From Peristeroidobacter soli (GTDB lineage Bacteria; Pseudomonadota; Gammaproteobacteria; Steroidobacterales; Steroidobacteraceae): DNA of 64,000 bases. How positions within the stretch are numbered: the first letter of the stretch is position 1; the number at the start of each line of letters is the position of its first letter. The notes beneath the pieces are model-generated. The model worked only from the letters and a program-made list of their open reading frames with translations. It was not told the origin of the DNA and did not search any database. The position numbers and the translations under genes were made by a program. The DNA lies in the NCBI RefSeq assembly GCF_004138485.1, contig NZ_RYEV01000008.1, positions 124,001-188,000 of the forward strand. The letters are read 5' to 3'. This document shows, piece by piece, positions 1 to 64,000 of the stretch.

Positions 1-658
1 AGGCGCGGGTCAGTTCGACAAGGCGGAAAAGATGATCACGGACAACCGTGTGCTGTTCCACCGTGTCGCGAATACGCTGAACTATCTCGACATCAAGACC
101 GTGGTGGTCAGCTGCGGCACGTGTTTCGATCAGCTGCAGGGTTATAAATTCGACGAGATCTTCCCCGGCTGCCGCATCGTCGACATTCACGAGTTCCTGA
201 TGGAGCGGAACGTGAAGCTCGAAGGCGTGACGGGCGTGAGATACATGTATCACGACCCGTGCCACACGCCGATCAAGAGCTACGATCCTTTGAAGGTCGT
301 GAATACGCTCATCAACGATGAACTGAACGGCAAGGTCGAGAAGAACGACCGGTGCTGCGGCGAGTCCGGCACCTTTGCCGTGAGCCGCCCGGATGTGGCG
401 ACTCAGGTGCGGTTCCGCAAGGAAATCGAGATGAAGAAGGGCGCGGAGAAGTTGCGCGCGGATGGGTTCAAGGGGGATGTGAAGATCCTCACTTCCTGTC
501 CGTCCTGCATGCAGGGTCTCAAGCGCTACAACGACGACGCGGACATCGATGCGGATTACATCGTCGTTGAAATCGCGAAGCACATACTCGGTAACAACTG
601 GCTGCCGGACTACGTGCAGAAAGCAAACGCGGGCGGTATCGAGCGCGTTCTCGTGTGA
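1..658 (+). CDS. C-terminal part of a CCG-domain (heterodisulfide reductase-like) Fe-S oxidoreductase; 5' truncated by window edge
   Basis: Frame open from base 2; two CCG-type motifs (HDPCHTP...DRCCGESG and VVSCGTC...LTSCPSC). Confidence 0.75.
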   Translation, partial: GAGQFDKAEKMITDNRVLFHRVANTLNYLDIKTVVVSCGTCFDQLQGYKFDEIFPGCRIVDIHEFLMERNVKLEGVTGVRYMYHDPCHTPIKSYDPLKVVNTLINDELNGKVEKNDRCCGESGTFAVSRPDVATQVRFRKEIEMKKGAEKLRADGFKGDVKILTSCPSCMQGLKRYNDDADIDADYIVVEIAKHILGNNWLPDYVQKANAGGIERVLV

Positions 659-857
659 TTTGAGGGCGGGACGGAGTGGGCTGTCGCCCGTCCCTGAGTT
701 TCTGAGAAGAGGTGTCAGCTCTCGCCCGCGCCTTTGAGCTCAACCCATGGAGACTGGCCCAAGCCAGTCTCCCGGGCCGAGCGATAGCGAAGGCAGTAGG
801 GGAACACGGTGTCGGGAGGAGGAACGCCACCTCGGCACCGTGCCGCACCGACGCCTC

Positions 858-3371
858 TTACCGACCCCACAGCCGATTCAGCAGATTCGTCTTCCGCTGA
901 TCAAACGTCCGCCACTCACCCCACCCCGTCGTGTTGGACACCGGGTCATACGCATGGCCATACCAGCCGGCCGTATCTCCCGACTCTGGATTGATCGACC
1001 AATAACACCCCTCGATATTCTTACTGACCAGGTAATCGACGAACGCGTTCTGCCACTGCGCATCCACGCCGGGCGTGATGTGACTCCAGCGATTCCGGTC
1101 CCGGATGCTCGCCTGACCCTGCGGCCAATCCAGGTTGCCACCAAACTCACCCACGACCATTCCGTAACCCAGTTGCTTGAGATAACCGAAGTGCTCCTCC
1201 CATCCAGCCGCGAGCTGCGTCGGGTTGATTACGATATTGCACTTCGCATCGCCCGCCGCATCGCCCTCCAGCCCCGCACATTGCGGCTGCGAAGGATCCA
1301 TGAACATTCGCTGCACGAACACGGACGGTCCGTAGGTGTGCGGTGAGAACACCAGCCGCTCCTTGGGAATATTGATCGGGTTGCTCCCGGCCTCATACAA
1401 ATTCTCACCCCAATTCGGATTCGACGCCGTATTTCCATGGGGCACCGCTGTGGTCGTAGCCGGAGTTCCATCCTGCGTCCCAGCCACCGTGCCCACTCCC
1501 TGCACGAACAACAGTGTGTTCGGATTCACCGCGTTGATCGCCGTATACGCAGACTCAACCAGCGACTTCCACTCCGCCCACGTGTAATCGTGCGGTTCAT
1601 TGAACACGTCGATGCCGATGATGTTGTCCACACCGAGCTGCGTGCCCAGCCCGGCCAGTGTCCGCAAGTTATCCAGCCACAGCGTCTGGTTATAAGGCTG
1701 CGTGGTCGTCACGGTGCTCGGATTGCCGCTCGCCGCGCACGAATAGTTCTCTCGCTTGAAATCATAGTTGTCGCGAGTCGCATCGACCCAAGGCGGACGC
1801 GCATCCAGCCGGCCCTTGCGCCAGCCGACGTAGTTGGAGCAGGAGTGCACGTCGAGCATGACCTCGATGTTGTTCTGGTCGGCGAGCTGAATGATCTGCT
1901 CCAGCGCCAGCCGGGAGTTCGCCACTCGTACCGACGAGTGATTCTTCAGGTACGGATCGCGACCCTGCGGGTCGTTGGCGTTCAGAGTCTGCGGCACGAC
2001 CGGCAAGCGGATGACGTTGATGCCCATGCCGGTGATTTCAGTCATGGTCTGTTGAATCGTGCGGCCGGTGCCGGCGCCGCCGTTCGCCCAGAAAGTGTTG
2101 CCGATGTATTGCTCCATCGGCGCGCCGCTCGGATTGGTCGGATCGTTGGAAGGTTCGTGCCGTCCTTCCAGACCGAACCACGACCCGCAACGGACGGGGA
2201 ACACTGTGCCGTTTTTCGTGATACGGCCGGTGGGATCCACTCGGAACACGGCGCCGGAGCTGGTCGTCCGCGTGGCAGTGATCGTCGCTGACGTGTAACC
2301 CGACGCAGCCGCCGTGAACGTCGACGTTGCCGTGCCTGTTCCCGCAGCGGCGGTGAAAGTCACATTCACGCCGGTGCTCCAGTTCGAGCTGTTGAGCGTG
2401 ACGCTCGTCGGCGAGTGCGTGATCGCAGTGCTGCCCGAACGCGTGATCGTCACCGTCACCGCGCTGGAAGGCGCCGCGCTCAGACGAATCGATGAAGTGC
2501 CACTCGATCCGCCCATCAGCGACAACGTACTCGGCGTCGCCGTGATGGACGACGTTTGTGTGCCCTGAATCGTGAACGGCACAGCCGCCGTCGCCGTGCT
2601 CAGCGACGGCGACCCGTTATCGAACGCCGTCGCCTGTGCGGTGTGGCTACCTGAGGCGAGGCCGGTCACGCTGAAGCTGTATGGCGAGGTCGTGTCCGAG
2701 TTCACCAGGTTGCCATCAACACGAAACTCCACACGAGTCACCGCACCACCCGGATCACTCGCCGTCGCGGCGAGCGTCACCGCCGAGCCCGCGGCAAACG
2801 TTTGGCCACTGGTCGGGCTGGTGAGGCTGATGATAGGCGCCGTGTTGCCGGTGCCACCGCCCGTACAGGCCGTGCCGTTGAGGGAGAAGCCGGTTGGCGT
2901 CGAGTTCGTCGTCGTGAACGTTCCGTTGAAGCCGATATTGAACGTCGCGCCGCTGCCGATGCTTTGATTCCACGCCGCGTTGCTCGTCACCGTGACCTGT
3001 GAGCTGCCGGCGGGCTGCGAGAACGTTACGGGCCAGCCGTTCTGGATGCGCTCACCGTTGGCGAAGGTGAAGATCAGCGTCCAGCCGTTGGTGATGGCTG
3101 GGCCGGTGTTCAGGAGGGCGATGTTGGCGCCGTAGCCGTTACCGCCTTCCCAACTCTTGGTGTAAGTGATCTGGCAGCCGGCGCTCTGCGCGAATGCGCC
3201 GGGCGCCGCCGCTAAATAGCACAGAGCCAGCGTGATGAACGACAAGATACAGCGCGATAGCGCCGTGGCTGAATATGGCCGCGGATCTTTGCACGGCGCT
3301 CGCCAATCGATGCGCCGCCGGCCCGGCGGCAGCGCGCTTGCTGCCGCCTCGTGCGCGTGTAATTGAAGCAT
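858..3371 (-). CDS. Secreted GH5 cellulase with N-terminal CBM2 and Ig-like linker modules
   Basis: Signal peptide; CBM2 (AGCQITYTKSWEGGNGYGANI...NGWTL); GH5 motifs IDVFNEPHDYTW and VVGEFGGNL. Start trimmed to MLQLHAHE at 3371 because the longer ORF overlaps the neighbour. Confidence 0.9.
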   Translation of the reverse strand: MLQLHAHEAAASALPPGRRRIDWRAPCKDPRPYSATALSRCILSFITLALCYLAAAPGAFAQSAGCQITYTKSWEGGNGYGANIALLNTGPAITNGWTLIFTFANGERIQNGWPVTFSQPAGSSQVTVTSNAAWNQSIGSGATFNIGFNGTFTTTNSTPTGFSLNGTACTGGGTGNTAPIISLTSPTSGQTFAAGSAVTLAATASDPGGAVTRVEFRVDGNLVNSDTTSPYSFSVTGLASGSHTAQATAFDNGSPSLSTATAAVPFTIQGTQTSSITATPSTLSLMGGSSGTSSIRLSAAPSSAVTVTITRSGSTAITHSPTSVTLNSSNWSTGVNVTFTAAAGTGTATSTFTAAASGYTSATITATRTTSSGAVFRVDPTGRITKNGTVFPVRCGSWFGLEGRHEPSNDPTNPSGAPMEQYIGNTFWANGGAGTGRTIQQTMTEITGMGINVIRLPVVPQTLNANDPQGRDPYLKNHSSVRVANSRLALEQIIQLADQNNIEVMLDVHSCSNYVGWRKGRLDARPPWVDATRDNYDFKRENYSCAASGNPSTVTTTQPYNQTLWLDNLRTLAGLGTQLGVDNIIGIDVFNEPHDYTWAEWKSLVESAYTAINAVNPNTLLFVQGVGTVAGTQDGTPATTTAVPHGNTASNPNWGENLYEAGSNPINIPKERLVFSPHTYGPSVFVQRMFMDPSQPQCAGLEGDAAGDAKCNIVINPTQLAAGWEEHFGYLKQLGYGMVVGEFGGNLDWPQGQASIRDRNRWSHITPGVDAQWQNAFVDYLVSKNIEGCYWSINPESGDTAGWYGHAYDPVSNTTGWGEWRTFDQRKTNLLNRLWGR

Positions 3372-3433
3372 GTGACGTCTCCTTGTTGATGCCTCAGAAG
3401 ATGCGGTCTGTGTGTGCCGAGCCTCTGATTTCC

Positions 3434-5137
3434 TCAGAACGTGCCGGTTTGCGTGTACTGCGTGCCGCCGCTGGTGTAGGTCACCGTGTAAGTGTCGCCA
3501 GTGGTGGGGTGGGCAGTGCCTGTGCCGCCGAATTGCGCGGCGAACGTGCGATTCGTTCCGGGACTGAGGGTCGTTCCAGAAGCGAGCGTGAATTGATACG
3601 TGACTGCGGTGCTCGTGCTCGAGTTGCTCTGCTGGATCTGGCTGCCGAGCGTGTTGTACTGACCGCTGTAGCTGACCCCCGTCGTTCTCTGCACGACGAC
3701 CGTCGCCGACAGCGCAGTGACAGCTGCCGTATTGGATAGGCGCAGCTGCAGTTCGTTGTAGTACGGGCTGTTCGCGGCGACGGCCGGTGTCACAGTGACG
3801 CCACCATTGCCCGTCGTAGCCGGAGTCACTTGCAGGAACGCACTCGTGATATCCGCTGACGTCAGTGAGTACACGCGATTGGCCGTTGCGTTCGCCTGTG
3901 GAACGACCTGGCTCTGCGCATTCAGTACACCGATGCGAACTGCACCGTTCGCCGCATTGACCGCTTGCGCGAGCGCCAAAGGCCACGCGGCGGCAGCCGC
4001 GTCAGAGGAAGTGATCACCAGCGGACTCGTCGGCCAGTACGCGTCTTGACCGCTGCCGTTCACCGTGCGAACGGAAACTCGATCGCCGACCGTCAGCGTG
4101 CGTGACGTAGAAGTCAGCGGACCGAGATCGAACCACTGCGACGCGAGCGCAGGTGCATGAACAAACGTGCGCGTGGCGCTGTCGGAAGCGCCGCCGCTCG
4201 CCACGACCAATGAAACAGTGACGTTCGCGGACGCCTGCGGATTGCCTAATGTCAGAGTCGCGACCGACTGCGTGGCGTTGGTGAGCGTATAGAGCGACGG
4301 ATTCTGGGAGCTGACGGTCCACTGGTAGCTCAGATTCGAGCCGATGGACGTGCGGCCATCCAGCGTGATCGAGCCGGCGCCCTGGAACTCGGCCACGTCG
4401 GGCGTCAGCACCATCTGCGCATCGACGGTCGGTGTGGTGCCGCCTTGGAACATCGCGTCGATGCAGCCGTGGAAACGTTCGTACGTCCATTGATTGCGGC
4501 CCCATTCGGCGTAGATCACATGACGGCCGGTGCGCGCAGGGACGTTACAGCGGGTTTGAAACGTCGCGGCGGCGGGATTTGGAATCACATCCGGGTTGGC
4601 GTTCGGTGTCGCGTCGTTGTACTTGAGCACGCAGAACGGTGCATCCTCGAAATCGTTGAACGACAGCGGTTGGCCCACCGTGAACACGAAGCCCGGCTTG
4701 GTGATCCAGTAGCGGAACTCGTCCGTGTCCGAGAAGTGCGGCCCCCAGGAGATGTTCCAGGTGAACACCTTCGATCCGGAGGTCATGGGCGTCGTGGGCC
4801 AGTTGATCGGCTGATCCCACGGGGTGGCGGCGCCGTTCCAGGTTTCCGAGTTGAAGCTGCAAACGTTCTGGCGCACGCCGACGCCCGAGCGGCCGGTCGT
4901 GTGCGTGAGTACGCTCATGAAGCTGTAGCCGGCGTTGGGGTCGACACCGGTCGCGGTGAATGCCTGGCCGCAAACTGGATACTGCGCGGTGCCGTTGGCG
5001 ACTTGATCGGGTTTGGTGAGAGCGCCGCAGAACCAGTTGCGCGACGGTGGGTCTTGAATCAGTCCGTGCCCGAAGGCGCTGCCCATCATGAGCAGCAACG
5101 CGCCGAGCAGCATCGTCCGTAATGCATCGAGCTTCAT
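3434..5137 (-). CDS. AA10 lytic polysaccharide monooxygenase (chitin/cellulose-active type), multidomain
   Basis: MKLDALRTMLLGALLLMMGSAFG|HGLIQDPPSRNWFCG: mature N-terminal His expected for an LPMO; GRHVIYAEWGRNQWTYERFHGCID; PKD-like and C-terminal modules. Confidence 0.88.
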   Translation of the reverse strand: MKLDALRTMLLGALLLMMGSAFGHGLIQDPPSRNWFCGALTKPDQVANGTAQYPVCGQAFTATGVDPNAGYSFMSVLTHTTGRSGVGVRQNVCSFNSETWNGAATPWDQPINWPTTPMTSGSKVFTWNISWGPHFSDTDEFRYWITKPGFVFTVGQPLSFNDFEDAPFCVLKYNDATPNANPDVIPNPAAATFQTRCNVPARTGRHVIYAEWGRNQWTYERFHGCIDAMFQGGTTPTVDAQMVLTPDVAEFQGAGSITLDGRTSIGSNLSYQWTVSSQNPSLYTLTNATQSVATLTLGNPQASANVTVSLVVASGGASDSATRTFVHAPALASQWFDLGPLTSTSRTLTVGDRVSVRTVNGSGQDAYWPTSPLVITSSDAAAAAWPLALAQAVNAANGAVRIGVLNAQSQVVPQANATANRVYSLTSADITSAFLQVTPATTGNGGVTVTPAVAANSPYYNELQLRLSNTAAVTALSATVVVQRTTGVSYSGQYNTLGSQIQQSNSSTSTAVTYQFTLASGTTLSPGTNRTFAAQFGGTGTAHPTTGDTYTVTYTSGGTQYTQTGTF

Positions 5138-5221
5138 ACATCCTCCGTTGAATATCTGAAGTCCCGTCCCCCGCTTGTCGGAAGGGACCCGGCGCACGAG
5201 GCGACGCCGGGTCCCGGTTTC

Positions 5222-7507
5222 TCACAGCGGTGGATAGGCGTTCTGTAACAACTGCTGGAATTGCGCCGGGAACCAGTGCCCGGACAGTGGCGCATTCGGC
5301 AATGCGCCGGTCATGTTGTTGTTATTGCGCGGGTTGCCGCCGTACGTCGGGTCGCACATGCGGTCGAAGCCTTTGCCTTCGTCGTTCGGAATCTCCTGGC
5401 TCGCGCCGTCGGACTCGCCGGGCGGCTTGATCCAGACATAGGCATCGATGCCTGTTGCCGGCGCGGCACGCGGCCGCTCGCCGAGCCCCGCACCGCTGGC
5501 ATTGCACCAGTTGCCTTTGTGAATGCGCCGGTCGATGCGTGATGCGTCGATGCGAGTGTTGAGATCGGCCGCCGTGCTCGGCCCCGTCGGTCGGTTCGGG
5601 CCGCCCCAGCCGTTGCGCGAGGTGTCGATCAGCATGCCGATGTTTGCATCGAAGCCGGCCTGGATGGCGCGTTGGCGGAACGCCTGGGCGTACGTCAGCT
5701 CATCGTTGAATTGATTCCAGTCGATCCAGCGCGACGGGCGCGTGGTACTGTCGACGACGATGTACGGCTCCTGCAACGCTGATGTATTCGCAGTGTTGGT
5801 GATGAAGCCGTGCACGTTCGCCAGCGTGCTGCCCGAAGCGGTTGCCGCGGTCCGCATCATGTCGACGGACGGGCCGAAGTTGGTGTCCCAGCCGAGCCAG
5901 CCGTGGTGACCCGCATCGACGTAGTTGTAAACATTCGGAATCGCGCCGAAGGTCGCGAGCGCGTAGCCGACGCCGTCGACGTAGCCGCGATTCTGGGCCA
6001 TCGTGTCGCAGGCCGCGGTGCCGGTGGGGCGAGTCGTCACGTTCGTCACCAGATTCGGCAGCGAGTCGATCTCGATGATCAGCACGATACGCAGGTTCGC
6101 GTACTCGGCGCGTCGCAGGACGCCGGCGATCACATCGATGTACTCGGCCTTGTAGCGAGGCAGATCGTTGGGGCCGAGCTCACCGTTGGAGGCGAGCGCC
6201 GCGCAATCGCGGCCGGGCAGGTTGTAGATCACGATCTGAATGGTCATCGGCGTGGCGCCGTTCGCTTGATCCTGTGTCAGCGCTTCGTTCAAGTGATCGA
6301 CCAGCCCCAGGTTGCCCGTGGTCGAGCTGCCGTTGCCGGCGATCGCGCTGATTCGATCCAGCCACACGCCGGTAGGCTGCATGGAGATCGCGCTGCCGCC
6401 GGAGGCGGCGGCATTCGCACGCCACAGCGGATTGTTATAAACGCCGGAGCCGAGATAAGGATTGTCGACGCGACCGGTCACGACGCCACTGCGCGTGACC
6501 GAGACTGTCGCGGAGGTGTAACCGCTAGATGCAGCGGTGAACGTTGAGGTCGCGGCGGCCGTACCAGTCGCGGCGGTGAATGTCACATTCACACCGCTCT
6601 GCCAGTTACCGCTGTTGAAGGTGATCGAGGACGAGCTGGCAGTGATTGCCGTGCTGCCTGAACGCGTGAGTGTGACGGTCACGCTGCTCGACGGTGCGGC
6701 GTTCAATCGCAGAGTTGCGGTGCCGCTCGCGTCGCTGGCAAGTGTCAGCGACGATGGGCTGGCGACGATCGTCGGCTGCACCGTGCCCTGAATCGTGAAC
6801 GGCACGGCAGCCGTTGCGGTGCTGAGAGCGGGCGAGCCGTTGTCGAACGCAGTGGCTTGCGCCGTGTGGCTGCCAGACGCGAGGCCCGTCACGTTGAAGC
6901 TGTACGGCGAAGTGGTATCCGTGTTCACCAAATTGCCATCGACGCGAAATTCCACGCGACTGACCGCGCCGCCCGGATCGCTGGCGTTGGCAGCGAGCGT
7001 CACAGTCGAGCCGGCAGCGAATGTTTGACCGCTGGTCGGGCTCGTCAGACTGACGATGGGCGCGGTGTTGCTGGTGCCGCCGCCGGTGCAGGCGGTGCCG
7101 TTCAGTGTGAAGCCGGTGGGTGTGGAATTGGTCGTAGTGAACGTGCCGTTGAAACCGGCGGTGAACGTCGCACCGCTGCCGATGCTCTGATTCCACGCCG
7201 CGTTGCTCGACACCGTGACTTGAGCGCTGCCCGCAGCTTGAGTAAACGTTACCGGCCAACCGTTCTGAATGCGCTCGCCGTTGGCGAAACTGAATTGCAA
7301 CGTCCAACCGTTGCCGATGGCCGGACCGGTATTCAGGATGGCGATGTTGGCGCCGAAGCCATTACCGCCTTCCCAACTCTTGGTGTATGTGATCTGGCAG
7401 CCGGCACTTTGCGCGAAGACTGGCTGTATCAGTGCTGGGCCGAGAACCAGCAGCAGGGCAAAAAACCAGCGCGCGGCAGATCCTTCGGACCTTTGTCGTC
7501 CTTCCAT
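5222..7507 (-). CDS. Secreted GH6 cellulase (cellobiohydrolase/endoglucanase type) with N-terminal CBM2 and Ig-like modules
   Basis: CBM2 almost identical to the GH5 neighbour; GH6 blocks NPLWRANA, VIYNLPGRDCAALASNGE, IIEIDSLPNLVTN, WIKPPGESDG. Confidence 0.9.
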   Translation of the reverse strand: MEGRQRSEGSAARWFFALLLVLGPALIQPVFAQSAGCQITYTKSWEGGNGFGANIAILNTGPAIGNGWTLQFSFANGERIQNGWPVTFTQAAGSAQVTVSSNAAWNQSIGSGATFTAGFNGTFTTTNSTPTGFTLNGTACTGGGTSNTAPIVSLTSPTSGQTFAAGSTVTLAANASDPGGAVSRVEFRVDGNLVNTDTTSPYSFNVTGLASGSHTAQATAFDNGSPALSTATAAVPFTIQGTVQPTIVASPSSLTLASDASGTATLRLNAAPSSSVTVTLTRSGSTAITASSSSITFNSGNWQSGVNVTFTAATGTAAATSTFTAASSGYTSATVSVTRSGVVTGRVDNPYLGSGVYNNPLWRANAAASGGSAISMQPTGVWLDRISAIAGNGSSTTGNLGLVDHLNEALTQDQANGATPMTIQIVIYNLPGRDCAALASNGELGPNDLPRYKAEYIDVIAGVLRRAEYANLRIVLIIEIDSLPNLVTNVTTRPTGTAACDTMAQNRGYVDGVGYALATFGAIPNVYNYVDAGHHGWLGWDTNFGPSVDMMRTAATASGSTLANVHGFITNTANTSALQEPYIVVDSTTRPSRWIDWNQFNDELTYAQAFRQRAIQAGFDANIGMLIDTSRNGWGGPNRPTGPSTAADLNTRIDASRIDRRIHKGNWCNASGAGLGERPRAAPATGIDAYVWIKPPGESDGASQEIPNDEGKGFDRMCDPTYGGNPRNNNNMTGALPNAPLSGHWFPAQFQQLLQNAYPPL

Positions 7508-7873
7508 GATACGACCCCCTGGTGAAGCGTCGCTCCGGTGAGCGACGCGGTGACATTCCTTGTTCGAGCGGGCGCGAACATGGGGCAATTGGCTAGCGCT
7601 GTCAACATGGAGACTTTGGCGGTTCGAGCCAATGCGAGACAACGGCGAGTCAGGCGCGCGGCGCTCGTTTTCAAGAAAATCAGTGCACTTATTTGGCGCC
7701 CCGCCGAGTCATTGAGCAGTCAAAAGCGCGGTGGCGCGGACTGCGTCGCCGGCGACCTCGTCGGCGAGGGTTTGATGATTTCTGCGCGCGCCGCGATGAA
7801 TGCGCCGATTCTTTGCAGGCCGCGAGCACGTCGTTACACTCGCGCGGTTGCTTTCATCGAACAGGGGAACGCC

Positions 7874-8749
7874 ATGAGCCGGGATGTGCAGACCGATATC
7901 GCCAACGTGTTCTCGCGCATGGAGCTGAATCGCCGCCACATGGTGGCCAGCAGTCTCGCCGCCGCCGGCTTTGCGCTCGCCGTGCAGCCGATCGGCGCCG
8001 CGACCGTGAGTACCGATACCAATGGTCTCGATGCGGGCGATGTAAAAATTCCGGTCGGCGATGAGACCCTCCCCGGCTATCGCGCCATGCCGGCCAAGGG
8101 CGGTCCGTTCCCCGTCATCCTGGTCGTGCAGGAAATCTTCGGCGTCCATGAGCACATCAAGGATGTGTGCCGTCGTTTCGCCAAGCAGGGCTATTTCGCG
8201 ATCGCGCCCGAGATGTACTACCGGCAGGGCGATGTCTCCAAGCTCAAGACCATCGACGAGATTCGTCCCATCGTCGCCAAGGTGCCGGATGATCAGGTCA
8301 TGGGCGATCTGGATGCGGCGGTGGAATTCGCGCAGAAGTCCGGCAAGGGCGATGTGGCGAAGCTCGGCATCACCGGGTTCTGCTGGGGCGGGCGCATCGT
8401 GTGGCTATATGCCGCGCACAGCAAGCAGCTCAAAGCAGGCGTGGCCTGGTACGGCCGCCTGGTCGGCGATCCCACCGAGAATCAGCCCAAACATCCGGTC
8501 AACATCGCCGCCGATCTGAATGCGCCCGTGCTCGGCTTGTATGGCGGCAAGGATCAGGGCATTCCGCTCGAAACGGTCGAGCAGATGCGAGAGGCGCTCA
8601 AGAAGGCGAAGGTCGCGTCGGAGATCGTCGTGTATCCCGACTCGCCGCATGCATTCTTCGCCGACTATCGGCCGTCATATGTCGAAGCGGATGCGAAGGA
8701 TGCCTGGCAGAAGGCGCTGGCCTGGTTCAAGAAGAACGGCGTGGGTTGA
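7874..8749 (+). CDS. Dienelactone hydrolase family protein with Tat-like N-terminus
   Basis: [65 protein letters not shown] nucleophile elbow; DSPHAFF. Confidence 0.85.
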
Positions 8750-8782
8750 GGAACGAACGACAATCTCAGCGGAGGATTCAGG

Positions 8783-9886
8783 ATGAAGTGTCGCTGGCTC
8801 GTGGCTGCTGCTTGCGCATCTGTATTGGTCGCGGCGTCGATCGACGCCGCGGAAAATTCCGCCGCCGGCGTGATCGAGCATTATGGACTGCAGGAGGCCG
8901 ATGCTCCGGTGAAGGAGCGCAAGGGCTGGCGTAAGCCGAAGCGCATTCTGGTCGGCGGCTTCGCGGCGCGGCTGGGTTCGGAGCTGCGGGCCGTCGCGCC
9001 GGATGTCGAGTTCATCGTCGTCGGCACGCCTGAAGCCAGGTCGAAGCTTGCGAGTATCGACGCGACCATCGGTGTGTGCGATCCGGAAACGCTCAGCGCG
9101 GGCAAGTCCATTCAATGGATTCAGCTGGTGACCGCGGGTGTCGAGAACTGCGTGTCCATTCCGGCCATCAAGGAACGAAACATTCTGGTCACCAACATGC
9201 AGCGTATTGCCGGTCCCGTGATCGCGGAACACGTGATGGCGATGGCCTTGGGTCTTGCGCGCGGACTCGATGTGTATATTCCCGCGCAAGCGCAGGGGAA
9301 ATGGATTCCGCGTCTTCCGCCCGGACGCGCGACCACCGTTGACGGCAAGACGATGCTGGTTGTCGGTCTCGGCGGCATCGGGACTGAAGTCGCGAAGCGG
9401 GCGCATGGGCTCGGCATGAAAGTCACCGCGACCCGAAATAGCGGTCGCACTGGCCCGGACTTTGTGAGCTATGTGGGCCTCGCGGATGAGTTGCCGAAGC
9501 TCGTATCCGAGGCCGACTTCGTCGTGAACACGGCGCCGCTGACGCCGCAGACTCAAGGCATCTTCAACGCCGCATTGTTTGGAAAGATGAAGCCGACGGC
9601 GTTCTTCATCAACATCGCGCGCGGTGGCAGTGTGGTCACGTCCGATCTGATCGATGCGCTCAACAACCAAACCATCGCCGGCGCCGGGCTCGATGTCACC
9701 GATCCCGAGCCGCTGCCGCCCGGGCATCCGTTGTGGAAAGCGCCGAACCTGATCATCACGCCGCACGTTTCCGCGGACTCCGATCTGAGCGGTCAGGCGC
9801 CGCTGCAGGTCGTGCGCGAGAACATCAGGCGATATGTGGCCGGCGACAAGATGCTGTCGGTGGTCGATGTAGCCCGCGGCTACTAG
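8783..9886 (+). CDS. D-2-hydroxyacid dehydrogenase family protein with apparent signal peptide
   Basis: VVGLGGIGTEVAKRAHGLGMKV Rossmann motif; FFINIARGGSVV; ITPHVSADSD; hydrophobic N-terminus ending AASIDAAE. Confidence 0.85.
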   Translation: MKCRWLVAAACASVLVAASIDAAENSAAGVIEHYGLQEADAPVKERKGWRKPKRILVGGFAARLGSELRAVAPDVEFIVVGTPEARSKLASIDATIGVCDPETLSAGKSIQWIQLVTAGVENCVSIPAIKERNILVTNMQRIAGPVIAEHVMAMALGLARGLDVYIPAQAQGKWIPRLPPGRATTVDGKTMLVVGLGGIGTEVAKRAHGLGMKVTATRNSGRTGPDFVSYVGLADELPKLVSEADFVVNTAPLTPQTQGIFNAALFGKMKPTAFFINIARGGSVVTSDLIDALNNQTIAGAGLDVTDPEPLPPGHPLWKAPNLIITPHVSADSDLSGQAPLQVVRENIRRYVAGDKMLSVVDVARGY

Positions 9887-9994
9887 GGCCTGTGCCCGCT
9901 GCATCTGGGCATCCTGCCCTTCAGGGAACCGGGCGCGCGGTGCAAGCGTTTCGCCGACATTGCCCCGTTTGGCGGTCCTGCAATCCTTACTCCG

Positions 9995-12253
9995 ATGCTC
10001 GCGCCCGTTGTTCCATCGACCTTGCTTCAACCCGGCCGCAATTGCTGGCGCGTGGAGAACGCGGAGCGCGCGTCGTTCCTGGTCGACGGCGACAATTATT
10101 TCCGTGCATTCGTCGAGTCGGCGCGCAAGGCCAAGCGATCCATTCTGATTTCCGGCTGGGATTTCCATAGTCGCACGCGTCTGCTGTGCAAGGATGGCGC
10201 GCAGGATTGCGAGCTGGAGCTCGGCGATTTCCTGAACGAGCTGGCGCGGCGGAACCGGCATTTGCACATCCATATCCTGATCTGGGACTACCCGGTGATT
10301 TTCGGGCTGGATCGGGAGTGGGCGCCGTTCTACGGCCTGGGCTGGCAGCCGCACCGGCGCGTGCATTTCCGTTACGACAACACGCATCCCACCGGTGGCT
10401 CGCATCACCAGAAGATCGTGGTGATCGACGACACCATTGCCTTCAACGGCGGCATCGATCTGACCTGCCGGCGCTGGGACACCAACGATCATTCCCCCAG
10501 CAACGAGCATCGTCAGGTGAAAGGCACGGCCTATCCGCCGTTTCACGATTTGATGATGGCCGTCGAAGGCGCTGCCGCGCGGTCGCTGGGCGACCTGGTG
10601 CGCGAACGCTGGCGCAAGGCGACTGGCGAAACATTGCGACCGCCGGCGGAACAGCGTCGGGTGTTTCGTCGCCGGGCCGCCGCGGAGGAAATGAAAACGT
10701 CCCGCTGGCCGCAGTCGCTGCCGGTGCATCTCAAGGACGTCGAAGTTGGCATCTCGCGCACCGCTCCGGCAGTCAATGGCGATGATGGTGTCCGCGAGGT
10801 CGAAGCGCTGTATGTAGACATGATCGCGGCGGCCAAGCACTGCATCTACATCGAGAATCAATATTTCACCGCCGACAAAGTCGGCGATGCCTTGCTCGCG
10901 CGGCTCGATGAGCCCGATGGGCCCGAGGTCATCGTCGTGCTGCGCCAGCTGAGTCATGGCTGGCTGGAAGAGCTGACCATGCAGACGCTGCGCACGCGTC
11001 TGCTTCAGAAGCTGCGCGACGCCGACAAGCATCAGCATTTTCGTGTCTACTATCCGTTCATCAACGGTTTGAAGGAAGGCACCTGCATCGATGTGCATTC
11101 CAAGATGATCCTGATCGACGACGATCTGGTGCGGATCGGTTCGGCGAATCTGGCGAATCGTTCCATGGGGCTCGACACCGAATGCGATCTGACCATCGAG
11201 GCGCGCGGTCGCAAGGACATCCAGGATCAGATCCGCGGTCTGCGTTCGCTGTTGCTGGCGGAGCACCTGGGCTTCGAGGTGGAGCAGGTGAGCGAGGCGA
11301 TTGCCGAGGCCGGTAACTTGCGCGAGGCGATCGATCGGCTGCAGCGTGAAGACCGCACGCTGAAGCCGTTGAATGAATCGCCCCAGGTTTCGGACACGCT
11401 GCTGAACGTCATCAGCGTCGCCGATCCGGAGAAGCCGGTGGGGCTGGCGGATCTGGCGCAGATCTTCAGTCCGAGGTCCACCGATGTCGGCATCGCGGAT
11501 GCGAGCCCTGTGGTGAATGAGCGGTCCGAAGCGCTGGGCACACCGACAGGTCCGTCGTGGGGCAAGCTGGCCGGCATCGCGCTGGGCGTCTTCGCGCTGA
11601 CCGCGTTGTGGAAATTCACGCCGCTGTCTTCGTATCTCGAAGGCAATCACATCATGAGCTGGGCCCGCGAGGTGGGCCAGACGTGGTGGGTGCCGATTCT
11701 GACCGTGCTCGCGTTCACACCAGCGTCCTATGTGATGTTCCCGAGGCCGCTCATCACATTGTTTGCTGTCATCGCGTACGGTCCGGTCTGGGGCTTCATC
11801 ATCGCCATGACCGGTATTCAACTCGCCGCGTGGACCAGTTACGTTGCGGGCAAACGGCTCGATCCGGCAACGGTCCGGCGCATGGCTGGCGCGAAGCTGG
11901 ATAAGATTCTGCAGGTGTTGCGTCGTCGCGGCTTGCTCGCGATGACTGCGCTGAGACTGGTTCCGTTGGCGCCATTCGCTGTCGAAGGCGTCGTCGCCGG
12001 CGCCATGCGCATGCGGCTGTGGGAATTCTTGCTAGGGACTGCTATCGGTATCCTGCCGGGCACACTGACGTCGACGGTGTTCAGCGATCAGCTGTCGGCC
12101 TGGCTGGATGATCCTCGTCGTATCAACTATTGGGCGATCGCGCTGGTGCTGGTGCTGCTCGGTGGCGCCATGTGGCTGGTGCGGCGCTGGTTGATCTCGG
12201 CGGCCGCGACCTCGTCCCCGCGACATGGCGTCAGCGACGCGCGCACCATCTGA
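9995..12253 (+). CDS. Phospholipase D-like protein fused to a C-terminal VTT/TVP38-DedA membrane domain
   Basis: Two HKD-like motifs (HHQKIVVIDD, HSKMILIDDDLVRIGSANL); C-terminal multi-TM FPRPLITLFAVIAYGPVWGFIIAMTG...LVPLAPFAVEGVVAGA. Confidence 0.85.
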   Translation: MLAPVVPSTLLQPGRNCWRVENAERASFLVDGDNYFRAFVESARKAKRSILISGWDFHSRTRLLCKDGAQDCELELGDFLNELARRNRHLHIHILIWDYPVIFGLDREWAPFYGLGWQPHRRVHFRYDNTHPTGGSHHQKIVVIDDTIAFNGGIDLTCRRWDTNDHSPSNEHRQVKGTAYPPFHDLMMAVEGAAARSLGDLVRERWRKATGETLRPPAEQRRVFRRRAAAEEMKTSRWPQSLPVHLKDVEVGISRTAPAVNGDDGVREVEALYVDMIAAAKHCIYIENQYFTADKVGDALLARLDEPDGPEVIVVLRQLSHGWLEELTMQTLRTRLLQKLRDADKHQHFRVYYPFINGLKEGTCIDVHSKMILIDDDLVRIGSANLANRSMGLDTECDLTIEARGRKDIQDQIRGLRSLLLAEHLGFEVEQVSEAIAEAGNLREAIDRLQREDRTLKPLNESPQVSDTLLNVISVADPEKPVGLADLAQIFSPRSTDVGIADASPVVNERSEALGTPTGPSWGKLAGIALGVFALTALWKFTPLSSYLEGNHIMSWAREVGQTWWVPILTVLAFTPASYVMFPRPLITLFAVIAYGPVWGFIIAMTGIQLAAWTSYVAGKRLDPATVRRMAGAKLDKILQVLRRRGLLAMTALRLVPLAPFAVEGVVAGAMRMRLWEFLLGTAIGILPGTLTSTVFSDQLSAWLDDPRRINYWAIALVLVLLGGAMWLVRRWLISAAATSSPRHGVSDARTI

Positions 12254-13025
12254 GGCCGAAGTCCCGACCGAGCCGGTCGAGGCGCCAGCGCCTGGCGTCC
12301 GCCGGATCTCCATCGGTTCGTACAATGTTCACAGCTGTGTCGGGCTGGATCGAAAGCGCTCGCCCGCACGCATCGCCGACGTGCTCAAGGAGCTCAGCTG
12401 CGACATCTATGCGTTGCAGGAGGTCGACAACGAGCCCGGCGCAGAAGACGACTCGAAGCAGCTGGAATATCTGTCGGAAGCGATGAGCATGGCGGCCATC
12501 CCCGGCATGAGCATCGTGCGACATAGCGGCGAGTATGGCAACGCGCTGCTGACGAGATTTCCAGTCATCAGCGTGCATCGACACGACTTGAGCTATGGCA
12601 AATGGCTCGAGCCGCGAGGTGCGCTCGATGTCGAGCTGGATGTCGGCGGGCGCGCGCTTCGCGTGATCGCCACTCATCTTGGGCTGAGCCGATCGGAGCG
12701 CCGTTTCCAATGGCGCCACTTGCTGGCCGCGATTGCAAAGTCGCCCCCCGAGCATCCGACCATCGTGCTCGGCGACATGAACGAATGGTTTCCCGGCGCC
12801 GGCACGTTACGAGACGCGCACAAAATTTTGGGTGAAGCGCTGGCGCCGCCGGAATTCCCGTCCTTCTGGCCGTTGCTGGCGTTGACCAGAATCTGGGTGC
12901 GACCGGTGCAGGCGATTGTGGCGATCAAAGTGCACGCGACGCCGCTTGCCAGGCGCGCGTCGGATCATCTGCCGTTGCGAGCGGAGATCGACGTCGAGCG
13001 CTTCGCCATGCGCGCGCCGGCTTAA
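12225..13025 (+). CDS. Endonuclease/exonuclease/phosphatase (EEP) family protein
   Basis: IGSYNVHSCVG, YALQEVDNE, VIATHLGLSRSERRFQ, LGDMNEW, ASDHLPLRAEI; start overlaps the PLD gene end by 29 bp. Confidence 0.85.
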   Translation: MASATRAPSEAEVPTEPVEAPAPGVRRISIGSYNVHSCVGLDRKRSPARIADVLKELSCDIYALQEVDNEPGAEDDSKQLEYLSEAMSMAAIPGMSIVRHSGEYGNALLTRFPVISVHRHDLSYGKWLEPRGALDVELDVGGRALRVIATHLGLSRSERRFQWRHLLAAIAKSPPEHPTIVLGDMNEWFPGAGTLRDAHKILGEALAPPEFPSFWPLLALTRIWVRPVQAIVAIKVHATPLARRASDHLPLRAEIDVERFAMRAPA

Positions 13026-13753
13026 TGCGAGGCCAGGATTCGCGACTTGCTGGTTTCGTACTGTTCTTCTGTCAGCACGCCCAACTCGCGCAGCCGGTGG
13101 TGCTCGCGCATTTCGTCGCGCAGGAAAGTTTGAGGCGGCTGCGGTCGCGCCAGCTTCGCCGCGTTGATGCTCTTGATGAGCTCGATGAAGAATTTCTTCC
13201 CTTCGCGGGCACTGCCGATCGCGCCCGTCACACTCACCAATGTCACACCGCCGTGAACGCTGGTGAACTCGAGCGATTCGGTCGTACGCCGTAGAAACAT
13301 CAGCACGGAGCCCAGCGATGCGAGCAGCGCGGCCACCGCCGTCACTGGCGCGGGATTGACCCATGCGGCAGCGTTGTGTGGCCATAGCAGCCAGAGCGCA
13401 CAAGTGGCGAGCGCGGCCAGGCTGACGGCGAGCGCCGCCCAGAACCAGGCGACTTGACGCACGATCATCGGCTTCGCATTGGCGAAGCGCAGATCGAAAT
13501 CGTATTTGCGCGGCTCGCTGTCGGGCCGCGTCAGTTGCACGGACAGGAAATGTTCGTCGAGCAGGCCCAGTTGCGTGACGCAACCACGCAGCTTGCTGGT
13601 GAGCGTGTAGCTCATGCGCGTCGGGCGGTGCGGACGTTTCTTGGGCGTGACGAGTGCGTCGTCGTGACCCGTATCGAGGGAGATGTGCTCGGCACGTGCG
13701 CGGACAGGGCGTGCCTGAGGCTCCTGTGTCATCGTCTGGGCCACCGCGTTCAC
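13022..13753 (-). CDS. Hypothetical membrane protein with two TM segments and C-terminal SHOCT-like motif
   Basis: WFWAALAVSLAALATCALWLLW; C-term LRELGVLTEEQYETSKSRILASH. Confidence 0.6.
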   Translation of the reverse strand: MNAVAQTMTQEPQARPVRARAEHISLDTGHDDALVTPKKRPHRPTRMSYTLTSKLRGCVTQLGLLDEHFLSVQLTRPDSEPRKYDFDLRFANAKPMIVRQVAWFWAALAVSLAALATCALWLLWPHNAAAWVNPAPVTAVAALLASLGSVLMFLRRTTESLEFTSVHGGVTLVSVTGAIGSAREGKKFFIELIKSINAAKLARPQPPQTFLRDEMREHHRLRELGVLTEEQYETSKSRILASH

Positions 13754-13897
13754 ATCTGACCTCGGAATCCGACCGTCGTTGTTCTACGAAGCAGATCGGA
13801 TGCTAGGACTGTGACGAAGTTGCTAACGAGAACACCGTCACACTCGCGGCGTGCCCGTGAGGAATTGCGGGACTCCCCGAAGCCGAGTGTTAAATGA

Positions 13898-14539
13898 TCA
13901 CTTGCTCGAGATGTCGATGAAGCGCAGGAATTCGTTGCGGGTGCGCGCATCCTCGCGGAAGTCGCCGAGCATCTTGCTGGTGATCATCGACACGCCGCGC
14001 TTGTGCACGCCCCGCGTGGTCATGCATTGATGGATCGCGTCGATCACGACGCCCACGCCGCGCGGCTTGAGCACATCGTTGATACAGCGGGCGATCTGCG
14101 CGGTGAGCTTTTCCTGGACTTGAAAGCGCCGTGCATAACCGTCGACCACACGGGCCAGCTTGCTGATGCCCACGACTTTGTTGGTGGGCAGATAGCCCAC
14201 GTGCGCGCGACCGATGATCGGCGCCATGTGATGCTCGCAGTGAGACTCGAACTCGATGTCCCTCAGCACGATCATCTCGTCGTAACCTTCCACTTCCTCG
14301 AAGGTGCGGCGCAGATAGTCGGCCGGGTCGGTGAGATAGCCGGAGAACCAGTCGCGATAGGCGTTGACGACGCGCTTGGGCGTGTCACGCAGGCCTTCCC
14401 GCAACGGATCTTCTCCCGCCCAGCGCAACAGTGTTTCGACGGCCTGACGCGCGTCCTGCTCGCTCACCGTGGGGGCTTGCACATGCGCCTCGGGGAGGGC
14501 GGCATTGGCAGTCTTTTTCGTGCTTTTTTTCTGAGTCAT
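13898..14539 (-). CDS. folE: GTP cyclohydrolase I
   Basis: [77 protein letters not shown]. Confidence 0.95.
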
Positions 14540-14619
14540 GGGCGCTAGGTTACCATCCTTCACTCGCAAGGATTACCATGCGCGCCTGCAGCGGTGCCAT
14601 TGCGTAAAGGAAACAATGA

Positions 14620-15192
14620 ATGCGTGCATGCCTGATCGCGACGGCCGTCCTGGGCGCGATGTCGGTGGCCGGCGCGGCGCGCGCCGAGATCGTCAGCGCC
14701 GGGCCGAATGGCTTCAATTTGCGACATGTCGCTGAGACGCCGAACGTCGCACCGCCCGTGATCTGGGCCGCGCTCGCCGATATCGCCAAATGGTGGGATC
14801 CCGAACACACCTATTCGGGCGATGCCCGCAATCTGTCGCTCGAACCGAGTGTCCGGGGCTGCTTCTGCGAGAAGCTCAGTCTTTACGCAGGCATCGAGCA
14901 TGGCACGGTCGTGTACGCGCAGCCCGCCAAAACATTGCGGGTCAATGGCGCGCTCGGGCCGCTGCAGGAATTCGGTGTGAACGGCGTGATGACCTGGCAG
15001 ATCGAGGCGGCGGCCGGCGGCTCGCGCATCACGTTCACATACAATGTCGGTGGTTTCGCGGATCGGCCGCTGGCCGACTGGGCGCCCATCGTCGACGAAG
15101 TGCTCGGCGGGCAATTGCAGCGCCTGGCGCGCTACGTGACCAATGGCAACCCGGCGGCCCCTGCGCCCAGGCAGGAACCCTCCAAGCCATAG
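14620..15192 (+). CDS. Exported SRPBCC-family protein
   Basis: Signal peptide MRACLIATAVLGAMSVAGAARAE; APPVIWAALADIAKWWDPEHTYSGDARNLSLEPSVRGCFCE. Confidence 0.65.
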   Translation: MRACLIATAVLGAMSVAGAARAEIVSAGPNGFNLRHVAETPNVAPPVIWAALADIAKWWDPEHTYSGDARNLSLEPSVRGCFCEKLSLYAGIEHGTVVYAQPAKTLRVNGALGPLQEFGVNGVMTWQIEAAAGGSRITFTYNVGGFADRPLADWAPIVDEVLGGQLQRLARYVTNGNPAAPAPRQEPSKP

Positions 15193-15203
15193 TGACTTTA
15201 AAG

Positions 15204-15226
15204 GGGACAGATTTAAAATCTGTCCC
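15204..15226. repeat. Palindrome GGGACAGATTT-A-AAATCTGTCCC (RAYT/REP-like hairpin)
   Basis: 11-bp perfect inverted repeat with 1-nt centre, read directly. Confidence 0.7.
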
Positions 15227-15241
15227 TCCCGGAGGAGTTCC

Positions 15242-16048
15242 ATGCGCATACGTTCCCTGCTCATCGCCGCCGTCGCGGTCCTGGTCGCTGCCTGCCAATC
15301 CGTGCAGACCACGCAGCCCGGTGCCATCGGTGTCACCCGCAAGCAGATGATGGCGGTCTCGGCCCAGCAGGTGGACGAGGGCGCAAAGGTTGCTTACGAC
15401 CAGGAAGTGAACAAGGCGCGCCAGTCCGGCGCCTTGAACAAGGACAAGCAGGTCTACGATCGGGTGCAGAAGATTTCGCAGCGCTTGATCCCGCAGACCA
15501 AGGTGTTCCGTCCGGACGCGCCGGGCTGGGCCTGGGAAGTCAACGTGCAAACCTCCGAAGACGTGAACGCGTACTGCATGCCTGGCGGCAAGATCATGGT
15601 CTATACGGGTTTGATCGATGCGATCAAACCGACCGACGCCGAGCTGGCCGCGGTCATCGGCCACGAAATCTCACACGCGTTGCGTGAACATTCGCGCGAA
15701 CGTTTGTCGCGTGCGTACGCGGAGCAGATCGTGCTGGCCGGCGTGGCCGTGGCGACGGGGGCTGAAGCGACGACGATGCAAATCGCCAGTCAGGTGTCCG
15801 CTGTGACCTTCACGTTGCCGCACAGTCGCGAGCAGGAAGCCGAGGCCGATCGCATGGGCCTGGAGTTGATGGCTCGCGCGGGCTATGACCCGAACGCCGC
15901 CGTCACGCTCTGGCAGAAGATGTCCAAGGCGGGCGGGGGCGGCACGCCGGAATTCCTGAGCACCCACCCGTCCGGCGAGTCGCGCATTCGCGATCTGGAG
16001 AAGAACGTGCCGGTGGTGCTGCCGCTGTATCAGGCAGCCGCGAAATAA
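15242..16048 (+). CDS. Periplasmic lipoprotein M48-family metalloprotease
   Basis: Lipobox VLVAAC; HEISHALREHSRE zinc motif; EQEAEADRMGLELMARAGYDPNAA. Confidence 0.9.
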   Translation: MRIRSLLIAAVAVLVAACQSVQTTQPGAIGVTRKQMMAVSAQQVDEGAKVAYDQEVNKARQSGALNKDKQVYDRVQKISQRLIPQTKVFRPDAPGWAWEVNVQTSEDVNAYCMPGGKIMVYTGLIDAIKPTDAELAAVIGHEISHALREHSRERLSRAYAEQIVLAGVAVATGAEATTMQIASQVSAVTFTLPHSREQEAEADRMGLELMARAGYDPNAAVTLWQKMSKAGGGGTPEFLSTHPSGESRIRDLEKNVPVVLPLYQAAAK

Positions 16049-16055
16049 CCCGCCG

Positions 16056-16385
16056 CTACTGGCTGGCGGCCATCCCGATCGCAATCACGGCGACGACGAT
16101 GGCCACCACCGCGGTGCCGCCGAGCCACAGCGACTGGCGGTGCAGCGACGTGATGGCCCGGGTCAGGTTCGCCAGCTGCTGAGCCATCTCATTGACCAGC
16201 TCCGCCTGACGCCGCTCGTTTTCTTCCAGGCGCAATATGCGCTCGACCAGCTCATCGACAGCGAGGTCTGGCGGGGCCGACGCCACTTCAGGCGGCGGCA
16301 GTTGCTTGGTGCGTTTCAAAAGCTCGCGCGACACATCGAGGATGGACGGCACGAGCTGCACGATCTGTAACCAGGGTACGGCCAT
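16056..16385 (-). CDS. Small hypothetical protein, C-terminal TM helix
   Basis: MAVPWLQIVQLVPSILDVSRELLKRTK...GGTAVVAIVVAVIAIGMAASQ. Confidence 0.6.
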   Translation of the reverse strand: MAVPWLQIVQLVPSILDVSRELLKRTKQLPPPEVASAPPDLAVDELVERILRLEENERRQAELVNEMAQQLANLTRAITSLHRQSLWLGGTAVVAIVVAVIAIGMAASQ

Positions 16386-16476
16386 GCATTTAGGGTAACA
16401 GAGACGACGAAGCCCCACCGCACCCTTCACTCACAGGCGCGGCGGGGCTCATCGCCGAATCGATCACGGCGCGGCT

Positions 16477-16731
16477 TCAGCTCTTGGTGCGAGCTTCGAA
16501 CTCGGTCTTGCTCAGGTAGCCATCGCCATTGGTGTCGGCGGCGGCAAAGCTGTCGGCCAGCGACTTGTCGGCTGCGGCTTCGGTCTTGCTGAGCTGCGCA
16601 TCGCCGTTCTTATCGAGGGAATCGAAGGTCGCCGCGGAATGTTTCATCGAGTGGTCCTTCTTGTCCTTGTCACCGGCGAAGGCGGTCATGGACAGCAGGG
16701 CCGCTGCCAGGAATGCAATCAACTTGGTCAT
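16477..16731 (-). CDS. Exported EF-hand protein
   Basis: Signal peptide plus two EF-loops DKNGDAQLSKTE and DTNGDGYLSKTE. Confidence 0.8.
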   Translation of the reverse strand: MTKLIAFLAAALLSMTAFAGDKDKKDHSMKHSAATFDSLDKNGDAQLSKTEAAADKSLADSFAAADTNGDGYLSKTEFEARTKS

Positions 16732-16963
16732 GATCCTCTCCTCGTTGCTTGACTGGTAGATCCAATGGAGCGTGTCTCGTCACTGCTCTCTTCCCGCGCG
16801 GGGACTGAACGCGGAGCCGTAAAACGGGGTTCCGGGGTTGCGTAAAACGCAGTATCGTCGGGCGATTTGCCCACCGGCTGTAGTCAGAACTTGACGAAAC
16901 TTCGCAACCGGCGCGGCTTCGATATGCCATGGTCGAGCGCGCCGGGCGCCTATGGACCGAATC

Positions 16964-17692
16964 ATGACCTTGCCTGCTTCAATACTGATCGTCGACGACG
17001 ACCGCGAGCTCGGCCAGATGCTGACCGAGTATCTGAGCGGCGAGGGCTTTCAGGTGTCCGTCGTGCGCGATGGCGCCGAGGCGCTGGCCCGCCTGACCGG
17101 CGAGTCGCCGCCGTTCGATCTGGTGATCCTGGATGTGATGTTGCCGTCGTTGAGCGGCTTCGAAGTGTTGCGTCGTCTGCGTCACAGCCTGTCCGTGCCG
17201 GTCATCATGTTGACGGCGCATGGTGCCGACGTGGATCGCATCGTCGGGTTGGAGTTGGGCGCCGACGACTATCTCTCGAAACCGTTCAATCCGCGTGAGC
17301 TGGTTGCCCGCGTGCGCGCGGTGCTGAGACGTTTCTCGCCACGTGATGCCGATACGCCGGCGCATCCGGTGAGCGTCGGCCCGCTGCGCCTCGATCCGGC
17401 GATGTTCGAAGCTACATTGTCGGGACAGTCGGTGCGGCTCACGGGCACGGAGCTGCGACTGCTCGAAGTATTGATGCGCGCAGTCGGTCAGGTGCAATCG
17501 CGCGAGTCGTTGACTGAACGCGTGCTGGGACGCCGGCTCACTCCTTATGATCGAAGCATCGATACGCATGTGAGCAACTTGCGCCGTAAGCTCGGCCTGG
17601 GCGAGAACGGCCTGCCGGAGATCCGTAGCATTCGTGGCGCCGGTTACGTGCTGATCGCCATCAACGACACGCGTGCGGAGTCGCGTGCTTGA
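16964..17692 (+). CDS. OmpR/CpxR-type response regulator
   Basis: ILIVDDDRELGQML; DLVILDVMLPSLSGFEVLRRLR; C-terminal winged helix (YDRSIDTHVSNLRRKLG). Confidence 0.92.
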   Translation: MTLPASILIVDDDRELGQMLTEYLSGEGFQVSVVRDGAEALARLTGESPPFDLVILDVMLPSLSGFEVLRRLRHSLSVPVIMLTAHGADVDRIVGLELGADDYLSKPFNPRELVARVRAVLRRFSPRDADTPAHPVSVGPLRLDPAMFEATLSGQSVRLTGTELRLLEVLMRAVGQVQSRESLTERVLGRRLTPYDRSIDTHVSNLRRKLGLGENGLPEIRSIRGAGYVLIAINDTRAESRA

Positions 17693-17707
17693 GCGTTTGA
17701 GAACCCT

Positions 17708-19069
17708 GTGCGCTCGCTGTTCCTTCGCATCTTTCTGTCGTTCTGGGTAGCGACGCTGCTGGTGCTGGCTACTACCGCCGCGGTGGCGTGGTATCGCTTT
17801 CAGCGCGATCAGTCACCCTCGCCCGATAGCCGGCAGCTCGCCTCCGAAGCGCGGCAGCGTCTGCTGGCCGGCGGTATGAAGGATCTGTATGCCTGGATCG
17901 AGAACGCGGAAGATCGTTATCCCGGCCGGTACATTTATGTCGTGCGTCCGGATGGTCAGGACGTTCTGCGGCGGCGGCTGCCACCGACTTATCGCAGCTA
18001 CGCGAATCGCCTGAAGGAGGCGGGCTTCTTCGGTCGCGAGCCGCCGCCGAATGGTCGCGACGATCCGCTGTTGCTGACGCCGCTGTTCACCGATCGCGAC
18101 GGCACGGTCTACACCGTGATGGTCGGGCAGCGCTCGCTGATCAGTCCGTTGCAGGCGTCCGACGTGCGTCTGGTCGTGTTCGCGTTCGCGCTCGCCATCA
18201 GCGGCCTGGTGTGCTGGTGGCTGGCTCGTTACATCAGCAAGCCGCTGGAACGGTTGCAGTCGAGTGCGCGCTCGCTGGCGGCGGGCAATCTCGATGAGCG
18301 GGTCGGCGAGGAATTTTCGAGTCGCCGCGACGAGCTTGGCGTGCTGGCGCAGGACTTCGACGCGATGGCCGATCACGTCCGTACGTTGATCGCGTCGAGA
18401 GAAGCCCTGTTGCGAGCCATGTCTCATGAGCTGCGCTCACCTTTGGCGCGACTGCGCGTCGCATCGGGTCTGGCGCGCCGGCCGCAGGCCGACATCGTCA
18501 AACAATTGGATCGCATCGAGCTGGAGGCCGAACGCCTCGACACATTGATCGGTCAGATGTTGCAGCTGTCGCAGCTGCGCTCCTACAAGCCGACGCTGCC
18601 GCTCGAGCCGATCGATGTGACGACTTTGTTGAACGAGGTGGTCGAGGACGCGCGCCTGGAAGCGAGCGGGGCCGACAAGAACGTGGACTGGACGGCGGGT
18701 GAGAGCCTGTGGCTGAACGGCAATCACGATCTCATGCGCAGTGCCATCGAGAATGTGCTGCGTAACGCCGTTCGCTTTACCAAGCCGGGTTCGGCGGTCG
18801 CGGTGTCATTGAGCCGCGAGCAGCAGGATGCTTTGATTGTGATCGAAGATCACGGTCCGGGTGTGCCGGAGGCGGAGTTGGCGCACATCTTCGAGCCGTT
18901 CTATCGAGTCGCCGAGTCGCGTGATCGCGATTCCGGTGGCACGGGGATCGGGCTCGCCATTACGGCGCGCGTCGTTGGTTTGTATCAGGGCCAGGTGCGG
19001 GCGCTGAACGCGGCGACTGGCGGTTTACGCGTCGAGATTCGCTGGCCGCTGCGGCGAGATGCGGCATGA
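17708..19069 (+). CDS. CpxA-like sensor histidine kinase
   Basis: HAMP region; AMSHELRSPLARLRVA H-box; GPGVPEAELAHIFEPFYR; GGTGIGLAIT. Confidence 0.92.
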   Translation: MRSLFLRIFLSFWVATLLVLATTAAVAWYRFQRDQSPSPDSRQLASEARQRLLAGGMKDLYAWIENAEDRYPGRYIYVVRPDGQDVLRRRLPPTYRSYANRLKEAGFFGREPPPNGRDDPLLLTPLFTDRDGTVYTVMVGQRSLISPLQASDVRLVVFAFALAISGLVCWWLARYISKPLERLQSSARSLAAGNLDERVGEEFSSRRDELGVLAQDFDAMADHVRTLIASREALLRAMSHELRSPLARLRVASGLARRPQADIVKQLDRIELEAERLDTLIGQMLQLSQLRSYKPTLPLEPIDVTTLLNEVVEDARLEASGADKNVDWTAGESLWLNGNHDLMRSAIENVLRNAVRFTKPGSAVAVSLSREQQDALIVIEDHGPGVPEAELAHIFEPFYRVAESRDRDSGGTGIGLAITARVVGLYQGQVRALNAATGGLRVEIRWPLRRDAA

Positions 19070-19248
19070 TCATGCGCGCCGATGCGGCGGGACTGGAATT
19101 TGATCCCGCGTCAGCTGCTGCGGTGAGATTAGAACTGATCGCGCACGTCGCTGCGGTGATAGGACCTGATCTCGCGGCCGCCGCTGCGGTGGGATTAAAC
19201 CTGATCGTGTCCTTTGACGGCGTATTGGGATACGGCGTGGCTCCGTAA
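19066..19248 (+). CDS. Possible 60-aa ORF overlapping the kinase stop (ATGA), built from 11-aa repeats
   Basis: ATGA start/stop overlap at 19066-19069; in-frame 33-bp repeat units. Confidence 0.3.
   Translation: MIMRADAAGLEFDPASAAAVRLELIAHVAAVIGPDLAAAAAVGLNLIVSFDGVLGYGVAP
19081..19212. repeat. Four degenerate 33-bp tandem repeat units
   Basis: Units start at 19081, 19114, 19147 and 19180; shared core GCTGCGGTG-n-TGATC.CG. Confidence 0.65.
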
Positions 19249-19683
19249 CGATTGCGCGCGATCGCGAATCGCCGTGATCTCCTCGGCGCTAACGTCTTTA
19301 TCGCCGGCGCGTGCTTTCAACACTTTGCCCTGCTCGTCGAATTCCAGCTCGATGGTGTCGTTCGAGTTGAGCGCGGCGCCGTGGTACTTCATCAAACGCG
19401 CGCCGAGAAATTCATAGGTGCCAGTCTGCGACGTGGCCTTGCGCGTTTCTGCCAGGCTCTGAATCTTTCCATCGTTGAATCTGGCTCGATAGGTGGCGGC
19501 GATGCCGCCGGGCGCGAATGAGCCGCGAAATTCCTGACCTGGCTGGTGCGCTGGATCGGCCGCGCGTTGTTCAACGAGTGGTGTGTTCGGCGTCGCGGCG
19601 GGCGCGGGTTCTTTCGAGCAGGCGGCGAGCAGCGAGGCCGCGATTGTCATCGCGAGCCGGCATGCGCCAAACCGCAGCGGCAT
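19195..19683 (-). CDS. Hypothetical lipoprotein
   Basis: MPLRFGACRLAMTIAASLLAAC lipobox, hydrophilic mature region. Confidence 0.6.
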   Translation of the reverse strand: MPLRFGACRLAMTIAASLLAACSKEPAPAATPNTPLVEQRAADPAHQPGQEFRGSFAPGGIAATYRARFNDGKIQSLAETRKATSQTGTYEFLGARLMKYHGAALNSNDTIELEFDEQGKVLKARAGDKDVSAEEITAIRDRAQSLRSHAVSQYAVKGHDQV

Positions 19684-19918
19684 TTGTTTTGTCGAGAGCA
19701 CGGTTGATCCAGGGGCATGAGGTCCGATCGGCAGCGCAAAGTTGTGCATTTTCGGCGCGTGCGCAAGGCCCCTGGCCGTCTGCCGGCGGCGACAGCCGCA
19801 CGACATAAAACTGCATCTTGCGTACGGCCTTCCCGCGCGACGCGCGAACGTGATTTGCTTCACACGACGGCGCGATCAGTTCCTCTAGTCTGCGGCGGAC
19901 TTTCCCGTCCGTCGTTTT

Positions 19919-20194
19919 ATGGAGGAATTGATGAGCGCCGCCAGCCCCGCCCCGACTCAGGTCCGTCGCACCGCCACGGCCGCGCCTTCCCGTGCTCCTC
20001 AGCAGGCCGCTCCGCAAGCCCAGCCGCAAGCGCGCGCGACCACGCAGGTGTTCGACTTCTCCAAGCCGAGTGGCGAGGATGAGATTCGCGTGAACCTGGC
20101 CGACGTGCCGGTCATGCGGACTTCCATGGAAGTCGACGTGTTCGAGCCGACGCTGCTGAGCCGCCTGTTCGATCTGTTCGGACCGCGCCGCTAA
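19919..20194 (+). CDS. Small Ala/Pro/Gln-rich hypothetical protein
   Basis: 91-aa ORF immediately followed by an intrinsic terminator. Confidence 0.55.
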   Translation: MEELMSAASPAPTQVRRTATAAPSRAPQQAAPQAQPQARATTQVFDFSKPSGEDEIRVNLADVPVMRTSMEVDVFEPTLLSRLFDLFGPRR

Positions 20195-20220
20195 CAGCGC
20201 ACCACACGCCTTGCTTCGAG

Positions 20221-20256
20221 AGAGCCCGCCGGCACAACTGGCGGGCTCTTCTTTTA
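20221..20256 (+). terminator. Rho-independent terminator
   Basis: AGAGCCCGCC-ggcacaact-GGCGGGCTCT followed by TCTTTT. Confidence 0.85.
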
Positions 20257-20383
20257 ACTGGAGCTGCCGCACTTGCCGGGTACGAACAAGGCGAGTGCGT
20301 GAGATGACGCCTGCGCTCGCCGCCCGCGGCGGCGGCATGCAGATGGCATGAAGTGTTACATTCCCGCGTCTGCAGGGGGTGTG

Positions 20384-21718
20384 ATGTCATTGCATAGTCG
20401 AATTTTGGTGGCGCTTGCGATGCTGTTCTCGGTGAGCGGTGGCATGGCGGCGAGTTTTACCGGCCCGAACGACGTGGCTCGGGTGTTCGATCTCATGCAG
20501 CGCCGCCTCGAGCTGATGCGCTCCGTCGCTGCCTGGAAGTACGCCAATAACGCGCCGGTCACCGACGCCGCTCGCGAGCAGCAAGTCCTGGACGCGACCG
20601 TCGCCCAGGCGCAGCGGCTCGGCATCGATCCCGCGTCGGCGCGCGAGCTGTTCTCGCTCCAGATCCGCATGGCTCGCGACGTACAGGAACATTTCATCGC
20701 GACCTGGAAGCAGCAGAAGCCAGCCAACGAGGCCGATCCTGCGCATCCCTGCGCCCCCGACATTCGGGCATCCTGCCCAGCACCGGTGCGTGATCTGAGC
20801 AAGGAGCTGCGACCGGAGCTGGATCGTCTCGGTAACGAGCTGCTGCAGGCCATCTATCTCGCCCTGCCTGAATTGATGACCGATGATTTTGCCACTCGCT
20901 ATCAAGCGCAAGCCGCGAAGCTCGCGATGCCCGGGCTGCAACAGGACGATGGAGCCGCGCTGCTGAAAGCGGCGAGCCAGTTGCGCCCGGCGGCGATGCC
21001 GGCACTCGAACGAATCAAGGCCAGCAAGGTGCTCCGCATCGGCATGACTGGCGACTACGCGCCCTTCACGCTGGAGCGGGGCGGTGAGCTTTCAGGCGCG
21101 GATGTCCAGATGGGCGATGCGTTGGCGAAGTCGCTGGGAGTACAACCGCAATTCGTGAGCACGAGCTGGAGCACGCTGATGCGGGACTATCAGGCCGGGC
21201 GCTTCGACGTGGCGCTCGGCGGGGTCAGCATCACGCCGGAGCGTGCCAGGGTGGCGGCGTTTTCCATTCCTTATCATCGGGGCGGCAAGACACCCATCGT
21301 TCGGTGTGGCACCGAGGCGCGCTTCGACACGGTCGAGGAAATCGATCGCCCCGAAGTACGCGTCGTCGTGAATCCGGGTGGGACCAATCAGCAGTTCGTG
21401 CGCGAGCGGCTGAGTCACTCGCATGTCACCGTGCATCCGGACAATCGCACGATCTTCGCGGAGATCGCGGACGGCCGCGCCGACGTGATGGTGACCGATG
21501 ACGTCGAGGTCGACTTGCAGGCGCGTCGTGACAAGCGATTGTGTCGCGCGACTGCATCGACGTTCACTCACGGTGACAAGGCGATTTTACTGCCGCGAGA
21601 CGAGGCGCTTCGCGGCCAGGTCGATGCATGGTTGCAGGATCAAATTGCGGCGGGCGCAGTGAATGCATGGCTGGAAAGCGCGCTGGTCGCGCAGGCGCAG
21701 CGGAAGACCGTGAATTAG
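20384..21718 (+). CDS. Exported fusion: gamma-class (AroQ) chorismate mutase + cyclohexadienyl/arogenate dehydratase (PheC-like)
   Basis: N-term [24 protein letters not shown]...[15 protein letters not shown]-term [15 protein letters not shown]...[46 protein letters not shown]...[14 protein letters not shown]; signal peptide. Confidence 0.88.
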
Positions 21719-21734
21719 ATAGCTGGCCGGTGCT

Positions 21735-21747
21735 GGGCAGGACGCCC
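21735..21747 (+). repeat. Short hairpin GGGC-AGGAC-GCCC; homologous copies on minus strand at 9907-9919 and 20766-20778
   Basis: GGGCAGGAYGCCC and surrounding bases (..TGCAGCGGGCA..) recur. Confidence 0.6.
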
Positions 21748-21907
21748 AAATGCAGCGGGCAGGATGTGCTGGAGCTGCCCGGCAGGCAGGCGGCCGGTGC
21801 CGGCCAACGCCGTTTGCCGGTCGCCGGCGGCCATTGGCCGGCGATGCTGCTGCGAGCCGGGCGTATTCGGTATGCTTTGATGCGGCATTCGCCGTGGAGG
21901 TCGTCAG

Positions 21908-22489
21908 ATGGGCTGGATCGTTTTCATCGTCATCGTCCTGATCGCGATTTTTTTCATTTCCATCTACAACAAGCTGGTCGGTGGCCGGAACGCCTATAAG
22001 AACGCGTTCGCCCAGATCGACGTGCAGCTCACGCGGCGTCACGATCTGATTCCGAACCTGGTGGAAACCGCGAAGGGCTACATGAAGCACGAGCGCGAGA
22101 CGCTCGAAGCGGTCATCACTGCGCGCAACGCCGCGGTCACCGGTTTGAAGAATGCCTCGGCGAATCCGGGCGACCCCAGCGCCGTCCAGCAATTGTCGGG
22201 TGCTGAGAATGCGCTGAATGGCGCGCTCGGCCGACTGTTCGCGCTGGCCGAGGCCTATCCGGATCTCAAGGCCAATCAGAACATGATGCAGGTGTCGGAA
22301 GAGCTGACCTCGACCGAAAACAAAGTCGCGTTCGCGCGCCAGGCGTTCAACGATGCCGTCATGACTTATAACAATGCTCGCGAGATGTTCCCCAACAGCA
22401 TCGTCGCCAACATGTTCTCGTTCCTGCCGGCGCAGTTGCTGGAGATCGAGTCGGCCGAGAAGCGCGCGGTGCCGGTGGTGAAGTTCTAA
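21908..22489 (+). CDS. LemA family protein
   Basis: IFFISIYNKLVGGRNAYKNAFAQIDVQLTRRHDLIPNLVETAKGYMKHE. Confidence 0.93.
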   Translation: MGWIVFIVIVLIAIFFISIYNKLVGGRNAYKNAFAQIDVQLTRRHDLIPNLVETAKGYMKHERETLEAVITARNAAVTGLKNASANPGDPSAVQQLSGAENALNGALGRLFALAEAYPDLKANQNMMQVSEELTSTENKVAFARQAFNDAVMTYNNAREMFPNSIVANMFSFLPAQLLEIESAEKRAVPVVKF

Positions 22490-22513
22490 CCACGGCATCC
22501 AGCGGGCGCCGCC

Positions 22514-24433
22514 ATGAACTTCTTCGAGCGACAGGAAGCGTCGCGACGGATGTCGCGCTGGCTCATCGTGCTGTTTGCCGCCGCGGTGCTGTCCGTGGTC
22601 GTGGCGGTGAACCTCGTCGTGTCCTTCCTGATCTCACGAGGCCAGGAGAACATGACCGGCTACGCGCCGACTCTGGGCGAATGGATGAGCGCCAATCCGG
22701 GCACGCTATTGATCACGACCCTGGTGGTCGTGGGCATCATCGGGCTGGCGAGTCTTTATAAGACGGTGGTGCTGGGCGGCGGCGGCGGTGTGGTCGCTAA
22801 ATCGCTCGGCGGCGTGCGCGTGTCGCCGGACACCACCGATCCACAGCAACGCCGGCTGCTCAACGTCGTCGAAGAAATGGCGATTGCTTCGGGCGTGCCC
22901 ATGCCCGAGGTGTATCTGCTCGAGCATGAGATGGGCATCAATGCGTTCGCCGCCGGTCACAATCCCGCGAACGCGGCGATCGGTGTCACGCGCGGCACGT
23001 TGACGACCTTGAATCGCACCGAGCTGCAAGGCGTGATCGCGCACGAGTTCAGTCATATCTTGAATGGCGACATGCGCCTGAACATTCGGCTGATGGGGCT
23101 GCTGTTCGGTTTGCTGGCGATTGCCATGATCGGGCGCATCGTGCTCCGGTTCAGTTCCGGGGGGCGCGATTCCAAGAAGGCGTTTCCGGTGCTGCTGGTC
23201 GCGCTGGCGGTGCTGATCATCGGCTACATCGGCTTGTTCTTCGGTCGGTTGATTCAGGCGGCGGTGTCTCGCAGCCGTGAGTCGCTGGCCGACGCGTCGG
23301 CGGTGCAGTTCACTCGCGATCCCGTCGGCCTGCGCGGCGCGTTGCTGAAAATCGGTGCGCTGTCGGGCGGTTCCAAGATCGGCAATCCCGAAGTCGAAGA
23401 AGTCGCGCACATGCTGTTCGCGCCGGGCATGAGCCGGTTCTTCGCCACGCATCCGTCGTTGGAATCCCGTCTGAAGGCGATCGACCCGAGCTTTACTTCC
23501 AAAGACTTCGACCGTGCCCGCGCCGAGCTGATTCACGCGGCCGAGCAGGCCAAGGCGGATGCGACGCCGAAACAAACGTCGGCCGAGCGGTTGGAATCGC
23601 TGATCGACGTGCCGGGCGCGGCAGCGGTCGCGGGGCTCGTGGCCAATCCCGGCACCGTTCATATGCAGCTCGCGCGGGACATTCGCAAGTCGTTGCCGGA
23701 AGCCATCGTCCTCGCCGGCGCTCATCCTGATTCGGCGCGGGTGCTATTGCTGACGTTGGCGCTCGATACCAATCCCGAAGTGCGCGAGCGGCAGCAGCAG
23801 TTCATCGCTGCCCAGATTGATCCGCGGACGGCGGAGCACGTCGGACAATTGTTGGACGTCGTCGATGGGCTCGAGCCCGAACAGCGCATGCCGGCCTTGT
23901 TGCGCGCGATTCCTGCGCTCCGGCAGCTGACGCGCGACGAGCGTATGAAGTTGATGTCCACGCTGAATGGCATGCTCCAGCGCGAAGGCCGGGTCTCGTT
24001 GCAGAGCTACGTGCTTCGCAAGCTGGCGCAGGTTCATCTGAACGATGACCTGAATCCGGTCGCCCGGACCCGGCAGCTGCCGTTAAACGTCGTGCAGAAG
24101 GACATTCAGGTGCTGTTCTCGGTGTTGGCTCAGCATGGGCACGCCGACCTGGCGGACGCTCGACGAGCCTACGAGGCTGGCGTGCACCACCTGCTGCCCC
24201 GGGAGCGGCCGTCGTTCGTCAATCTGGCGCATTGGGCTCAGCCGCTGGACGTGGCGCTGAGCCGGCTCGATCAGCTGGCTCCCATCATGAAGGAGCAACT
24301 GGTCGAGGCTCTGGTCAAGACCGTGACCCACGATCAAAAACTCACCCTCGGCGAGGCCGAGCTGCTGCGCGCCGTCTGCGCGACCGTCCACTGCCCGTTG
24401 CCACCCCTGGTAACGTCTGGAACAGACGGCTAG
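22514..24433 (+). CDS. M48-family membrane metalloprotease with long C-terminal extension
   Basis: VIAHEFSHILNGDMRLN; SRSRESLADASAVQFTRDP; LemA operon partner. Confidence 0.9.
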   Translation: MNFFERQEASRRMSRWLIVLFAAAVLSVVVAVNLVVSFLISRGQENMTGYAPTLGEWMSANPGTLLITTLVVVGIIGLASLYKTVVLGGGGGVVAKSLGGVRVSPDTTDPQQRRLLNVVEEMAIASGVPMPEVYLLEHEMGINAFAAGHNPANAAIGVTRGTLTTLNRTELQGVIAHEFSHILNGDMRLNIRLMGLLFGLLAIAMIGRIVLRFSSGGRDSKKAFPVLLVALAVLIIGYIGLFFGRLIQAAVSRSRESLADASAVQFTRDPVGLRGALLKIGALSGGSKIGNPEVEEVAHMLFAPGMSRFFATHPSLESRLKAIDPSFTSKDFDRARAELIHAAEQAKADATPKQTSAERLESLIDVPGAAAVAGLVANPGTVHMQLARDIRKSLPEAIVLAGAHPDSARVLLLTLALDTNPEVRERQQQFIAAQIDPRTAEHVGQLLDVVDGLEPEQRMPALLRAIPALRQLTRDERMKLMSTLNGMLQREGRVSLQSYVLRKLAQVHLNDDLNPVARTRQLPLNVVQKDIQVLFSVLAQHGHADLADARRAYEAGVHHLLPRERPSFVNLAHWAQPLDVALSRLDQLAPIMKEQLVEALVKTVTHDQKLTLGEAELLRAVCATVHCPLPPLVTSGTDG

Positions 24434-24448
24434 TCGAAGCCGCCCCAT

Positions 24449-24540
24449 GGGTACATGGATGTACCCCGCCGCTTGCGGCGGCGAGAGGTAAAAGTCACGC
24501 CTTTTGGCGACTCGCAGGAGGGTTGTGGCAGGGATGCCCG
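24449..24540 (+). repeat. Multi-hairpin intergenic element, copy 1
   Basis: GGGTAC-ATGGAT-GTACCC; CCGCCGC-tt-GCGGCGG; AAAAGTCACGCCTTTT; GGCA-GGGA-TGCC; homologous in order to 61363-61462. Confidence 0.75.
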
Positions 24541-24648
24541 ATCCCGACTTTAAGTAGACAGTCCCTGACAGCTTTCGGCGTTTGAATGCGCCCCCTGGTG
24601 AGCGCGCGCTTGAAGCTGCGCTTACAATCCACATCTCCATGATTCGTC

Positions 24649-24676
24649 GGGCCCGGTCCTCGGGCCTGGCGTTTTT
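24649..24676 (+). terminator. Terminator-like hairpin in the uvrA upstream region
   Basis: GGCCCG-gtcct-CGGGCC-tggcg-TTTTT. Confidence 0.55.
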
Positions 24677-24711
24677 CCTACAGCGTTCGGGGCCTCAGGC
24701 CATCGGTGAGC

Positions 24712-27700
24712 ATGTCCCAGTCCATCGTCATTCGTGGCGCGCGCCAGAACAATCTCAAGAACCTGCACCTCGAGTTGCCCACCGGCGAGCTGATCGTCGT
24801 TACCGGCGTGTCCGGATCGGGCAAGTCCTCGCTGGTGTTCGACACGCTGTACGCCGAAGGGCAGCGCCGCTACGTCGAGACCTTCTCGCCGTACGCGCGC
24901 CAGTTCCTGGATCGCATGGACCGGCCGCAGGTCGAGCGCATCGACGGCATTCCGCCCGCCATCGCCATCGATCAGACCAATCCGGTGCGGACCTCGCGCT
25001 CCACCGTGGGCACGATGACCGAGCTCAACGATCACTTGAAGCTGCTGTTCTCGCGGGCCGCGCAGGTGTACTGCCGTCAGTGCTCGGCGCCGGTGAAGCG
25101 CGATTCCGCGCAGAGCATTTATGCAGAGTTGAGCGAACGTTTGCAGGCGTTGGGTCGCAGCGACGCGCGCGTCATCGTCACGTTCCCCGTGCCGGTGCCG
25201 GCGAATTTCGGCGAGGCTGAAGTGCTGAGCCTGCTGGAAAAGCAGGGCTACACGCGGCTGTTCCAGCGAATCACGTCCACGGTGGCCGCGACCGAGCCCG
25301 CCAAGGGCAAGAAGAAGGCTGCGAAGAAGGGGCGCAAGAACGCCGAGGAAGCATCTCAGACCAGCGTCGTCCTCGAAATGATTCAGGACCGTTTCCGTTT
25401 CGACAACACCGATCGCGAACGCGTGATCGAAGCGCTCGAGTCCGCGCTGCGCGTCGGCCGGGATCGGGTGGCGATTCACGTGCTCGAAGCGAATGGCGGT
25501 GGTCGCAGCGCCGAGAATGACGTCACTCCTCCGGCGACATCGGCAACCTGGCGCTTCTCATCGGATCTGCACTGCGCCGACTGTGACATCCATTATCGCG
25601 AGCCCACGCCCAGCCTGTTCTCGTTCAACTCGCCGCTCGGGGCATGCGACGCGTGCCGGGGTTTCGGGCGCATCATCGGTATCGACTTCGGTCGCATCAT
25701 TCCCGATCAAAGCAAGACGTTGAAGGGCGGCGCGGTCCGTCCGTGGCAGACCGAGTCGTATCGCGAGTGCCAGGACGATCTGATCAAGTACGCGCGCAAG
25801 AGAAACATTCCCATCGACGTGCCGTGGCGCGAGCTGACCGAGGAGCAGCGTCAGTGGGTGCTCGAAGGCGAAGGCAGCTGGGAAGACAAGCTGTGGTACG
25901 GCGTGCGCCGCTTCTTCGCCTGGCTCGAAACGAAATCCTACAAGATGCATGTTCGCGTCCTGTTGTCGAAGTATCGCGCGTACACGCCATGCACGGTGTG
26001 CGATGGCGCGCGACTCAAGACCGACGCGTTGCTGTGGCGTCTCGGCACCAAGGCGGACGCGAAAGCGGTGCTGCCCGACGCCCTGCGCTTCAAGCCGAAC
26101 GGCGTGCAATGGAACGACGCGCAGCTGGCGGAATTGCCGGGCATCGGCATTCACGAGCTGATGCTGTTGCCCATCGATCGGTGCAAACAGTTTTTCGATC
26201 GCCTGGCGCTGCCGGCGCCGCTGGATGAAGCGAGCGATCTGGTTCTGCGCGAGATCCGCGGCCGTTTCGGTTATCTGCTCGACGTGGGCCTGGGCTATCT
26301 CACGCTCGATCGCCAGTCGCGCACGCTGTCCGGCGGCGAGGTACAGCGAATCAATCTCACGACGGCGCTCGGTACGTCGCTGGTCAATACCTTGTTCGTG
26401 CTGGATGAGCCGTCGATCGGCTTGCATCCGCGCGACATGGGGCGCGTGATCAATGTGATGCATCGACTGAAGGCCGCGGGCAATTCACTGGTCGTGGTCG
26501 AGCATGATCCCCAAGTGATGCAGGCCGCCGACAAGTTGATCGACGTCGGTCCGGGTCCCGGCGAGAAGGGCGGCGAAATCGTGTTCTTTGGTGAGCCCGC
26601 CGAGCTGGCGAAGGCGGAGCGTTCGCTCACGGCGGATTATCTGCTGGGTCGCAAGCAGGTCAGCGAAGTATTGCCGGATGCCGCTCAGTCGGCGCCGACC
26701 GCGGCGCTGACAGTGAAGGGCGCGCGCCAGCACAATCTCAAGGGCATCGACGTCTCCATTCCGTTGCAGCGCCTGGTGTGTGTCACGGGCGTGTCGGGCT
26801 CGGGCAAGTCGACGTTGATTCAAGACGTGCTGTATCCGGCACTGCTCAAGCACTTCGGCAAGCCGACCGAAGCGCCGGGTGAGCACGACTCGATCAAGGG
26901 CGCTGAAAACATCAGCGCGGTCGTGATGGTCGATCAGACATCGATCGGTCGCACCACCCGTTCCAATCCGGCGAGCTATGTCGGCGCGTTCGACGCGATC
27001 CGCAAGTTGTTCGCCAACGAGCCGCTGGCGAAAGAGCGCGACTACACGATCGGCACGTTCAGTTTCAATTCCGGCAACGGTCGCTGCCCGACCTGCGGCG
27101 GCAATGGTTTCGAACACGTCGAGATGCAATTCCTGTCCGACGTGTATCTGCGTTGCGCAGACTGTAACGGCCGCCGCTATCGCGGCGAAATTCTCGAGAT
27201 CAAATTGAATCGCGGCCCCGGCCCGGGCCGTAGCATCGCCGACGTGCTCGACATGACGGTGTCGGAAGCGGTCGAGTTCTTCGCCGGCGAGCGCGAAGTG
27301 CTGTCGACATTGCGTCCGCTCGCCGAAGTGGGTCTCGACTATCTGCGACTCGGTCAGCCGGTACCGACGCTGTCGGGTGGCGAAGCACAGCGGTTGAAGC
27401 TCGCGGGTCACCTGGCGGAAAGCGCAACGGCGCGCTCGGATGACGACGCCACGCCGGGCAAGTTGTTTCTATTCGACGAGCCCACCACGGGCTTGCACTT
27501 CGACGACATCGCCAAGCTGCTGCGCGCGTTCCGTCGTTTGATCGCGGCCGGGCATTCGTTGCTGGTCATCGAGCACAATCTCGACGTCATCGCTGCGTCC
27601 GATTGGCTCATCGATCTCGGTCCGGAAGGGGGCGAGGCGGGCGGAGAAATCATCGCGGTCGGTACGCCGGCGGACCTGATGAAGGTGCCGGGCTCGCACA

Positions 27701-30507
27701 CGGGCAAGGCGCTGCGTGAAGTCCAGAGCGGCTGGAAGATCGCCGATCAGCGCACGGTCGTGCCATTGGCGGCTTCGGCGCATCGGCCGAAATCGAATGT
27801 CATCAGCATCCACGGCGCTCGCGAGCACAATCTCAAGAACGTCGATGTCGAGCTGCCGCGCGACAAGTTCATTGTGGTCACCGGCGTGTCGGGCTCGGGC
27901 AAGTCGACGCTGGCGTTCGATATCGTGTTCGGCGAAGGACAGCGCCGCTATCTCGAATCGCTCAACGCGTACGCACGGCAGTTCGTGCAGCCGGCATCGC
28001 GCCCCGATGTCGATGCGATCTTCGGCATTCCGCCGACGGTTGCCATCGAACAGCGCACCAGCCGCGGCGGTCGCAAGAGCACCGTGGCGACGCTGACGGA
28101 GATTTATCACTTCCTGCGCTTGCTGTACGTGAAGCTGGGCACTCAGTACTGCCCGGATTGTGACGTGCCCATCGAGCCGCAGAGCTTCGAATCCATCTTC
28201 GCCCGTATCAGTCGCGACTATCGCGGCAAGAGCGTGAGCTTGCTGGCGCCGCTGGTCGTGGCACGCAAAGGTTTCTACACCGACCTCGCGGCGTGGGCCT
28301 TGAAGAAAGGTTATGAGCAACTGCGCGTCGATGGCGAGCTGCTGCCGACGCAGAGCTGGCCGCGTCTGTCTCGTTTCCAGGAACATACGATCGAGTTGCC
28401 GGTTGCGACCGTTCAGGTTTCCGCGCGTAACGAGCGCGAGCTGCGTGAAGCACTGACGACGGCGCTCGACTTCGGCAAGGGCGTCGTTCATCTGCTCGAT
28501 GAAAGCGTGAAAGTGAAGAAGGCTCCGGTGGCCAAGAAGGCTGCGAAAGGCAGCACGGCCATCGCTGCGAACGCCGGCCTGTCGATCTTCTCGACTCGCC
28601 GCGCTTGTCCGTCCTGCGCCAAGAGCTTCGCCGAGCTCGATCCGCGTCTGTTCTCGTTCAACTCCAAGCATGGCTGGTGCGAAGACTGTTACGGCACCGG
28701 CTTGCAGATTCGCGGCTTCGACGAGGAGCAGAGCGGCGAGGAGATCTGGTGGAACGAATGGTTCGAGCAGGAAGCCGAAGTTTGTGACACTTGCGAGGGC
28801 GAGCGCCTCAATCCGATCGCCCGCAACGTGCGCTTCCGCGATCAGTCGATCGCGGCGGTGACGGCGCAGTCGGTCGGCGACATGCGCAAGCAGTTCAACA
28901 CGTTGAAGCTGAAAGGCCGCGAGGGTGAGATTGCGCGCGACGTGCTGACCGAAATTCACTCGCGTCTGGCATTTCTCGAAGACGTGGGGCTGGGTTATCT
29001 CGCATTGGATCGCTCGGCGCCGACCTTGTCGGGCGGCGAAGCGCAGCGCATTCGCTTGGCCGCGCAGCTCGGCTCGAATCTGCAGGGCGTGTGTTACATC
29101 CTCGACGAGCCGACCATCGGCCTGCATCCGCGCGACAACCGCATTCTGCTGGACACGCTCGACAAGCTGGCCGCGAAGGGCAATTCGCTGCTCGTGGTCG
29201 AGCATGACGAAGAGACGATTCGTCGCGCCGACTACGTGCTCGATCTCGGTCCCGGCGCGGGTACGCGCGGCGGTCGTGTGGTTGCGGCGGGCACAGCGGA
29301 AGAACTGGAGCGCTCACCTGAATCGATCACGGGTCGATTGCTCGCCCAGCCGCTACAGCATCCGATCGGCAACCGTCGTGCGGTGACACCGAAGTCGCCG
29401 GCGCTGGTCGTGAAAGACGCATCGCTGCACAACTTGCGTAAACAAACCTGCAAGGTGCCGTTGGATCGGCTGGTCGTTGTCACGGGCGTGTCAGGTTCGG
29501 GCAAGTCGACCATGGCGCGCGATGTGCTTCATGACAACTTGCGAGCGGCGCTGGGTCGTCGCAGGGGTGCGAAACTCGAGTGGCGTGGCTGTAAAGAGAT
29601 CGCCGGTTGGGAACAGATCGAGCGCATTCTCGAAGTGGATCAGACACCGATCGGCAAGACGCCACGCTCGTGCCCGGCGACTTATATCGGTTTCTGGGAC
29701 GCCATTCGTAAAGTGTTCGCCGAGACGCCGGAGGCGCGCATGCGCGGTTACACGCCGTCGCGGTTCTCATTCAACACGGCCGGCGGTCGTTGCGAGGCCT
29801 GCGAAGGGCAGGGCATGCGCAAGATCGAGATGAGCTTCCTGCCGGACGTGCGCGTGTCTTGCGACAGCTGCGGCGGTCGCCGCTTCAATCAGGACACGCT
29901 CAGCGTGCAATACAAAGGCAAGAGCATCGGCGATGTGTTGATGATGAGCATCGACGAAGCGGTCGACTTCTTCACCGCGCATCCGCGCATTCATCATTGT
30001 CTGCGCTTGCTCCAGGACGTGGGCCTCGGCTATCTCACATTGGGACAGCAGAGCCCGACGCTCTCCGGCGGCGAGGCCCAGCGCATCAAGCTGGTGACGG
30101 AACTATCTAAAGTCAGGGAATCCCGGAGGCTCCGCACGCCGGAGCCGGGCGAGGTGGTGGAGAAGCTGCCGGGCACGCTGTATGTGCTCGACGAACCCAC
30201 GGTCGGTCTGCATATGGCCGACGTCGAGAAGCTGATTCGAGTGTTGCATCGACTGGTCGACGCCGGTAACACCGTGGTCGTCATCGAGCATGATCTCGAC
30301 GTGATTGCCGAGGCGGACTGGATCATCGATCTCGGTCCCGAGGGCGGCGCCGAAGGTGGCAAAGTCGTCGTGCAGGCTTCGCCGGATGACATATTGCGCT
30401 CGGCTCGCGAATCTCACACCGCGCGCATCCTGAAGGAGTTTCTGCGTGATCGCGCGCAGGCGACTGGCGCCAAGCCCGCAGTGGAGCGTCGACGCACGGC
30501 TTGCTAG
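24712..30507 (+). CDS. uvrA: Excinuclease ABC subunit UvrA, tandem-fused double-length form
   Basis: Four [10 protein letters not shown] Walker A motifs (about 24805, 26785, 27880, 29480); four zinc-finger CxxC regions; repeated LSGGEAQRI signatures. Confidence 0.95.
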
Positions 30508-30574
30508 TCGCGCTGCTTGCTAAAGGGCATACTCGATCACAATCGGCGGGGAGCCGGTCAGATCGTGAACCCCT

Positions 30575-32404
30575 TTGTCAGTCAGCGGTACGTCCAACGC
30601 GGCGATTACGCATGGCTTGCGGCAGGCTCAGACCCTGCTGCAACAGGGCCTGCATGCGCAAGCGGCCGATGTTTGCAGCCGGTTGCTGGCGCAGTGGCCG
30701 ACGCTGACCGAAGCTTTGCAGCTGCTGGCATTGGCTCGCAAAGCTGTCGGGGATGTCAGCGAAGCGGAACGTTTGTTACGCGCTTGTGTACAACTGCAGC
30801 CGCAGCGAGCCGATTTTCACGCCAACCTGGCCAACTTGTTACGTGCGAGCGGTCGTGTCGCCGATGCCGAGGCGAGCTATCGGCTGGCGTTGCAGGCGGA
30901 TGCTCGTTTCAAACCGGCACGCCTGGGATTGATTCGTACGCTGAACGCGGCCGGCGTTCATCCGCAAGCGCAGATCGAAGCGGCCGCTCTGGTTCACGAC
31001 GATCCGGCCGACGCCGAAGGTTGGGCCGAACTGGCCGCCGCGCTCAAAGGTCAGGGCAGATTCTCCGATGCGGAAGCCGCCTATCGAGCGGCGCTCGCGC
31101 GCCGTCCTTCGTTCGCGATCGCGCGTCACAACCTGGGCTCACTGCTGTCGCAGCTGGAGCGCGCCGACGAGGCGCTGCGTGAAATCGATCGAGCGGTCGA
31201 GGCTGGCCTGAAAGGTCACGCCGTGCATTTGAATCGCGCCATTGCTTTACAACAGCTGGGGCGCTTCGAAGCAGCCGAGCAGGAGTTCGAACACGCCGCG
31301 CAACTGGCGCCGGCGCACGTCGATACTCAAGCGCGGCTGGCGAAGCTTCGCTTCATGCGCGGTGACGCCGACTTCACTCGCGGTCTGCGCGCGGTGGTCG
31401 CGGGGAATTTGCGCAATTCTCAATTACATCTGTGCCAGGCGAGCTTGTTGCGCGATGCCGGCCGGCTGTCGGAAGCCACCGCGGCGTTTCAGGACGCAAT
31501 CGCTCACTGCGGCGAACAACCGGAGTTGTTGATGGGGCTGGCGCTCACCGCGATGGACGCCGGTATACCCGGGCAGGCGCTGGCGCCGGCGCAGGCCGCC
31601 GTTTGTGCTCGGCCCGATTACCTGCACGGATCCACTTGTTTGCAGTCGGTCCTGCTGTCGCTGGGGCGCGCGGACGAAGCGATGCCGCTGATTCAGCGGG
31701 CCCGGGCGCTCGCGCCATTTCATCAAGAACACATTGCCTGCGAGGCGACCGCGGCTCGCATGCTCGGGCTGCCCAGATATCAGGAACTCTACGACTACGA
31801 TCGTTTCGTGGTACCCAGGATGCTCGATCGGCCGGATGGCTTTGCTTCCATCGAAGCGTTCTGCGACGAGCTGATGGGTGTGTTGGCCGAACGGCAGCAA
31901 CTCGCCATGCATCCGCTGGATCAGAGTTTGCGTTTCGGAGCACAGACGCCGCGCAGTCTGCTGGCGGATCCGCATCCGTTGATTCGTGAGTTCCTGGAGC
32001 TGCTGTCGGCGCCGATCGCTGAATATCGCTCGCGATTACCGCAATCCGAGGATCACCCGCTGTTGTCTAGAAATAACGGCGAAGCGCGGCTGTCGGGATG
32101 TTGGTCGATCCGTCTGCATCGTGGAGGCTATCACCTGAATCACGTGCATCCGTCGGGCTGGCTCAGCTCGGCTTGTTACATTCATGCGCCGGCGGATGCT
32201 CGAGACACCGTCGCGCGCAGTGGCTGGATCAAATTCGGAGAACCGCGCTACCCTACGCCCGGAGTCGATGCGGAACGGATGCTTCAGCCCAGGGCGGGAA
32301 TGCTGGTATTGTTTCCTTCCTATATGTGGCACGGAACCATGCCTATCACCACGGACGAGCCTCGAGTCACCATCGGTGCCGACGTGCTGCCTGGCACGGC
32401 CTGA
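30575..32404 (+). CDS. TPR protein with C-terminal putative 2OG-Fe(II) oxygenase domain (TTG start)
   Basis: TPR repeats; WSIRLHRGGYHLNHVHPSGWLSSACYIHAP...GMLVLFPSYMWHGTMPITTDEPRVTIGADV. Confidence 0.85.
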   Translation: MSVSGTSNAAITHGLRQAQTLLQQGLHAQAADVCSRLLAQWPTLTEALQLLALARKAVGDVSEAERLLRACVQLQPQRADFHANLANLLRASGRVADAEASYRLALQADARFKPARLGLIRTLNAAGVHPQAQIEAAALVHDDPADAEGWAELAAALKGQGRFSDAEAAYRAALARRPSFAIARHNLGSLLSQLERADEALREIDRAVEAGLKGHAVHLNRAIALQQLGRFEAAEQEFEHAAQLAPAHVDTQARLAKLRFMRGDADFTRGLRAVVAGNLRNSQLHLCQASLLRDAGRLSEATAAFQDAIAHCGEQPELLMGLALTAMDAGIPGQALAPAQAAVCARPDYLHGSTCLQSVLLSLGRADEAMPLIQRARALAPFHQEHIACEATAARMLGLPRYQELYDYDRFVVPRMLDRPDGFASIEAFCDELMGVLAERQQLAMHPLDQSLRFGAQTPRSLLADPHPLIREFLELLSAPIAEYRSRLPQSEDHPLLSRNNGEARLSGCWSIRLHRGGYHLNHVHPSGWLSSACYIHAPADARDTVARSGWIKFGEPRYPTPGVDAERMLQPRAGMLVLFPSYMWHGTMPITTDEPRVTIGADVLPGTA

Positions 32405-32750
32405 ACACAGCAAACAAAAGCGGCCGGCGCCAGCCTTACGCGCTGTTGTGAACCAGCAACGTGTATACATTCCCCGAAGCGGTGCGCCCGCCGTGGTCAC
32501 AATGCGGTCGCCTGCGTAAATGCTGGCGTTTCCGGGAGATTTCTGCGTGTGCCCGCGTCGGAACGATCACGCACGGTTGTACTTCCTTTGCCGATTTTGC
32601 AGCTGTATGCTCGGAGCCACGCTTGGGTCGATAGTTGTGAATTATCCATCGCTGCGGCCCAGGAAGGGAGCGTAGCCGACACCCCGAAACTGCAACTGAC
32701 GGGTGTCGGTCAGGAGTCAATTAAAACCCTCTCGCAGGAGGAGCATTCTA

Positions 32751-35700
32751 ATGTCGACGAATATTTCGATTCGGCGCGCGGTGAGCTACGCGCTGTGGAC
32801 GAGCGTTGCGGCAGCGGCCGCGCACTCGTCACCGATCATGGCCGCGGAAAACCAGGACATGGTCGCCGAGGTTGTGGTTACCGGTTCACGCATCCAACGT
32901 CAGGACTACGTTGCCAACAGCCCTGTGATCACCAGCACGGCTGAGCAGATTGTCGAGAACGCGGACGTTACTCTCGATACTTATCTGAACACGCTGCCGC
33001 AGGTGAATCCGGCCGGCGGCACCACCTCCAACAACCCGGGTAACGGCGGTCAGTCGAACATCGACCTGCGCGGCCTGGGCGCCAACCGTAACATCGTGCT
33101 GTTTGACGGCCGTCGCGCCATGCCATCGGCGAGCGACATGACGGTCGACCTGAACACCATTCCGCAGGCCCTGATCGAAAGCATCGAAATCGTGACCGGC
33201 GGCGCCGGCGCGGTGTACGGCGCGGACGCGGTGGCGGGCGCGGTGAACATCAAGCTGCGGGAGAACTACGAAGGCCTGGACTTTCGTTATAACTTCTCCA
33301 ACAGCACCGAATACTGGGACGCCGAGGAATATCAGGTTTCCGGTCTCGGCGGCATGAACTTCGCGGACGGTCGCGGCAACTTCGTGATCGGCGCGGATTA
33401 CTCCAAGCGCGAAGGCATGATCAAGAGCCAGCGCGCGTTCGCGGCGCAGGCGACTTCGACCACTTCGTATCTGCCCGAGGGCCTGTACATTCCGGGCGCC
33501 AACGGGCCGGACCAGACGGCGATCGATGCGCTGTTCGGCCGGGCCGATTACGGCAGCAATGCGCCGGGATCGGTGCTCGGAAACCTGATTGGTTTCAACA
33601 CCGATCGCACGTTGTTCTCGCGCGGCGTGTTCAACAGCCCGCGTGACGTGGTGAATTTTCGCTATCCGAACGATCTGAACATCAACGCCAACCTGTTCCC
33701 CGACCTGTATTCGTACAACTTCGACTCGGTCAACATCCTGACCTTGCCGCTGGAGCGCAAGTCGGGCATGGGCAAGTTCAAGTTCGAGTTCGAGGGTGGG
33801 GTCGAAGTGTTCGCGTCGGCCGGCTACACGGAATATGACTCGACCACCGCGCTTGCTCCGACGCCGTTCCCGACGGTGGGCACCAAGGCGCCCGGCGAGG
33901 CATCCGCGATTCAGGCGACCTCGTCATTGGTACGGCCCGGCCGGACCGTCAGCAACAACCTGGTCATCCCACTGAACAATCAGACCATCCCGGATGATCT
34001 GCGCACGCTGCTGGCTCAGCGCACGGGTACCTTGAATACGACGACGGGTCTGATCGAGGGCGATCCCAATCTCATCGATTATCTGACCCCGGCCGCTCAG
34101 CCGATCATGATCCGCACGCGCACGCTCACCACGGGCCTGCGTCAGTCGGCGTTCAACAACGAAGTCCTGCAGTACACGGTCGGTGCGCGCGGTCCGCTGT
34201 TCGGCGACACCTGGAAGTGGGAAGCCTACGCGTCGCAAGGCAAGACCGAGATCACCGAAACCCAAACCGGCAACATCGATACGCAACGTGTGATCGATCT
34301 GGTCGCGATGAACGACAGCGGCGCGAGCGTGTGCGACGGCGGATTGAATTTCTTCGGTCGCAATCCCCTATCGGCGGAGTGCGCGGCCTACATCACGGTG
34401 CCTCCGACAGTGCTGTCGACCGAGTTCAAACAACGCATCGTGCAGGGCTTCGTGACCGGTGAAATCGCTCAGCTGCCCGCCGGCCCGATGTCGCTGGTGG
34501 TCGGTGCCGAGGGCCGCTGGTTCGATTATGACTTCGATCCGGGCAACAGCTCCGGTCCGGTGTCGGGCTTGAATGCCCAGAATCCGGCCAAGGGCAACAA
34601 CAACTTCCAGGATCTGTTCCTCGAGACCCTGATTCCGCTGGTGAACGGTGCGCCGGCGGCCAAGTCGCTGGAACTGAGCCTCGGTTATCGCTTCTCGAAG
34701 AGCGAATTCGAGGACGAGATCGCCGACCTGAAGAGCGACAGCCAGAACTCGAACGCCTACAAGGTCGAGTTGAGCTGGGTGCCGGTCGACAGCCTGCGCG
34801 TGCGCACGTCGTATCAGCGCGCGGTGCGCGCGCCGAACTTCGACGAGTTGTTCGACGGCGGCGGCTCGGCGCCGCAGTACTTCGATCCGTGCTCGGTTGG
34901 CACGGCGAAGCGCACCGGCGCCGATGCGGCCGATATGCGCAGGCTCTGCCAACAGACGGGCGTAGGCGCTTCCGTCATCGATGGTTACGTGCAGACCCCG
35001 GGTAATCAGATCTCGATCACGACCGCTGGCAACATCGATCTGGAGCCGGAGACCGCGGACACCGTCACGATCGGCTTGGTGTTCACTTCTCCTTGGGAAG
35101 GTGCACTGGCCGGCCTGCAGGGTTCGTTGGACTACTACAGTATCGATATCTCCGATCCCATCATCGATCCGTCGCCGAACATCTACGTGGCGGCTTGCTA
35201 CAACTACTACGGCGACAACCCGACCTACAGTGCGACCAATCCGTTCTGCGGTGGCATCGTGCGCGGCGGTGGCGACGTTCTGGGTGTGGATTCCGTGGAC
35301 ACCGACGACGGCGTGTTCCCCGGCATCAACGGTGGTTCGATCAAGACCGATGGTCTGGACCTGCAGTTGAACTACAGCGTCGGCCTGCCAAAGGGCGAGC
35401 TGGGCTTCAACCTGGCGTACAACTATCTGCTGTCGTTCAAGCAGTCGGATCGTCCGGGTCTGCCGGCGCTCGACTACGCGGGCACGGTGTCGTACTTCGG
35501 CGCGGGTCTGGGCACGAGCTTCCCCGAGCAGCGTGCGAATCTCACGGGTCAGTACGCGATCGGTCCGTTCGCCGTCCAGGCCCGTTTGCGCTGGATCGGC
35601 GACATGGAGAATCGCGCGGCCGTGCAGTTCCCCGGTGAGACGTTCAAGGGCGTGCCCTCGATCTCCTACCTGGATCTGTCGGCCAGCTGGAAGTTCATGG

Positions 35701-35846
35701 ACAAGTCGATGTTCCGTATCGGCATGAACAACGTCATGGACAAGCAGCCGCCGGCATATGCGCCGAACGTGCAGTCCGGTACCGACCCGTCGACTTACGA
35801 CGTGATCGGCCGGCGCATCTTCGGTCAGATCTCGATCGGCTTCTAA
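32751..35846 (+). CDS. TonB-dependent receptor
   Basis: Signal peptide; EVVVTGSRIQRQDYVANSPV; DLRGLGANRNIVLFDGRR; GGAGAVYGADAVAGAVNI; C-terminal ..GQISIGF. Confidence 0.93.
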   Translation: MSTNISIRRAVSYALWTSVAAAAAHSSPIMAAENQDMVAEVVVTGSRIQRQDYVANSPVITSTAEQIVENADVTLDTYLNTLPQVNPAGGTTSNNPGNGGQSNIDLRGLGANRNIVLFDGRRAMPSASDMTVDLNTIPQALIESIEIVTGGAGAVYGADAVAGAVNIKLRENYEGLDFRYNFSNSTEYWDAEEYQVSGLGGMNFADGRGNFVIGADYSKREGMIKSQRAFAAQATSTTSYLPEGLYIPGANGPDQTAIDALFGRADYGSNAPGSVLGNLIGFNTDRTLFSRGVFNSPRDVVNFRYPNDLNINANLFPDLYSYNFDSVNILTLPLERKSGMGKFKFEFEGGVEVFASAGYTEYDSTTALAPTPFPTVGTKAPGEASAIQATSSLVRPGRTVSNNLVIPLNNQTIPDDLRTLLAQRTGTLNTTTGLIEGDPNLIDYLTPAAQPIMIRTRTLTTGLRQSAFNNEVLQYTVGARGPLFGDTWKWEAYASQGKTEITETQTGNIDTQRVIDLVAMNDSGASVCDGGLNFFGRNPLSAECAAYITVPPTVLSTEFKQRIVQGFVTGEIAQLPAGPMSLVVGAEGRWFDYDFDPGNSSGPVSGLNAQNPAKGNNNFQDLFLETLIPLVNGAPAAKSLELSLGYRFSKSEFEDEIADLKSDSQNSNAYKVELSWVPVDSLRVRTSYQRAVRAPNFDELFDGGGSAPQYFDPCSVGTAKRTGADAADMRRLCQQTGVGASVIDGYVQTPGNQISITTAGNIDLEPETADTVTIGLVFTSPWEGALAGLQGSLDYYSIDISDPIIDPSPNIYVAACYNYYGDNPTYSATNPFCGGIVRGGGDVLGVDSVDTDDGVFPGINGGSIKTDGLDLQLNYSVGLPKGELGFNLAYNYLLSFKQSDRPGLPALDYAGTVSYFGAGLGTSFPEQRANLTGQYAIGPFAVQARLRWIGDMENRAAVQFPGETFKGVPSISYLDLSASWKFMDKSMFRIGMNNVMDKQPPAYAPNVQSGTDPSTYDVIGRRIFGQISIGF

Positions 35847-35875
35847 GCAGGATTGGATCGACCTCGATCCGGAAG

Positions 35876-35903
35876 GGCGGCTCGGCGACGAGCCGCCTTT
35901 TTC
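35876..35903 (+). terminator. Rho-independent terminator
   Basis: GGCGGCTCG-gcga-CGAGCCGCC-TTTTTC. Confidence 0.9.
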
Positions 35904-36018
35904 TTGGCGCGGATTTTCTTGCGGCCAAACGTGCGCGGGGTGCGATCAACGGGCCCAAGGGCCCATGGTGCTCGCGATATCCAGGCCTAATACTCGGCTC
36001 ACGATGCCGAGGTGGGTT

Positions 36019-36294
36019 ATGCCGCGATCCATTACGACCTGTGCGCTCATCGTCCCGTTGGCAATTGCGCTCGCCGCTTGCGCGAACGCTCCGGAAGGAA
36101 TGCGGGACGCGCGGGTTCACTCGACGCCATCCTGGAACAAATACTACGTCGCGGGCTCGCGCATTCCGCGCACGCTGGACGCGCAAGGTCAGCCGCTGAC
36201 CGGCTCTCACATCGTCACCATCACCGATGAAGAGCTGACCAATTCCTCCGGCGTGTTGCTCGGAGACAAGCTCAACGGCGGCTATTCGCGTTGA
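36019..36294 (+). CDS. Small lipoprotein with TonB-receptor-plug-like motif
   Basis: Lipobox IALAAC; YYVAGSRIPRTLDAQGQPLTGSHIVTITDEELTNSSGVLLGDKLNGG. Confidence 0.6.
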   Translation: MPRSITTCALIVPLAIALAACANAPEGMRDARVHSTPSWNKYYVAGSRIPRTLDAQGQPLTGSHIVTITDEELTNSSGVLLGDKLNGGYSR

Positions 36295-36326
36295 TGAAAT
36301 TTTTTTTCGTTGATCACTAACTTTAG

Positions 36327-37061
36327 TTAGTGATCGCCGGCCCGTAACCAGCCAGTGATGCTGTAACGAGCGTGCGTCGCTGCCGGAGCCACGTAGCTCA
36401 CGCAGTGGTTCTGCGGCACGCGGAACAGATTCAACACGTTGAACTTGGGCACATAGCCTTCCGCGACGTGGCCGTCGCGGTCGATGAATTGCAGAACGCC
36501 ACCCCAGTCGGCGCGCCACTCCGGAGTAAAACCAAACACATAGGCGGCCAGACGCTGCTTGCCGGCGACGTTGTCGTCATGTTCGGTGAGAAAGTGCCCC
36601 GGCAGATATCGGGTCGCCTGGCTGTCGGCGAAGGCGATGGCGGGCAGTCCGGTGATCGCGCGCGCGAATTGCAGAAATTCCTCCGAATTCAGGAACTCAT
36701 GCATGGCCATGAGCGGGTGCGCGCGCTCGCCCGACCGATACAGATCGTACAGAGGAAAATTCTCGAACACGTATTGGAAACCGCGCCGGGACTGCTCCAG
36801 CATTTTTTTCGTCATCGTCTCTCGCTGCTCCGGCGGCATCAGCATCAGCTGTTGATGCGCGATGTCGACGTGGCGCTGTCCTACGTTGAGCGACAGCTGC
36901 CAGGGCGTGCGCGTGTCGAGTTGCGTGAAGAGAGTGTCCGCACTGGAGGCCGTGAGTACGTCTGGTATGTGCACGCGGCCTTGTGTTCTGAAGATATCGG
37001 CGATCACCCGTCGATCCAGCCGCGGGTTCAATTGGATCTGCAATTGGATCTGCTCGTGCAT
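36327..37061 (-). CDS. 2OG-Fe(II) oxygenase family protein
   Basis: TRYLPGHFLTEHDDNVAGKQRLAAYVFGFTPEWRADWGGVLQFID...NVLNLFRVPQNHCVSYV. Confidence 0.8.
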   Translation of the reverse strand: MHEQIQLQIQLNPRLDRRVIADIFRTQGRVHIPDVLTASSADTLFTQLDTRTPWQLSLNVGQRHVDIAHQQLMLMPPEQRETMTKKMLEQSRRGFQYVFENFPLYDLYRSGERAHPLMAMHEFLNSEEFLQFARAITGLPAIAFADSQATRYLPGHFLTEHDDNVAGKQRLAAYVFGFTPEWRADWGGVLQFIDRDGHVAEGYVPKFNVLNLFRVPQNHCVSYVAPAATHARYSITGWLRAGDH

Positions 37062-37395
37062 GTCTTGTCGTTGTACCGGTAAGTATTACAGGCGGCGGTA
37101 TCGAATGACGCTTCTGTACTTGCTAAATGACCGTTGTCTCTTTACAACGCGCGCCGATTGGACACCACTTTGTGCTCGACATCCCTTACTTAAGTAAGTG
37201 ATTTACAACCGACAGCTCGCGGGAACCGCTGAGAAATCCGCTTGTTGCCGCGAAACCAACAGTTGTATGCTCAGCACACTTCGGTCCAGCGTTGTCGGCG
37301 AGCAAACCACCGACTGTTGCGCATCGATCACGAGATGCCTCATTCACACAGCTGAATGCCCCTCACAAATTTAACCTCTTGCAGGAGGAGTGGAA

Positions 37396-40329
37396 ATGAA
37401 ATCGACCAGTAACTCCCTTCGGTACGCAGTTCACTGCGTGCTGTTGGCGAGCGCAGCCACCGCGCTGCCTGCCTTGCCGGCGTTGGCACAGGAAACCGAC
37501 TCGGCGGCCCGGCCCATCGAAGAAGTGGTGATCACCGGTTCGCGCATTCGTCGCGTCGACGAAGAAACCGCCAGCCCCGTGTTCGTCATGGATCAGAACA
37601 CCATCGCCAACACCGGCGTGCAGACGATGGGCGATCTGATGATGCGCGTGCCGGCAATTTCCGGCGCGGCCACCAATCCGCAAGTCAACAACGGCGGCGG
37701 TACCGGTGAATCCAACGTCGAACTGCGCGGTCTCGGTGCGCAGCGCACGCTGGTGCTGTTGAACGGTCGGCGCATCAACGTACTGGGCGCGAACGGCACC
37801 ACGTCGGCGGTCGACATCAACATGATCCCGATCAACATGATCGAGCGGGTCGAAGTGCTGAAGGAAGGTGCTGGCGCCGTGTACGGCTCCGACGCCATCG
37901 CGGGCGTGGTGAACTTCATCACCAAGAAGAATTTCGACGGCGCCGAAGTGAACGTCGAATACGGCCGCACGGGTGAGAATGACGGCGAGCACGAGTCCGC
38001 CAGCCTCACGCTCGGCAGCACGACCGACAAGATGAGCGTCATGTTCGGCGTGAATTACAACAAGCAGAAGGCGGTGTCCGCGGCCGATCGTCAGTTCTCT
38101 GCCAACGCGCTGTACCTCTATGGCGGCGGTGTGAGCGTCGGCGGTTCGAGTCGCACGCCGAATGGTCGCATCGGTCTGCTGGACTGGATGGACGATCCGG
38201 CCCATCCGGATGATCCGGACGCTCCTCAGATTCCGGTGCCGGGCACTCTGGCCGAGCTGTTCCCGGGTTGCTCGGGCACTCAGTCCCTGACGCGCAACGA
38301 CGGTGCGGCCGGCAACGCGGTCAACCCCGCCAACTATCACTGTTTCGCGGGCGCCGACGCATTCAACTATCAGCCGTACAACTTGCTGATCACGCCGACC
38401 GAGCGCACCAGCTTCTTCACGATGCTGAACTACAAGATCACCGAAAACACCGAGGCCTACGGCGAAGTGGTGTACAACCGCACCCGCTCCGGCTTCCAGC
38501 TCGCGGCACTGCCGTTCGACGCCAACGCCGACGACATCGTGATCTCCGCCAACAACGCCTACAACCCGTTCGGCTATGCCTTTGGCGGCGTCGATGGCTT
38601 GAATCCGAACTTCCTGACCCGCCTGCAGGCACTCGGCAATCGTCGCAGCGACGTCGATACCGATTCCATCATCGGTAACGTCGGCGTGCGCGGCAAGTTC
38701 GGCCAGAGCAGCTGGGAATGGGATCTGGGCGCGCAGCTCGGACGTATGAACCAGGACCAGAACATCACCGGTTATCTGCTCAAGCCGCAGCTGCAGAACG
38801 CGGTGGGCCCGACGTTCGTGGACACCGACGGCACGCTCCGATGCGGCAGCGATGCGGCGAATCTGATCGCCGGGTGTACGCCGATCAACTTGTTCAACCT
38901 GTCCGATCCGGCACAGATCCAGGCATTGCGCGACATTTCCACCAACTATCGTAGCGACTACAACTACGACAGCTCGGGCTTCGCGCTCAACACCAATGGC
39001 GAGTTGTTCGATATCAGCGGCGGCACGGTGCTGATGGCGGTGGGTGCGGAATATCGCACGCAAAGAGGTGTGTTCGAGACGGACGTGCTGACGCGCGGCG
39101 AAGCGCCGCTGTATCTGTCCTGCTTGCTCGCGCAGGAAACCTGTACCGGCAACTCCTCGGCCGAATACAACGTGCGCGAAATCTACACCGAGTTCTTCGT
39201 GCCGCTGCTGAAGGATCTGCCGGGCGTGCAGGCGTTGAACGTCACCGTCGGCGTGCGCTACTCGGATTACTCGATCGACACGATCGGCGACGACACCAAC
39301 GCGCAGTTCAAGGTCGAATACCGTCCGATCTCCGACCTGTTGGTCCGCGGTTCGTATGCCCAGGTGTTCCGTGCGCCGACCATCCTCGATTTGTCGAAGG
39401 CGCCGTCGCAGGATTCGCCGACGTTCAACGATCCTTGCACGCAGCTCACGCCGGCGGCGCTCGCGGCCAATCCGGGCCTGGCGCGTGCCTGCGTGGGCGT
39501 GCCGACCAATGGCAATTTCAAGCAGCCGAACAGCCAGATCACCGGTCTGATCCTCGGCAATCCGAACCTGAAGCCGGAAACCGGCGACGTGACCACGTTC
39601 GGCGTGGTGTACGACCCGAACTTCGTCGAAGGGCTGTCGGTGTCGCTGGATTACTGGAAGTACAAGATCGAGGATCTGATCACGCCGCTCGATCCGAACT
39701 TCGCGGTCGAGCAGTGCGTCGACACCGGCACCTACTGCGATCTGCTGTATCGCTATCCGTCGAGCAGCCCGAACGCGGGTGAGTTCCAGGTCTTCCAGGA
39801 ACCCATCGTCAACCTCGGCGTGCTGGAAACCGACGGTTTCGATCTGGGCGTGAAGTACTCGCTGCGCGATACGTCGGCCGGCTCGTTCAACATCACGTTG
39901 GACCTGACCCGCATCAACAGCTACGAGAACACCCCGTCGCCGGGTGCCGCTCCGGTGGAGATCGCGGGTACGTTCGATCGTCAGTTCGGCAACTATGCCA
40001 AGTGGCGCGGTCTGATGGGCGTGGGCTGGGCGATGGGTGGCTTCGACGGTCTGCTGTCGTTTCGTTATATCCACAGCCTGAAGATCATCGGCCCGGACGG
40101 CGGCCTGTCGGATGAGCCGCCGCTGGAGATCGGCTCGACGACCTATATCGATGCGACCTTGGGTTACACGTTCCCGACCGACACCAAGGTCCAGGTCGGC
40201 GGCATCAACCTGACCGACAAGCAGCCGCCGCTGCTGTATCAGAACAACGTCACGAACGCGAACACCGATGTGTCCACCTACGACCTGCTGGGTCGTCGCT
40301 GGTACGTCAGCGTGACGCAGAAATTCTGA
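37396..40329 (+). CDS. TonB-dependent receptor
   Basis: EEVVITGSRIRRVDEETASPV; ELRGLGAQRTLVLLNGRR; EGAGAVYGSDAIAGVVNF; C-terminal ..YVSVTQKF. Confidence 0.93.
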   Translation: MKSTSNSLRYAVHCVLLASAATALPALPALAQETDSAARPIEEVVITGSRIRRVDEETASPVFVMDQNTIANTGVQTMGDLMMRVPAISGAATNPQVNNGGGTGESNVELRGLGAQRTLVLLNGRRINVLGANGTTSAVDINMIPINMIERVEVLKEGAGAVYGSDAIAGVVNFITKKNFDGAEVNVEYGRTGENDGEHESASLTLGSTTDKMSVMFGVNYNKQKAVSAADRQFSANALYLYGGGVSVGGSSRTPNGRIGLLDWMDDPAHPDDPDAPQIPVPGTLAELFPGCSGTQSLTRNDGAAGNAVNPANYHCFAGADAFNYQPYNLLITPTERTSFFTMLNYKITENTEAYGEVVYNRTRSGFQLAALPFDANADDIVISANNAYNPFGYAFGGVDGLNPNFLTRLQALGNRRSDVDTDSIIGNVGVRGKFGQSSWEWDLGAQLGRMNQDQNITGYLLKPQLQNAVGPTFVDTDGTLRCGSDAANLIAGCTPINLFNLSDPAQIQALRDISTNYRSDYNYDSSGFALNTNGELFDISGGTVLMAVGAEYRTQRGVFETDVLTRGEAPLYLSCLLAQETCTGNSSAEYNVREIYTEFFVPLLKDLPGVQALNVTVGVRYSDYSIDTIGDDTNAQFKVEYRPISDLLVRGSYAQVFRAPTILDLSKAPSQDSPTFNDPCTQLTPAALAANPGLARACVGVPTNGNFKQPNSQITGLILGNPNLKPETGDVTTFGVVYDPNFVEGLSVSLDYWKYKIEDLITPLDPNFAVEQCVDTGTYCDLLYRYPSSSPNAGEFQVFQEPIVNLGVLETDGFDLGVKYSLRDTSAGSFNITLDLTRINSYENTPSPGAAPVEIAGTFDRQFGNYAKWRGLMGVGWAMGGFDGLLSFRYIHSLKIIGPDGGLSDEPPLEIGSTTYIDATLGYTFPTDTKVQVGGINLTDKQPPLLYQNNVTNANTDVSTYDLLGRRWYVSVTQKF

Positions 40330-40378
40330 TCGAGCGGGCCTGCGCGGGCTTTCCTGCGCCGGTCCGATGCAGCTTCAA

Positions 40379-40415
40379 GGGCCGTGAGGTTTTGCCTCGC
40401 GGCCCTTTTCTGTTT
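40379..40415 (+). terminator. Rho-independent terminator
   Basis: GGGCCGTGAGG-ttttg-CCTCGCGGCCC-TTTTCTGTTT. Confidence 0.9.
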
Positions 40416-40426
40416 AGTTTCCGGAC

Positions 40427-42280
40427 ATGACTGCCAGTTTCCGTTCATCGTTGCCCCCGGAGTTGCAGGCGTCGCTGCGCGAGGCCGTGACTGCGTTCAA
40501 TGCCGGTCGGTTCGAGTCTGCGGCACGAAGCTGTGAGCGGGTGCTGGCCCGGGCGCCCGGAAATCTGCGAGCGTTGGGCGTTTACGGCGCGGTTCTACAC
40601 GCCCAAGAGCGCTACACCGAGGCCGAGCGCGTGTTCGGTGAGTTGGTGGATGCCGATCCCAACACCGCCATGCACTGGATGAATCTCGCGACCGCCCGGC
40701 GCGGGGCGGGCAAATTCGAGGACGCCCTGCGTGCCTACATGCGCGCATCCGAGCTTGGCTGCGCCACCGCCGATTTCTATTTCAACGTCGGTCTCACCCA
40801 TCTGGATCGACGCGACTACGAATCCGCTCGCGCGGTATTGAAAAAGGCGCTGGAGCTCGCGCCCGCGGATGCCTTGATCCGGTCTGAATACGTTCACGCC
40901 TGTTACGAGACCTTGCAGACGGACGAAGCTCTCGAAGCGCTGCAGGGCTGGACGGAATTCTCGGGGCTGACCCCCGAGCAACTGGCCGATGTCGGTCAAC
41001 GAATGATGAACCTGGGTGAGACCGAGCGCGCCGAGCATGTCCTGTCGCGGCTTGGCAGCCACGAGCTGGATGCACGCGCGATGTTGACACTCGCGCAGAT
41101 CATGGAGCGGACCAATCGATTGCCGGAAGCGCAGCGGCTGGTAGAGCAGCTCTCCAGCGGGGCGCGCGCCGCGTCGCTCGGCATGGATCTGCTCGTCACG
41201 CGAGCGCAGCTGGCGCAACGGGCCGGCGATCACGAGCGCGCCCGCGAATGGTTTCAGGAGGCGCTCTCGCAAGTCGTGCACGAGCACGACAGACATTTCG
41301 TTTTGTTTCCGCTGGCGAAGTCGCTGGACGCCTTGAAGCGTTACGACGAGGCGTTCGCTGCCATGGCCGAGGCGCACACATCGCAAGTCGCGCATTTGAA
41401 GCTCACCGCGCCGATGGCGGTCGCTCGCGGCACGCCGACATGGGATATCACCCGGTGGGGCTGCGATCCCGCCGATATCGCACAATGGGACTATGGCGAC
41501 GTGCCGGCGCTGGAGGAGAGCCCGGTGTTCGTAGTGGCCTTCCCACGGTCGGGCACGACATTGCTGGAGCAAACGCTCGACGCGCATCCGCAGTTGAAAT
41601 CCATGGATGAACAGCCCATCGTCCAGGCGGCGCTCGATGACGTCATTGCCGAGGGCGTGCACTATCCGGAGGAGATGGGGAAACTCACTGCGCAGCAAGT
41701 GGCGGCCATCCGCGCGCGTTATTTCGAACGCGCGGCGGCGAAGGTGAAGCGGACGCCCGGCCAGCGCATCGTCGACAAGAATCCGCTCAACATGCTCCGG
41801 CTGCCGGTGATAAAGCGTTTGTTTCCAAACGCGCCCATCATTCTCGCGGTCCGTCATCCGTGCGACGTGGTGCTGAGTTGCTTCATGCAGCACTTCCGCG
41901 CGCCGCATTTCGTGATGTTGTGCTCCGATCTGCAAACGCTGGCCGATGGCTACCGCCGTTCGTTCGATTTCTGGTACGAGCAGTCGGCCCTGCTGTCGCC
42001 GAACGTGCTGGAAGTCCGTTACGAAAGCTTCGTCGCCGATTTTGAACGCGGCGTGCGGGAGATCGCCGACTTCCTGCGTCTGCCCTGGCACGACGGCATG
42101 CTGGCGCCAGCCGAACACGCGCGCGCCAAGGGATACATCAGCACGCCGAGCTATTCGCAGGTCGTGCAACCGGTGAATCAAAAGGCGGTGGGACGCTGGC
42201 GCGCCTACGAGCGGCACCTCGCGCCCATCATCCCTCAGCTGCAGACTTATTTACGCCGGTGGGATTACTCGGATCGATGA
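40427..42280 (+). CDS. TPR-sulfotransferase
   Basis: TPR N-terminus; PAPS-binding VVAFPRSGTTLLEQTLDAHP; RIVDKNPLNMLRLP; RHPCDVVLSCFMQ. Confidence 0.92.
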   Translation: MTASFRSSLPPELQASLREAVTAFNAGRFESAARSCERVLARAPGNLRALGVYGAVLHAQERYTEAERVFGELVDADPNTAMHWMNLATARRGAGKFEDALRAYMRASELGCATADFYFNVGLTHLDRRDYESARAVLKKALELAPADALIRSEYVHACYETLQTDEALEALQGWTEFSGLTPEQLADVGQRMMNLGETERAEHVLSRLGSHELDARAMLTLAQIMERTNRLPEAQRLVEQLSSGARAASLGMDLLVTRAQLAQRAGDHERAREWFQEALSQVVHEHDRHFVLFPLAKSLDALKRYDEAFAAMAEAHTSQVAHLKLTAPMAVARGTPTWDITRWGCDPADIAQWDYGDVPALEESPVFVVAFPRSGTTLLEQTLDAHPQLKSMDEQPIVQAALDDVIAEGVHYPEEMGKLTAQQVAAIRARYFERAAAKVKRTPGQRIVDKNPLNMLRLPVIKRLFPNAPIILAVRHPCDVVLSCFMQHFRAPHFVMLCSDLQTLADGYRRSFDFWYEQSALLSPNVLEVRYESFVADFERGVREIADFLRLPWHDGMLAPAEHARAKGYISTPSYSQVVQPVNQKAVGRWRAYERHLAPIIPQLQTYLRRWDYSDR

Positions 42281-42842
42281 ACAGCAGGTACGTGGAAATG
42301 ATGTACTTGTCGCCCGAGATCGGCGGGCAGCCTTCGTGCTGGTACATCCAGTACGGAGGAAACATCAGCAAGCGACCGGCGCGCGCCGGAATGGTCACGT
42401 CCAGCTGCGGGAAGCGCGTCTCGCCGCCTTGCTCGACATCGTTCAGATACCACAGCAGCACCAGGTAGCGATTCGCCACATGGTTGATGGCATCGAAATG
42501 CAGCTGAAACTGTTCCTGTTGCCCGGCGCGGTAGCGCTTCAGGGTCAGGTTGGCGAACAGCGGCGAGTTGGGAATGGGCAGGGCCAGCTCGATGTCGCGG
42601 TTGTAGCGCTCCAGCGCCCGGTCGATCTGCCGGCGGAACATGCCCTGGAAGGCCTCGTCCGCCAGGCGGCTGACGTTCAGCTCGGTCCAGGCCGAGTCCT
42701 CCAATCCTCTACGCACGCCACGGCCGTTGCGCAGCTGGAAGCGTTCCAGCCCGGCGAACGAACCGATCATCTGCTGGCACAGCTGCGGGTCCAGGTCCTG
42801 ATCGTAGGTGCGAATGTAGCGGCGCAGGTCTGCGTGGCTCAT
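42228..42842 (-). CDS. 2OG-Fe(II) oxygenase (prolyl-4-hydroxylase-like)
   Basis: LTLKRYRAGQQEQFQLHFDAIN...YLVLLWYLNDVEQGGETRFPQLDVTIPARAGRLLMFPPYWMYQHEG. Confidence 0.85.
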   Translation of the reverse strand: MSHADLRRYIRTYDQDLDPQLCQQMIGSFAGLERFQLRNGRGVRRGLEDSAWTELNVSRLADEAFQGMFRRQIDRALERYNRDIELALPIPNSPLFANLTLKRYRAGQQEQFQLHFDAINHVANRYLVLLWYLNDVEQGGETRFPQLDVTIPARAGRLLMFPPYWMYQHEGCPPISGDKYIISTYLLFIDPSNPTGVNKSAAEG

Positions 42843-42864
42843 AGGCAGCTATAGTAGCGCGGAA

Positions 42865-44136
42865 ATGAATTCACCAGACATCCAGACCCTGATGCAGCAG
42901 GGCCGGCTCGATGAGGCGGAGCGGCTGGCGCGCCAGTCGTTGCAGCACCGGCCGGGTGACGTGGAATCGCTCAATACGCTGGGTTTGATCGCCCTGCGTC
43001 GCGGGCAGTTCGAACGCGCGCAGCAACTGCTGGAATCGGCCATCGAGTCCAACCCGGGCAATGCGTCGAGCCGGCATTATCTCGGCCGCGTGCACGACGC
43101 GTCGGGCAACACGGAGGGGGCGGTCGCTGCTCACGGTGCCGCGCTCAGGCTCGCGCCCGGCATGTTCATCATCCGCTTGCACTACGCAATCGCGCTGGAG
43201 CGTGCCGGCCAGAACGAGCAGGCGGCGATTCAATATTTTCGTGCGAGCAACGACGCGCAGGCGCAAGGGCGCTGGCTGAGCGCGGAGACCACGGCGCCAG
43301 CGTTGCGGCCGATGGTGGAGCACGCCGTGCGCATGGTCAGAGCGACTCGCAAGGAAACCTTTGCGAAGCTGCTCGAACCGCTGCGTCAGAAGTTCGGTGC
43401 CAGCTCGCTCGATCGCATCGAGCGCGGCCTGCGCATCTACCTTCAGGAAGAAGCGCCGGTTCATCCAGACCCGCGCCAGAAGCCGACGTTCTTCTACGTG
43501 CCCGACGTGCCGCCCGCGCCGTATCTGGATCGATCCCTGTTTCCCTGGATCGAACGGCTCGAAGCACAGACCGATGCCATCCGTCAGGAGCTGTTACAGC
43601 TGCTGCGCAGTGACGCCGGTCGCGAGCGGGTGTTCAACACCGAGGCTATCGAGAAACAAAACCTGCGAGGCTTGCAGACGCCGCCGAGCTGGAACGGTTA
43701 TTACTTTTATCGGCATGGCGAACGCCGCGCCGACAACTGTCTGGCATGTCCCGTGACGGCGAGTACGCTCGAATTCCTGCCCTTGTCTCATGTGCGCGAG
43801 CACGGTCCGGAAGTTCTGTTCTCGGTGTTCACGGCGGGCACGCATTTATTGCCTCATCGCGGCGTGACCAACTCACGGCTGGTCGGGCATCTGCCGTTAC
43901 TCGTGCCGCCGGACTGCGCATTGAATGTCGGCGGCGAAGTGCACGAGTGGCGCGAAGGGCGCGCAGTCATCTTCGATGATACGTACGAGCATGAAGCGTG
44001 GAATCGCAGTGACCGCACGCGTGTGGTTCTGATCTTCGATATCTGGAATCCGCATCTCACCGAAGCCGAGCGTGCCGCCGTCGAGTTGCTCGTGCCGGCC
44101 ATGGGTGATTTCCGGAAAGCGGCGGAGACGGCGTAA
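42865..44136 (+). CDS. TPR + aspartyl/asparaginyl beta-hydroxylase domain protein
   Basis: TPR; VFTAGTHLLPHRGVTNSRLVGHLPLLVP...WREGRAVIFDDTYEHEAWNRSDRTRVVLIFDIWNP. Confidence 0.9.
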   Translation: MNSPDIQTLMQQGRLDEAERLARQSLQHRPGDVESLNTLGLIALRRGQFERAQQLLESAIESNPGNASSRHYLGRVHDASGNTEGAVAAHGAALRLAPGMFIIRLHYAIALERAGQNEQAAIQYFRASNDAQAQGRWLSAETTAPALRPMVEHAVRMVRATRKETFAKLLEPLRQKFGASSLDRIERGLRIYLQEEAPVHPDPRQKPTFFYVPDVPPAPYLDRSLFPWIERLEAQTDAIRQELLQLLRSDAGRERVFNTEAIEKQNLRGLQTPPSWNGYYFYRHGERRADNCLACPVTASTLEFLPLSHVREHGPEVLFSVFTAGTHLLPHRGVTNSRLVGHLPLLVPPDCALNVGGEVHEWREGRAVIFDDTYEHEAWNRSDRTRVVLIFDIWNPHLTEAERAAVELLVPAMGDFRKAAETA

Positions 44137-44138
44137 TC

Positions 44139-45959
44139 ATGCGCTTACCCCGGCCATTTTATCGCTTACCGCTGCGCTTCGATGTGGAGCGGTTGCGCGC
44201 TGAAGCGGCGGCATTGCCTGCCGGCGCCTGGGCTCGTCATCCCAATGATATCAAGGGCAACAGCGCGGCCCGGTTGATCAGCGTCGATGGCGGCGAGAAC
44301 GACGAAGTCAACGGCCGCATGCAGGCGACGCCGCATCTCCAGCAGTCGCCTTACATCCGGCAGATTCTGGCGAGCTTCGGTGTGGTGTGGAGCCGCTCGC
44401 GTCTGTTGCGTCTCGCGCCGGGCGCGATCGTTCCCGAGCATGCCGATATCAACTATCACTGGTTCACGCGCGTCCGTTTACACATTCCCATCGTGACGCG
44501 GCCGGAAGTTCGTTTCTATTGCGCGGACCAGTCCGTGCACATGGCGGCGGGTGAAGCTTGGGTGTTCGACAACTGGCGTTCGCATCGAGTCGAAAACTTC
44601 ACACCGGACGAACGCATTCACCTGGTCGCGGATACGTCGGGTAGCGCCAATTTCTGGCAGCTGGTCGCGCAAAGTGACAACCCGAATGCGCAAGTGCGCG
44701 AGGTTCCCTACATCGCGGATCGCCAGCTGTCGCCGCTCATGGAGCGCTCCAAGCTTGCGGCCGTCATGACGCCGGGCGAAATGGATTTCTTGATTCTCGA
44801 CCTGCGCTCGGAGCTGGAGGCTCGAGAGAACCTATCAGACTCGCGCGCGCGTCTGATTCGTTATCACGGATTGCTGGAAGGGTTCTGCAAAGACTGGCGG
44901 CAGCTGTACTCATTGTATGGCGAGGAGCCCGACGGTTGGCCGGAGTTCGTGCGTCTGCGCGACAGCATACGCAATGCGTCTCGAGAGCTGTCGGAGGGCT
45001 TGATGATGCGCACGAATCGAGTGCCGGCTCATCAGGTGCTGGAAGGTCGTGTATTGCGCGCGATGTTGTCGCTGCCGCAGCCGGCGCGCCGGCGCATGCA
45101 GAAGATCGACGCGCCGATTTTCATCGTCTCGGCACCGCGCTCCGGAAGCACGCTGCTGTTCGAAACATTGGCGGCGAGCTCGCAGCTGTGCACGGTTGGA
45201 GGTGAAGCGCATTGGTTGGTGGAAGGAATCGAGGCGCTACGTCCCGGCGCGCCGGGCATTGACTCCAATCGTTTGACGGCTGAGCATGTCAGCGACGTCA
45301 TCGCGGCCGACATCCGCGAGCAGATTCTGTCGCGGCTGCAGGACCACGCAGGTCGGCCGCTGCGCGAGCCCGGCGAACGACGTTTCCTGGAAAAGACGCC
45401 GAAGAACTCGCTACGAATTCCGTTTTTCAATCATATATTTCCCGATGCGCGCTTCGTGTTCCTGTGGCGCGATCCGCGCGAGAACATCAGCAGCATCATG
45501 GAGGCCTGGCGATCTGGCAACTGGCGTACTTATCCCAAACTGGAGGGGTTCGATGGACCGTGGTCGATGCTGTTGCCGCCAGGCTGGCGCGCCATGAACG
45601 GCCGACCGCTGGCTGAAATCGCCGCCTGGCAATGGGAACGAACCAACGCCCGAATCCTCGATGACCTGCAAGCGTTGAGCAGTGAACGCTGGGCAGCGCT
45701 GGAATATGATGAACTGCTGCGGAATCCCGTCGGTGCTATCGGTAAGCTATGCGACTTCCTGCGGATGCCGGTAGATTCAGCACTGGCGCAGCGTTTGTCC
45801 GCGCCGCAGCCGCCGTCCCGTTACACACTGACCCCGCCAGCAGCGGACAAATGGCGCGCGAATGAGGCGCAGATTGCTCCGGTGTTACCGTCCGTTCAGG
45901 CCACGTGGGATAGATTGCGAGCGTTGAGTGGGGCTCAAGGAGTTGGCGATGTTTCGTAA
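44139..45959 (+). CDS. Fusion: AspH-type hydroxylase domain + sulfotransferase domain
   Basis: LAPGAIVPEHADINYHWFTRVRLHIPIVTRPEV...GEAWVFDNWRSHRVEN; then FIVSAPRSGSTLLFETLAAS, RRFLEKTPKNSLRIPFF, FLWRDPRENISSIMEAW. Confidence 0.87.
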   Translation: MRLPRPFYRLPLRFDVERLRAEAAALPAGAWARHPNDIKGNSAARLISVDGGENDEVNGRMQATPHLQQSPYIRQILASFGVVWSRSRLLRLAPGAIVPEHADINYHWFTRVRLHIPIVTRPEVRFYCADQSVHMAAGEAWVFDNWRSHRVENFTPDERIHLVADTSGSANFWQLVAQSDNPNAQVREVPYIADRQLSPLMERSKLAAVMTPGEMDFLILDLRSELEARENLSDSRARLIRYHGLLEGFCKDWRQLYSLYGEEPDGWPEFVRLRDSIRNASRELSEGLMMRTNRVPAHQVLEGRVLRAMLSLPQPARRRMQKIDAPIFIVSAPRSGSTLLFETLAASSQLCTVGGEAHWLVEGIEALRPGAPGIDSNRLTAEHVSDVIAADIREQILSRLQDHAGRPLREPGERRFLEKTPKNSLRIPFFNHIFPDARFVFLWRDPRENISSIMEAWRSGNWRTYPKLEGFDGPWSMLLPPGWRAMNGRPLAEIAAWQWERTNARILDDLQALSSERWAALEYDELLRNPVGAIGKLCDFLRMPVDSALAQRLSAPQPPSRYTLTPPAADKWRANEAQIAPVLPSVQATWDRLRALSGAQGVGDVS

Positions 45960-46377
45960 GTTGTTGTTGATTGCGGCTGTCGCTGGCGCGACGAGCCAGG
46001 TCTTCGCACAGCAGGTCGCTCCGGCCGAGCCCGCTGCGCCCGCCGCGGCACCTCAGGCGGCAACGCCTGCGCCACCGCCGGCCGACGCCAAAGTGATCAA
46101 GGAACCTGCTGCCGCTGCGGCGCCGGCCGATGAAAAAGCAAACCCGCTGACGGAAGGACAGATTGACGCCGATAAGATCATGGCCATGCAAAAGGCCGGC
46201 TACACGATCAAGAACGAGAACGGCCAGACTCTGCTATGCCGTCGGGACAATCAGACCGGCTCGCGACTGCGTCACAAGACATCCTGTATGACTGCGCGGG
46301 AATGGGAACAGTTGCAGGAAGAGAACAAACTCCAGCTCAAGTCGCTGGAGCGTCGTCCGCGCATGAGTCCGCAGTAG
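45949..46377 (+). CDS. Small secreted Ala/Pro-rich protein, C-x15-C domain
   Basis: Signal peptide; LLCRRDNQTGSRLRHKTSCMTAREWEQ. Confidence 0.65.
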   Translation: MFRKLLLIAAVAGATSQVFAQQVAPAEPAAPAAAPQAATPAPPPADAKVIKEPAAAAAPADEKANPLTEGQIDADKIMAMQKAGYTIKNENGQTLLCRRDNQTGSRLRHKTSCMTAREWEQLQEENKLQLKSLERRPRMSPQ

Positions 46378-46388
46378 AGATGCCATGG

Positions 46389-47081
46389 CTACTGGAACGA
46401 GTAGCCGTGACGTTCGATGACCAGTTGGTCGCGCTCGGCGACCAGCTGCGCCAGCCCGGCATCGTAGAACTGACGATGAGGCGCATGTTCCGAAGTGTTC
46501 AGCGCCGGCGCGGTGCTCATGTAATCGCGCAGCTCCGATGTCACAGGCTCGCCCGCCGATTCCAGTAGCGGTGGCACTTCAGTCCGCAACTGCTCCATGC
46601 GGGCGAGCTTTACGGCCGCGATGTCCGGCCCATACAAATATCGATAAAGAAACGAATAGAAGCCGAGGCCACTGCCCCGAATCGGCGCCAGCGCGGAGTT
46701 CGGCAGGTTCAGCCCTTGATTGAGATAGGTCGCCGGCAACGCCGCGAGCGCCCGCTCCAGCAACGCCGGGTCGCGATCCAGGTTCAGCATGTTTCGAATC
46801 GTTGCCGCGAAGTCCAGCGTGCCGCCCTGGCTCAGCGTTTGAAACAAGGCGTTGGGTTGCGGCCGCGAGCGCTGAAAGCTGTACCACGAAACATAGTAGC
46901 TCCAGGGATTTCGCACCAGGCCCAGCAACGGCAGCGAGGAGTACTGCGCGGGCAGCATCGAGCGGGGCAGGTGATAGCCGATCTGCCTGGCGCCCGCGAT
47001 GTGATGGATCAGACCGGCGTTGACGAAAGTGCCGCCGGACTTATGTAAGTGCAGGAAGACGAAGCGAGGAGTGACGATCAT
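46389..47081 (-). CDS. Sulfotransferase-like protein
   Basis: RFVFLHLHKSGGTFVNAGLIHH (5'-PSB-like loop); LLGLVRNPWSYYVSWYSFQ (3'-PB-like). Confidence 0.75.
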   Translation of the reverse strand: MIVTPRFVFLHLHKSGGTFVNAGLIHHIAGARQIGYHLPRSMLPAQYSSLPLLGLVRNPWSYYVSWYSFQRSRPQPNALFQTLSQGGTLDFAATIRNMLNLDRDPALLERALAALPATYLNQGLNLPNSALAPIRGSGLGFYSFLYRYLYGPDIAAVKLARMEQLRTEVPPLLESAGEPVTSELRDYMSTAPALNTSEHAPHRQFYDAGLAQLVAERDQLVIERHGYSFQ

Positions 47082-47722
47082 CCCGCGGCATGCGTGGCGA
47101 AATGCCGATCGACGGTTTCGTCGTACCGGCCGAGGTTCCGGTCGCCGGCCGCCAGGAGTTGCAGCAGGTCGGGCGTGGGCAGGAAGTCACAGATCATGTG
47201 AGTGCGCGATCGTTCCGGGTCGGCGTTCCACACCGCGTGCGGCGAGCTGTTGTTCAGTACCCAGATCTCGCCGGGCCGCATCAGATAAGTGAGCTCACCG
47301 GCGATCATATGCACGTGCTCGTGTGACTCGATCGGAAAATGCAGCCGCAACGTCTTGGCGAAATACGGTGCGCGATCGATGTGCGGATCGATGGAGACAC
47401 CGCCGGGCAGACGTGCGAGCAAACATCGCTGCGGTGGCGCCGGTATCAGCTTTTCAATGATCTCGCGGGCATACGGCATCAGCGCCAGCGGCTCACGATC
47501 CTCGATCGGCAACGCTCCCTGCGCCGGCGCGTAACCCCGAAGAAACAAGGCCTCGGCGTTGCGATGAACGCCGACACGGCCGCCGGTGGATCCCCATAGA
47601 GCCGTCGGCAATGCCGCGACCTCATCCGCCAGTCGCCGCGCATCGATTCCCACCGGCAGGCGCAGGCAGCCGCCCACCAGCGTGGTCTTGTCGATGACGG
47701 GATGGCCGGGGAGGTCCAGCAT
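47078..47722 (-). CDS. Aspartyl/asparaginyl beta-hydroxylase-like protein
   Basis: LARLPGGVSIDPHIDRAPYFAKTLRLHFPIESHEHVHMIAGELTYLMRPGEIWVLNNSSPHAVWN; 4-bp overlap with the downstream gene. Confidence 0.85.
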   Translation of the reverse strand: MLDLPGHPVIDKTTLVGGCLRLPVGIDARRLADEVAALPTALWGSTGGRVGVHRNAEALFLRGYAPAQGALPIEDREPLALMPYAREIIEKLIPAPPQRCLLARLPGGVSIDPHIDRAPYFAKTLRLHFPIESHEHVHMIAGELTYLMRPGEIWVLNNSSPHAVWNADPERSRTHMICDFLPTPDLLQLLAAGDRNLGRYDETVDRHFATHAAG

Positions 47723-47728
47723 TGCCGT

Positions 47729-48070
47729 TCAATTGCCCCTGGGCGGCAGGGCTTCGCTGGAGTTGAGGGCTTCCTTGAAGCCGTCCTTCGCATTGTTGGT
47801 GCGCGCGGTCCATTCGTCCTGAGTCAGGCAGATCTTTTTGTTCTTCAGTCGCGTGTTGGTCACGGACTCCTGCTTGCAGATGATCTTCTTGCCGTCCGCG
47901 GTATTGATGGGCTCGCCGCTTTCGACGGAATAGTTGATCAGCCGCTGGGCCTTCTGATCGTCCGTTTCCTTGGCCGCCACCGCGGGCGCGGCGGTGGGCG
48001 CGACCGGCTTCGGCGAGGCGCAGCCGAGCAATGCGACCAGGCAAACCGATAAACAAATGAGTGAGCGCAT
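47729..48070 (-). CDS. Small lipoprotein, C-x15-C domain (paralog of 45949-46377)
   Basis: VALLGC lipobox; IICKQESVTNTRLKNKKICLTQDEWTA. Confidence 0.65.
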   Translation of the reverse strand: MRSLICLSVCLVALLGCASPKPVAPTAAPAVAAKETDDQKAQRLINYSVESGEPINTADGKKIICKQESVTNTRLKNKKICLTQDEWTARTNNAKDGFKEALNSSEALPPRGN

Positions 48071-48090
48071 GAGACTTCCTTGACGCCTTG

Positions 48091-48627
48091 TTAATGTTGA
48101 GATGCTGCGAGCTCGGCCTGAATCACCTGGGCCCCGGCCGCGATCTTCAGACGCGCCGCCGTGCCTGCGGGCAATTCGACCACGCCCAGCACTATACCCC
48201 CGGATTCGATGGTCTTCAGCGACAGCGGTTCGGTGTTCTGCACGACCTTGATCACCTTGCCATCGGGGGCCACGAACAGCATGTCCAGCGGCACGTAGGT
48301 GTTCTTCATCCACATCGCCACCGGCTGGGGCTGGGGATAAATGAACAGCATGGAGTCATCGGGGCGCAGCTGCCTGATGAACATCAAGCCGCGCGCGCGC
48401 CGCTGGTCGTCATCGGCGATCCAGCTGTTGAAACGATGCAAACGGGCATCCGTCGTGGCGATCTGAATGGTCGAGCGGCGGAAGACCTGGTCCAGATCCT
48501 TGGTGGTGACCTCGGGGGTGGCCGCCGGTTTGGGGGGCGAATCGGCGCCGCCCTGGGCAACGCCGCTCAGCAACGCGCCCACCAGCAAGGCCGGCAGCAA
48601 CCGGCCGATTGAATACATCGTGATCAT
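48091..48627 (-). CDS. DUF192 family exported protein
   Basis: RARGLMFIRQLRPDDSMLFIYPQPQPVAMWMKNTYVPLDMLFVAPDGKVIKV. Confidence 0.88.
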   Translation of the reverse strand: MITMYSIGRLLPALLVGALLSGVAQGGADSPPKPAATPEVTTKDLDQVFRRSTIQIATTDARLHRFNSWIADDDQRRARGLMFIRQLRPDDSMLFIYPQPQPVAMWMKNTYVPLDMLFVAPDGKVIKVVQNTEPLSLKTIESGGIVLGVVELPAGTAARLKIAAGAQVIQAELAASQH

Positions 48628-49346
48628 CGTTTCCGTTCCATTTGGCGTTGCGCCGTCATCGGTCCGCCTTCGAGCGTTTCATCTTTGTCTTCGCTGTCGA
48701 AGTCGATCCGACCTACATAGTCGAATCGTGACAACAGGATGACACCGTCGCCGCGCACGGCGCGCGCGGGATGTGTACAAAAACCGCGTGCGATGACTCG
48801 ATACGAACGAGAGCGGCGCGGTATCCCGGCCAGCGGCTCCTGGCGCACCTCGTCGAGCGTGCATTTGTTATCGCCCTGGGTACTGTAAAACTCGCCCAGG
48901 CCTTCTCGTATGACAGTCACGTTGACCGGCAGTGCCCGCGCGGTCTGACCCTCGCGTAACCCGGCGGCGCCGAACACCAGCACCAGCCGCTCGCCATCCG
49001 CGCCGCCTTTGTGACTGAAACGCATGCGGATGCCGCCGTCCGGCCGCACGGCGCCGGTGCATTCGGTGCCGTCGTTGCCCCAAACGAGCTCTGCTTGCAC
49101 TGCGCCCGACAGGCGGGCCTTGAGAGAGCCGCGTCCGTCCGGCAGGCAGGCCACCGGGGCCGGCGGCTTGCCAGCGTTGTCAGCGGCTTCCGCGGGCGGC
49201 TGAGCATGGACCTTGCAGGACAGTCCCAACGTTAACCCACAGATGATCGTTATTGCAGGCAGGCAGCGACGCCAGCCCGCAAGGTGCGAGGAGCCGCAGC
49301 CATGTCCGAGCGCGAGGACGACGTCGTTATTAAACCGTTGCAGCAT
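48624..49346 (-). CDS. Hypothetical exported protein; start uncertain
   Basis: ORF with putative signal; 4-bp overlap with the DUF192 gene. Confidence 0.5.
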   Translation of the reverse strand: MLQRFNNDVVLALGHGCGSSHLAGWRRCLPAITIICGLTLGLSCKVHAQPPAEAADNAGKPPAPVACLPDGRGSLKARLSGAVQAELVWGNDGTECTGAVRPDGGIRMRFSHKGGADGERLVLVFGAAGLREGQTARALPVNVTVIREGLGEFYSTQGDNKCTLDEVRQEPLAGIPRRSRSYRVIARGFCTHPARAVRGDGVILLSRFDYVGRIDFDSEDKDETLEGGPMTAQRQMERKR

Positions 49347-49565
49347 GCCGGTATGCTTACTCTGGATGCGGGGTTCCGGCAGACTGTGGCGCCGGAGCCT
49401 CGCCGTCCCGGATCCGACGAGGATGAGGATGGCGAGCAACCAACAATGCCGAAGCCGCGCCTGCGAGGCAAGCGGCCACGGTCGTCGCCGACACTGAAGT
49501 CGGTCAACTCAACGGATGGTTCCCGTGCCGACGGGACTGCCCGACGCGAAGCGAGATTTCGTGAT

Positions 49566-50879
49566 ATGGACGATAGAGCAGAGCCCGCTCGATCGACGGA
49601 AAGTGTGGCACGTCGCCGCGCTGAATCGCAGGCACGGACGCGGCGTTACGTCAGCCGCATCACGCGCAATACGCTGGCCGTGATCATGGCCGGCGGGCGT
49701 GGCGAGCGCCTGAAGCATCTCACCGACTTCCGCTGCAAGCCGGCCACGCCGTTCGGCGGCAAGTTCCGCATCATCGACTTCGTGCTGTCGAACTGCGTGA
49801 ATTCCGGCATCCGCCGTATCCAGGTGATGACCCAGTACAAATCGCATTCGCTGATTCAGCACATCCAGCGCGGCTGGGGCTACCTGCGCGGCGAGTTCGG
49901 CGAGTTCGTCGAAATCATCCCGGCGCAGCAGCAGATGGGCGATTCGTGGTACCGCGGCACCGCCGACTCGTTGTACCAGAACCTGCAGATCATCAAGCTG
50001 CACAACCCCAAGCACATCCTGGTGCTGGCCGGCGATCACATCTACAAGATGGACTACGGCGTCATGCTGGCATCGCATGTGGCGAAGCGCGCCGATATCA
50101 CGGTCGGCGTGGTCGAAGTGCCGCGCGAGCAGGCGACCGCGTTCGGCGTGATGAGCGTCGATCCGGAATACCGGATCACCAAGTTCTCCGAAAAGCCCAG
50201 GGAGCCGGAGGGCATTCCGGGGCGCGAGCACATGGCGCTCGGCTCCATGGGCATCTATGTGTTCAAGGCCAGCCTGTTGTATCGATTGCTCGAGGAGCAG
50301 GCCCAACGTCCGGGCACGTCCCACGACTTCGGCAAGAACATCATTCCCACCGCGCTCCATACTCACAAAGTGATCGCGTATCCATTCACGGACAACGAGA
50401 CGCGCGTTCAGCATTACTGGCGCGATGTCGGCACCGTGGATGCTTTCTATGACGCCAACATGGAGCTGATCCACGTCAACCCCGAGCTGAATATCTACGA
50501 CGAGCAGTGGCCGATCTGGACCTATCAGCGCCAGTATCCACCCGCGAAGTTCGTACTCGACGAGCCGGGGCGCCAGGGCATGGCGGTGAACTCCATGGTG
50601 TCCGGCGGCTGCATCATCTCCGGCGCCACGGTGAATCAATCGTTGTTGTTCTCGAACGTACGCATCGACGAACGCAGCTACATCGAGCGTGCGGTGATCT
50701 TCCCCGACGTGAAGATCGGCGCCGGCTGTGTCATCAAGCGGGCCATCGTCGACACCGGCGGCGTGGTGCCTCCCGGTACCCAGATCGGCGTCAATCGCGA
50801 GGAGGATGCCCGCCGGTTCTATATGAGCGAGCAAGGCGTCGCGCTGGTGACGCGGGATATGCTGGCGCGGTTGGGGTGA
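49566..50879 (+). CDS. glgC: Glucose-1-phosphate adenylyltransferase
   Basis: VIMAGGRGERLKHLTDFRCKPATPFGGKFRIIDFVLSNCVNSG; GTADSLYQNLQII; VLAGDHIYKMDY. Confidence 0.95.
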   Translation: MDDRAEPARSTESVARRRAESQARTRRYVSRITRNTLAVIMAGGRGERLKHLTDFRCKPATPFGGKFRIIDFVLSNCVNSGIRRIQVMTQYKSHSLIQHIQRGWGYLRGEFGEFVEIIPAQQQMGDSWYRGTADSLYQNLQIIKLHNPKHILVLAGDHIYKMDYGVMLASHVAKRADITVGVVEVPREQATAFGVMSVDPEYRITKFSEKPREPEGIPGREHMALGSMGIYVFKASLLYRLLEEQAQRPGTSHDFGKNIIPTALHTHKVIAYPFTDNETRVQHYWRDVGTVDAFYDANMELIHVNPELNIYDEQWPIWTYQRQYPPAKFVLDEPGRQGMAVNSMVSGGCIISGATVNQSLLFSNVRIDERSYIERAVIFPDVKIGAGCVIKRAIVDTGGVVPPGTQIGVNREEDARRFYMSEQGVALVTRDMLARLG

Positions 50880-50946
50880 GGGTCTGCGTCACATAATCCG
50901 GGCGCCGGCGTCTGCTATTCTTCGGCCCTTCTTTCTGGGGGCTCAA

Positions 50947-51423
50947 ATGAACAAGCTGGTCGCCCGTTGCTTGCTGATTCTCGCGCTGGCCGTCGGCATC
51001 AACGGCTGTAGCGCCCTGCGCCCCGACCTGAAGGCACCGCGGCTCGCGCTGATCGCCGTGGCGATGACCTCGGGCGACGTTTTCAATCAGCAGTTCCTGA
51101 TCCGTATGAACGTCGAGAACCCGAACGATCGCGACCTGCCGATCAAGGGCCTGGACTACAAGGTGTTCCTGGAAGGCGACGGTTTTGCCGAGGGCAAGTT
51201 GAACAAGCCGTTCGTGATACCGGCCAACGGCGAGATCGACTTCGACATGACGGTGAAGACCAACTTCGTCAGCGGCGTCGGCCGCCTGCTGTCCCGGCTG
51301 AACGGTCGCACTCAGGTGAATTACTCGATCGAGGGCGATCTGCTGACCGACATCCGGTTCCTGAAGAAGATTCCGTTCGAGGAGACCGGCAGCGTCAATC
51401 TGGCGACCATGCGCCCGAACTAG
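50947..51423 (+). CDS. LEA14-like (LEA type 2) lipoprotein
   Basis: Lipobox GINGC; MNVENPNDRDLPIKGLDYKVFLEGDGFAEG. Confidence 0.8.
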   Translation: MNKLVARCLLILALAVGINGCSALRPDLKAPRLALIAVAMTSGDVFNQQFLIRMNVENPNDRDLPIKGLDYKVFLEGDGFAEGKLNKPFVIPANGEIDFDMTVKTNFVSGVGRLLSRLNGRTQVNYSIEGDLLTDIRFLKKIPFEETGSVNLATMRPN

Positions 51424-51709
51424 GGCCTGTTAACACTCATTGGATGGGCTGCGACGAGCTATTGCGGTTCAGGGCTAGGCGCGACGACCGCCGTGTACTC
51501 TCCGTACATAAGGGAGGAGTAACGACGGCCTGAACCGCAATAGCTCGTCCCATCTAAGGATATTTATTCATTAAATGGGTTGCGCCTCGAATCGCCCACA
51601 GCTGCGTTACAAAGCTTGCCCATATCGACATATGGGCTGCGCTTTGTGCCTTGCTGCAGGCGATTGGAGGCGCAACGCAGCCCATCCAATGAGTGTTAAC
51701 AGGCCCTAG
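51420..51709. mobile_element. MITE-like nested palindrome (282 bp, 51424-51705) flanked by CTAG direct repeats
   Basis: Perfect 35-nt terminal inverted repeat 51419-51453/51676-51710; internal 20-bp inverted repeat 51454-51473/51529-51548; internal hairpin 51580-51675. Confidence 0.8.
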
Positions 51710-53169
51710 TCCCACTTGCCGGTGAGCTCGCGATACAGCTTCACGTACTCGCCGGTCTGACGGTCCCAGGAGAAGTCCTGCGCCATGCCGTTGCGCATGA
51801 GCTGGGTCCAGCCGTCCTGATCCTTGAAGAAGTCGAGCGCGGTGTGAATGGCCCACTCTACCGCCGGCACATCGAAATCGTTGAACACGATGCCCGTGCC
51901 CTGGCGCGTCGCCGGGTCCCACATCTGCACCGAGTCCGCCAGGCCGCCGGTGCGCCGGACGATCGGCGCGGTGCCGTACTTCAGGCTATACATTTGGTTG
52001 AGCCCGCAGGGCTCGTACTGCGACGGCATCAGGAACATGTCGCTCGCCGCTTCGATCAGGTGTGACAGTTCTTCGCTGTAGCCGCGATGGAACACCACGC
52101 GATCGGGGAAGCGCTGTTGCAGCTGAACGAAGAAGTTCTCGTAATGCGCCTCACCGCTGCCGAGCGCGACCAGGCTCAGGTCGCGCGTCTCGAGAATGTA
52201 GGGCAACGAGTCGAACAGCAGATCGAAACCCTTCTGCACCGTCATGCGAGAGACCACGCCCATCATCGGCGTGCTGTCGCTGACGGAAAGATTCATCCAG
52301 TCGAGCAACGAGCGCTTGGTGGCGCGCTTGCCCGACAGATCCTCGGGCGAGAAGTGATGTTTCAAATAGCGGTCGGTGCCGGGATTCCACTCGCTGTAGT
52401 CGACGCCATTCAAGATGCCGACGACGCCGTCGGCGCGTGAACGCAGTACACCGTCGAGACCGTGACCGCCGATCGGCGTGCAAATCTCCTTTGCATACGT
52501 CGGGCTCACTGTCGTGACCCGATGCGCGTGACGCACGCCTTCGCGCAGCCAGTTGAAAGGCCCGCCGGCCAATGTTTCGGGCGCGACCAGATAATTCACA
52601 TCGCCGCCGACGTCGTAGGTCGTGCCGGCCGGGAAAATGCCTTGATAGCCGATGTTATGAATCGACAGCACCGAGCGGGTTGCCGAGAACAGGCTGTCCC
52701 ACGCATACACGCTCTTGAGCATCATCGGCATGAGCGCGGTGTGCCAGTCGTTACAGTGCAGGATGTCCGGCGCGAACTGCATGCGCTGGCAGGCGTCGAG
52801 CGTCGCTCGTTGCAACACCAGGAAACGCAGATGCTCATCCGGGCTCAGCGTATAGATCGAGGGCCGATCGTAAACTTCCGGACAGTGCACCAGATACAGA
52901 GGCACGGTGGAGTTCGGCAGCCGGGATTCGAGAATCGTGAATGTATAGCGATGCGCACCCAGCGACAGCGACACGTCGCGCGCGGCCGCCATCGGAGGCG
53001 CGTCTTGTAACGCGCCGTGGCTCATGCCCGAGTACAGCGGCATGAACACACGCACGTCGTGACCCAACGCATGCAGATGACGCGGCAGGACGCCGGCGAC
53101 GTCGGCGAGCCCGCCGGTCTTGGCCAGCGGCGCGATTTCGGAGGCGACGAAACAGATCTTCAGCGGCAT
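51706..53169 (-). CDS. glgA: Glycogen synthase
   Basis: ICFVASEIAPLAKTGGLADVAGVLPR; HCNDWHTALMP; SQYEPCGLNQMYSLKYGTAPIVRRTGGLADSV. Confidence 0.96.
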   Translation of the reverse strand: MPLKICFVASEIAPLAKTGGLADVAGVLPRHLHALGHDVRVFMPLYSGMSHGALQDAPPMAAARDVSLSLGAHRYTFTILESRLPNSTVPLYLVHCPEVYDRPSIYTLSPDEHLRFLVLQRATLDACQRMQFAPDILHCNDWHTALMPMMLKSVYAWDSLFSATRSVLSIHNIGYQGIFPAGTTYDVGGDVNYLVAPETLAGGPFNWLREGVRHAHRVTTVSPTYAKEICTPIGGHGLDGVLRSRADGVVGILNGVDYSEWNPGTDRYLKHHFSPEDLSGKRATKRSLLDWMNLSVSDSTPMMGVVSRMTVQKGFDLLFDSLPYILETRDLSLVALGSGEAHYENFFVQLQQRFPDRVVFHRGYSEELSHLIEAASDMFLMPSQYEPCGLNQMYSLKYGTAPIVRRTGGLADSVQMWDPATRQGTGIVFNDFDVPAVEWAIHTALDFFKDQDGWTQLMRNGMAQDFSWDRQTGEYVKLYRELTGKWD

Positions 53170-53172
53170 GCG

Positions 53173-53718
53173 TCAGGACTTGTCGGCGTCGCTATCGGGC
53201 GCTTTGCCACCGGTCTTGCCCTTCGAGGTGTTGGTGGTGGGCGGAGTGTCGCGGCTCGGTTCGCGAGGCGGTGCGAATGTCGACAGCAACGTCTCCTGCA
53301 TCTTGGCCCACAGTTCCAGGTTCTGTCGAGCGAGCTCGGCGAGCGGATTCGGCGCGCCGCTTGCCGGGCCCATGGTCCGGTTCAACTGCTGCTGCATGAC
53401 TTCCTGTTGACGGATGAATGTCTCGACGCTCTTCTCCAGATAGCTGCTGAAGTAGCTCTGCATCGAGTTGCCATAAAACCGGATCATGGATTCGAGCAAT
53501 GACGTCGAAAGGATGGGGCGGCCGAATTGTTCCTGGTCCGCGATCACCTGCAGCAGCACGAGGCGCGTGATGTCCTCATTGCTTTTGTCCTCGATCACCT
53601 TGACGCGCGTACCGGCGATCACCATGTCGCGGATGTCGTCGATCGTGATATGACGACTCTGCGCGGCGTCGTACAGGCGCCGGTTCGCATATTTTTTGAT
53701 CAGTCGTTCTTCGCTCAT
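53173..53718 (-). CDS. phaR: Polyhydroxyalkanoate synthesis repressor PhaR
   Basis: IKKYANRRLYDAAQSRHITIDDIRDMVIAGTRVKVIEDKSNEDITRLVLLQV. Confidence 0.93.
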   Translation of the reverse strand: MSEERLIKKYANRRLYDAAQSRHITIDDIRDMVIAGTRVKVIEDKSNEDITRLVLLQVIADQEQFGRPILSTSLLESMIRFYGNSMQSYFSSYLEKSVETFIRQQEVMQQQLNRTMGPASGAPNPLAELARQNLELWAKMQETLLSTFAPPREPSRDTPPTTNTSKGKTGGKAPDSDADKS

Positions 53719-53874
53719 GCTCAGCTCGACAGGCTCATCGCGCGCTCCGGCATGGGATGGAGGCCGGCTACTGTAGCGACGTGCATTTGGCGGTGCAACA
53801 GACTATGCACCAAGGCGGGCAATCCACGCCGAGACCATTGATAATGCCCTGTCGACGAATGGCGGGAAGCGGCA

Positions 53875-54696
53875 ATGACCGAGTCGAAAAACGACGGATC
53901 CGACTGGATCCAGGCCTGGATCCAGCAACAGCGCGAGCAATTGCGCCGTGCCGGCATGCCCGGCGCGGATGCAGCAAGCGGCGAAAAATCCGCGGGCGGT
54001 CCGGATCAATACCGCGATCTCGGCATGCGCTGGCTGGAAGCGGGTCAAGCCTATTTGCAGGGATGGCAGCAGTTCGCGCAACGAAGCGCCGGTGGTTCCG
54101 CTGCTGGCGAGACGCCGCTGAAGTTCGGTGAGGAGATGCTCAACGCGTGGCAAGGCACGTGGGCCGGCGCCGCCTCGGCGGGCGAAGGTGCCACTCGTCA
54201 ATTTGCCGACCTGATCTCACGCTTGCCCGCGCTGGGTCTGGCGCGCGAGCAGACCGAAGCATGGCGTGAGCTGCTGGCTGCGCAAGCCGAGTATCAACAC
54301 CTGGAGCAAGAGCTGCGCACGGTGTGGGCCAAGGTGCAGACCGAAGCATTGGTCATGGTGGAGGCGGCGATCCGCGAGCGTCGCGCGAAGCAAGACGCCA
54401 TGCCTGGCATCGAGGACTATCGCGAGCTGTACAACTTGTGGGTGGAGTGCGGCGAGAAAGTGTTCGCGCAGGTGGCGCACAGCGAGTCGTACTGCAAACT
54501 GCAGGCGCAGCTCGGCAATGCGGCCATTCGTTTGAAGTTGCGTCAGCAGGCCGTGCTGGAACGCGCGTTGAAACATTTCGATTTGCCGACGCGCTCCGAG
54601 TTGAACACGGTCCACAAGCAGATGCGCGAGTTGCGCGAGCGGGTCGCCACGCTGGAAGCGCAATTGGCCGCGGCGCGTGGGGAGGAACGATCATGA
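53875..54696 (+). CDS. phaE: Class III PHA synthase subunit PhaE
   Basis: PhaE-like coiled region; directly upstream of and overlapping phaC. Confidence 0.85.
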   Translation: MTESKNDGSDWIQAWIQQQREQLRRAGMPGADAASGEKSAGGPDQYRDLGMRWLEAGQAYLQGWQQFAQRSAGGSAAGETPLKFGEEMLNAWQGTWAGAASAGEGATRQFADLISRLPALGLAREQTEAWRELLAAQAEYQHLEQELRTVWAKVQTEALVMVEAAIRERRAKQDAMPGIEDYRELYNLWVECGEKVFAQVAHSESYCKLQAQLGNAAIRLKLRQQAVLERALKHFDLPTRSELNTVHKQMRELRERVATLEAQLAAARGEERS

Positions 54697-55787
54697 GCGA
54701 GTCCACGCCAGGCTCGGCGGAGCTTGCGGCTGTCACCAACGATTTCATGCGGCGCATGTCGCAAGGCCTCGCAGCGCTCGCGAACGCCGGTGATGTGACC
54801 ATTGGCAGCTCCGCCAAAGACGCGGTCTTCACTGAAGACAAAGTCACGTTGTATCGCTATCGGCCCTCGGAAGTGGTGGCGCCCGAGAATCGGGTGCGCA
54901 CACCGCTGCTGATCAGCTACGCACTGGTCAACCGGCCGTACATGATGGATCTGCAGACCGATCGCTCGCTGATCCGCGGTCTGTTGCAGCGAGGTGTCGA
55001 TGTCTATCTCATCGACTGGGGTTACCCCGACGGCGCCGATCGCTATCTGGCGCTGGAAGACTATGTGTTGCGCTATCTGCCGCACTGTGTGGATTTCGTG
55101 CGCCAGGCCAGCCAGCAGGATCGAATCAATCTGCTCGGGGTCTGTCAGGGCGGCACCATGACATTGTGTTACGCGGCGTTGCATCCGCAGCGGCTGCGCA
55201 ATCTGATCACGATGGTGACGCCGGTGGATTTTCACACGCCGGAGAATCTGCTGACCAAGTGGGCGAAACACGTGGACGTCGACGCGCTGGTCGCGGCCAC
55301 CGGCAATGTTTCGGGCGACGCGCTCAATGCGTTGTTCGTGAGCCTGATGCCGTTCCGGCTCAACAGTCAGAAGTATGTCGACCTGTTGCATCAGCTCAAC
55401 GATCCCGACACCAGTGGCGCTGCGCTGGAGAATTTCCTGCGCATGGAGAAATGGATCTTCGACAGTCCGGATCAGGCCGGCGAAATGTTCCGGCAGTTTC
55501 TGACCCTGTTCGTCAAACAGAACCGGCTCAAGGACGGCACGCTGGAAGTGGGCGGCCGCAAGGTGGATCTGAAACAGATCACCATGCCGCTGCTGAACAT
55601 CTACGCCATGCAGGATCACCTGGTGCCGCCGTCCGCCAGCAAGCCGCTGGGCGAGCTGACCGGCAGTTCCGACTACAGCACGCACGAGTTCCAAGGCGGT
55701 CACATCGGCATTTATGTGAGCGGCACCGCGCAGCGACAGATACCGGACAGGATTGCCGGCTGGCTGCGCGAGCGGGACCGCTCTTAG
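54693..55787 (+). CDS. phaC: Class III poly(R)-hydroxyalkanoate synthase subunit PhaC
   Basis: NLLGVCQGGTMTLCYAALHP lipase-like box; YLIDWGYPDGADRYLALEDYV; GGHIGIYVS. Confidence 0.94.
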   Translation: MSESTPGSAELAAVTNDFMRRMSQGLAALANAGDVTIGSSAKDAVFTEDKVTLYRYRPSEVVAPENRVRTPLLISYALVNRPYMMDLQTDRSLIRGLLQRGVDVYLIDWGYPDGADRYLALEDYVLRYLPHCVDFVRQASQQDRINLLGVCQGGTMTLCYAALHPQRLRNLITMVTPVDFHTPENLLTKWAKHVDVDALVAATGNVSGDALNALFVSLMPFRLNSQKYVDLLHQLNDPDTSGAALENFLRMEKWIFDSPDQAGEMFRQFLTLFVKQNRLKDGTLEVGGRKVDLKQITMPLLNIYAMQDHLVPPSASKPLGELTGSSDYSTHEFQGGHIGIYVSGTAQRQIPDRIAGWLRERDRS

Positions 55788-55900
55788 ACGGACCCGCGTC
55801 ATCTCCAAAGTAAGAGAATCGTCACATGCCAAAGGGTTGTTGACGCCGTTTCGGCTGGCGCGCAATCTGCCGCTCCTCCCCAATACCAAGTAGCTCCGTC

Positions 55901-56848
55901 ATGATCTACGACAACATTCTCGGCACCATCGGCCGTACCCCCATCGTCAAAATCAACCGCCTCGCGCCGGCGAACGTCACGCTGTACGCCAAGTGCGAGT
56001 TCTTCAATCCGATGTCGTCGGTCAAGGATCGTCTGGCCATTGCCATCATCGAGGACGCGGAGCGTCGGGGTACGTTGCAGGCGGGCCAGACCGTGGTCGA
56101 AGCCACCTCGGGCAACACCGGCATCGCGCTGGCGATGGTGTGCGCCGCCAAGGGGTATCCGTTCGTCGCGGTCATGGCCGAGACGTTCTCGGTGGAGCGT
56201 CGCAAGATCATGCGGCTGCTCGGCGCCAAGGTCATTCTCACGCCGGCCGCCGAGCGCGGCTCGGGCATGGTGCGCAAGGCGAAGGAGCTGGCCGAGAAGC
56301 ACGGCTGGTTCCTGGCCCGCCAGTTCGAGAACCCGGCCAATCCCGACTATCACCGCAACACCACCGGCCCCGAGATCCTCAGCGACTTCGCCGGCCGCCG
56401 GTTGGATTTCTGGGTCACGGGCTGGGGCACGGGCGGCACGCTCACGGGCGCAGGCGAAATGATCAAGAAGGCGCGTCCCGACGTGCGCGTCATTGCGGCC
56501 GAGCCGGCGTCGGCGTCGCTGCTCGCCGGTGCCGAGTTCAAGCCTCACAAGATTCAGGGCTGGACGCCGGACTTCGTGCCGGGCGTGCTGAATCGCCAGG
56601 TCGCCGACGAGATCCTGACGGTCACCGATGACGAGGCCATTCAGACCTCGCGTCAGCTCGCGGCGAAGGAAGGCATTTTCTGCGGCATTTCCGCCGGCGG
56701 CACGATCGCGGCGGCATTGAAGGTGGCGCAGAAGGCGCCGCAGGGGTCGGTCATCCTGGCGATGCTGCCGGACACCGCCGAGCGCTATCTGTCGACCGCG
56801 CTGTTCGAGGGAATCCCCGACGCGTCGGACGCCGAGCCCACACTCTGA
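55901..56848 (+). CDS. cysK: Cysteine synthase (O-acetylserine sulfhydrylase)
   Basis: IGRTPIVKINRL; NPMSSVKDRLAIAII; VVEATSGNTGIALAMVCAAKGY; GTGGTLTGAGE. Confidence 0.93.
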   Translation: MIYDNILGTIGRTPIVKINRLAPANVTLYAKCEFFNPMSSVKDRLAIAIIEDAERRGTLQAGQTVVEATSGNTGIALAMVCAAKGYPFVAVMAETFSVERRKIMRLLGAKVILTPAAERGSGMVRKAKELAEKHGWFLARQFENPANPDYHRNTTGPEILSDFAGRRLDFWVTGWGTGGTLTGAGEMIKKARPDVRVIAAEPASASLLAGAEFKPHKIQGWTPDFVPGVLNRQVADEILTVTDDEAIQTSRQLAAKEGIFCGISAGGTIAAALKVAQKAPQGSVILAMLPDTAERYLSTALFEGIPDASDAEPTL

Positions 56849-57081
56849 TTTGTGCGTCCGAATCAGGCCTCCGCCACCGGTGGTGGCGGGGTCTGAAACA
56901 TTAATTTGACGTCAGCTGGAGCCCGCCCCGCGGTTCAAATTTCTGAATCGCGGGCGCGCGCCCTTCGTTTTGCGAATCTTTGCAACGTTTGCAATGAGTC
57001 GCTCGAATTTTCGCATGATCGTCGCGGAGACAAGCCGCACCGCAGCTGGGAGAATGGCTCGCTCTGCTGGCTGACAACTCC

Positions 57082-58176
57082 GTGGCGGATTTCGTGAATC
57101 GCAATAGCATCGTGGCGGTGGCGCTGGCCGTAGTGCTCGGCGCTGGCGCTTGGTATTACTTCGGACGCTCCGACTCCGGCTCGGGCCAGGCTCCCGGCGG
57201 CCGGCCGGCCGGTGCGCGTGAAGTGCCGGTTATGACGGCTCAACCCAAGCTCAAGGACTTCGCGCTCGAAGTCGAAGCGCTCGGTACCGTGCGTGCCAAG
57301 GAATCGGTCGACATCACCGCCAAGATCGCCGACCGCGTCACCGCGATCCGCTTCGAGGAAGGCAAGCAAGTCAGCAAGGGCGACGTGCTGGTCGAGCTCG
57401 ACAATGCCGAAGCGCTCGCCGATCTCGCCGCCGCCGAAGCCGCCGAGCGCGACAGCCGCAGCCAGTTCAAGCGCAGTCAGGAGCTGTTCCAGACCAAGGC
57501 TCTGTCCGAGGCGCAGCTCGATCAGCTCGAAGCCACCATGCTGTCGAATCAAGCCAAAGTGGCCGCGGCCCGCTCGCGCGTCAAGGATCGCCTCATCACC
57601 GCGCCGTTCAACGGTCGCGTCGGTCTGCGCAATGTGAGTCTGGGTGGATTGGTGAGCCCCGGCGGCGTCATCACCACGCTCGACGATCTGAGCATCGTGA
57701 AGCTCGATTTCGCCGTGCCCGAGTTGTTTCTTTCCAGCCTGAAGCCCGGCCTGACCGTCGAGGCGCAGAGCAACGCCTATCCGAACACGACCTTCAAAGG
57801 ACGCGTCGACAGCGTCGATACGCGCGTCGATCCCACCACGCGCGCTGTCGTCGTGCGCGCGCTGATCGACAACCGCGACGGCCGGCTGCGGCCCGGCATG
57901 TTCATGACGCTTCGTCTGGTGCGTTCCGAAGGCAAGGCGCTGATGCTGCCCGAAACGGCCATCGTGCCCGAGGACAGCAAGCACTTCGTCTTCATCGTCG
58001 CGGACGGCCGCGCTCAACAACGTGAAGTCACGATTGGCCGGCGCCGTCCGGGCGAAGTCGAGATCCTCAAGGGTGTGACCGACCAGGACATGGTGGTCAT
58101 CGACGGCACCTTGAACGTGCACAATGGCACGCCGGTGGTGTCGCGCTCCGAAGCTCAGCCTCAGGCCGCGTCATGA
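57082..58176 (+). CDS. RND efflux periplasmic adaptor subunit (GTG start)
   Basis: HlyD-like: EALGTVRAKESVDITAKIADRVTAIRFEEGKQVSKGDVLVELDN; APFNGRVGLRNVSLGGLVSPG. Confidence 0.92.
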   Translation: MADFVNRNSIVAVALAVVLGAGAWYYFGRSDSGSGQAPGGRPAGAREVPVMTAQPKLKDFALEVEALGTVRAKESVDITAKIADRVTAIRFEEGKQVSKGDVLVELDNAEALADLAAAEAAERDSRSQFKRSQELFQTKALSEAQLDQLEATMLSNQAKVAAARSRVKDRLITAPFNGRVGLRNVSLGGLVSPGGVITTLDDLSIVKLDFAVPELFLSSLKPGLTVEAQSNAYPNTTFKGRVDSVDTRVDPTTRAVVVRALIDNRDGRLRPGMFMTLRLVRSEGKALMLPETAIVPEDSKHFVFIVADGRAQQREVTIGRRRPGEVEILKGVTDQDMVVIDGTLNVHNGTPVVSRSEAQPQAAS

Positions 58177-61100
58177 TCCTTTCGGAAATCTCGGTTCGCC
58201 GCCCCGTATTCGCGATGGTGGTGAGCCTGTTGCTGACCATCATCGGCCTGATGGCGCTGAGCCGGCTCACGGTGCGTGAGACGCCGAACGTGCAGCCGCC
58301 GGTCGTCAGTATCGACACGGTGTATCGAGGCGCTTCGGCCGCGGTCATCGAATCGAAGATCACCCAGATGATCGAGAACCAGATCGCCGGCCTGGAAGGG
58401 GTCGAGACGCTGCGTTCCTCGAGCTTCGACGAGCGCTCGCGCATCACCATCGAGTTCGCGCTGGATCGCGACATCGAATCGGCGGCGAACGACGTGCGCG
58501 ATCGCGTCTCACGCGTCGTACAGCAGTTGCCCCAGGAGGCCGATCAGCCACAGGTCTCGAAGGTCGATACGTCCTCGGAGCCGGTGATGTGGCTGGCATT
58601 GACCAGCCTCTCGCGCACGCAACTGGAATTGACCGATTACGCCGATCGTTATCTGGTGGATCGGATGTCCGTGGTGCCGGGTGTTGCGTCCATTCGTATC
58701 GGCGGCGAGCGTCGCTACGCGATGCGGGTGTGGCTGGATCGCAAAGCGCTGGCCGCGCGTCAGATGACCGTACAGGACATCGAAGATTCGTTGCGACAGG
58801 AGAACGTCGAGCTGCCGGCGGGTCGTATCGAATCGCTGGAACGCGAATTCACGTTGCGTACCGACACCGGCTTCCGCACGCCGGAGGATTTTCGTCAGCT
58901 CGTGGTCGGTCGCGGCGGCGACGGCTATCTGGTGCGGCTCGGTGAGGTCGCGAACGTCGAAGTTGCAGCGGAAGACCTGCGTTCGATCGCGCGCACCGAT
59001 GGCAAGCCGGGCGTGAGCCTCGGCATCGTTCCTCAATCCACCGCCAACGTGCTCGATGTTTCCAAGGGCGTGTACGCGGAAATGGCCGAGGTGCAGAAGA
59101 CGCTGCCGAGCGATCTGAAGCTCGATATCAGCATCGACGACTCGATCTTCGTCAGCAAATCGATCTACGAAGTGGAGCACGCGCTGGTTACGGCGCTGTT
59201 GCTGGTGCTGGTCGTGATCTATCTATTCCTCGGCACGTTGCGCGCCACCATCATTCCGGTGGTGACGATTCCGGTGTCCATCATCGCCGCGTGTATCGTC
59301 ATGGCGATCGCCGGCTTCTCGGTCAACGTGCTGACGCTGCTCGGCGCGGTGCTCGCTATCGGTCTGGTGGTCGACGACGCCATCGTCGTGCTCGAGAACA
59401 TCGTGCGCCGGATGGAGCTGGGCGAGGCGCCGTTGCTCGCGGCTGTGGACGGCAGTCGTGAGATCGGCTTCGCGGTCATTGCCACCACGCTGGTGCTGAT
59501 GGCGGTGTTCCTGCCGATCTCGTTCATTCCCGGCAACGTCGGCCGGTTGTTCGGCGAGTTCGGCATCACCATCGCGGCGGCCATCGGCATCTCGGCGCTG
59601 GTGTCGCTGACCCTGGTGCCGATGCTGAGCTCGAAGATTTTCGCCAAGGGCATCGTGCGTGGCCGGGTGGCGCATGCCGTCGACCGGTTCTTCCAGTGGC
59701 TGTCGAGGGTGTACGAGATCACGTTGCGTCGAGCGCTGGCGGCACCGCTGGTGGTGGTCGTGGCGGGCGCGCTCGCCTTCGGTCTCGCGTTTGTCTTGTT
59801 CAAGGATCTGCCATCCGAATACACGCCTAGCGAAGATCGTCAGCGCGTGTTCATCCGGCTCACGGCGCCTGAAGGCGCGAGTCTGCAGTATCTCGATCGT
59901 TACCTGCGTCAGGTGGAAGAGGTGGTGCTGGAGGAAGTGGAGCGCGGCAACGTGCGTCGCTTCAACTCTCGCGCCCCGAGCTTCGGTGGCGGCACCGACA
60001 TGAACTCGGGCTTCGTGTCCTTGAACCTCAGTGAATGGGGCGAGCGCGAGGAGTCGGCGCAGCAGATCGCCGCTCGCATGCGCAAGCGGTTGTCCAACCT
60101 GATCGGTGTGCGCGTCAACGTCGGCATGCCCGGTGGATTGGGCATTCGCGGCTCAGGCATTCCTGTGCAAGTGGTGCTCGGCGGCAGCGATTACGAGGAG
60201 CTGGCCAAGTGGCGCGACACCATTCTCGCCAAGGCTTCCGAGAATCCCGGCCTCACCAACCTCGATTCGGATTTCTACGCGCGCAAGCCGCAGATTCGCG
60301 TGATGGTCGATCGCAATCGCGCCGGCGACCTCGGCGTGTCGCTGAACGCGGTGGGCCGAACGTTGGAAACGATGATGGGCTCGCGCATCGTCACGACGTA
60401 TCTGGATCGTGGCGAACAGTACAACGTGATCCTGCAGGCCAAGGATACGGACCGCGCGACGACCAGCGATCTCAACAACATCTACGTGCGCTCGGCAACG
60501 ACACGCCAGCTGGTGCCGCTGTCGAATCTCGTGACCATCGAAGAGACGGCCGGCCCGACCGAGTTGAAGCGCTTCGATCGACTGCGCTCGATCACGATCT
60601 CCGCCAACCTCACGCCGGGCTACTCGTTGGGCGAGGCGCTCGACTACATGGAGAGCCTGATTCGCACCGAGCTGCCGGCGCACGCGGTGATCAATTACGA
60701 CGGCGAGTCGCGCGAGTTCAAACGCTCGGGCGATGCGTTGTATGTGACGTTCATGCTGGCGCTGCTGATCGTGTTCCTGGTGCTGGCCGCGCAGTTCGAA
60801 AGCTTCCGCCACCCGCTGATCATCATGATGACCGTGCCGCTCGCTGTGGCGGGCGCGTTGCTGGGCCTATGGTTTACGGATCGATCCATCAACGTGTACA
60901 GCCAGATCGGCTGCATCATGCTCATCGGACTCGCGGCCAAGAACGGCATCTTGATCGTGGAGTTCGCCAACCAGCTGCGCGACCGCGGTGTGGACTTCCT
61001 CGACTCCATCATCGAATCGTCGGCGATCCGGTTGCGCCCGGTGCTGATGACCAGCCTGTGTACCGTGTTCGGCGCGGTGCCGCTGTTGATCGCATCCGGT

Positions 61101-61316
61101 GCCGGCGCGGAAAGCCGCAGCACCATCGGTTCAGTGATCGTCTACGGCGTGACGTTCTCGTTGTTGTTGACGCTGTACGTGGTGCCGGTCGTCTACGCGT
61201 TCGTCGCCCGAAACACGAAGTCCCCGGAGTACATCAGCCACATGATCGAGAAGTTGCGCGCCACGACGGGGTCAAAGCCCGCTACGCCTCCGCCAACGGA
61301 ATCAAACGTAACTTAG
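58173..61316 (+). CDS. RND efflux permease (AcrB/HAE1 type)
   Basis: ILSEISVRRPVFAMVVSLLLTIIGL; GAVLAIGLVVDDAIVVLENIVRRME; 4-bp overlap with the adaptor gene. Confidence 0.95.
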   Translation: MILSEISVRRPVFAMVVSLLLTIIGLMALSRLTVRETPNVQPPVVSIDTVYRGASAAVIESKITQMIENQIAGLEGVETLRSSSFDERSRITIEFALDRDIESAANDVRDRVSRVVQQLPQEADQPQVSKVDTSSEPVMWLALTSLSRTQLELTDYADRYLVDRMSVVPGVASIRIGGERRYAMRVWLDRKALAARQMTVQDIEDSLRQENVELPAGRIESLEREFTLRTDTGFRTPEDFRQLVVGRGGDGYLVRLGEVANVEVAAEDLRSIARTDGKPGVSLGIVPQSTANVLDVSKGVYAEMAEVQKTLPSDLKLDISIDDSIFVSKSIYEVEHALVTALLLVLVVIYLFLGTLRATIIPVVTIPVSIIAACIVMAIAGFSVNVLTLLGAVLAIGLVVDDAIVVLENIVRRMELGEAPLLAAVDGSREIGFAVIATTLVLMAVFLPISFIPGNVGRLFGEFGITIAAAIGISALVSLTLVPMLSSKIFAKGIVRGRVAHAVDRFFQWLSRVYEITLRRALAAPLVVVVAGALAFGLAFVLFKDLPSEYTPSEDRQRVFIRLTAPEGASLQYLDRYLRQVEEVVLEEVERGNVRRFNSRAPSFGGGTDMNSGFVSLNLSEWGEREESAQQIAARMRKRLSNLIGVRVNVGMPGGLGIRGSGIPVQVVLGGSDYEELAKWRDTILAKASENPGLTNLDSDFYARKPQIRVMVDRNRAGDLGVSLNAVGRTLETMMGSRIVTTYLDRGEQYNVILQAKDTDRATTSDLNNIYVRSATTRQLVPLSNLVTIEETAGPTELKRFDRLRSITISANLTPGYSLGEALDYMESLIRTELPAHAVINYDGESREFKRSGDALYVTFMLALLIVFLVLAAQFESFRHPLIIMMTVPLAVAGALLGLWFTDRSINVYSQIGCIMLIGLAAKNGILIVEFANQLRDRGVDFLDSIIESSAIRLRPVLMTSLCTVFGAVPLLIASGAGAESRSTIGSVIVYGVTFSLLLTLYVVPVVYAFVARNTKSPEYISHMIEKLRATTGSKPATPPPTESNVT

Positions 61317-61362
61317 TACAACCCGCCAAGGAATGAAGTGAACGCGGCGGTAACCCGCCTCA

Positions 61363-61462
61363 GGCACAGGGATGTGCCCGCCGCCGTCTGGCGGCGGCGA
61401 GCGGCAAAAAGTCACGCCTTTTTGCCAGTCTCGCGCGACGGCTCGTGGCAGGGACTGCCCGA
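61363..61462 (+). repeat. Multi-hairpin intergenic element, copy 2
   Basis: GGCAC-AGGGAT-GTGCC; GCCGCCGtctgGCGGCGGC; GGCAAAAAG-tcacgc-CTTTTTGCC; GGCAG-GGA-CTGCC. Confidence 0.75.
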
Positions 61463-61777
61463 TGCCTAGCCCGAAAAGAAGAGCCGGTAGGCTGCAACAC
61501 ATACCGGCTCGGTGTCCCAGAGCGGCTCACAACCACTCTCGCAGGAGGACGGTATATGAGACCACGGCAGATACCCCGCGTTCCCTAAATATTTTGTAAT
61601 TCGGAAATACATTTTTGGAATGGAAGTCGCACCGTTCCGACCCTGTCTTGTCGCATTAATTAGGAAAATTAACCGATCGGTTGGGGCCCATCGGCGCCGG
61701 CCGCAGGGCGGGCATTGCTAGAATGCCGGCTTTGGCCGGTTGGCCCCGTCGGGGCCGCCTGAAACTCGGATCGCGCC

Positions 61778-63274
61778 ATGGCTTTGACGCCCTATCAACA
61801 ACTCGAACAGGAATTCCGGCGCCTGCACGCCTTTCGCAGCGCTGCCAGCCTGTTGCGCTGGGATTCCGCCGTAATGATGCCTCGGGGCAGCTCCGAGCTG
61901 CGGGGCGAACAGCTCGCCGTGCTGGAGACCGAGAGTCACTCGCTGGTGAGCTCGCCGCGGGTCTCCCGGCTGCTCGATCGCGCGGAGGCCAACCTGCAGG
62001 GGCTGGAGGATTGGCAACAAGCCAACCTCAAGGAAATGCGCAGGGAGCGCGACCACGCCATCGCCACTCCGCAGAACCTGGTGTCGCGGCTTGCTAAAGC
62101 GACGGCGCGGGCCGAGATCAAATGGATCGAGGCCCGGCAGAAGAGCGACTTCTCCTTGTTCGCGCCGCATCTGGAAGAAGTGGCGGCCCTGGTGCGGAAC
62201 AAGGCCGACCTGCTCGGCAAGGCGCTCAAGCTCGATCCCTACGACGCCTTGCTGGATGAATTCAGCCCGGGCATGACCGCGGCCGAGATCGACGGCATCT
62301 TTACGACGCTGGGCCGACGTCTGCCGGGCCTGATCCAGGAAGCCATCGACACCCAGGCCAAACATGCGCCGCTGGAAATCACCGGGCGGTTCTCGGCCAG
62401 CAAGCAGCGGCACCTGGCGACCGAGCTGATGAAGACCATGGGCTTCCCGTTCGATCGCGGCCGGCTCGATGAAAGCGAGCATCCGTTCACCGGCGGCATT
62501 CCCGGCGACATCCGTATCACGACCCGTTTCAATCCCGCCGATCCGCTGACCGGGTTGATGGGCGTGCTGCACGAGACCGGTCACGCCATGTACGACGTCG
62601 GTCTGCCGGAACAGTGGCGCGGCCAGCCGGTGGGGCGCGATCGCGGCATGGCCATGCAGGAGAGTCAGTCGCTGCTGCTGGAGATGCTCATCTGCAGGAA
62701 CCGGCCGTTCCTGCGTTATATGAAGCCGCTGATGGAAAAGGCCTTCGGGGTCGCAGGTCCCGAGTGGGAAGTCGAGAATCTGTATCGGCTGTTGACGCGC
62801 GTTCGTCGCAGCCTGATTCGCGTCGATGCCGACGAGGTCACCTATCTGGTGCACATCCTGCTGCGCTATGAGTTGGAGCAGGAGATCCTGAAGGGCGAGT
62901 TGAAGATTCGCGATCTGCCCGAAGCCTGGAACACCCGCATGGGCGACCGGCTCGGCGTGCAGCCCGCGAACGACGCCGAAGGCTGTCTGCAGGACGTGCA
63001 TTGGGCGGTGGGTTCGTTTGGATATTTCCCCTCGTACGCCATCGGCGCCGTGATCGCCGGCCAGCTGTATGAGAGCCTGCGCTCCGATCGGCCGCAGCTC
63101 GATGAGGAAATCGCCGCGGGCCAATTCGGGGGATTGTTCGACTGGTTGCGGCAGAATGTGCATGCGCTGGCCGCGAGCGTCAGCACTCCCGAGCTGATTC
63201 GCAACGCCACCGGCAAGCCGCTGTCCGCCGCCTCCTGGCTGCGCTATATCGAAGGCAAGTACCTGGAACTCTGA
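61778..63274 (+). CDS. M32 family carboxypeptidase (thermostable carboxypeptidase 1 type)
   Basis: [62 protein letters not shown]. Confidence 0.95.
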
Positions 63275-63276
63275 GC

Positions 63277-64000
63277 ATGTGGGCCGCCCCTGACACTTCG
63301 AACAACTTCAAGCGCCTGCAGGCCCGGCTGCGCAGCCAGGCCGGCAAGGCCATCGAAGATTTCCGCATGATCGAGGCGGGCGACAAGGTGATGGTGTGCC
63401 TGTCGGGCGGCAAGGATTCCTATACCTTGCTGGACATCCTGATGTCGCTCCAGCGCAGCGCGCCGGTCGAGTTCAGCCTGCTCGCGGTCAACCTGGATCA
63501 GAAACAGCCGGGCTTTCCCGAACACGTGCTGCCCGAGTATCTGAAGGCGCTCGGTGTGCCGTTTCATATCATCGAGCAGGACACGTACAGCGTCGTCAAA
63601 CGCGTCATTCCCGAAGGCAAGACCATGTGCGGGCTGTGCTCGCGGCTGCGGCGTGGCGCCTTGTATCGATTCGCGGCGGAGAACGGCGTCACCAAAATCG
63701 CGCTCGGCCATCATCGCGACGACATCGTCGAAACGCTGTTCCTGAACATGTTCTTCGGCGGCAAGCTCAAGGCCATGCCGCCCAAGCTGCACTCGGAAGA
63801 TGGACGTCACATCGTGATTCGTCCGCTGGCCTACATTCCCGAGGCCGACATCGAACGTTATGCGCGCGTCCGGGAGTTTCCGTTGATTCCGTGCTCGCTG
63901 TGCGGCTCGCAGGAGAACATGCAGCGGGTCGAGATCAAGAAGATGCTGCGCGAGTGGGAACGTCAATATCCCGGCCGCACCGAAACCATCTTCTCCAGTC
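63277..64000 (+). CDS. ttcA: tRNA 2-thiocytidine(32) synthetase, 3' truncated by window edge
   Basis: [20 protein letters not shown]-loop; [29 protein letters not shown]. Confidence 0.93.

Follow-up and report, generated by a model that had tools for sequence, protein, structure and literature searches.

Two kinds of described locus are the nearest precedents for the genes analysed here, the receptor–oxygenase pair of the CciT–CciO type and the methanobactin operons. In CciT–CciO, PiuA–PiuC and Fiu–YbiX, as in our region, a TonB-dependent receptor (TBDR) lies conservedly near a cytoplasmic 2OG oxygenase (PMC12004943, PMC12004947). The precise function of CciO is stated to be unknown, and processing of an imported substrate has been proposed for it (PMC12004943). 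Unlike our region, these systems have a single oxygenase, no sulfotransferase and no TPR enzymes. Methanobactin operons also bring a sulfotransferase (MbnS) and a TBDR (MbnT) together, their product being ribosomal (PMC3621798); they differ in that the sulfotransferase is a PF00685 protein without TPR and in being defined by MbnA, MbnB, MbnC and a MATE exporter, none of which was seen by Pfam in the conserved block described below. In the open-access literature, subscription papers lying mostly outside its scope, no TBDR–sulfotransferase or TBDR–sulfotransferase–hydroxylase loci were found described, methanobactin operons excepted.

At the level of single enzymes, human AspH has the same two-domain layout, TPR plus oxygenase, as the protein encoded at 42865 in our region, which carries TPR and PF05118 and has AspH as its nearest solved relative. 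The latter protein differs in being cytoplasmic and bacterial, with no EGF-like substrate seen, and the fused and free AspH domains of the region are of another, HxD..H type. TPST1/2 are eukaryotic Golgi enzymes without TPR, unlike the TPR-sulfotransferase found here; TPST is nonetheless its nearest solved relative, is among the fold matches of a second, fused sulfotransferase, and PAPS-binding motifs are present. The original prediction had pointed instead to RaxST as a TPR-type example; from the profile and fold matches, TPST1/2 are the better relatives. In RaxST–RaxX of Xanthomonas, as in our region, a bacterial sulfotransferase is accompanied by a small secreted protein. That system is defined by a peptidase-ABC exporter and an adaptor beside the sulfotransferase, neither of which was found by Pfam in our block; to our knowledge, RaxST has no TPR domain and RaxST–RaxX includes neither hydroxylases nor a pairing with a TBDR.

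Domain content of the region

The window is a stretch of 64,000 nucleotides from Peristeroidobacter soli, whose genome assembly comprises 9.37 Mb in 17 contigs. The features between positions 30575 and 48070 are as follows.

30575-32404, + strand: TPR protein with a 2OG-FeII_Oxy_5 domain (TPR-OX5), 609 aa; PF13759 4.4e-21
32703-35846, + strand: TonB-dependent receptor (TBDR1), 1047 aa; PF00593 1.1e-30, PF07715 2.4e-18
35965-36294, + strand: small lipoprotein, 109 aa, containing a GSRIPR stretch that resembles a receptor plug; no Pfam match
36327-37061, - strand: 2OG oxygenase, 244 aa; PF13661 1.1e-21, PF13640
37390-40329, + strand: TonB-dependent receptor (TBDR2), 979 aa; PF07715 6.7e-23, PF00593 9.7e-30
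40427-42280, + strand: TPR-sulfotransferase (TPR-ST), 617 aa; PF13469 1.7e-36, conserved motifs
42228-42842, - strand: P4H-like 2OG oxygenase, 204 aa; PF13640 9.3e-12
42865-44136, + strand: TPR protein with an aspartyl/asparaginyl beta-hydroxylase domain (TPR-AspH), 423 aa; PF05118 4.5e-45
44139-45959, + strand: in-frame AspH–sulfotransferase fusion, 606 aa; PF05118 3e-14, PF13469 9.2e-27
45949-46377, + strand: small exported protein A, with signal peptide, Ala/Pro linker and Cys-GSR-Cys domain
46389-47081, - strand: divergent sulfotransferase (ST2), 230 aa; PF00685 E=0.012, below cut-off
47078-47722, - strand: AspH-type hydroxylase (AspH2), 214 aa; PF05118 4.2e-13
47729-48070, - strand: small lipoprotein B, 113 aa, starting at 48070, with a lipobox from the sequence; same family as A

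The inventory first drawn up for this region, of six 2OG- or AspH-type hydroxylase domains, three sulfotransferase domains, two TBDRs and three small exported proteins, is upheld by Pfam and the further comparisons given here, both TBDRs having a plug and a barrel domain. Two of the sulfotransferase domains (40427 and 44139) are found directly by Pfam, whereas the one at 46389 is recognised through its relatives: ST2 aligns with them, and proteins of the related set at L035 and L060 match PF03567 at 3.5e-13 and 5e-15, which identifies it as a divergent sulfotransferase. None of the three small ORFs (35965, 45949 and 47729-48070) has a match in Pfam; a signal peptide or lipobox can be seen by eye in each. 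A scan of the window for Fur boxes gave no match to the consensus searched, which may differ from the Fur box of the host. Directly upstream of 30575 lies a UvrA-like ORF of 1933 aa (24706-30507, + strand), about two UvrA lengths fused in one frame.

The TPR-ST profile matches protein-tyrosine sulfotransferases across the whole sulfotransferase domain, and TPR-AspH matches human AspH at 2.9e-27. The latter does not reach the NCBIfam cut-offs for OlsC (111 bits against 450) or LpxO (76 against 500). The P4H-like oxygenase conserves H115xD117..H169 and its profile matches prolyl 4-hydroxylases, at best with 3.9e-11; AspH2 has an invariant H114xD116..H162 and R173, and matches cis-L-proline-4-hydroxylase at 1.4e-6. 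In the fusion protein H101, D103, H149, R334, E418 and R444 are invariant across 15 sequences. Its structural model has a mean pLDDT of 88 and matches cis-P4H, the CurM sulfotransferase and TPST1/2 in the PDB, with heparan 3-O-sulfotransferases among the lower fold matches; profile and fold searches agree that its hydroxylase domain is closest to cis-L-proline-4-hydroxylase. In other lineages (L037 and L062) the counterparts of the fusion are two adjoining genes. The HxD..H residues of the fusion, AspH2 and the P4H-like enzyme, and the PAPS-site motifs of both large sulfotransferases, are conserved in alignments and not degraded. A TBDR and a 2OG oxygenase come together in the region, for instance as TBDR1 with 36327 and, within the conserved block, as TBDR2 with 42228. 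Neither of these two oxygenases matched any NCBIfam model, those for PiuC/YbiX (PKHD-type) proteins included, their matches being to PF13661/PF13640 only.

A conserved block of seven genes

Co-occurrence of these domains in other genomes had been set beforehand as the test on which the system could fail, and the outcome was strongly positive. Genomes of the order and a number of named genomes were searched with the fusion protein and the surroundings of each match annotated; domains of neighbouring proteins were assigned with profiles made from the window's own proteins and spot-checked with Pfam. About 12 genomes preserve seven genes, here between 37390 and 47722, in the same order and with the same orientations: TBDR and TPR-ST on one strand, the P4H-like oxygenase on the other, TPR-AspH and the fusion again on the first, and ST2 and AspH on the opposite strand. 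The carriers are Steroidobacter, Peristeroidobacter, other Steroidobacteraceae and further families of the same order (loci L031/L051, L032/L052, L033, L046, L047, L048, L049, L050, L053, L056 and L057), and in genome G097 the block is split across two contigs (L030 and L211). Partial copies are mostly truncated by contig ends. Among named genomes, the proteins closest to the fusion come from Steroidobacter agaridevorans (L053, 86% identity) and Peristeroidobacter agariperforans (L046, 84%). The TBDR opens the block in L046, L048, L049, L051, L052, L053, L056 and L033, and lies at the opposite end of the cluster in L057. In the block, Pfam detected no NRPS, PKS, exporter, leader peptidase, glycosyltransferase or acyltransferase domains.

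The conserved unit is smaller than the 17.5 kb originally taken as a single system, an extent that we rejected, since the genes from 30575 to 37061 are a variable addition that lies outside the block and does not travel with it. Proteins like TPR-OX5 are present in other TBDR–sulfotransferase islands (L043, L077, L081, L083, L182 and L207), and no counterpart of the 36327 oxygenase was seen beside the block at other loci. The lipoprotein at 35965 was likewise rejected as a core part because its clear relatives are restricted to the Steroidobacter group (L046 and L053); by eye, its GSRIPR...TITDEEL stretch is similar to the beginning of the plug domain in TBDRs.

Two further arrangements were observed around the block. 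In G091 two extra TPR-AspH genes and a further TBDR, oriented away from the block, precede it (L033:845-8367), so that islands of this kind seem to expand by accretion. In two block loci AspH2 has as its neighbour a methyltransferase (L049:13249-14451 and L057:13249-14439) with an additional N-terminal region that looks PqqD-like by eye.

Pairing of receptors with TPR-sulfotransferases

The association of a TBDR with a TPR-ST extends well beyond the block. We took 20 TPR-ST loci, one per genome, from the best matches of an order-wide sulfotransferase list, choosing them because their contigs could accommodate a control, irrespective of their neighbours; the controls were windows 60 kb away on the same contigs. 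A TBDR lies within 6 kb at 18 of the 20 loci, compared with three of the 20 control windows (Fisher p = 3.4e-6), and one of the two loci that lack it (L096) stops at a contig end. Five of the 20 loci are from one genus; when four of these are dropped the count is 14 of 16. In 15 of the 18 loci the TBDR is the gene immediately upstream on the same strand, mostly with a gap of 0–100 bp. In a phylum-wide sample a TBDR adjoins seven of 20 sulfotransferase loci, and many PF13469 genes across the phylum are not linked to a TBDR. On the sulfotransferase tree the presence of a TBDR requires 17 changes, as against 32 with shuffled labels (none of 500 shuffles as low), and the label is clustered, in separate clades. 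The window's own sulfotransferase belongs to a different clade from the principal one of the simple pairs.

Hydroxylases keep similar company. At least 30 of 107 PF05118 matches are within 8 kb of a listed sulfotransferase, a lower bound since the list comprises best matches, against about 0.7 expected; the expectation treats the genomes as independent and each as 3.2 Mb long, which makes the ratio a rough one. In this genome five of the seven PF05118 hydroxylases are within ~2 kb of a sulfotransferase. The other neighbours of the simple TBDR–sulfotransferase pairs vary, which leaves the receptor as the constant partner, and the block is an elaboration of this wider rule of TBDR plus TPR-ST.

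Among the varying neighbours, simple pairs in one genus and its relatives (L096-L105) adjoin genes for BCCT-type transporters, and some of them also MttB-like genes, all identified by eye; this setting may hint at the nutrient of the receptor. An unassigned gene of ~300 aa recurs in simple TBDR/TPR-ST/AspH loci (L067, L068, L072, L073, L075-L077, L084 and L086-L088), and the two ORFs checked, one of them possibly an antisense frame, had no Pfam match. No conserved small peptide stood out in the simple pairs.

Small exported proteins

Family alignments place proteins A and B in one family with a Cys-GSR-Cys-x-Thr domain, and these two, both in the present region, are the only strong members in the genome. 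The model of protein A, of low to moderate confidence, is a two-strand hairpin with a short helix. Members are found in TBDR/ST/AspH/OX5 islands of other genera (L201, L202, L203, L207, L081, L043 and L030), and 11 of 78 order-wide matches have an AspH gene no more than 8 kb away, where ~0.4 would be expected on the same rough basis as above. Elsewhere in the broader family most matches lie away from AspH genes, and in several full block loci no gene of the family was seen; A and B are therefore frequent companions of the block and not a fixed part of it. The recurrence of the A/B family in such islands lends some support to the idea that the small exported proteins are substrates or ligands. 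The third small protein, at 35965, is of another, narrow kind, with clear kin in the Steroidobacter group only.

Possible substrates and function

Our tentative reading, which we consider quite possible though short of probable, is that the block encodes a cytoplasmic hydroxylation–sulfation module dedicated to its TBDR and perhaps also to small exported proteins. PAPS and 2OG are cytoplasmic, and the enzymes, judged by eye, lack signal peptides, so that any modification would precede export. Ahead of Sec export, the TPR-bearing enzymes would engage the receptor while it is still unfolded, and perhaps the small Cys proteins too. The 2OG hydroxylases would hydroxylate side chains, for instance those of Pro and Asp/Asn, and the sulfotransferases would transfer sulfate from PAPS to side-chain hydroxyls; in the AspH–sulfotransferase fusion, sulfate would go onto the newly made hydroxyl itself. 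Once modified, the receptor or its small partner would serve in ligand capture at the cell surface. At the level of sequence, the TPR domains suggest polypeptide substrates, and the fusion points to a single site that is first hydroxylated and then sulfated. What the comparisons establish is the gene content, the conservation of the block, the linkage of sulfotransferases with TBDRs and with AspH-type hydroxylases, the intactness of the catalytic motifs and the kinship with enzymes that modify proteins; we infer that proteins are the substrates, with the receptor as the main one, as well as the order of the steps and the purpose of the modification.

The receptors paired with sulfotransferases revealed no target site in common. 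A sulfotyrosine-type site was rejected, acidic Tyr sites not being enriched in them, as was a C-terminal TDxSTYDxxGR motif, a similar motif being present in unpaired receptors (L148 and L149) and absent from most paired ones. Paired receptors are richer in Cys and Asn, an excess that is given no weight because the paired and unpaired sets come from different genomes.

The original proposal of a protein-modification cassette is partly supported, in that for three of the enzymes the closest solved relative modifies residues in proteins; it fits less well with the N-terminal domain of the fusion, which is nearest to a hydroxylase of free proline and so leaves room for a small-molecule substrate. 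The enzymes might tailor an amino acid, a siderophore-like compound or another metabolite, which the TBDR would either recapture after export or take up for processing in the cytoplasm. To the kinship of the fusion domain and AspH2 with cis-L-proline-4-hydroxylase can be added the match of the fused sulfotransferase to the polyketide sulfotransferase CurM, the position of simple TBDR–sulfotransferase pairs beside catabolic genes (for BCCT transporters and MttB-like and MTHFR-like proteins, all named by eye) and the substrate metabolism proposed for CciO/PiuC (PMC12004943). Yet the adjoining metabolic genes change between loci while the TBDR stays, the block has no scaffold-building enzyme or exporter, and the TPR domains and the TPST and AspH kinships favour polypeptides; we regard tailoring of a metabolite as rather unlikely. 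Enzymes of lipid or surface-polysaccharide modification, or unrelated enzymes accreted around a receptor, are the least probable of the explanations considered. PF05118 includes LpxO and OlsC, both of whose NCBIfam models TPR-AspH matches below cut-off, and the heparan enzymes among the lower fold matches would suit a polysaccharide, but the block is without a glycosyltransferase or acyltransferase. The many PF13469 genes of the phylum that have no TBDR link would be expected of accretion; the tight pairing relative to controls and the conservation of the block speak against a loose one.

The product might also be a secreted peptide, resembling a ribosomal natural product or signal, with the small Cys proteins hydroxylated and sulfated and the TBDR acting as their receptor or re-uptake route. 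That the genome's only two strong family members are both here, the family's presence in islands of other genera and its excess near AspH genes all point this way, as does the union of precursor, sulfotransferase and TBDR in methanobactin operons (PMC3621798). The mostly AspH-distant broader family, the full block loci in which no such gene was seen, the failure of any recurring small peptide to stand out in simple pairs and the lack of a leader peptidase in the block weigh against it, and we think a peptide product unlikely. A more far-reaching form of the receptor-modification reading, about which we are more doubtful, is that dedicated, co-encoded enzymes, among them a single-chain hydroxylase–sulfotransferase, hydroxylate and then O-sulfate outer-membrane receptors or small secreted partners, and that this may constitute an undescribed class of receptor modification across many Pseudomonadota.

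Few gene families in these bacteria are larger than that of the TBDRs, some of which travel with oxygenases. The pairing of TBDR with TPR-ST is far tighter than in controls and reaches beyond the order, and the island supplies defined partners for its study, an in-frame hydroxylase–sulfotransferase fusion and small candidate substrates. If the receptors are modified, this would alter the understanding of nutrient and metal capture in these bacteria.

What the first reader, a model, noticed from the sequence alone, without database searches (positions are those of the whole stretch)
61363..61462. GGA-loop hairpins in the dispersed element match the CsrA/RsmA high-affinity consensus
The CsrA SELEX consensus is RUACARGGAUGU with GGA in a hairpin loop. 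Copy 2 contains GCACAGGGAUGU and copy 1 contains GUACAUGGAUGU, each 11 of 12 matches with GGA in a hexaloop on a perfect stem. Each copy has a second GGA-loop hairpin (GGCAGGGACTGCC, GGCAGGGATGCC). Hypothesis: mobile 3'UTR elements act as CsrA/RsmA binding platforms or sponges for the LemA/M48 and RND-pump transcripts.
Basis: partly seen in the sequence, partly recalled or inferred. Interest (0 to 1): 0.7.

Follow-up and report, generated by a model that had tools for sequence, protein, structure and literature searches.

The report
Mobile DNA repeats carrying CsrA-type hairpins
The two hairpin clusters belong to a large family of small mobile DNA repeats, found in over 20 genera of Gammaproteobacteria, that keep two near-perfect docking sites for the RNA-binding regulator CsrA while the rest of their sequence changes; this suggests, but does not prove, that jumping elements spread CsrA sites around bacterial genomes.

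Summary
Both window copies carry the stated 11/12 CsrA-consensus hairpin plus a second GGA hairpin. They are 2 of 49 copies in this Steroidobacter-type genome of a ~114-nt four-hairpin element (HP1-HP4). The same module occurs in 28 of 369 sampled gammaproteobacterial genomes. Outside Steroidobacter many copies are clean MITEs: 149-154 bp, inverted ends GGAAGCTCTGAA, exact 4-bp YTAR-type target duplications (45/63 identical; 9 expected), as for IS5.

Across 183 distinct copies the HP1 loop reads A-C-A-N-G-G-A-N-G-U, with freedom at the two N positions: the published CsrA/RsmE motif. Stems covary strongly. Stem mismatches are G·U rather than A·C on the GGA strand (51 vs 16), so that strand is the structured one. 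Orthologous copies change at N (7/26) but rarely at A/GGA (1/52).

Orientation to neighbouring genes is random (37 sense, 47 antisense), and GGA is kept equally in antisense and divergent copies. RAYT/Y1 transposases are absent from element-rich genomes. Binding and transcription were not testable.

Verdict: very probably genuine CsrA-type sites, carried by a mobile repeat and kept by selection on the element, not LemA/M48- or RND-specific 3'UTR platforms. No published description was found.

The parts
61357..61475 (+). Element copy 2 (the finding), between an RND pump gene and an M32 carboxypeptidase gene
   Evidence: CM match, 93.3 bits; four-hairpin MFE; the same copy sits at the orthologous site in four related genomes
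61363..61378 (+). HP1 of copy 2: GGCACAGGGATGTGCC, GGA in the loop, 11/12 of the SELEX consensus
61379..61396 (+). HP2 of copy 2: GC-rich stem, no GGA
61397..61434 (+). HP3 of copy 2: GGCAAAAAGTCACGCCTTTTTGCC hairpin with conserved loop, no GGA
61435..61470 (+). HP4 of copy 2; inner hairpin GGCAGGGACTGCC at 61447-61459 with GGA triloop
24444..24554 (+). Element copy 1, between an M48 peptidase gene and a UvrA-like gene
   Evidence: CM match, 106.3 bits; covariation of the family
24449..24466 (+). HP1 of copy 1: GGGTACATGGATGTACCC
   Evidence: not in the MFE of this copy alone
24527..24538 (+). HP4 apex of copy 1: GGCAGGGATGCC
21908..22489 (+). LemA family gene upstream of copy 1
   Evidence: Pfam PF04011, E 3.9e-56
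22514..24433 (+). Peptidase M48 gene, ends 10 nt before copy 1
   Evidence: Pfam PF01435; spacing
24712..30507 (+). UvrA-like gene downstream of copy 1
   Evidence: Pfam UvrA_inter and ABC_tran
58173..61316 (+). RND efflux pump gene (AcrB family), ends 40 nt before copy 2
   Evidence: Pfam PF00873; spacing
61778..63274 (+). Carboxypeptidase Taq (M32) gene downstream of copy 2
   Evidence: Pfam PF02074

Best explanation
The feature is a copy of a small non-autonomous mobile element whose body is a chain of hairpins. On one strand it displays two CsrA/RsmA recognition sites: HP1 (ACANGGANGU) and HP4 (mostly CAGGAUG). Shown: the family, its structure, the motif, its mobility (MITE ends and target duplications in the wider family), and constraint on the GGA loops at orthologous sites. 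Inferred: when the GGA strand is transcribed, by read-through from a neighbouring gene or by an unknown promoter, the RNA binds a CsrA dimer at HP1 and HP4. It would then titrate CsrA and tie the carrying transcript to CsrA, for example through its stability. Selection appears to act on the element itself or on the pooled dose of copies, because GGA is kept whichever way a copy faces its neighbours.
For: HP1 across 183 distinct copies with a hexaloop: A161 C176 A176 N(T62 G85 A20 C16) G177 G177 A177 N(T137 C26 A12 G8) G177 U165, which is the published 5'-A/UCANGGANGU/A-3' (PMC6849547) and close to the SELEX consensus. HP4 apex is mostly CA(GGA)TG. GGA is unpaired with probability 0.79-0.98 in HP1/HP4 against 0.23-0.40 for other GGAs. 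Covariation: 555 double-change cells against 124 in shuffles, and 35 against 8. G·U 51 against A·C 16 in stems, p 2e-5. Orthologous loops: N sites 7/26 changed, A/G/G/A 1/52, p 0.0015. MITE ends with exact 4-bp duplications 45/63, 9 expected. Element in 28/369 genomes and 22/271 genera, a lower bound. CsrA in all 27 near-complete sampled genomes with the element, against 253/287 without.
Against: No binding, transcription or phenotype data. No promoter or terminator conserved with the element was noticed. About half the copies face away from the neighbouring gene. Two draft genomes with the element show no CsrA (completeness unknown). CsrA is near-universal anyway, so co-occurrence is weak evidence. 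No TIRs or target duplications were found around Steroidobacter copies. HP3 has an equally conserved loop that CsrA does not explain. Copy 1 alone does not fold with HP1.
Confidence: 0.6

Rival explanations
1. The loops are conserved for DNA-level reasons: single-stranded or cruciform hairpins recognised during transposition or replication, with the CsrA match coincidental.
For: The elements are mobile; conservation does not depend on orientation to genes; HP3 also has a conserved loop without GGA; a strand-specific DNA hairpin could also prefer G·T over A·C.
Against: Ends and target duplications are those of cut-and-paste IS5-type elements, which read terminal repeats, not internal loops (own knowledge); free and fixed loop positions coincide with the CsrA motif; loops are kept in orthologous Steroidobacter copies that have no detectable terminal repeats.
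Confidence: 0.2
2. One reading: 3'UTR platforms that place the upstream gene (LemA/M48, RND pump) under CsrA control.
For: Both window copies follow and are co-oriented with the upstream gene; the RND copy is kept at the orthologous site in five genomes with GGA intact in both HP1 and HP4.
Against: Over 145 copies with a resolved context, tandem contexts split 37 sense to 47 antisense (p 0.33), and GGA retention is the same with a co-oriented (73/78 HP1) or opposed (61/67) left-hand gene. Placement near stop codons fits insertion into YTAR sites, which contain TAA/TAG.
Confidence: 0.12
3. REP/RAYT-type palindromes with no CsrA connection.
For: Small, intergenic, palindromic, many copies.
Against: No Y1 transposase (PF01797) in G000, G001, G003, G008, G010 or G011, the element-rich genomes of the genus. 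Copies elsewhere have DDE-type terminal repeats and target duplications.
Confidence: 0.03
4. Structural 3' elements (terminator or RNA stabiliser) where only the stems matter.
For: Copies lie near stop codons and convergent exceed divergent contexts 41 to 20; stems are strong.
Against: Loops are at least as conserved as the stems and follow the CsrA motif; no T-run after HP4 in the copies read.
Confidence: 0.1

Closest known systems
CsrB/CsrC and RsmX/Y/Z/V/W sRNAs (Rfam clan CL00106)
   Same: Several GGA-loop hairpins presenting ACANGGANGU/CAGGAUG sites; weak sub-threshold matches to RsmW (L309, 32.5 bits; threshold 52) and RsmV (HP1 only)
   Different: Only two GGA sites, dispersed in tens of mobile copies, no own promoter or terminator seen, below the Rfam thresholds
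TD-2 RNA (RF03162, Treponema by own knowledge; clan CL00124)
   Same: Two AnGGAU hairpin loops flanking another helix; one gammaproteobacterial copy aligns over the full model (34.5 bits, threshold 48.7)
   Different: Below threshold, one copy only, no HP3-like hairpin; not shown to be related by descent
TwoAYGGAY (RF01731) and Bacillaceae-1 candidate CsrA sRNAs
   Same: Structured RNAs with two GGA loops predicted from the motif to bind CsrA (PMC4333381)
   Different: Described there in Clostridia and Bacilli; no Rfam match to our copies
IS5-type MITEs
   Same: 149-154 bp, terminal inverted repeats, 4-bp YTAR target duplications (the IS5 motif is stated in PMC10359306)
   Different: Carry a conserved, covarying multi-hairpin module with two CsrA sites; partner transposase not identified
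REP / BIME elements with RAYT
   Same: Short intergenic palindromic repeats near gene ends
   Different: No Y1 transposase in element-rich genomes; loop motifs conserved; DDE-type ends elsewhere

Membership tests
MITE of IS5 type | Terminal inverted repeats | tested here: met
   Both ends matching GGAAGCTCTGAA at 9/12 or better in 63 of 100 non-Steroidobacter copies. Not seen around the Steroidobacter (window) copies.
MITE of IS5 type | 4-bp target duplication of the form YTAR | tested here: met
   45/63 identical 4-mers, 9.1 expected by re-pairing; none extends to 5 bp; YTAR on about 45 of 63 ends. Not met for Steroidobacter copies.
MITE of IS5 type | Partner transposase with the same ends in the genome | not tested
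CsrB/RsmZ-type sRNA | Multiple GGA motifs in hairpin loops matching the CsrA consensus | tested here: met
CsrB/RsmZ-type sRNA | Match to a known Rfam family of the clan | tested here: not met
   No match at gathering threshold; best RsmW 32.5 of 52 bits
CsrB/RsmZ-type sRNA | Own promoter and Rho-independent terminator; stand-alone transcript | tested here: inconclusive
   Flanks beyond the element ends differ between copies; no transcript data
CsrB/RsmZ-type sRNA | Binds and titrates CsrA | not testable with these tools
   Needs a bench assay
TD-2 RNA (RF03162) | Score above the curated threshold | tested here: not met
   34.5 against 48.7 bits
REP with RAYT | Y1 (RAYT) transposase in the genome | tested here: not met
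   0 matches in the six element-rich Steroidobacter-group genomes

The most novel reading that the evidence does not exclude
A widespread class of selfish mini-transposons has evolved to exploit, or to be tolerated through, the global regulator CsrA. Each copy is a mobile two-site CsrA decoy, so element copy number sets free CsrA and transposition rewires which transcripts fall under CsrA control.
Probability: 0.35. Interest if true: 0.92.

Novelty: new variant of a known kind. Interest (0 to 1): 0.75.

Why it matters
CsrA is a master post-transcriptional regulator whose activity is known to be set mainly by a few dedicated sponge sRNAs. A mobile element that seeds tens of high-quality CsrA sites per genome would be a new route by which transposition alters global regulation. 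It would also add a large, easily recognised family to the catalogue of CsrA ligands, with about 190 natural variants that read like a SELEX experiment.

Tried and rejected
REP/RAYT origin: no Y1 transposase in element-rich genomes. Known Rfam family: none at threshold. Published description: none of six signature sequences occurs in any held paper, and paper searches on CsrA with repeats found only the unrelated TAACTGA repeats of Beggiatoaceae, whose authors judged CsrA unlikely. Plasmid and phage carriage: no hits. Target duplications around Steroidobacter copies: no offset pair stands out among many tested. Sense-orientation enrichment: absent. A first G·U/A·C count with fixed seven-pair windows ran past the stem ends and gave no signal in Steroidobacter; it was replaced by one limited to core pairs and placed by Watson-Crick pairs only. 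The pattern count SNNNACANGGATGTNNNS was set aside because several hits are not palindromic and look like coding sequence. Two viral contigs sharing the TIR do not carry the module.

Full report
WHAT WAS CHECKED. The stated motifs are at the stated places. GCACAGGGATGT (61364-61375) and GTACATGGATGT (24451-24462) are the only two matches to RTACARGGATGT with at most one mismatch in the window; 0.32 are expected. With two mismatches allowed there is no excess (6 against 5.1), so motif matching alone is thin evidence. The second GGA hairpins are also present. Copy 2 folds as four hairpins with both GGAs in loops (z -3.6). Copy 1 taken alone prefers a competing pairing of HP1.

THE ELEMENT. A BLAST search of the own genome found about 30 diverged copies. 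A covariance model (R1) built from 23 of them found 49 in 9.37 Mb. The anatomy is HP1 (GGGTACANGGATGTACCC), HP2 (GC-rich), HP3 (GCGAG..GGCAAAAGTCACGCCTTTTGCC..CTCGC) and HP4 (ACGAGGGTCGTGGCAGGATGCCCGATCCCGAGT). In the 23-copy alignment 15 of 32 pairs show changes on both sides; 35 such cells are seen, 7.7 expected in shuffles, with sliding controls clearly lower.

WHERE IT OCCURS. Named matches include Steroidobacter agaridevorans, S. gossypii and Peristeroidobacter agariperforans; contig lengths identify G001 and G011 with the first and last. An exact scan for the HP3 core then hit Halothiobacillus and other gammaproteobacterial drafts with the same four-hairpin order but unrelated stems. A wider model (R2) found the module in 28 of 369 gammaproteobacterial genomes, 22 of 271 genera. 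That is a lower bound, since only ten candidates per genome were scored. One draft genome holds 127 copies, some in tandem. Their consensus is TTCAGAGnTTCCTGCGGCACAGGGATGTGCCGCC-(HP2)-GGAAAGCGAAAATCACATTTTTCGCTTTCC-GTGCTCTGAGAATTCCAGGATGGAATTATTCAGAGCTTCC. On 104 distinct aligned rows, 555 cells show double changes against 124 in shuffles.

IT IS A MOBILE ELEMENT. In non-Steroidobacter genomes the left flank is an inverted copy of the right end. Of 63 copies with both ends, 45 are flanked by identical 4-mers (9 expected on re-pairing), none extending to 5 bp, and mostly YTAR. YTAR is the IS5 target motif (PMC10359306). Unit length is 149-154 bp. YTAR contains TAA/TAG, which can explain why copies abut stop codons in either orientation (median 6 nt for antisense copies). 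Steroidobacter copies, the window's included, show neither terminal repeats nor duplications. They may be older or have moved differently.

THE CsrA SIGNATURE. Aligned by their stems only, 183 distinct HP1 hexaloops give A161 C176 A176 N G177 G177 A177 N G177 U165. The first N is T62 G85 A20 C16 and the second T137 C26 A12 G8. The two free positions are the two Ns of the published motif A/UCANGGANGU/A (PMC6849547). HP4 apices are mostly CA(GGA)TG, which from my own knowledge is the CsrB repeat. GGA in HP1 and HP4 is predicted open (0.79-0.98) while other GGAs are mostly paired.

WHICH STRAND, AND IS IT SELECTED. In stems located by Watson-Crick pairs only, G·U (51) exceeds A·C (16), p 2e-5. 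Counting each genome, pair and type once gives 46 against 16, p 2e-4. So the GGA strand is the one whose folding matters; this fits RNA, though a strand-specific DNA hairpin is not excluded. In 13 orthologous groups between related species, the two N sites changed in 7 of 26 group-sites and the loop A, G, G, A in 1 of 52 (p 0.0015; the groups were read by eye, the test is). This points to constraint after insertion, although gene conversion between copies cannot be excluded.

WHY NOT A 3'UTR PLATFORM. Genes were called with a home-made codon model. Over 149 copies the contexts are 37 sense-tandem, 47 antisense-tandem, 41 convergent and 20 divergent (4 unresolved). HP1 GGA passes a strict test in 73/78 copies whose left-hand gene is co-oriented and in 61/67 whose left-hand gene is opposed; HP4 in 67/78 and 60/67. 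Several of the HP1 'failures' still contain GGA. Retention therefore does not depend on being in a neighbour's sense transcript.

CsrA PRESENCE. The genome has one csrA, with a sequence very like that of E. coli (comparison from memory). CsrA is present in 35 of 37 element-bearing genomes. In the class sample all 27 near-complete element genomes have it, against 253 of 287 others (p 0.04). This is consistent but weak.

CONCLUSION. The better frame is a dispersed, mobile hairpin element that carries two CsrA sites. I am confident it is a structured, mobile family (about 0.95 for the wider family). I think it likely that the loops are CsrA sites (about 0.75). I am unsure what they do: titration, transcript tagging, or a benefit to the element. 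No description was found in Rfam 15 or in the held papers; subscription papers and ISfinder were not searchable.

Noticed in passing
window 51420-51709: A separate ~290-bp MITE: inverted ends GGCCTGTTAACACTCATTGGATGGGCTGCG flanked by CTAG on both sides (YTAR-type duplication). Both flanking genes end in the duplicated CTAG (stops at 51423 on + and 51706 on -).
   Followed up: partly
window 61474-61600 (- strand): Candidate small RNA on the minus strand: a terminator-like hairpin (GAGCCGGTA...TACCGGCTC then TTCTTTT) preceded by a conserved CGTCCTCCTGCGAG (anti-Shine-Dalgarno-like) stretch and an AT-rich promoter-like block. The hairpin and CCTCCTGCGAG are kept in relatives that lack the element; no Rfam match.
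   Followed up: partly
HP3 of all copies (window 61397-61434): HP3 has an equally conserved loop, YCRCR between AAA and TTT (each C in about 110 of 125 copies), with no GGA and no known reader.
   Followed up: no
L004, L012, L019, L021, L026 near 1500-1750: Composite copies in this genome: HP4 is replaced or split by a second unit that, where read through, has its own CATGGATG and GCAGGGACTGC hairpins.
   Followed up: no
L187, L188, L189, L193, L199, L205 and others around the exact 20-mer: Steroidobacteraceae and other drafts carry a different dispersed hairpin pair, CCGGCAAAAGTCACGCCTTTTGCCGG ... GAAAAAGCGCCGCAGGCGACTTTTTC, that shares HP3 but has no GGA hairpins.
   Followed up: no
L443 1002-1160: A viral contig carries the same terminal repeat GGAAGCTCTGAATAAGTC in a MITE-like unit with different contents.
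   Followed up: no
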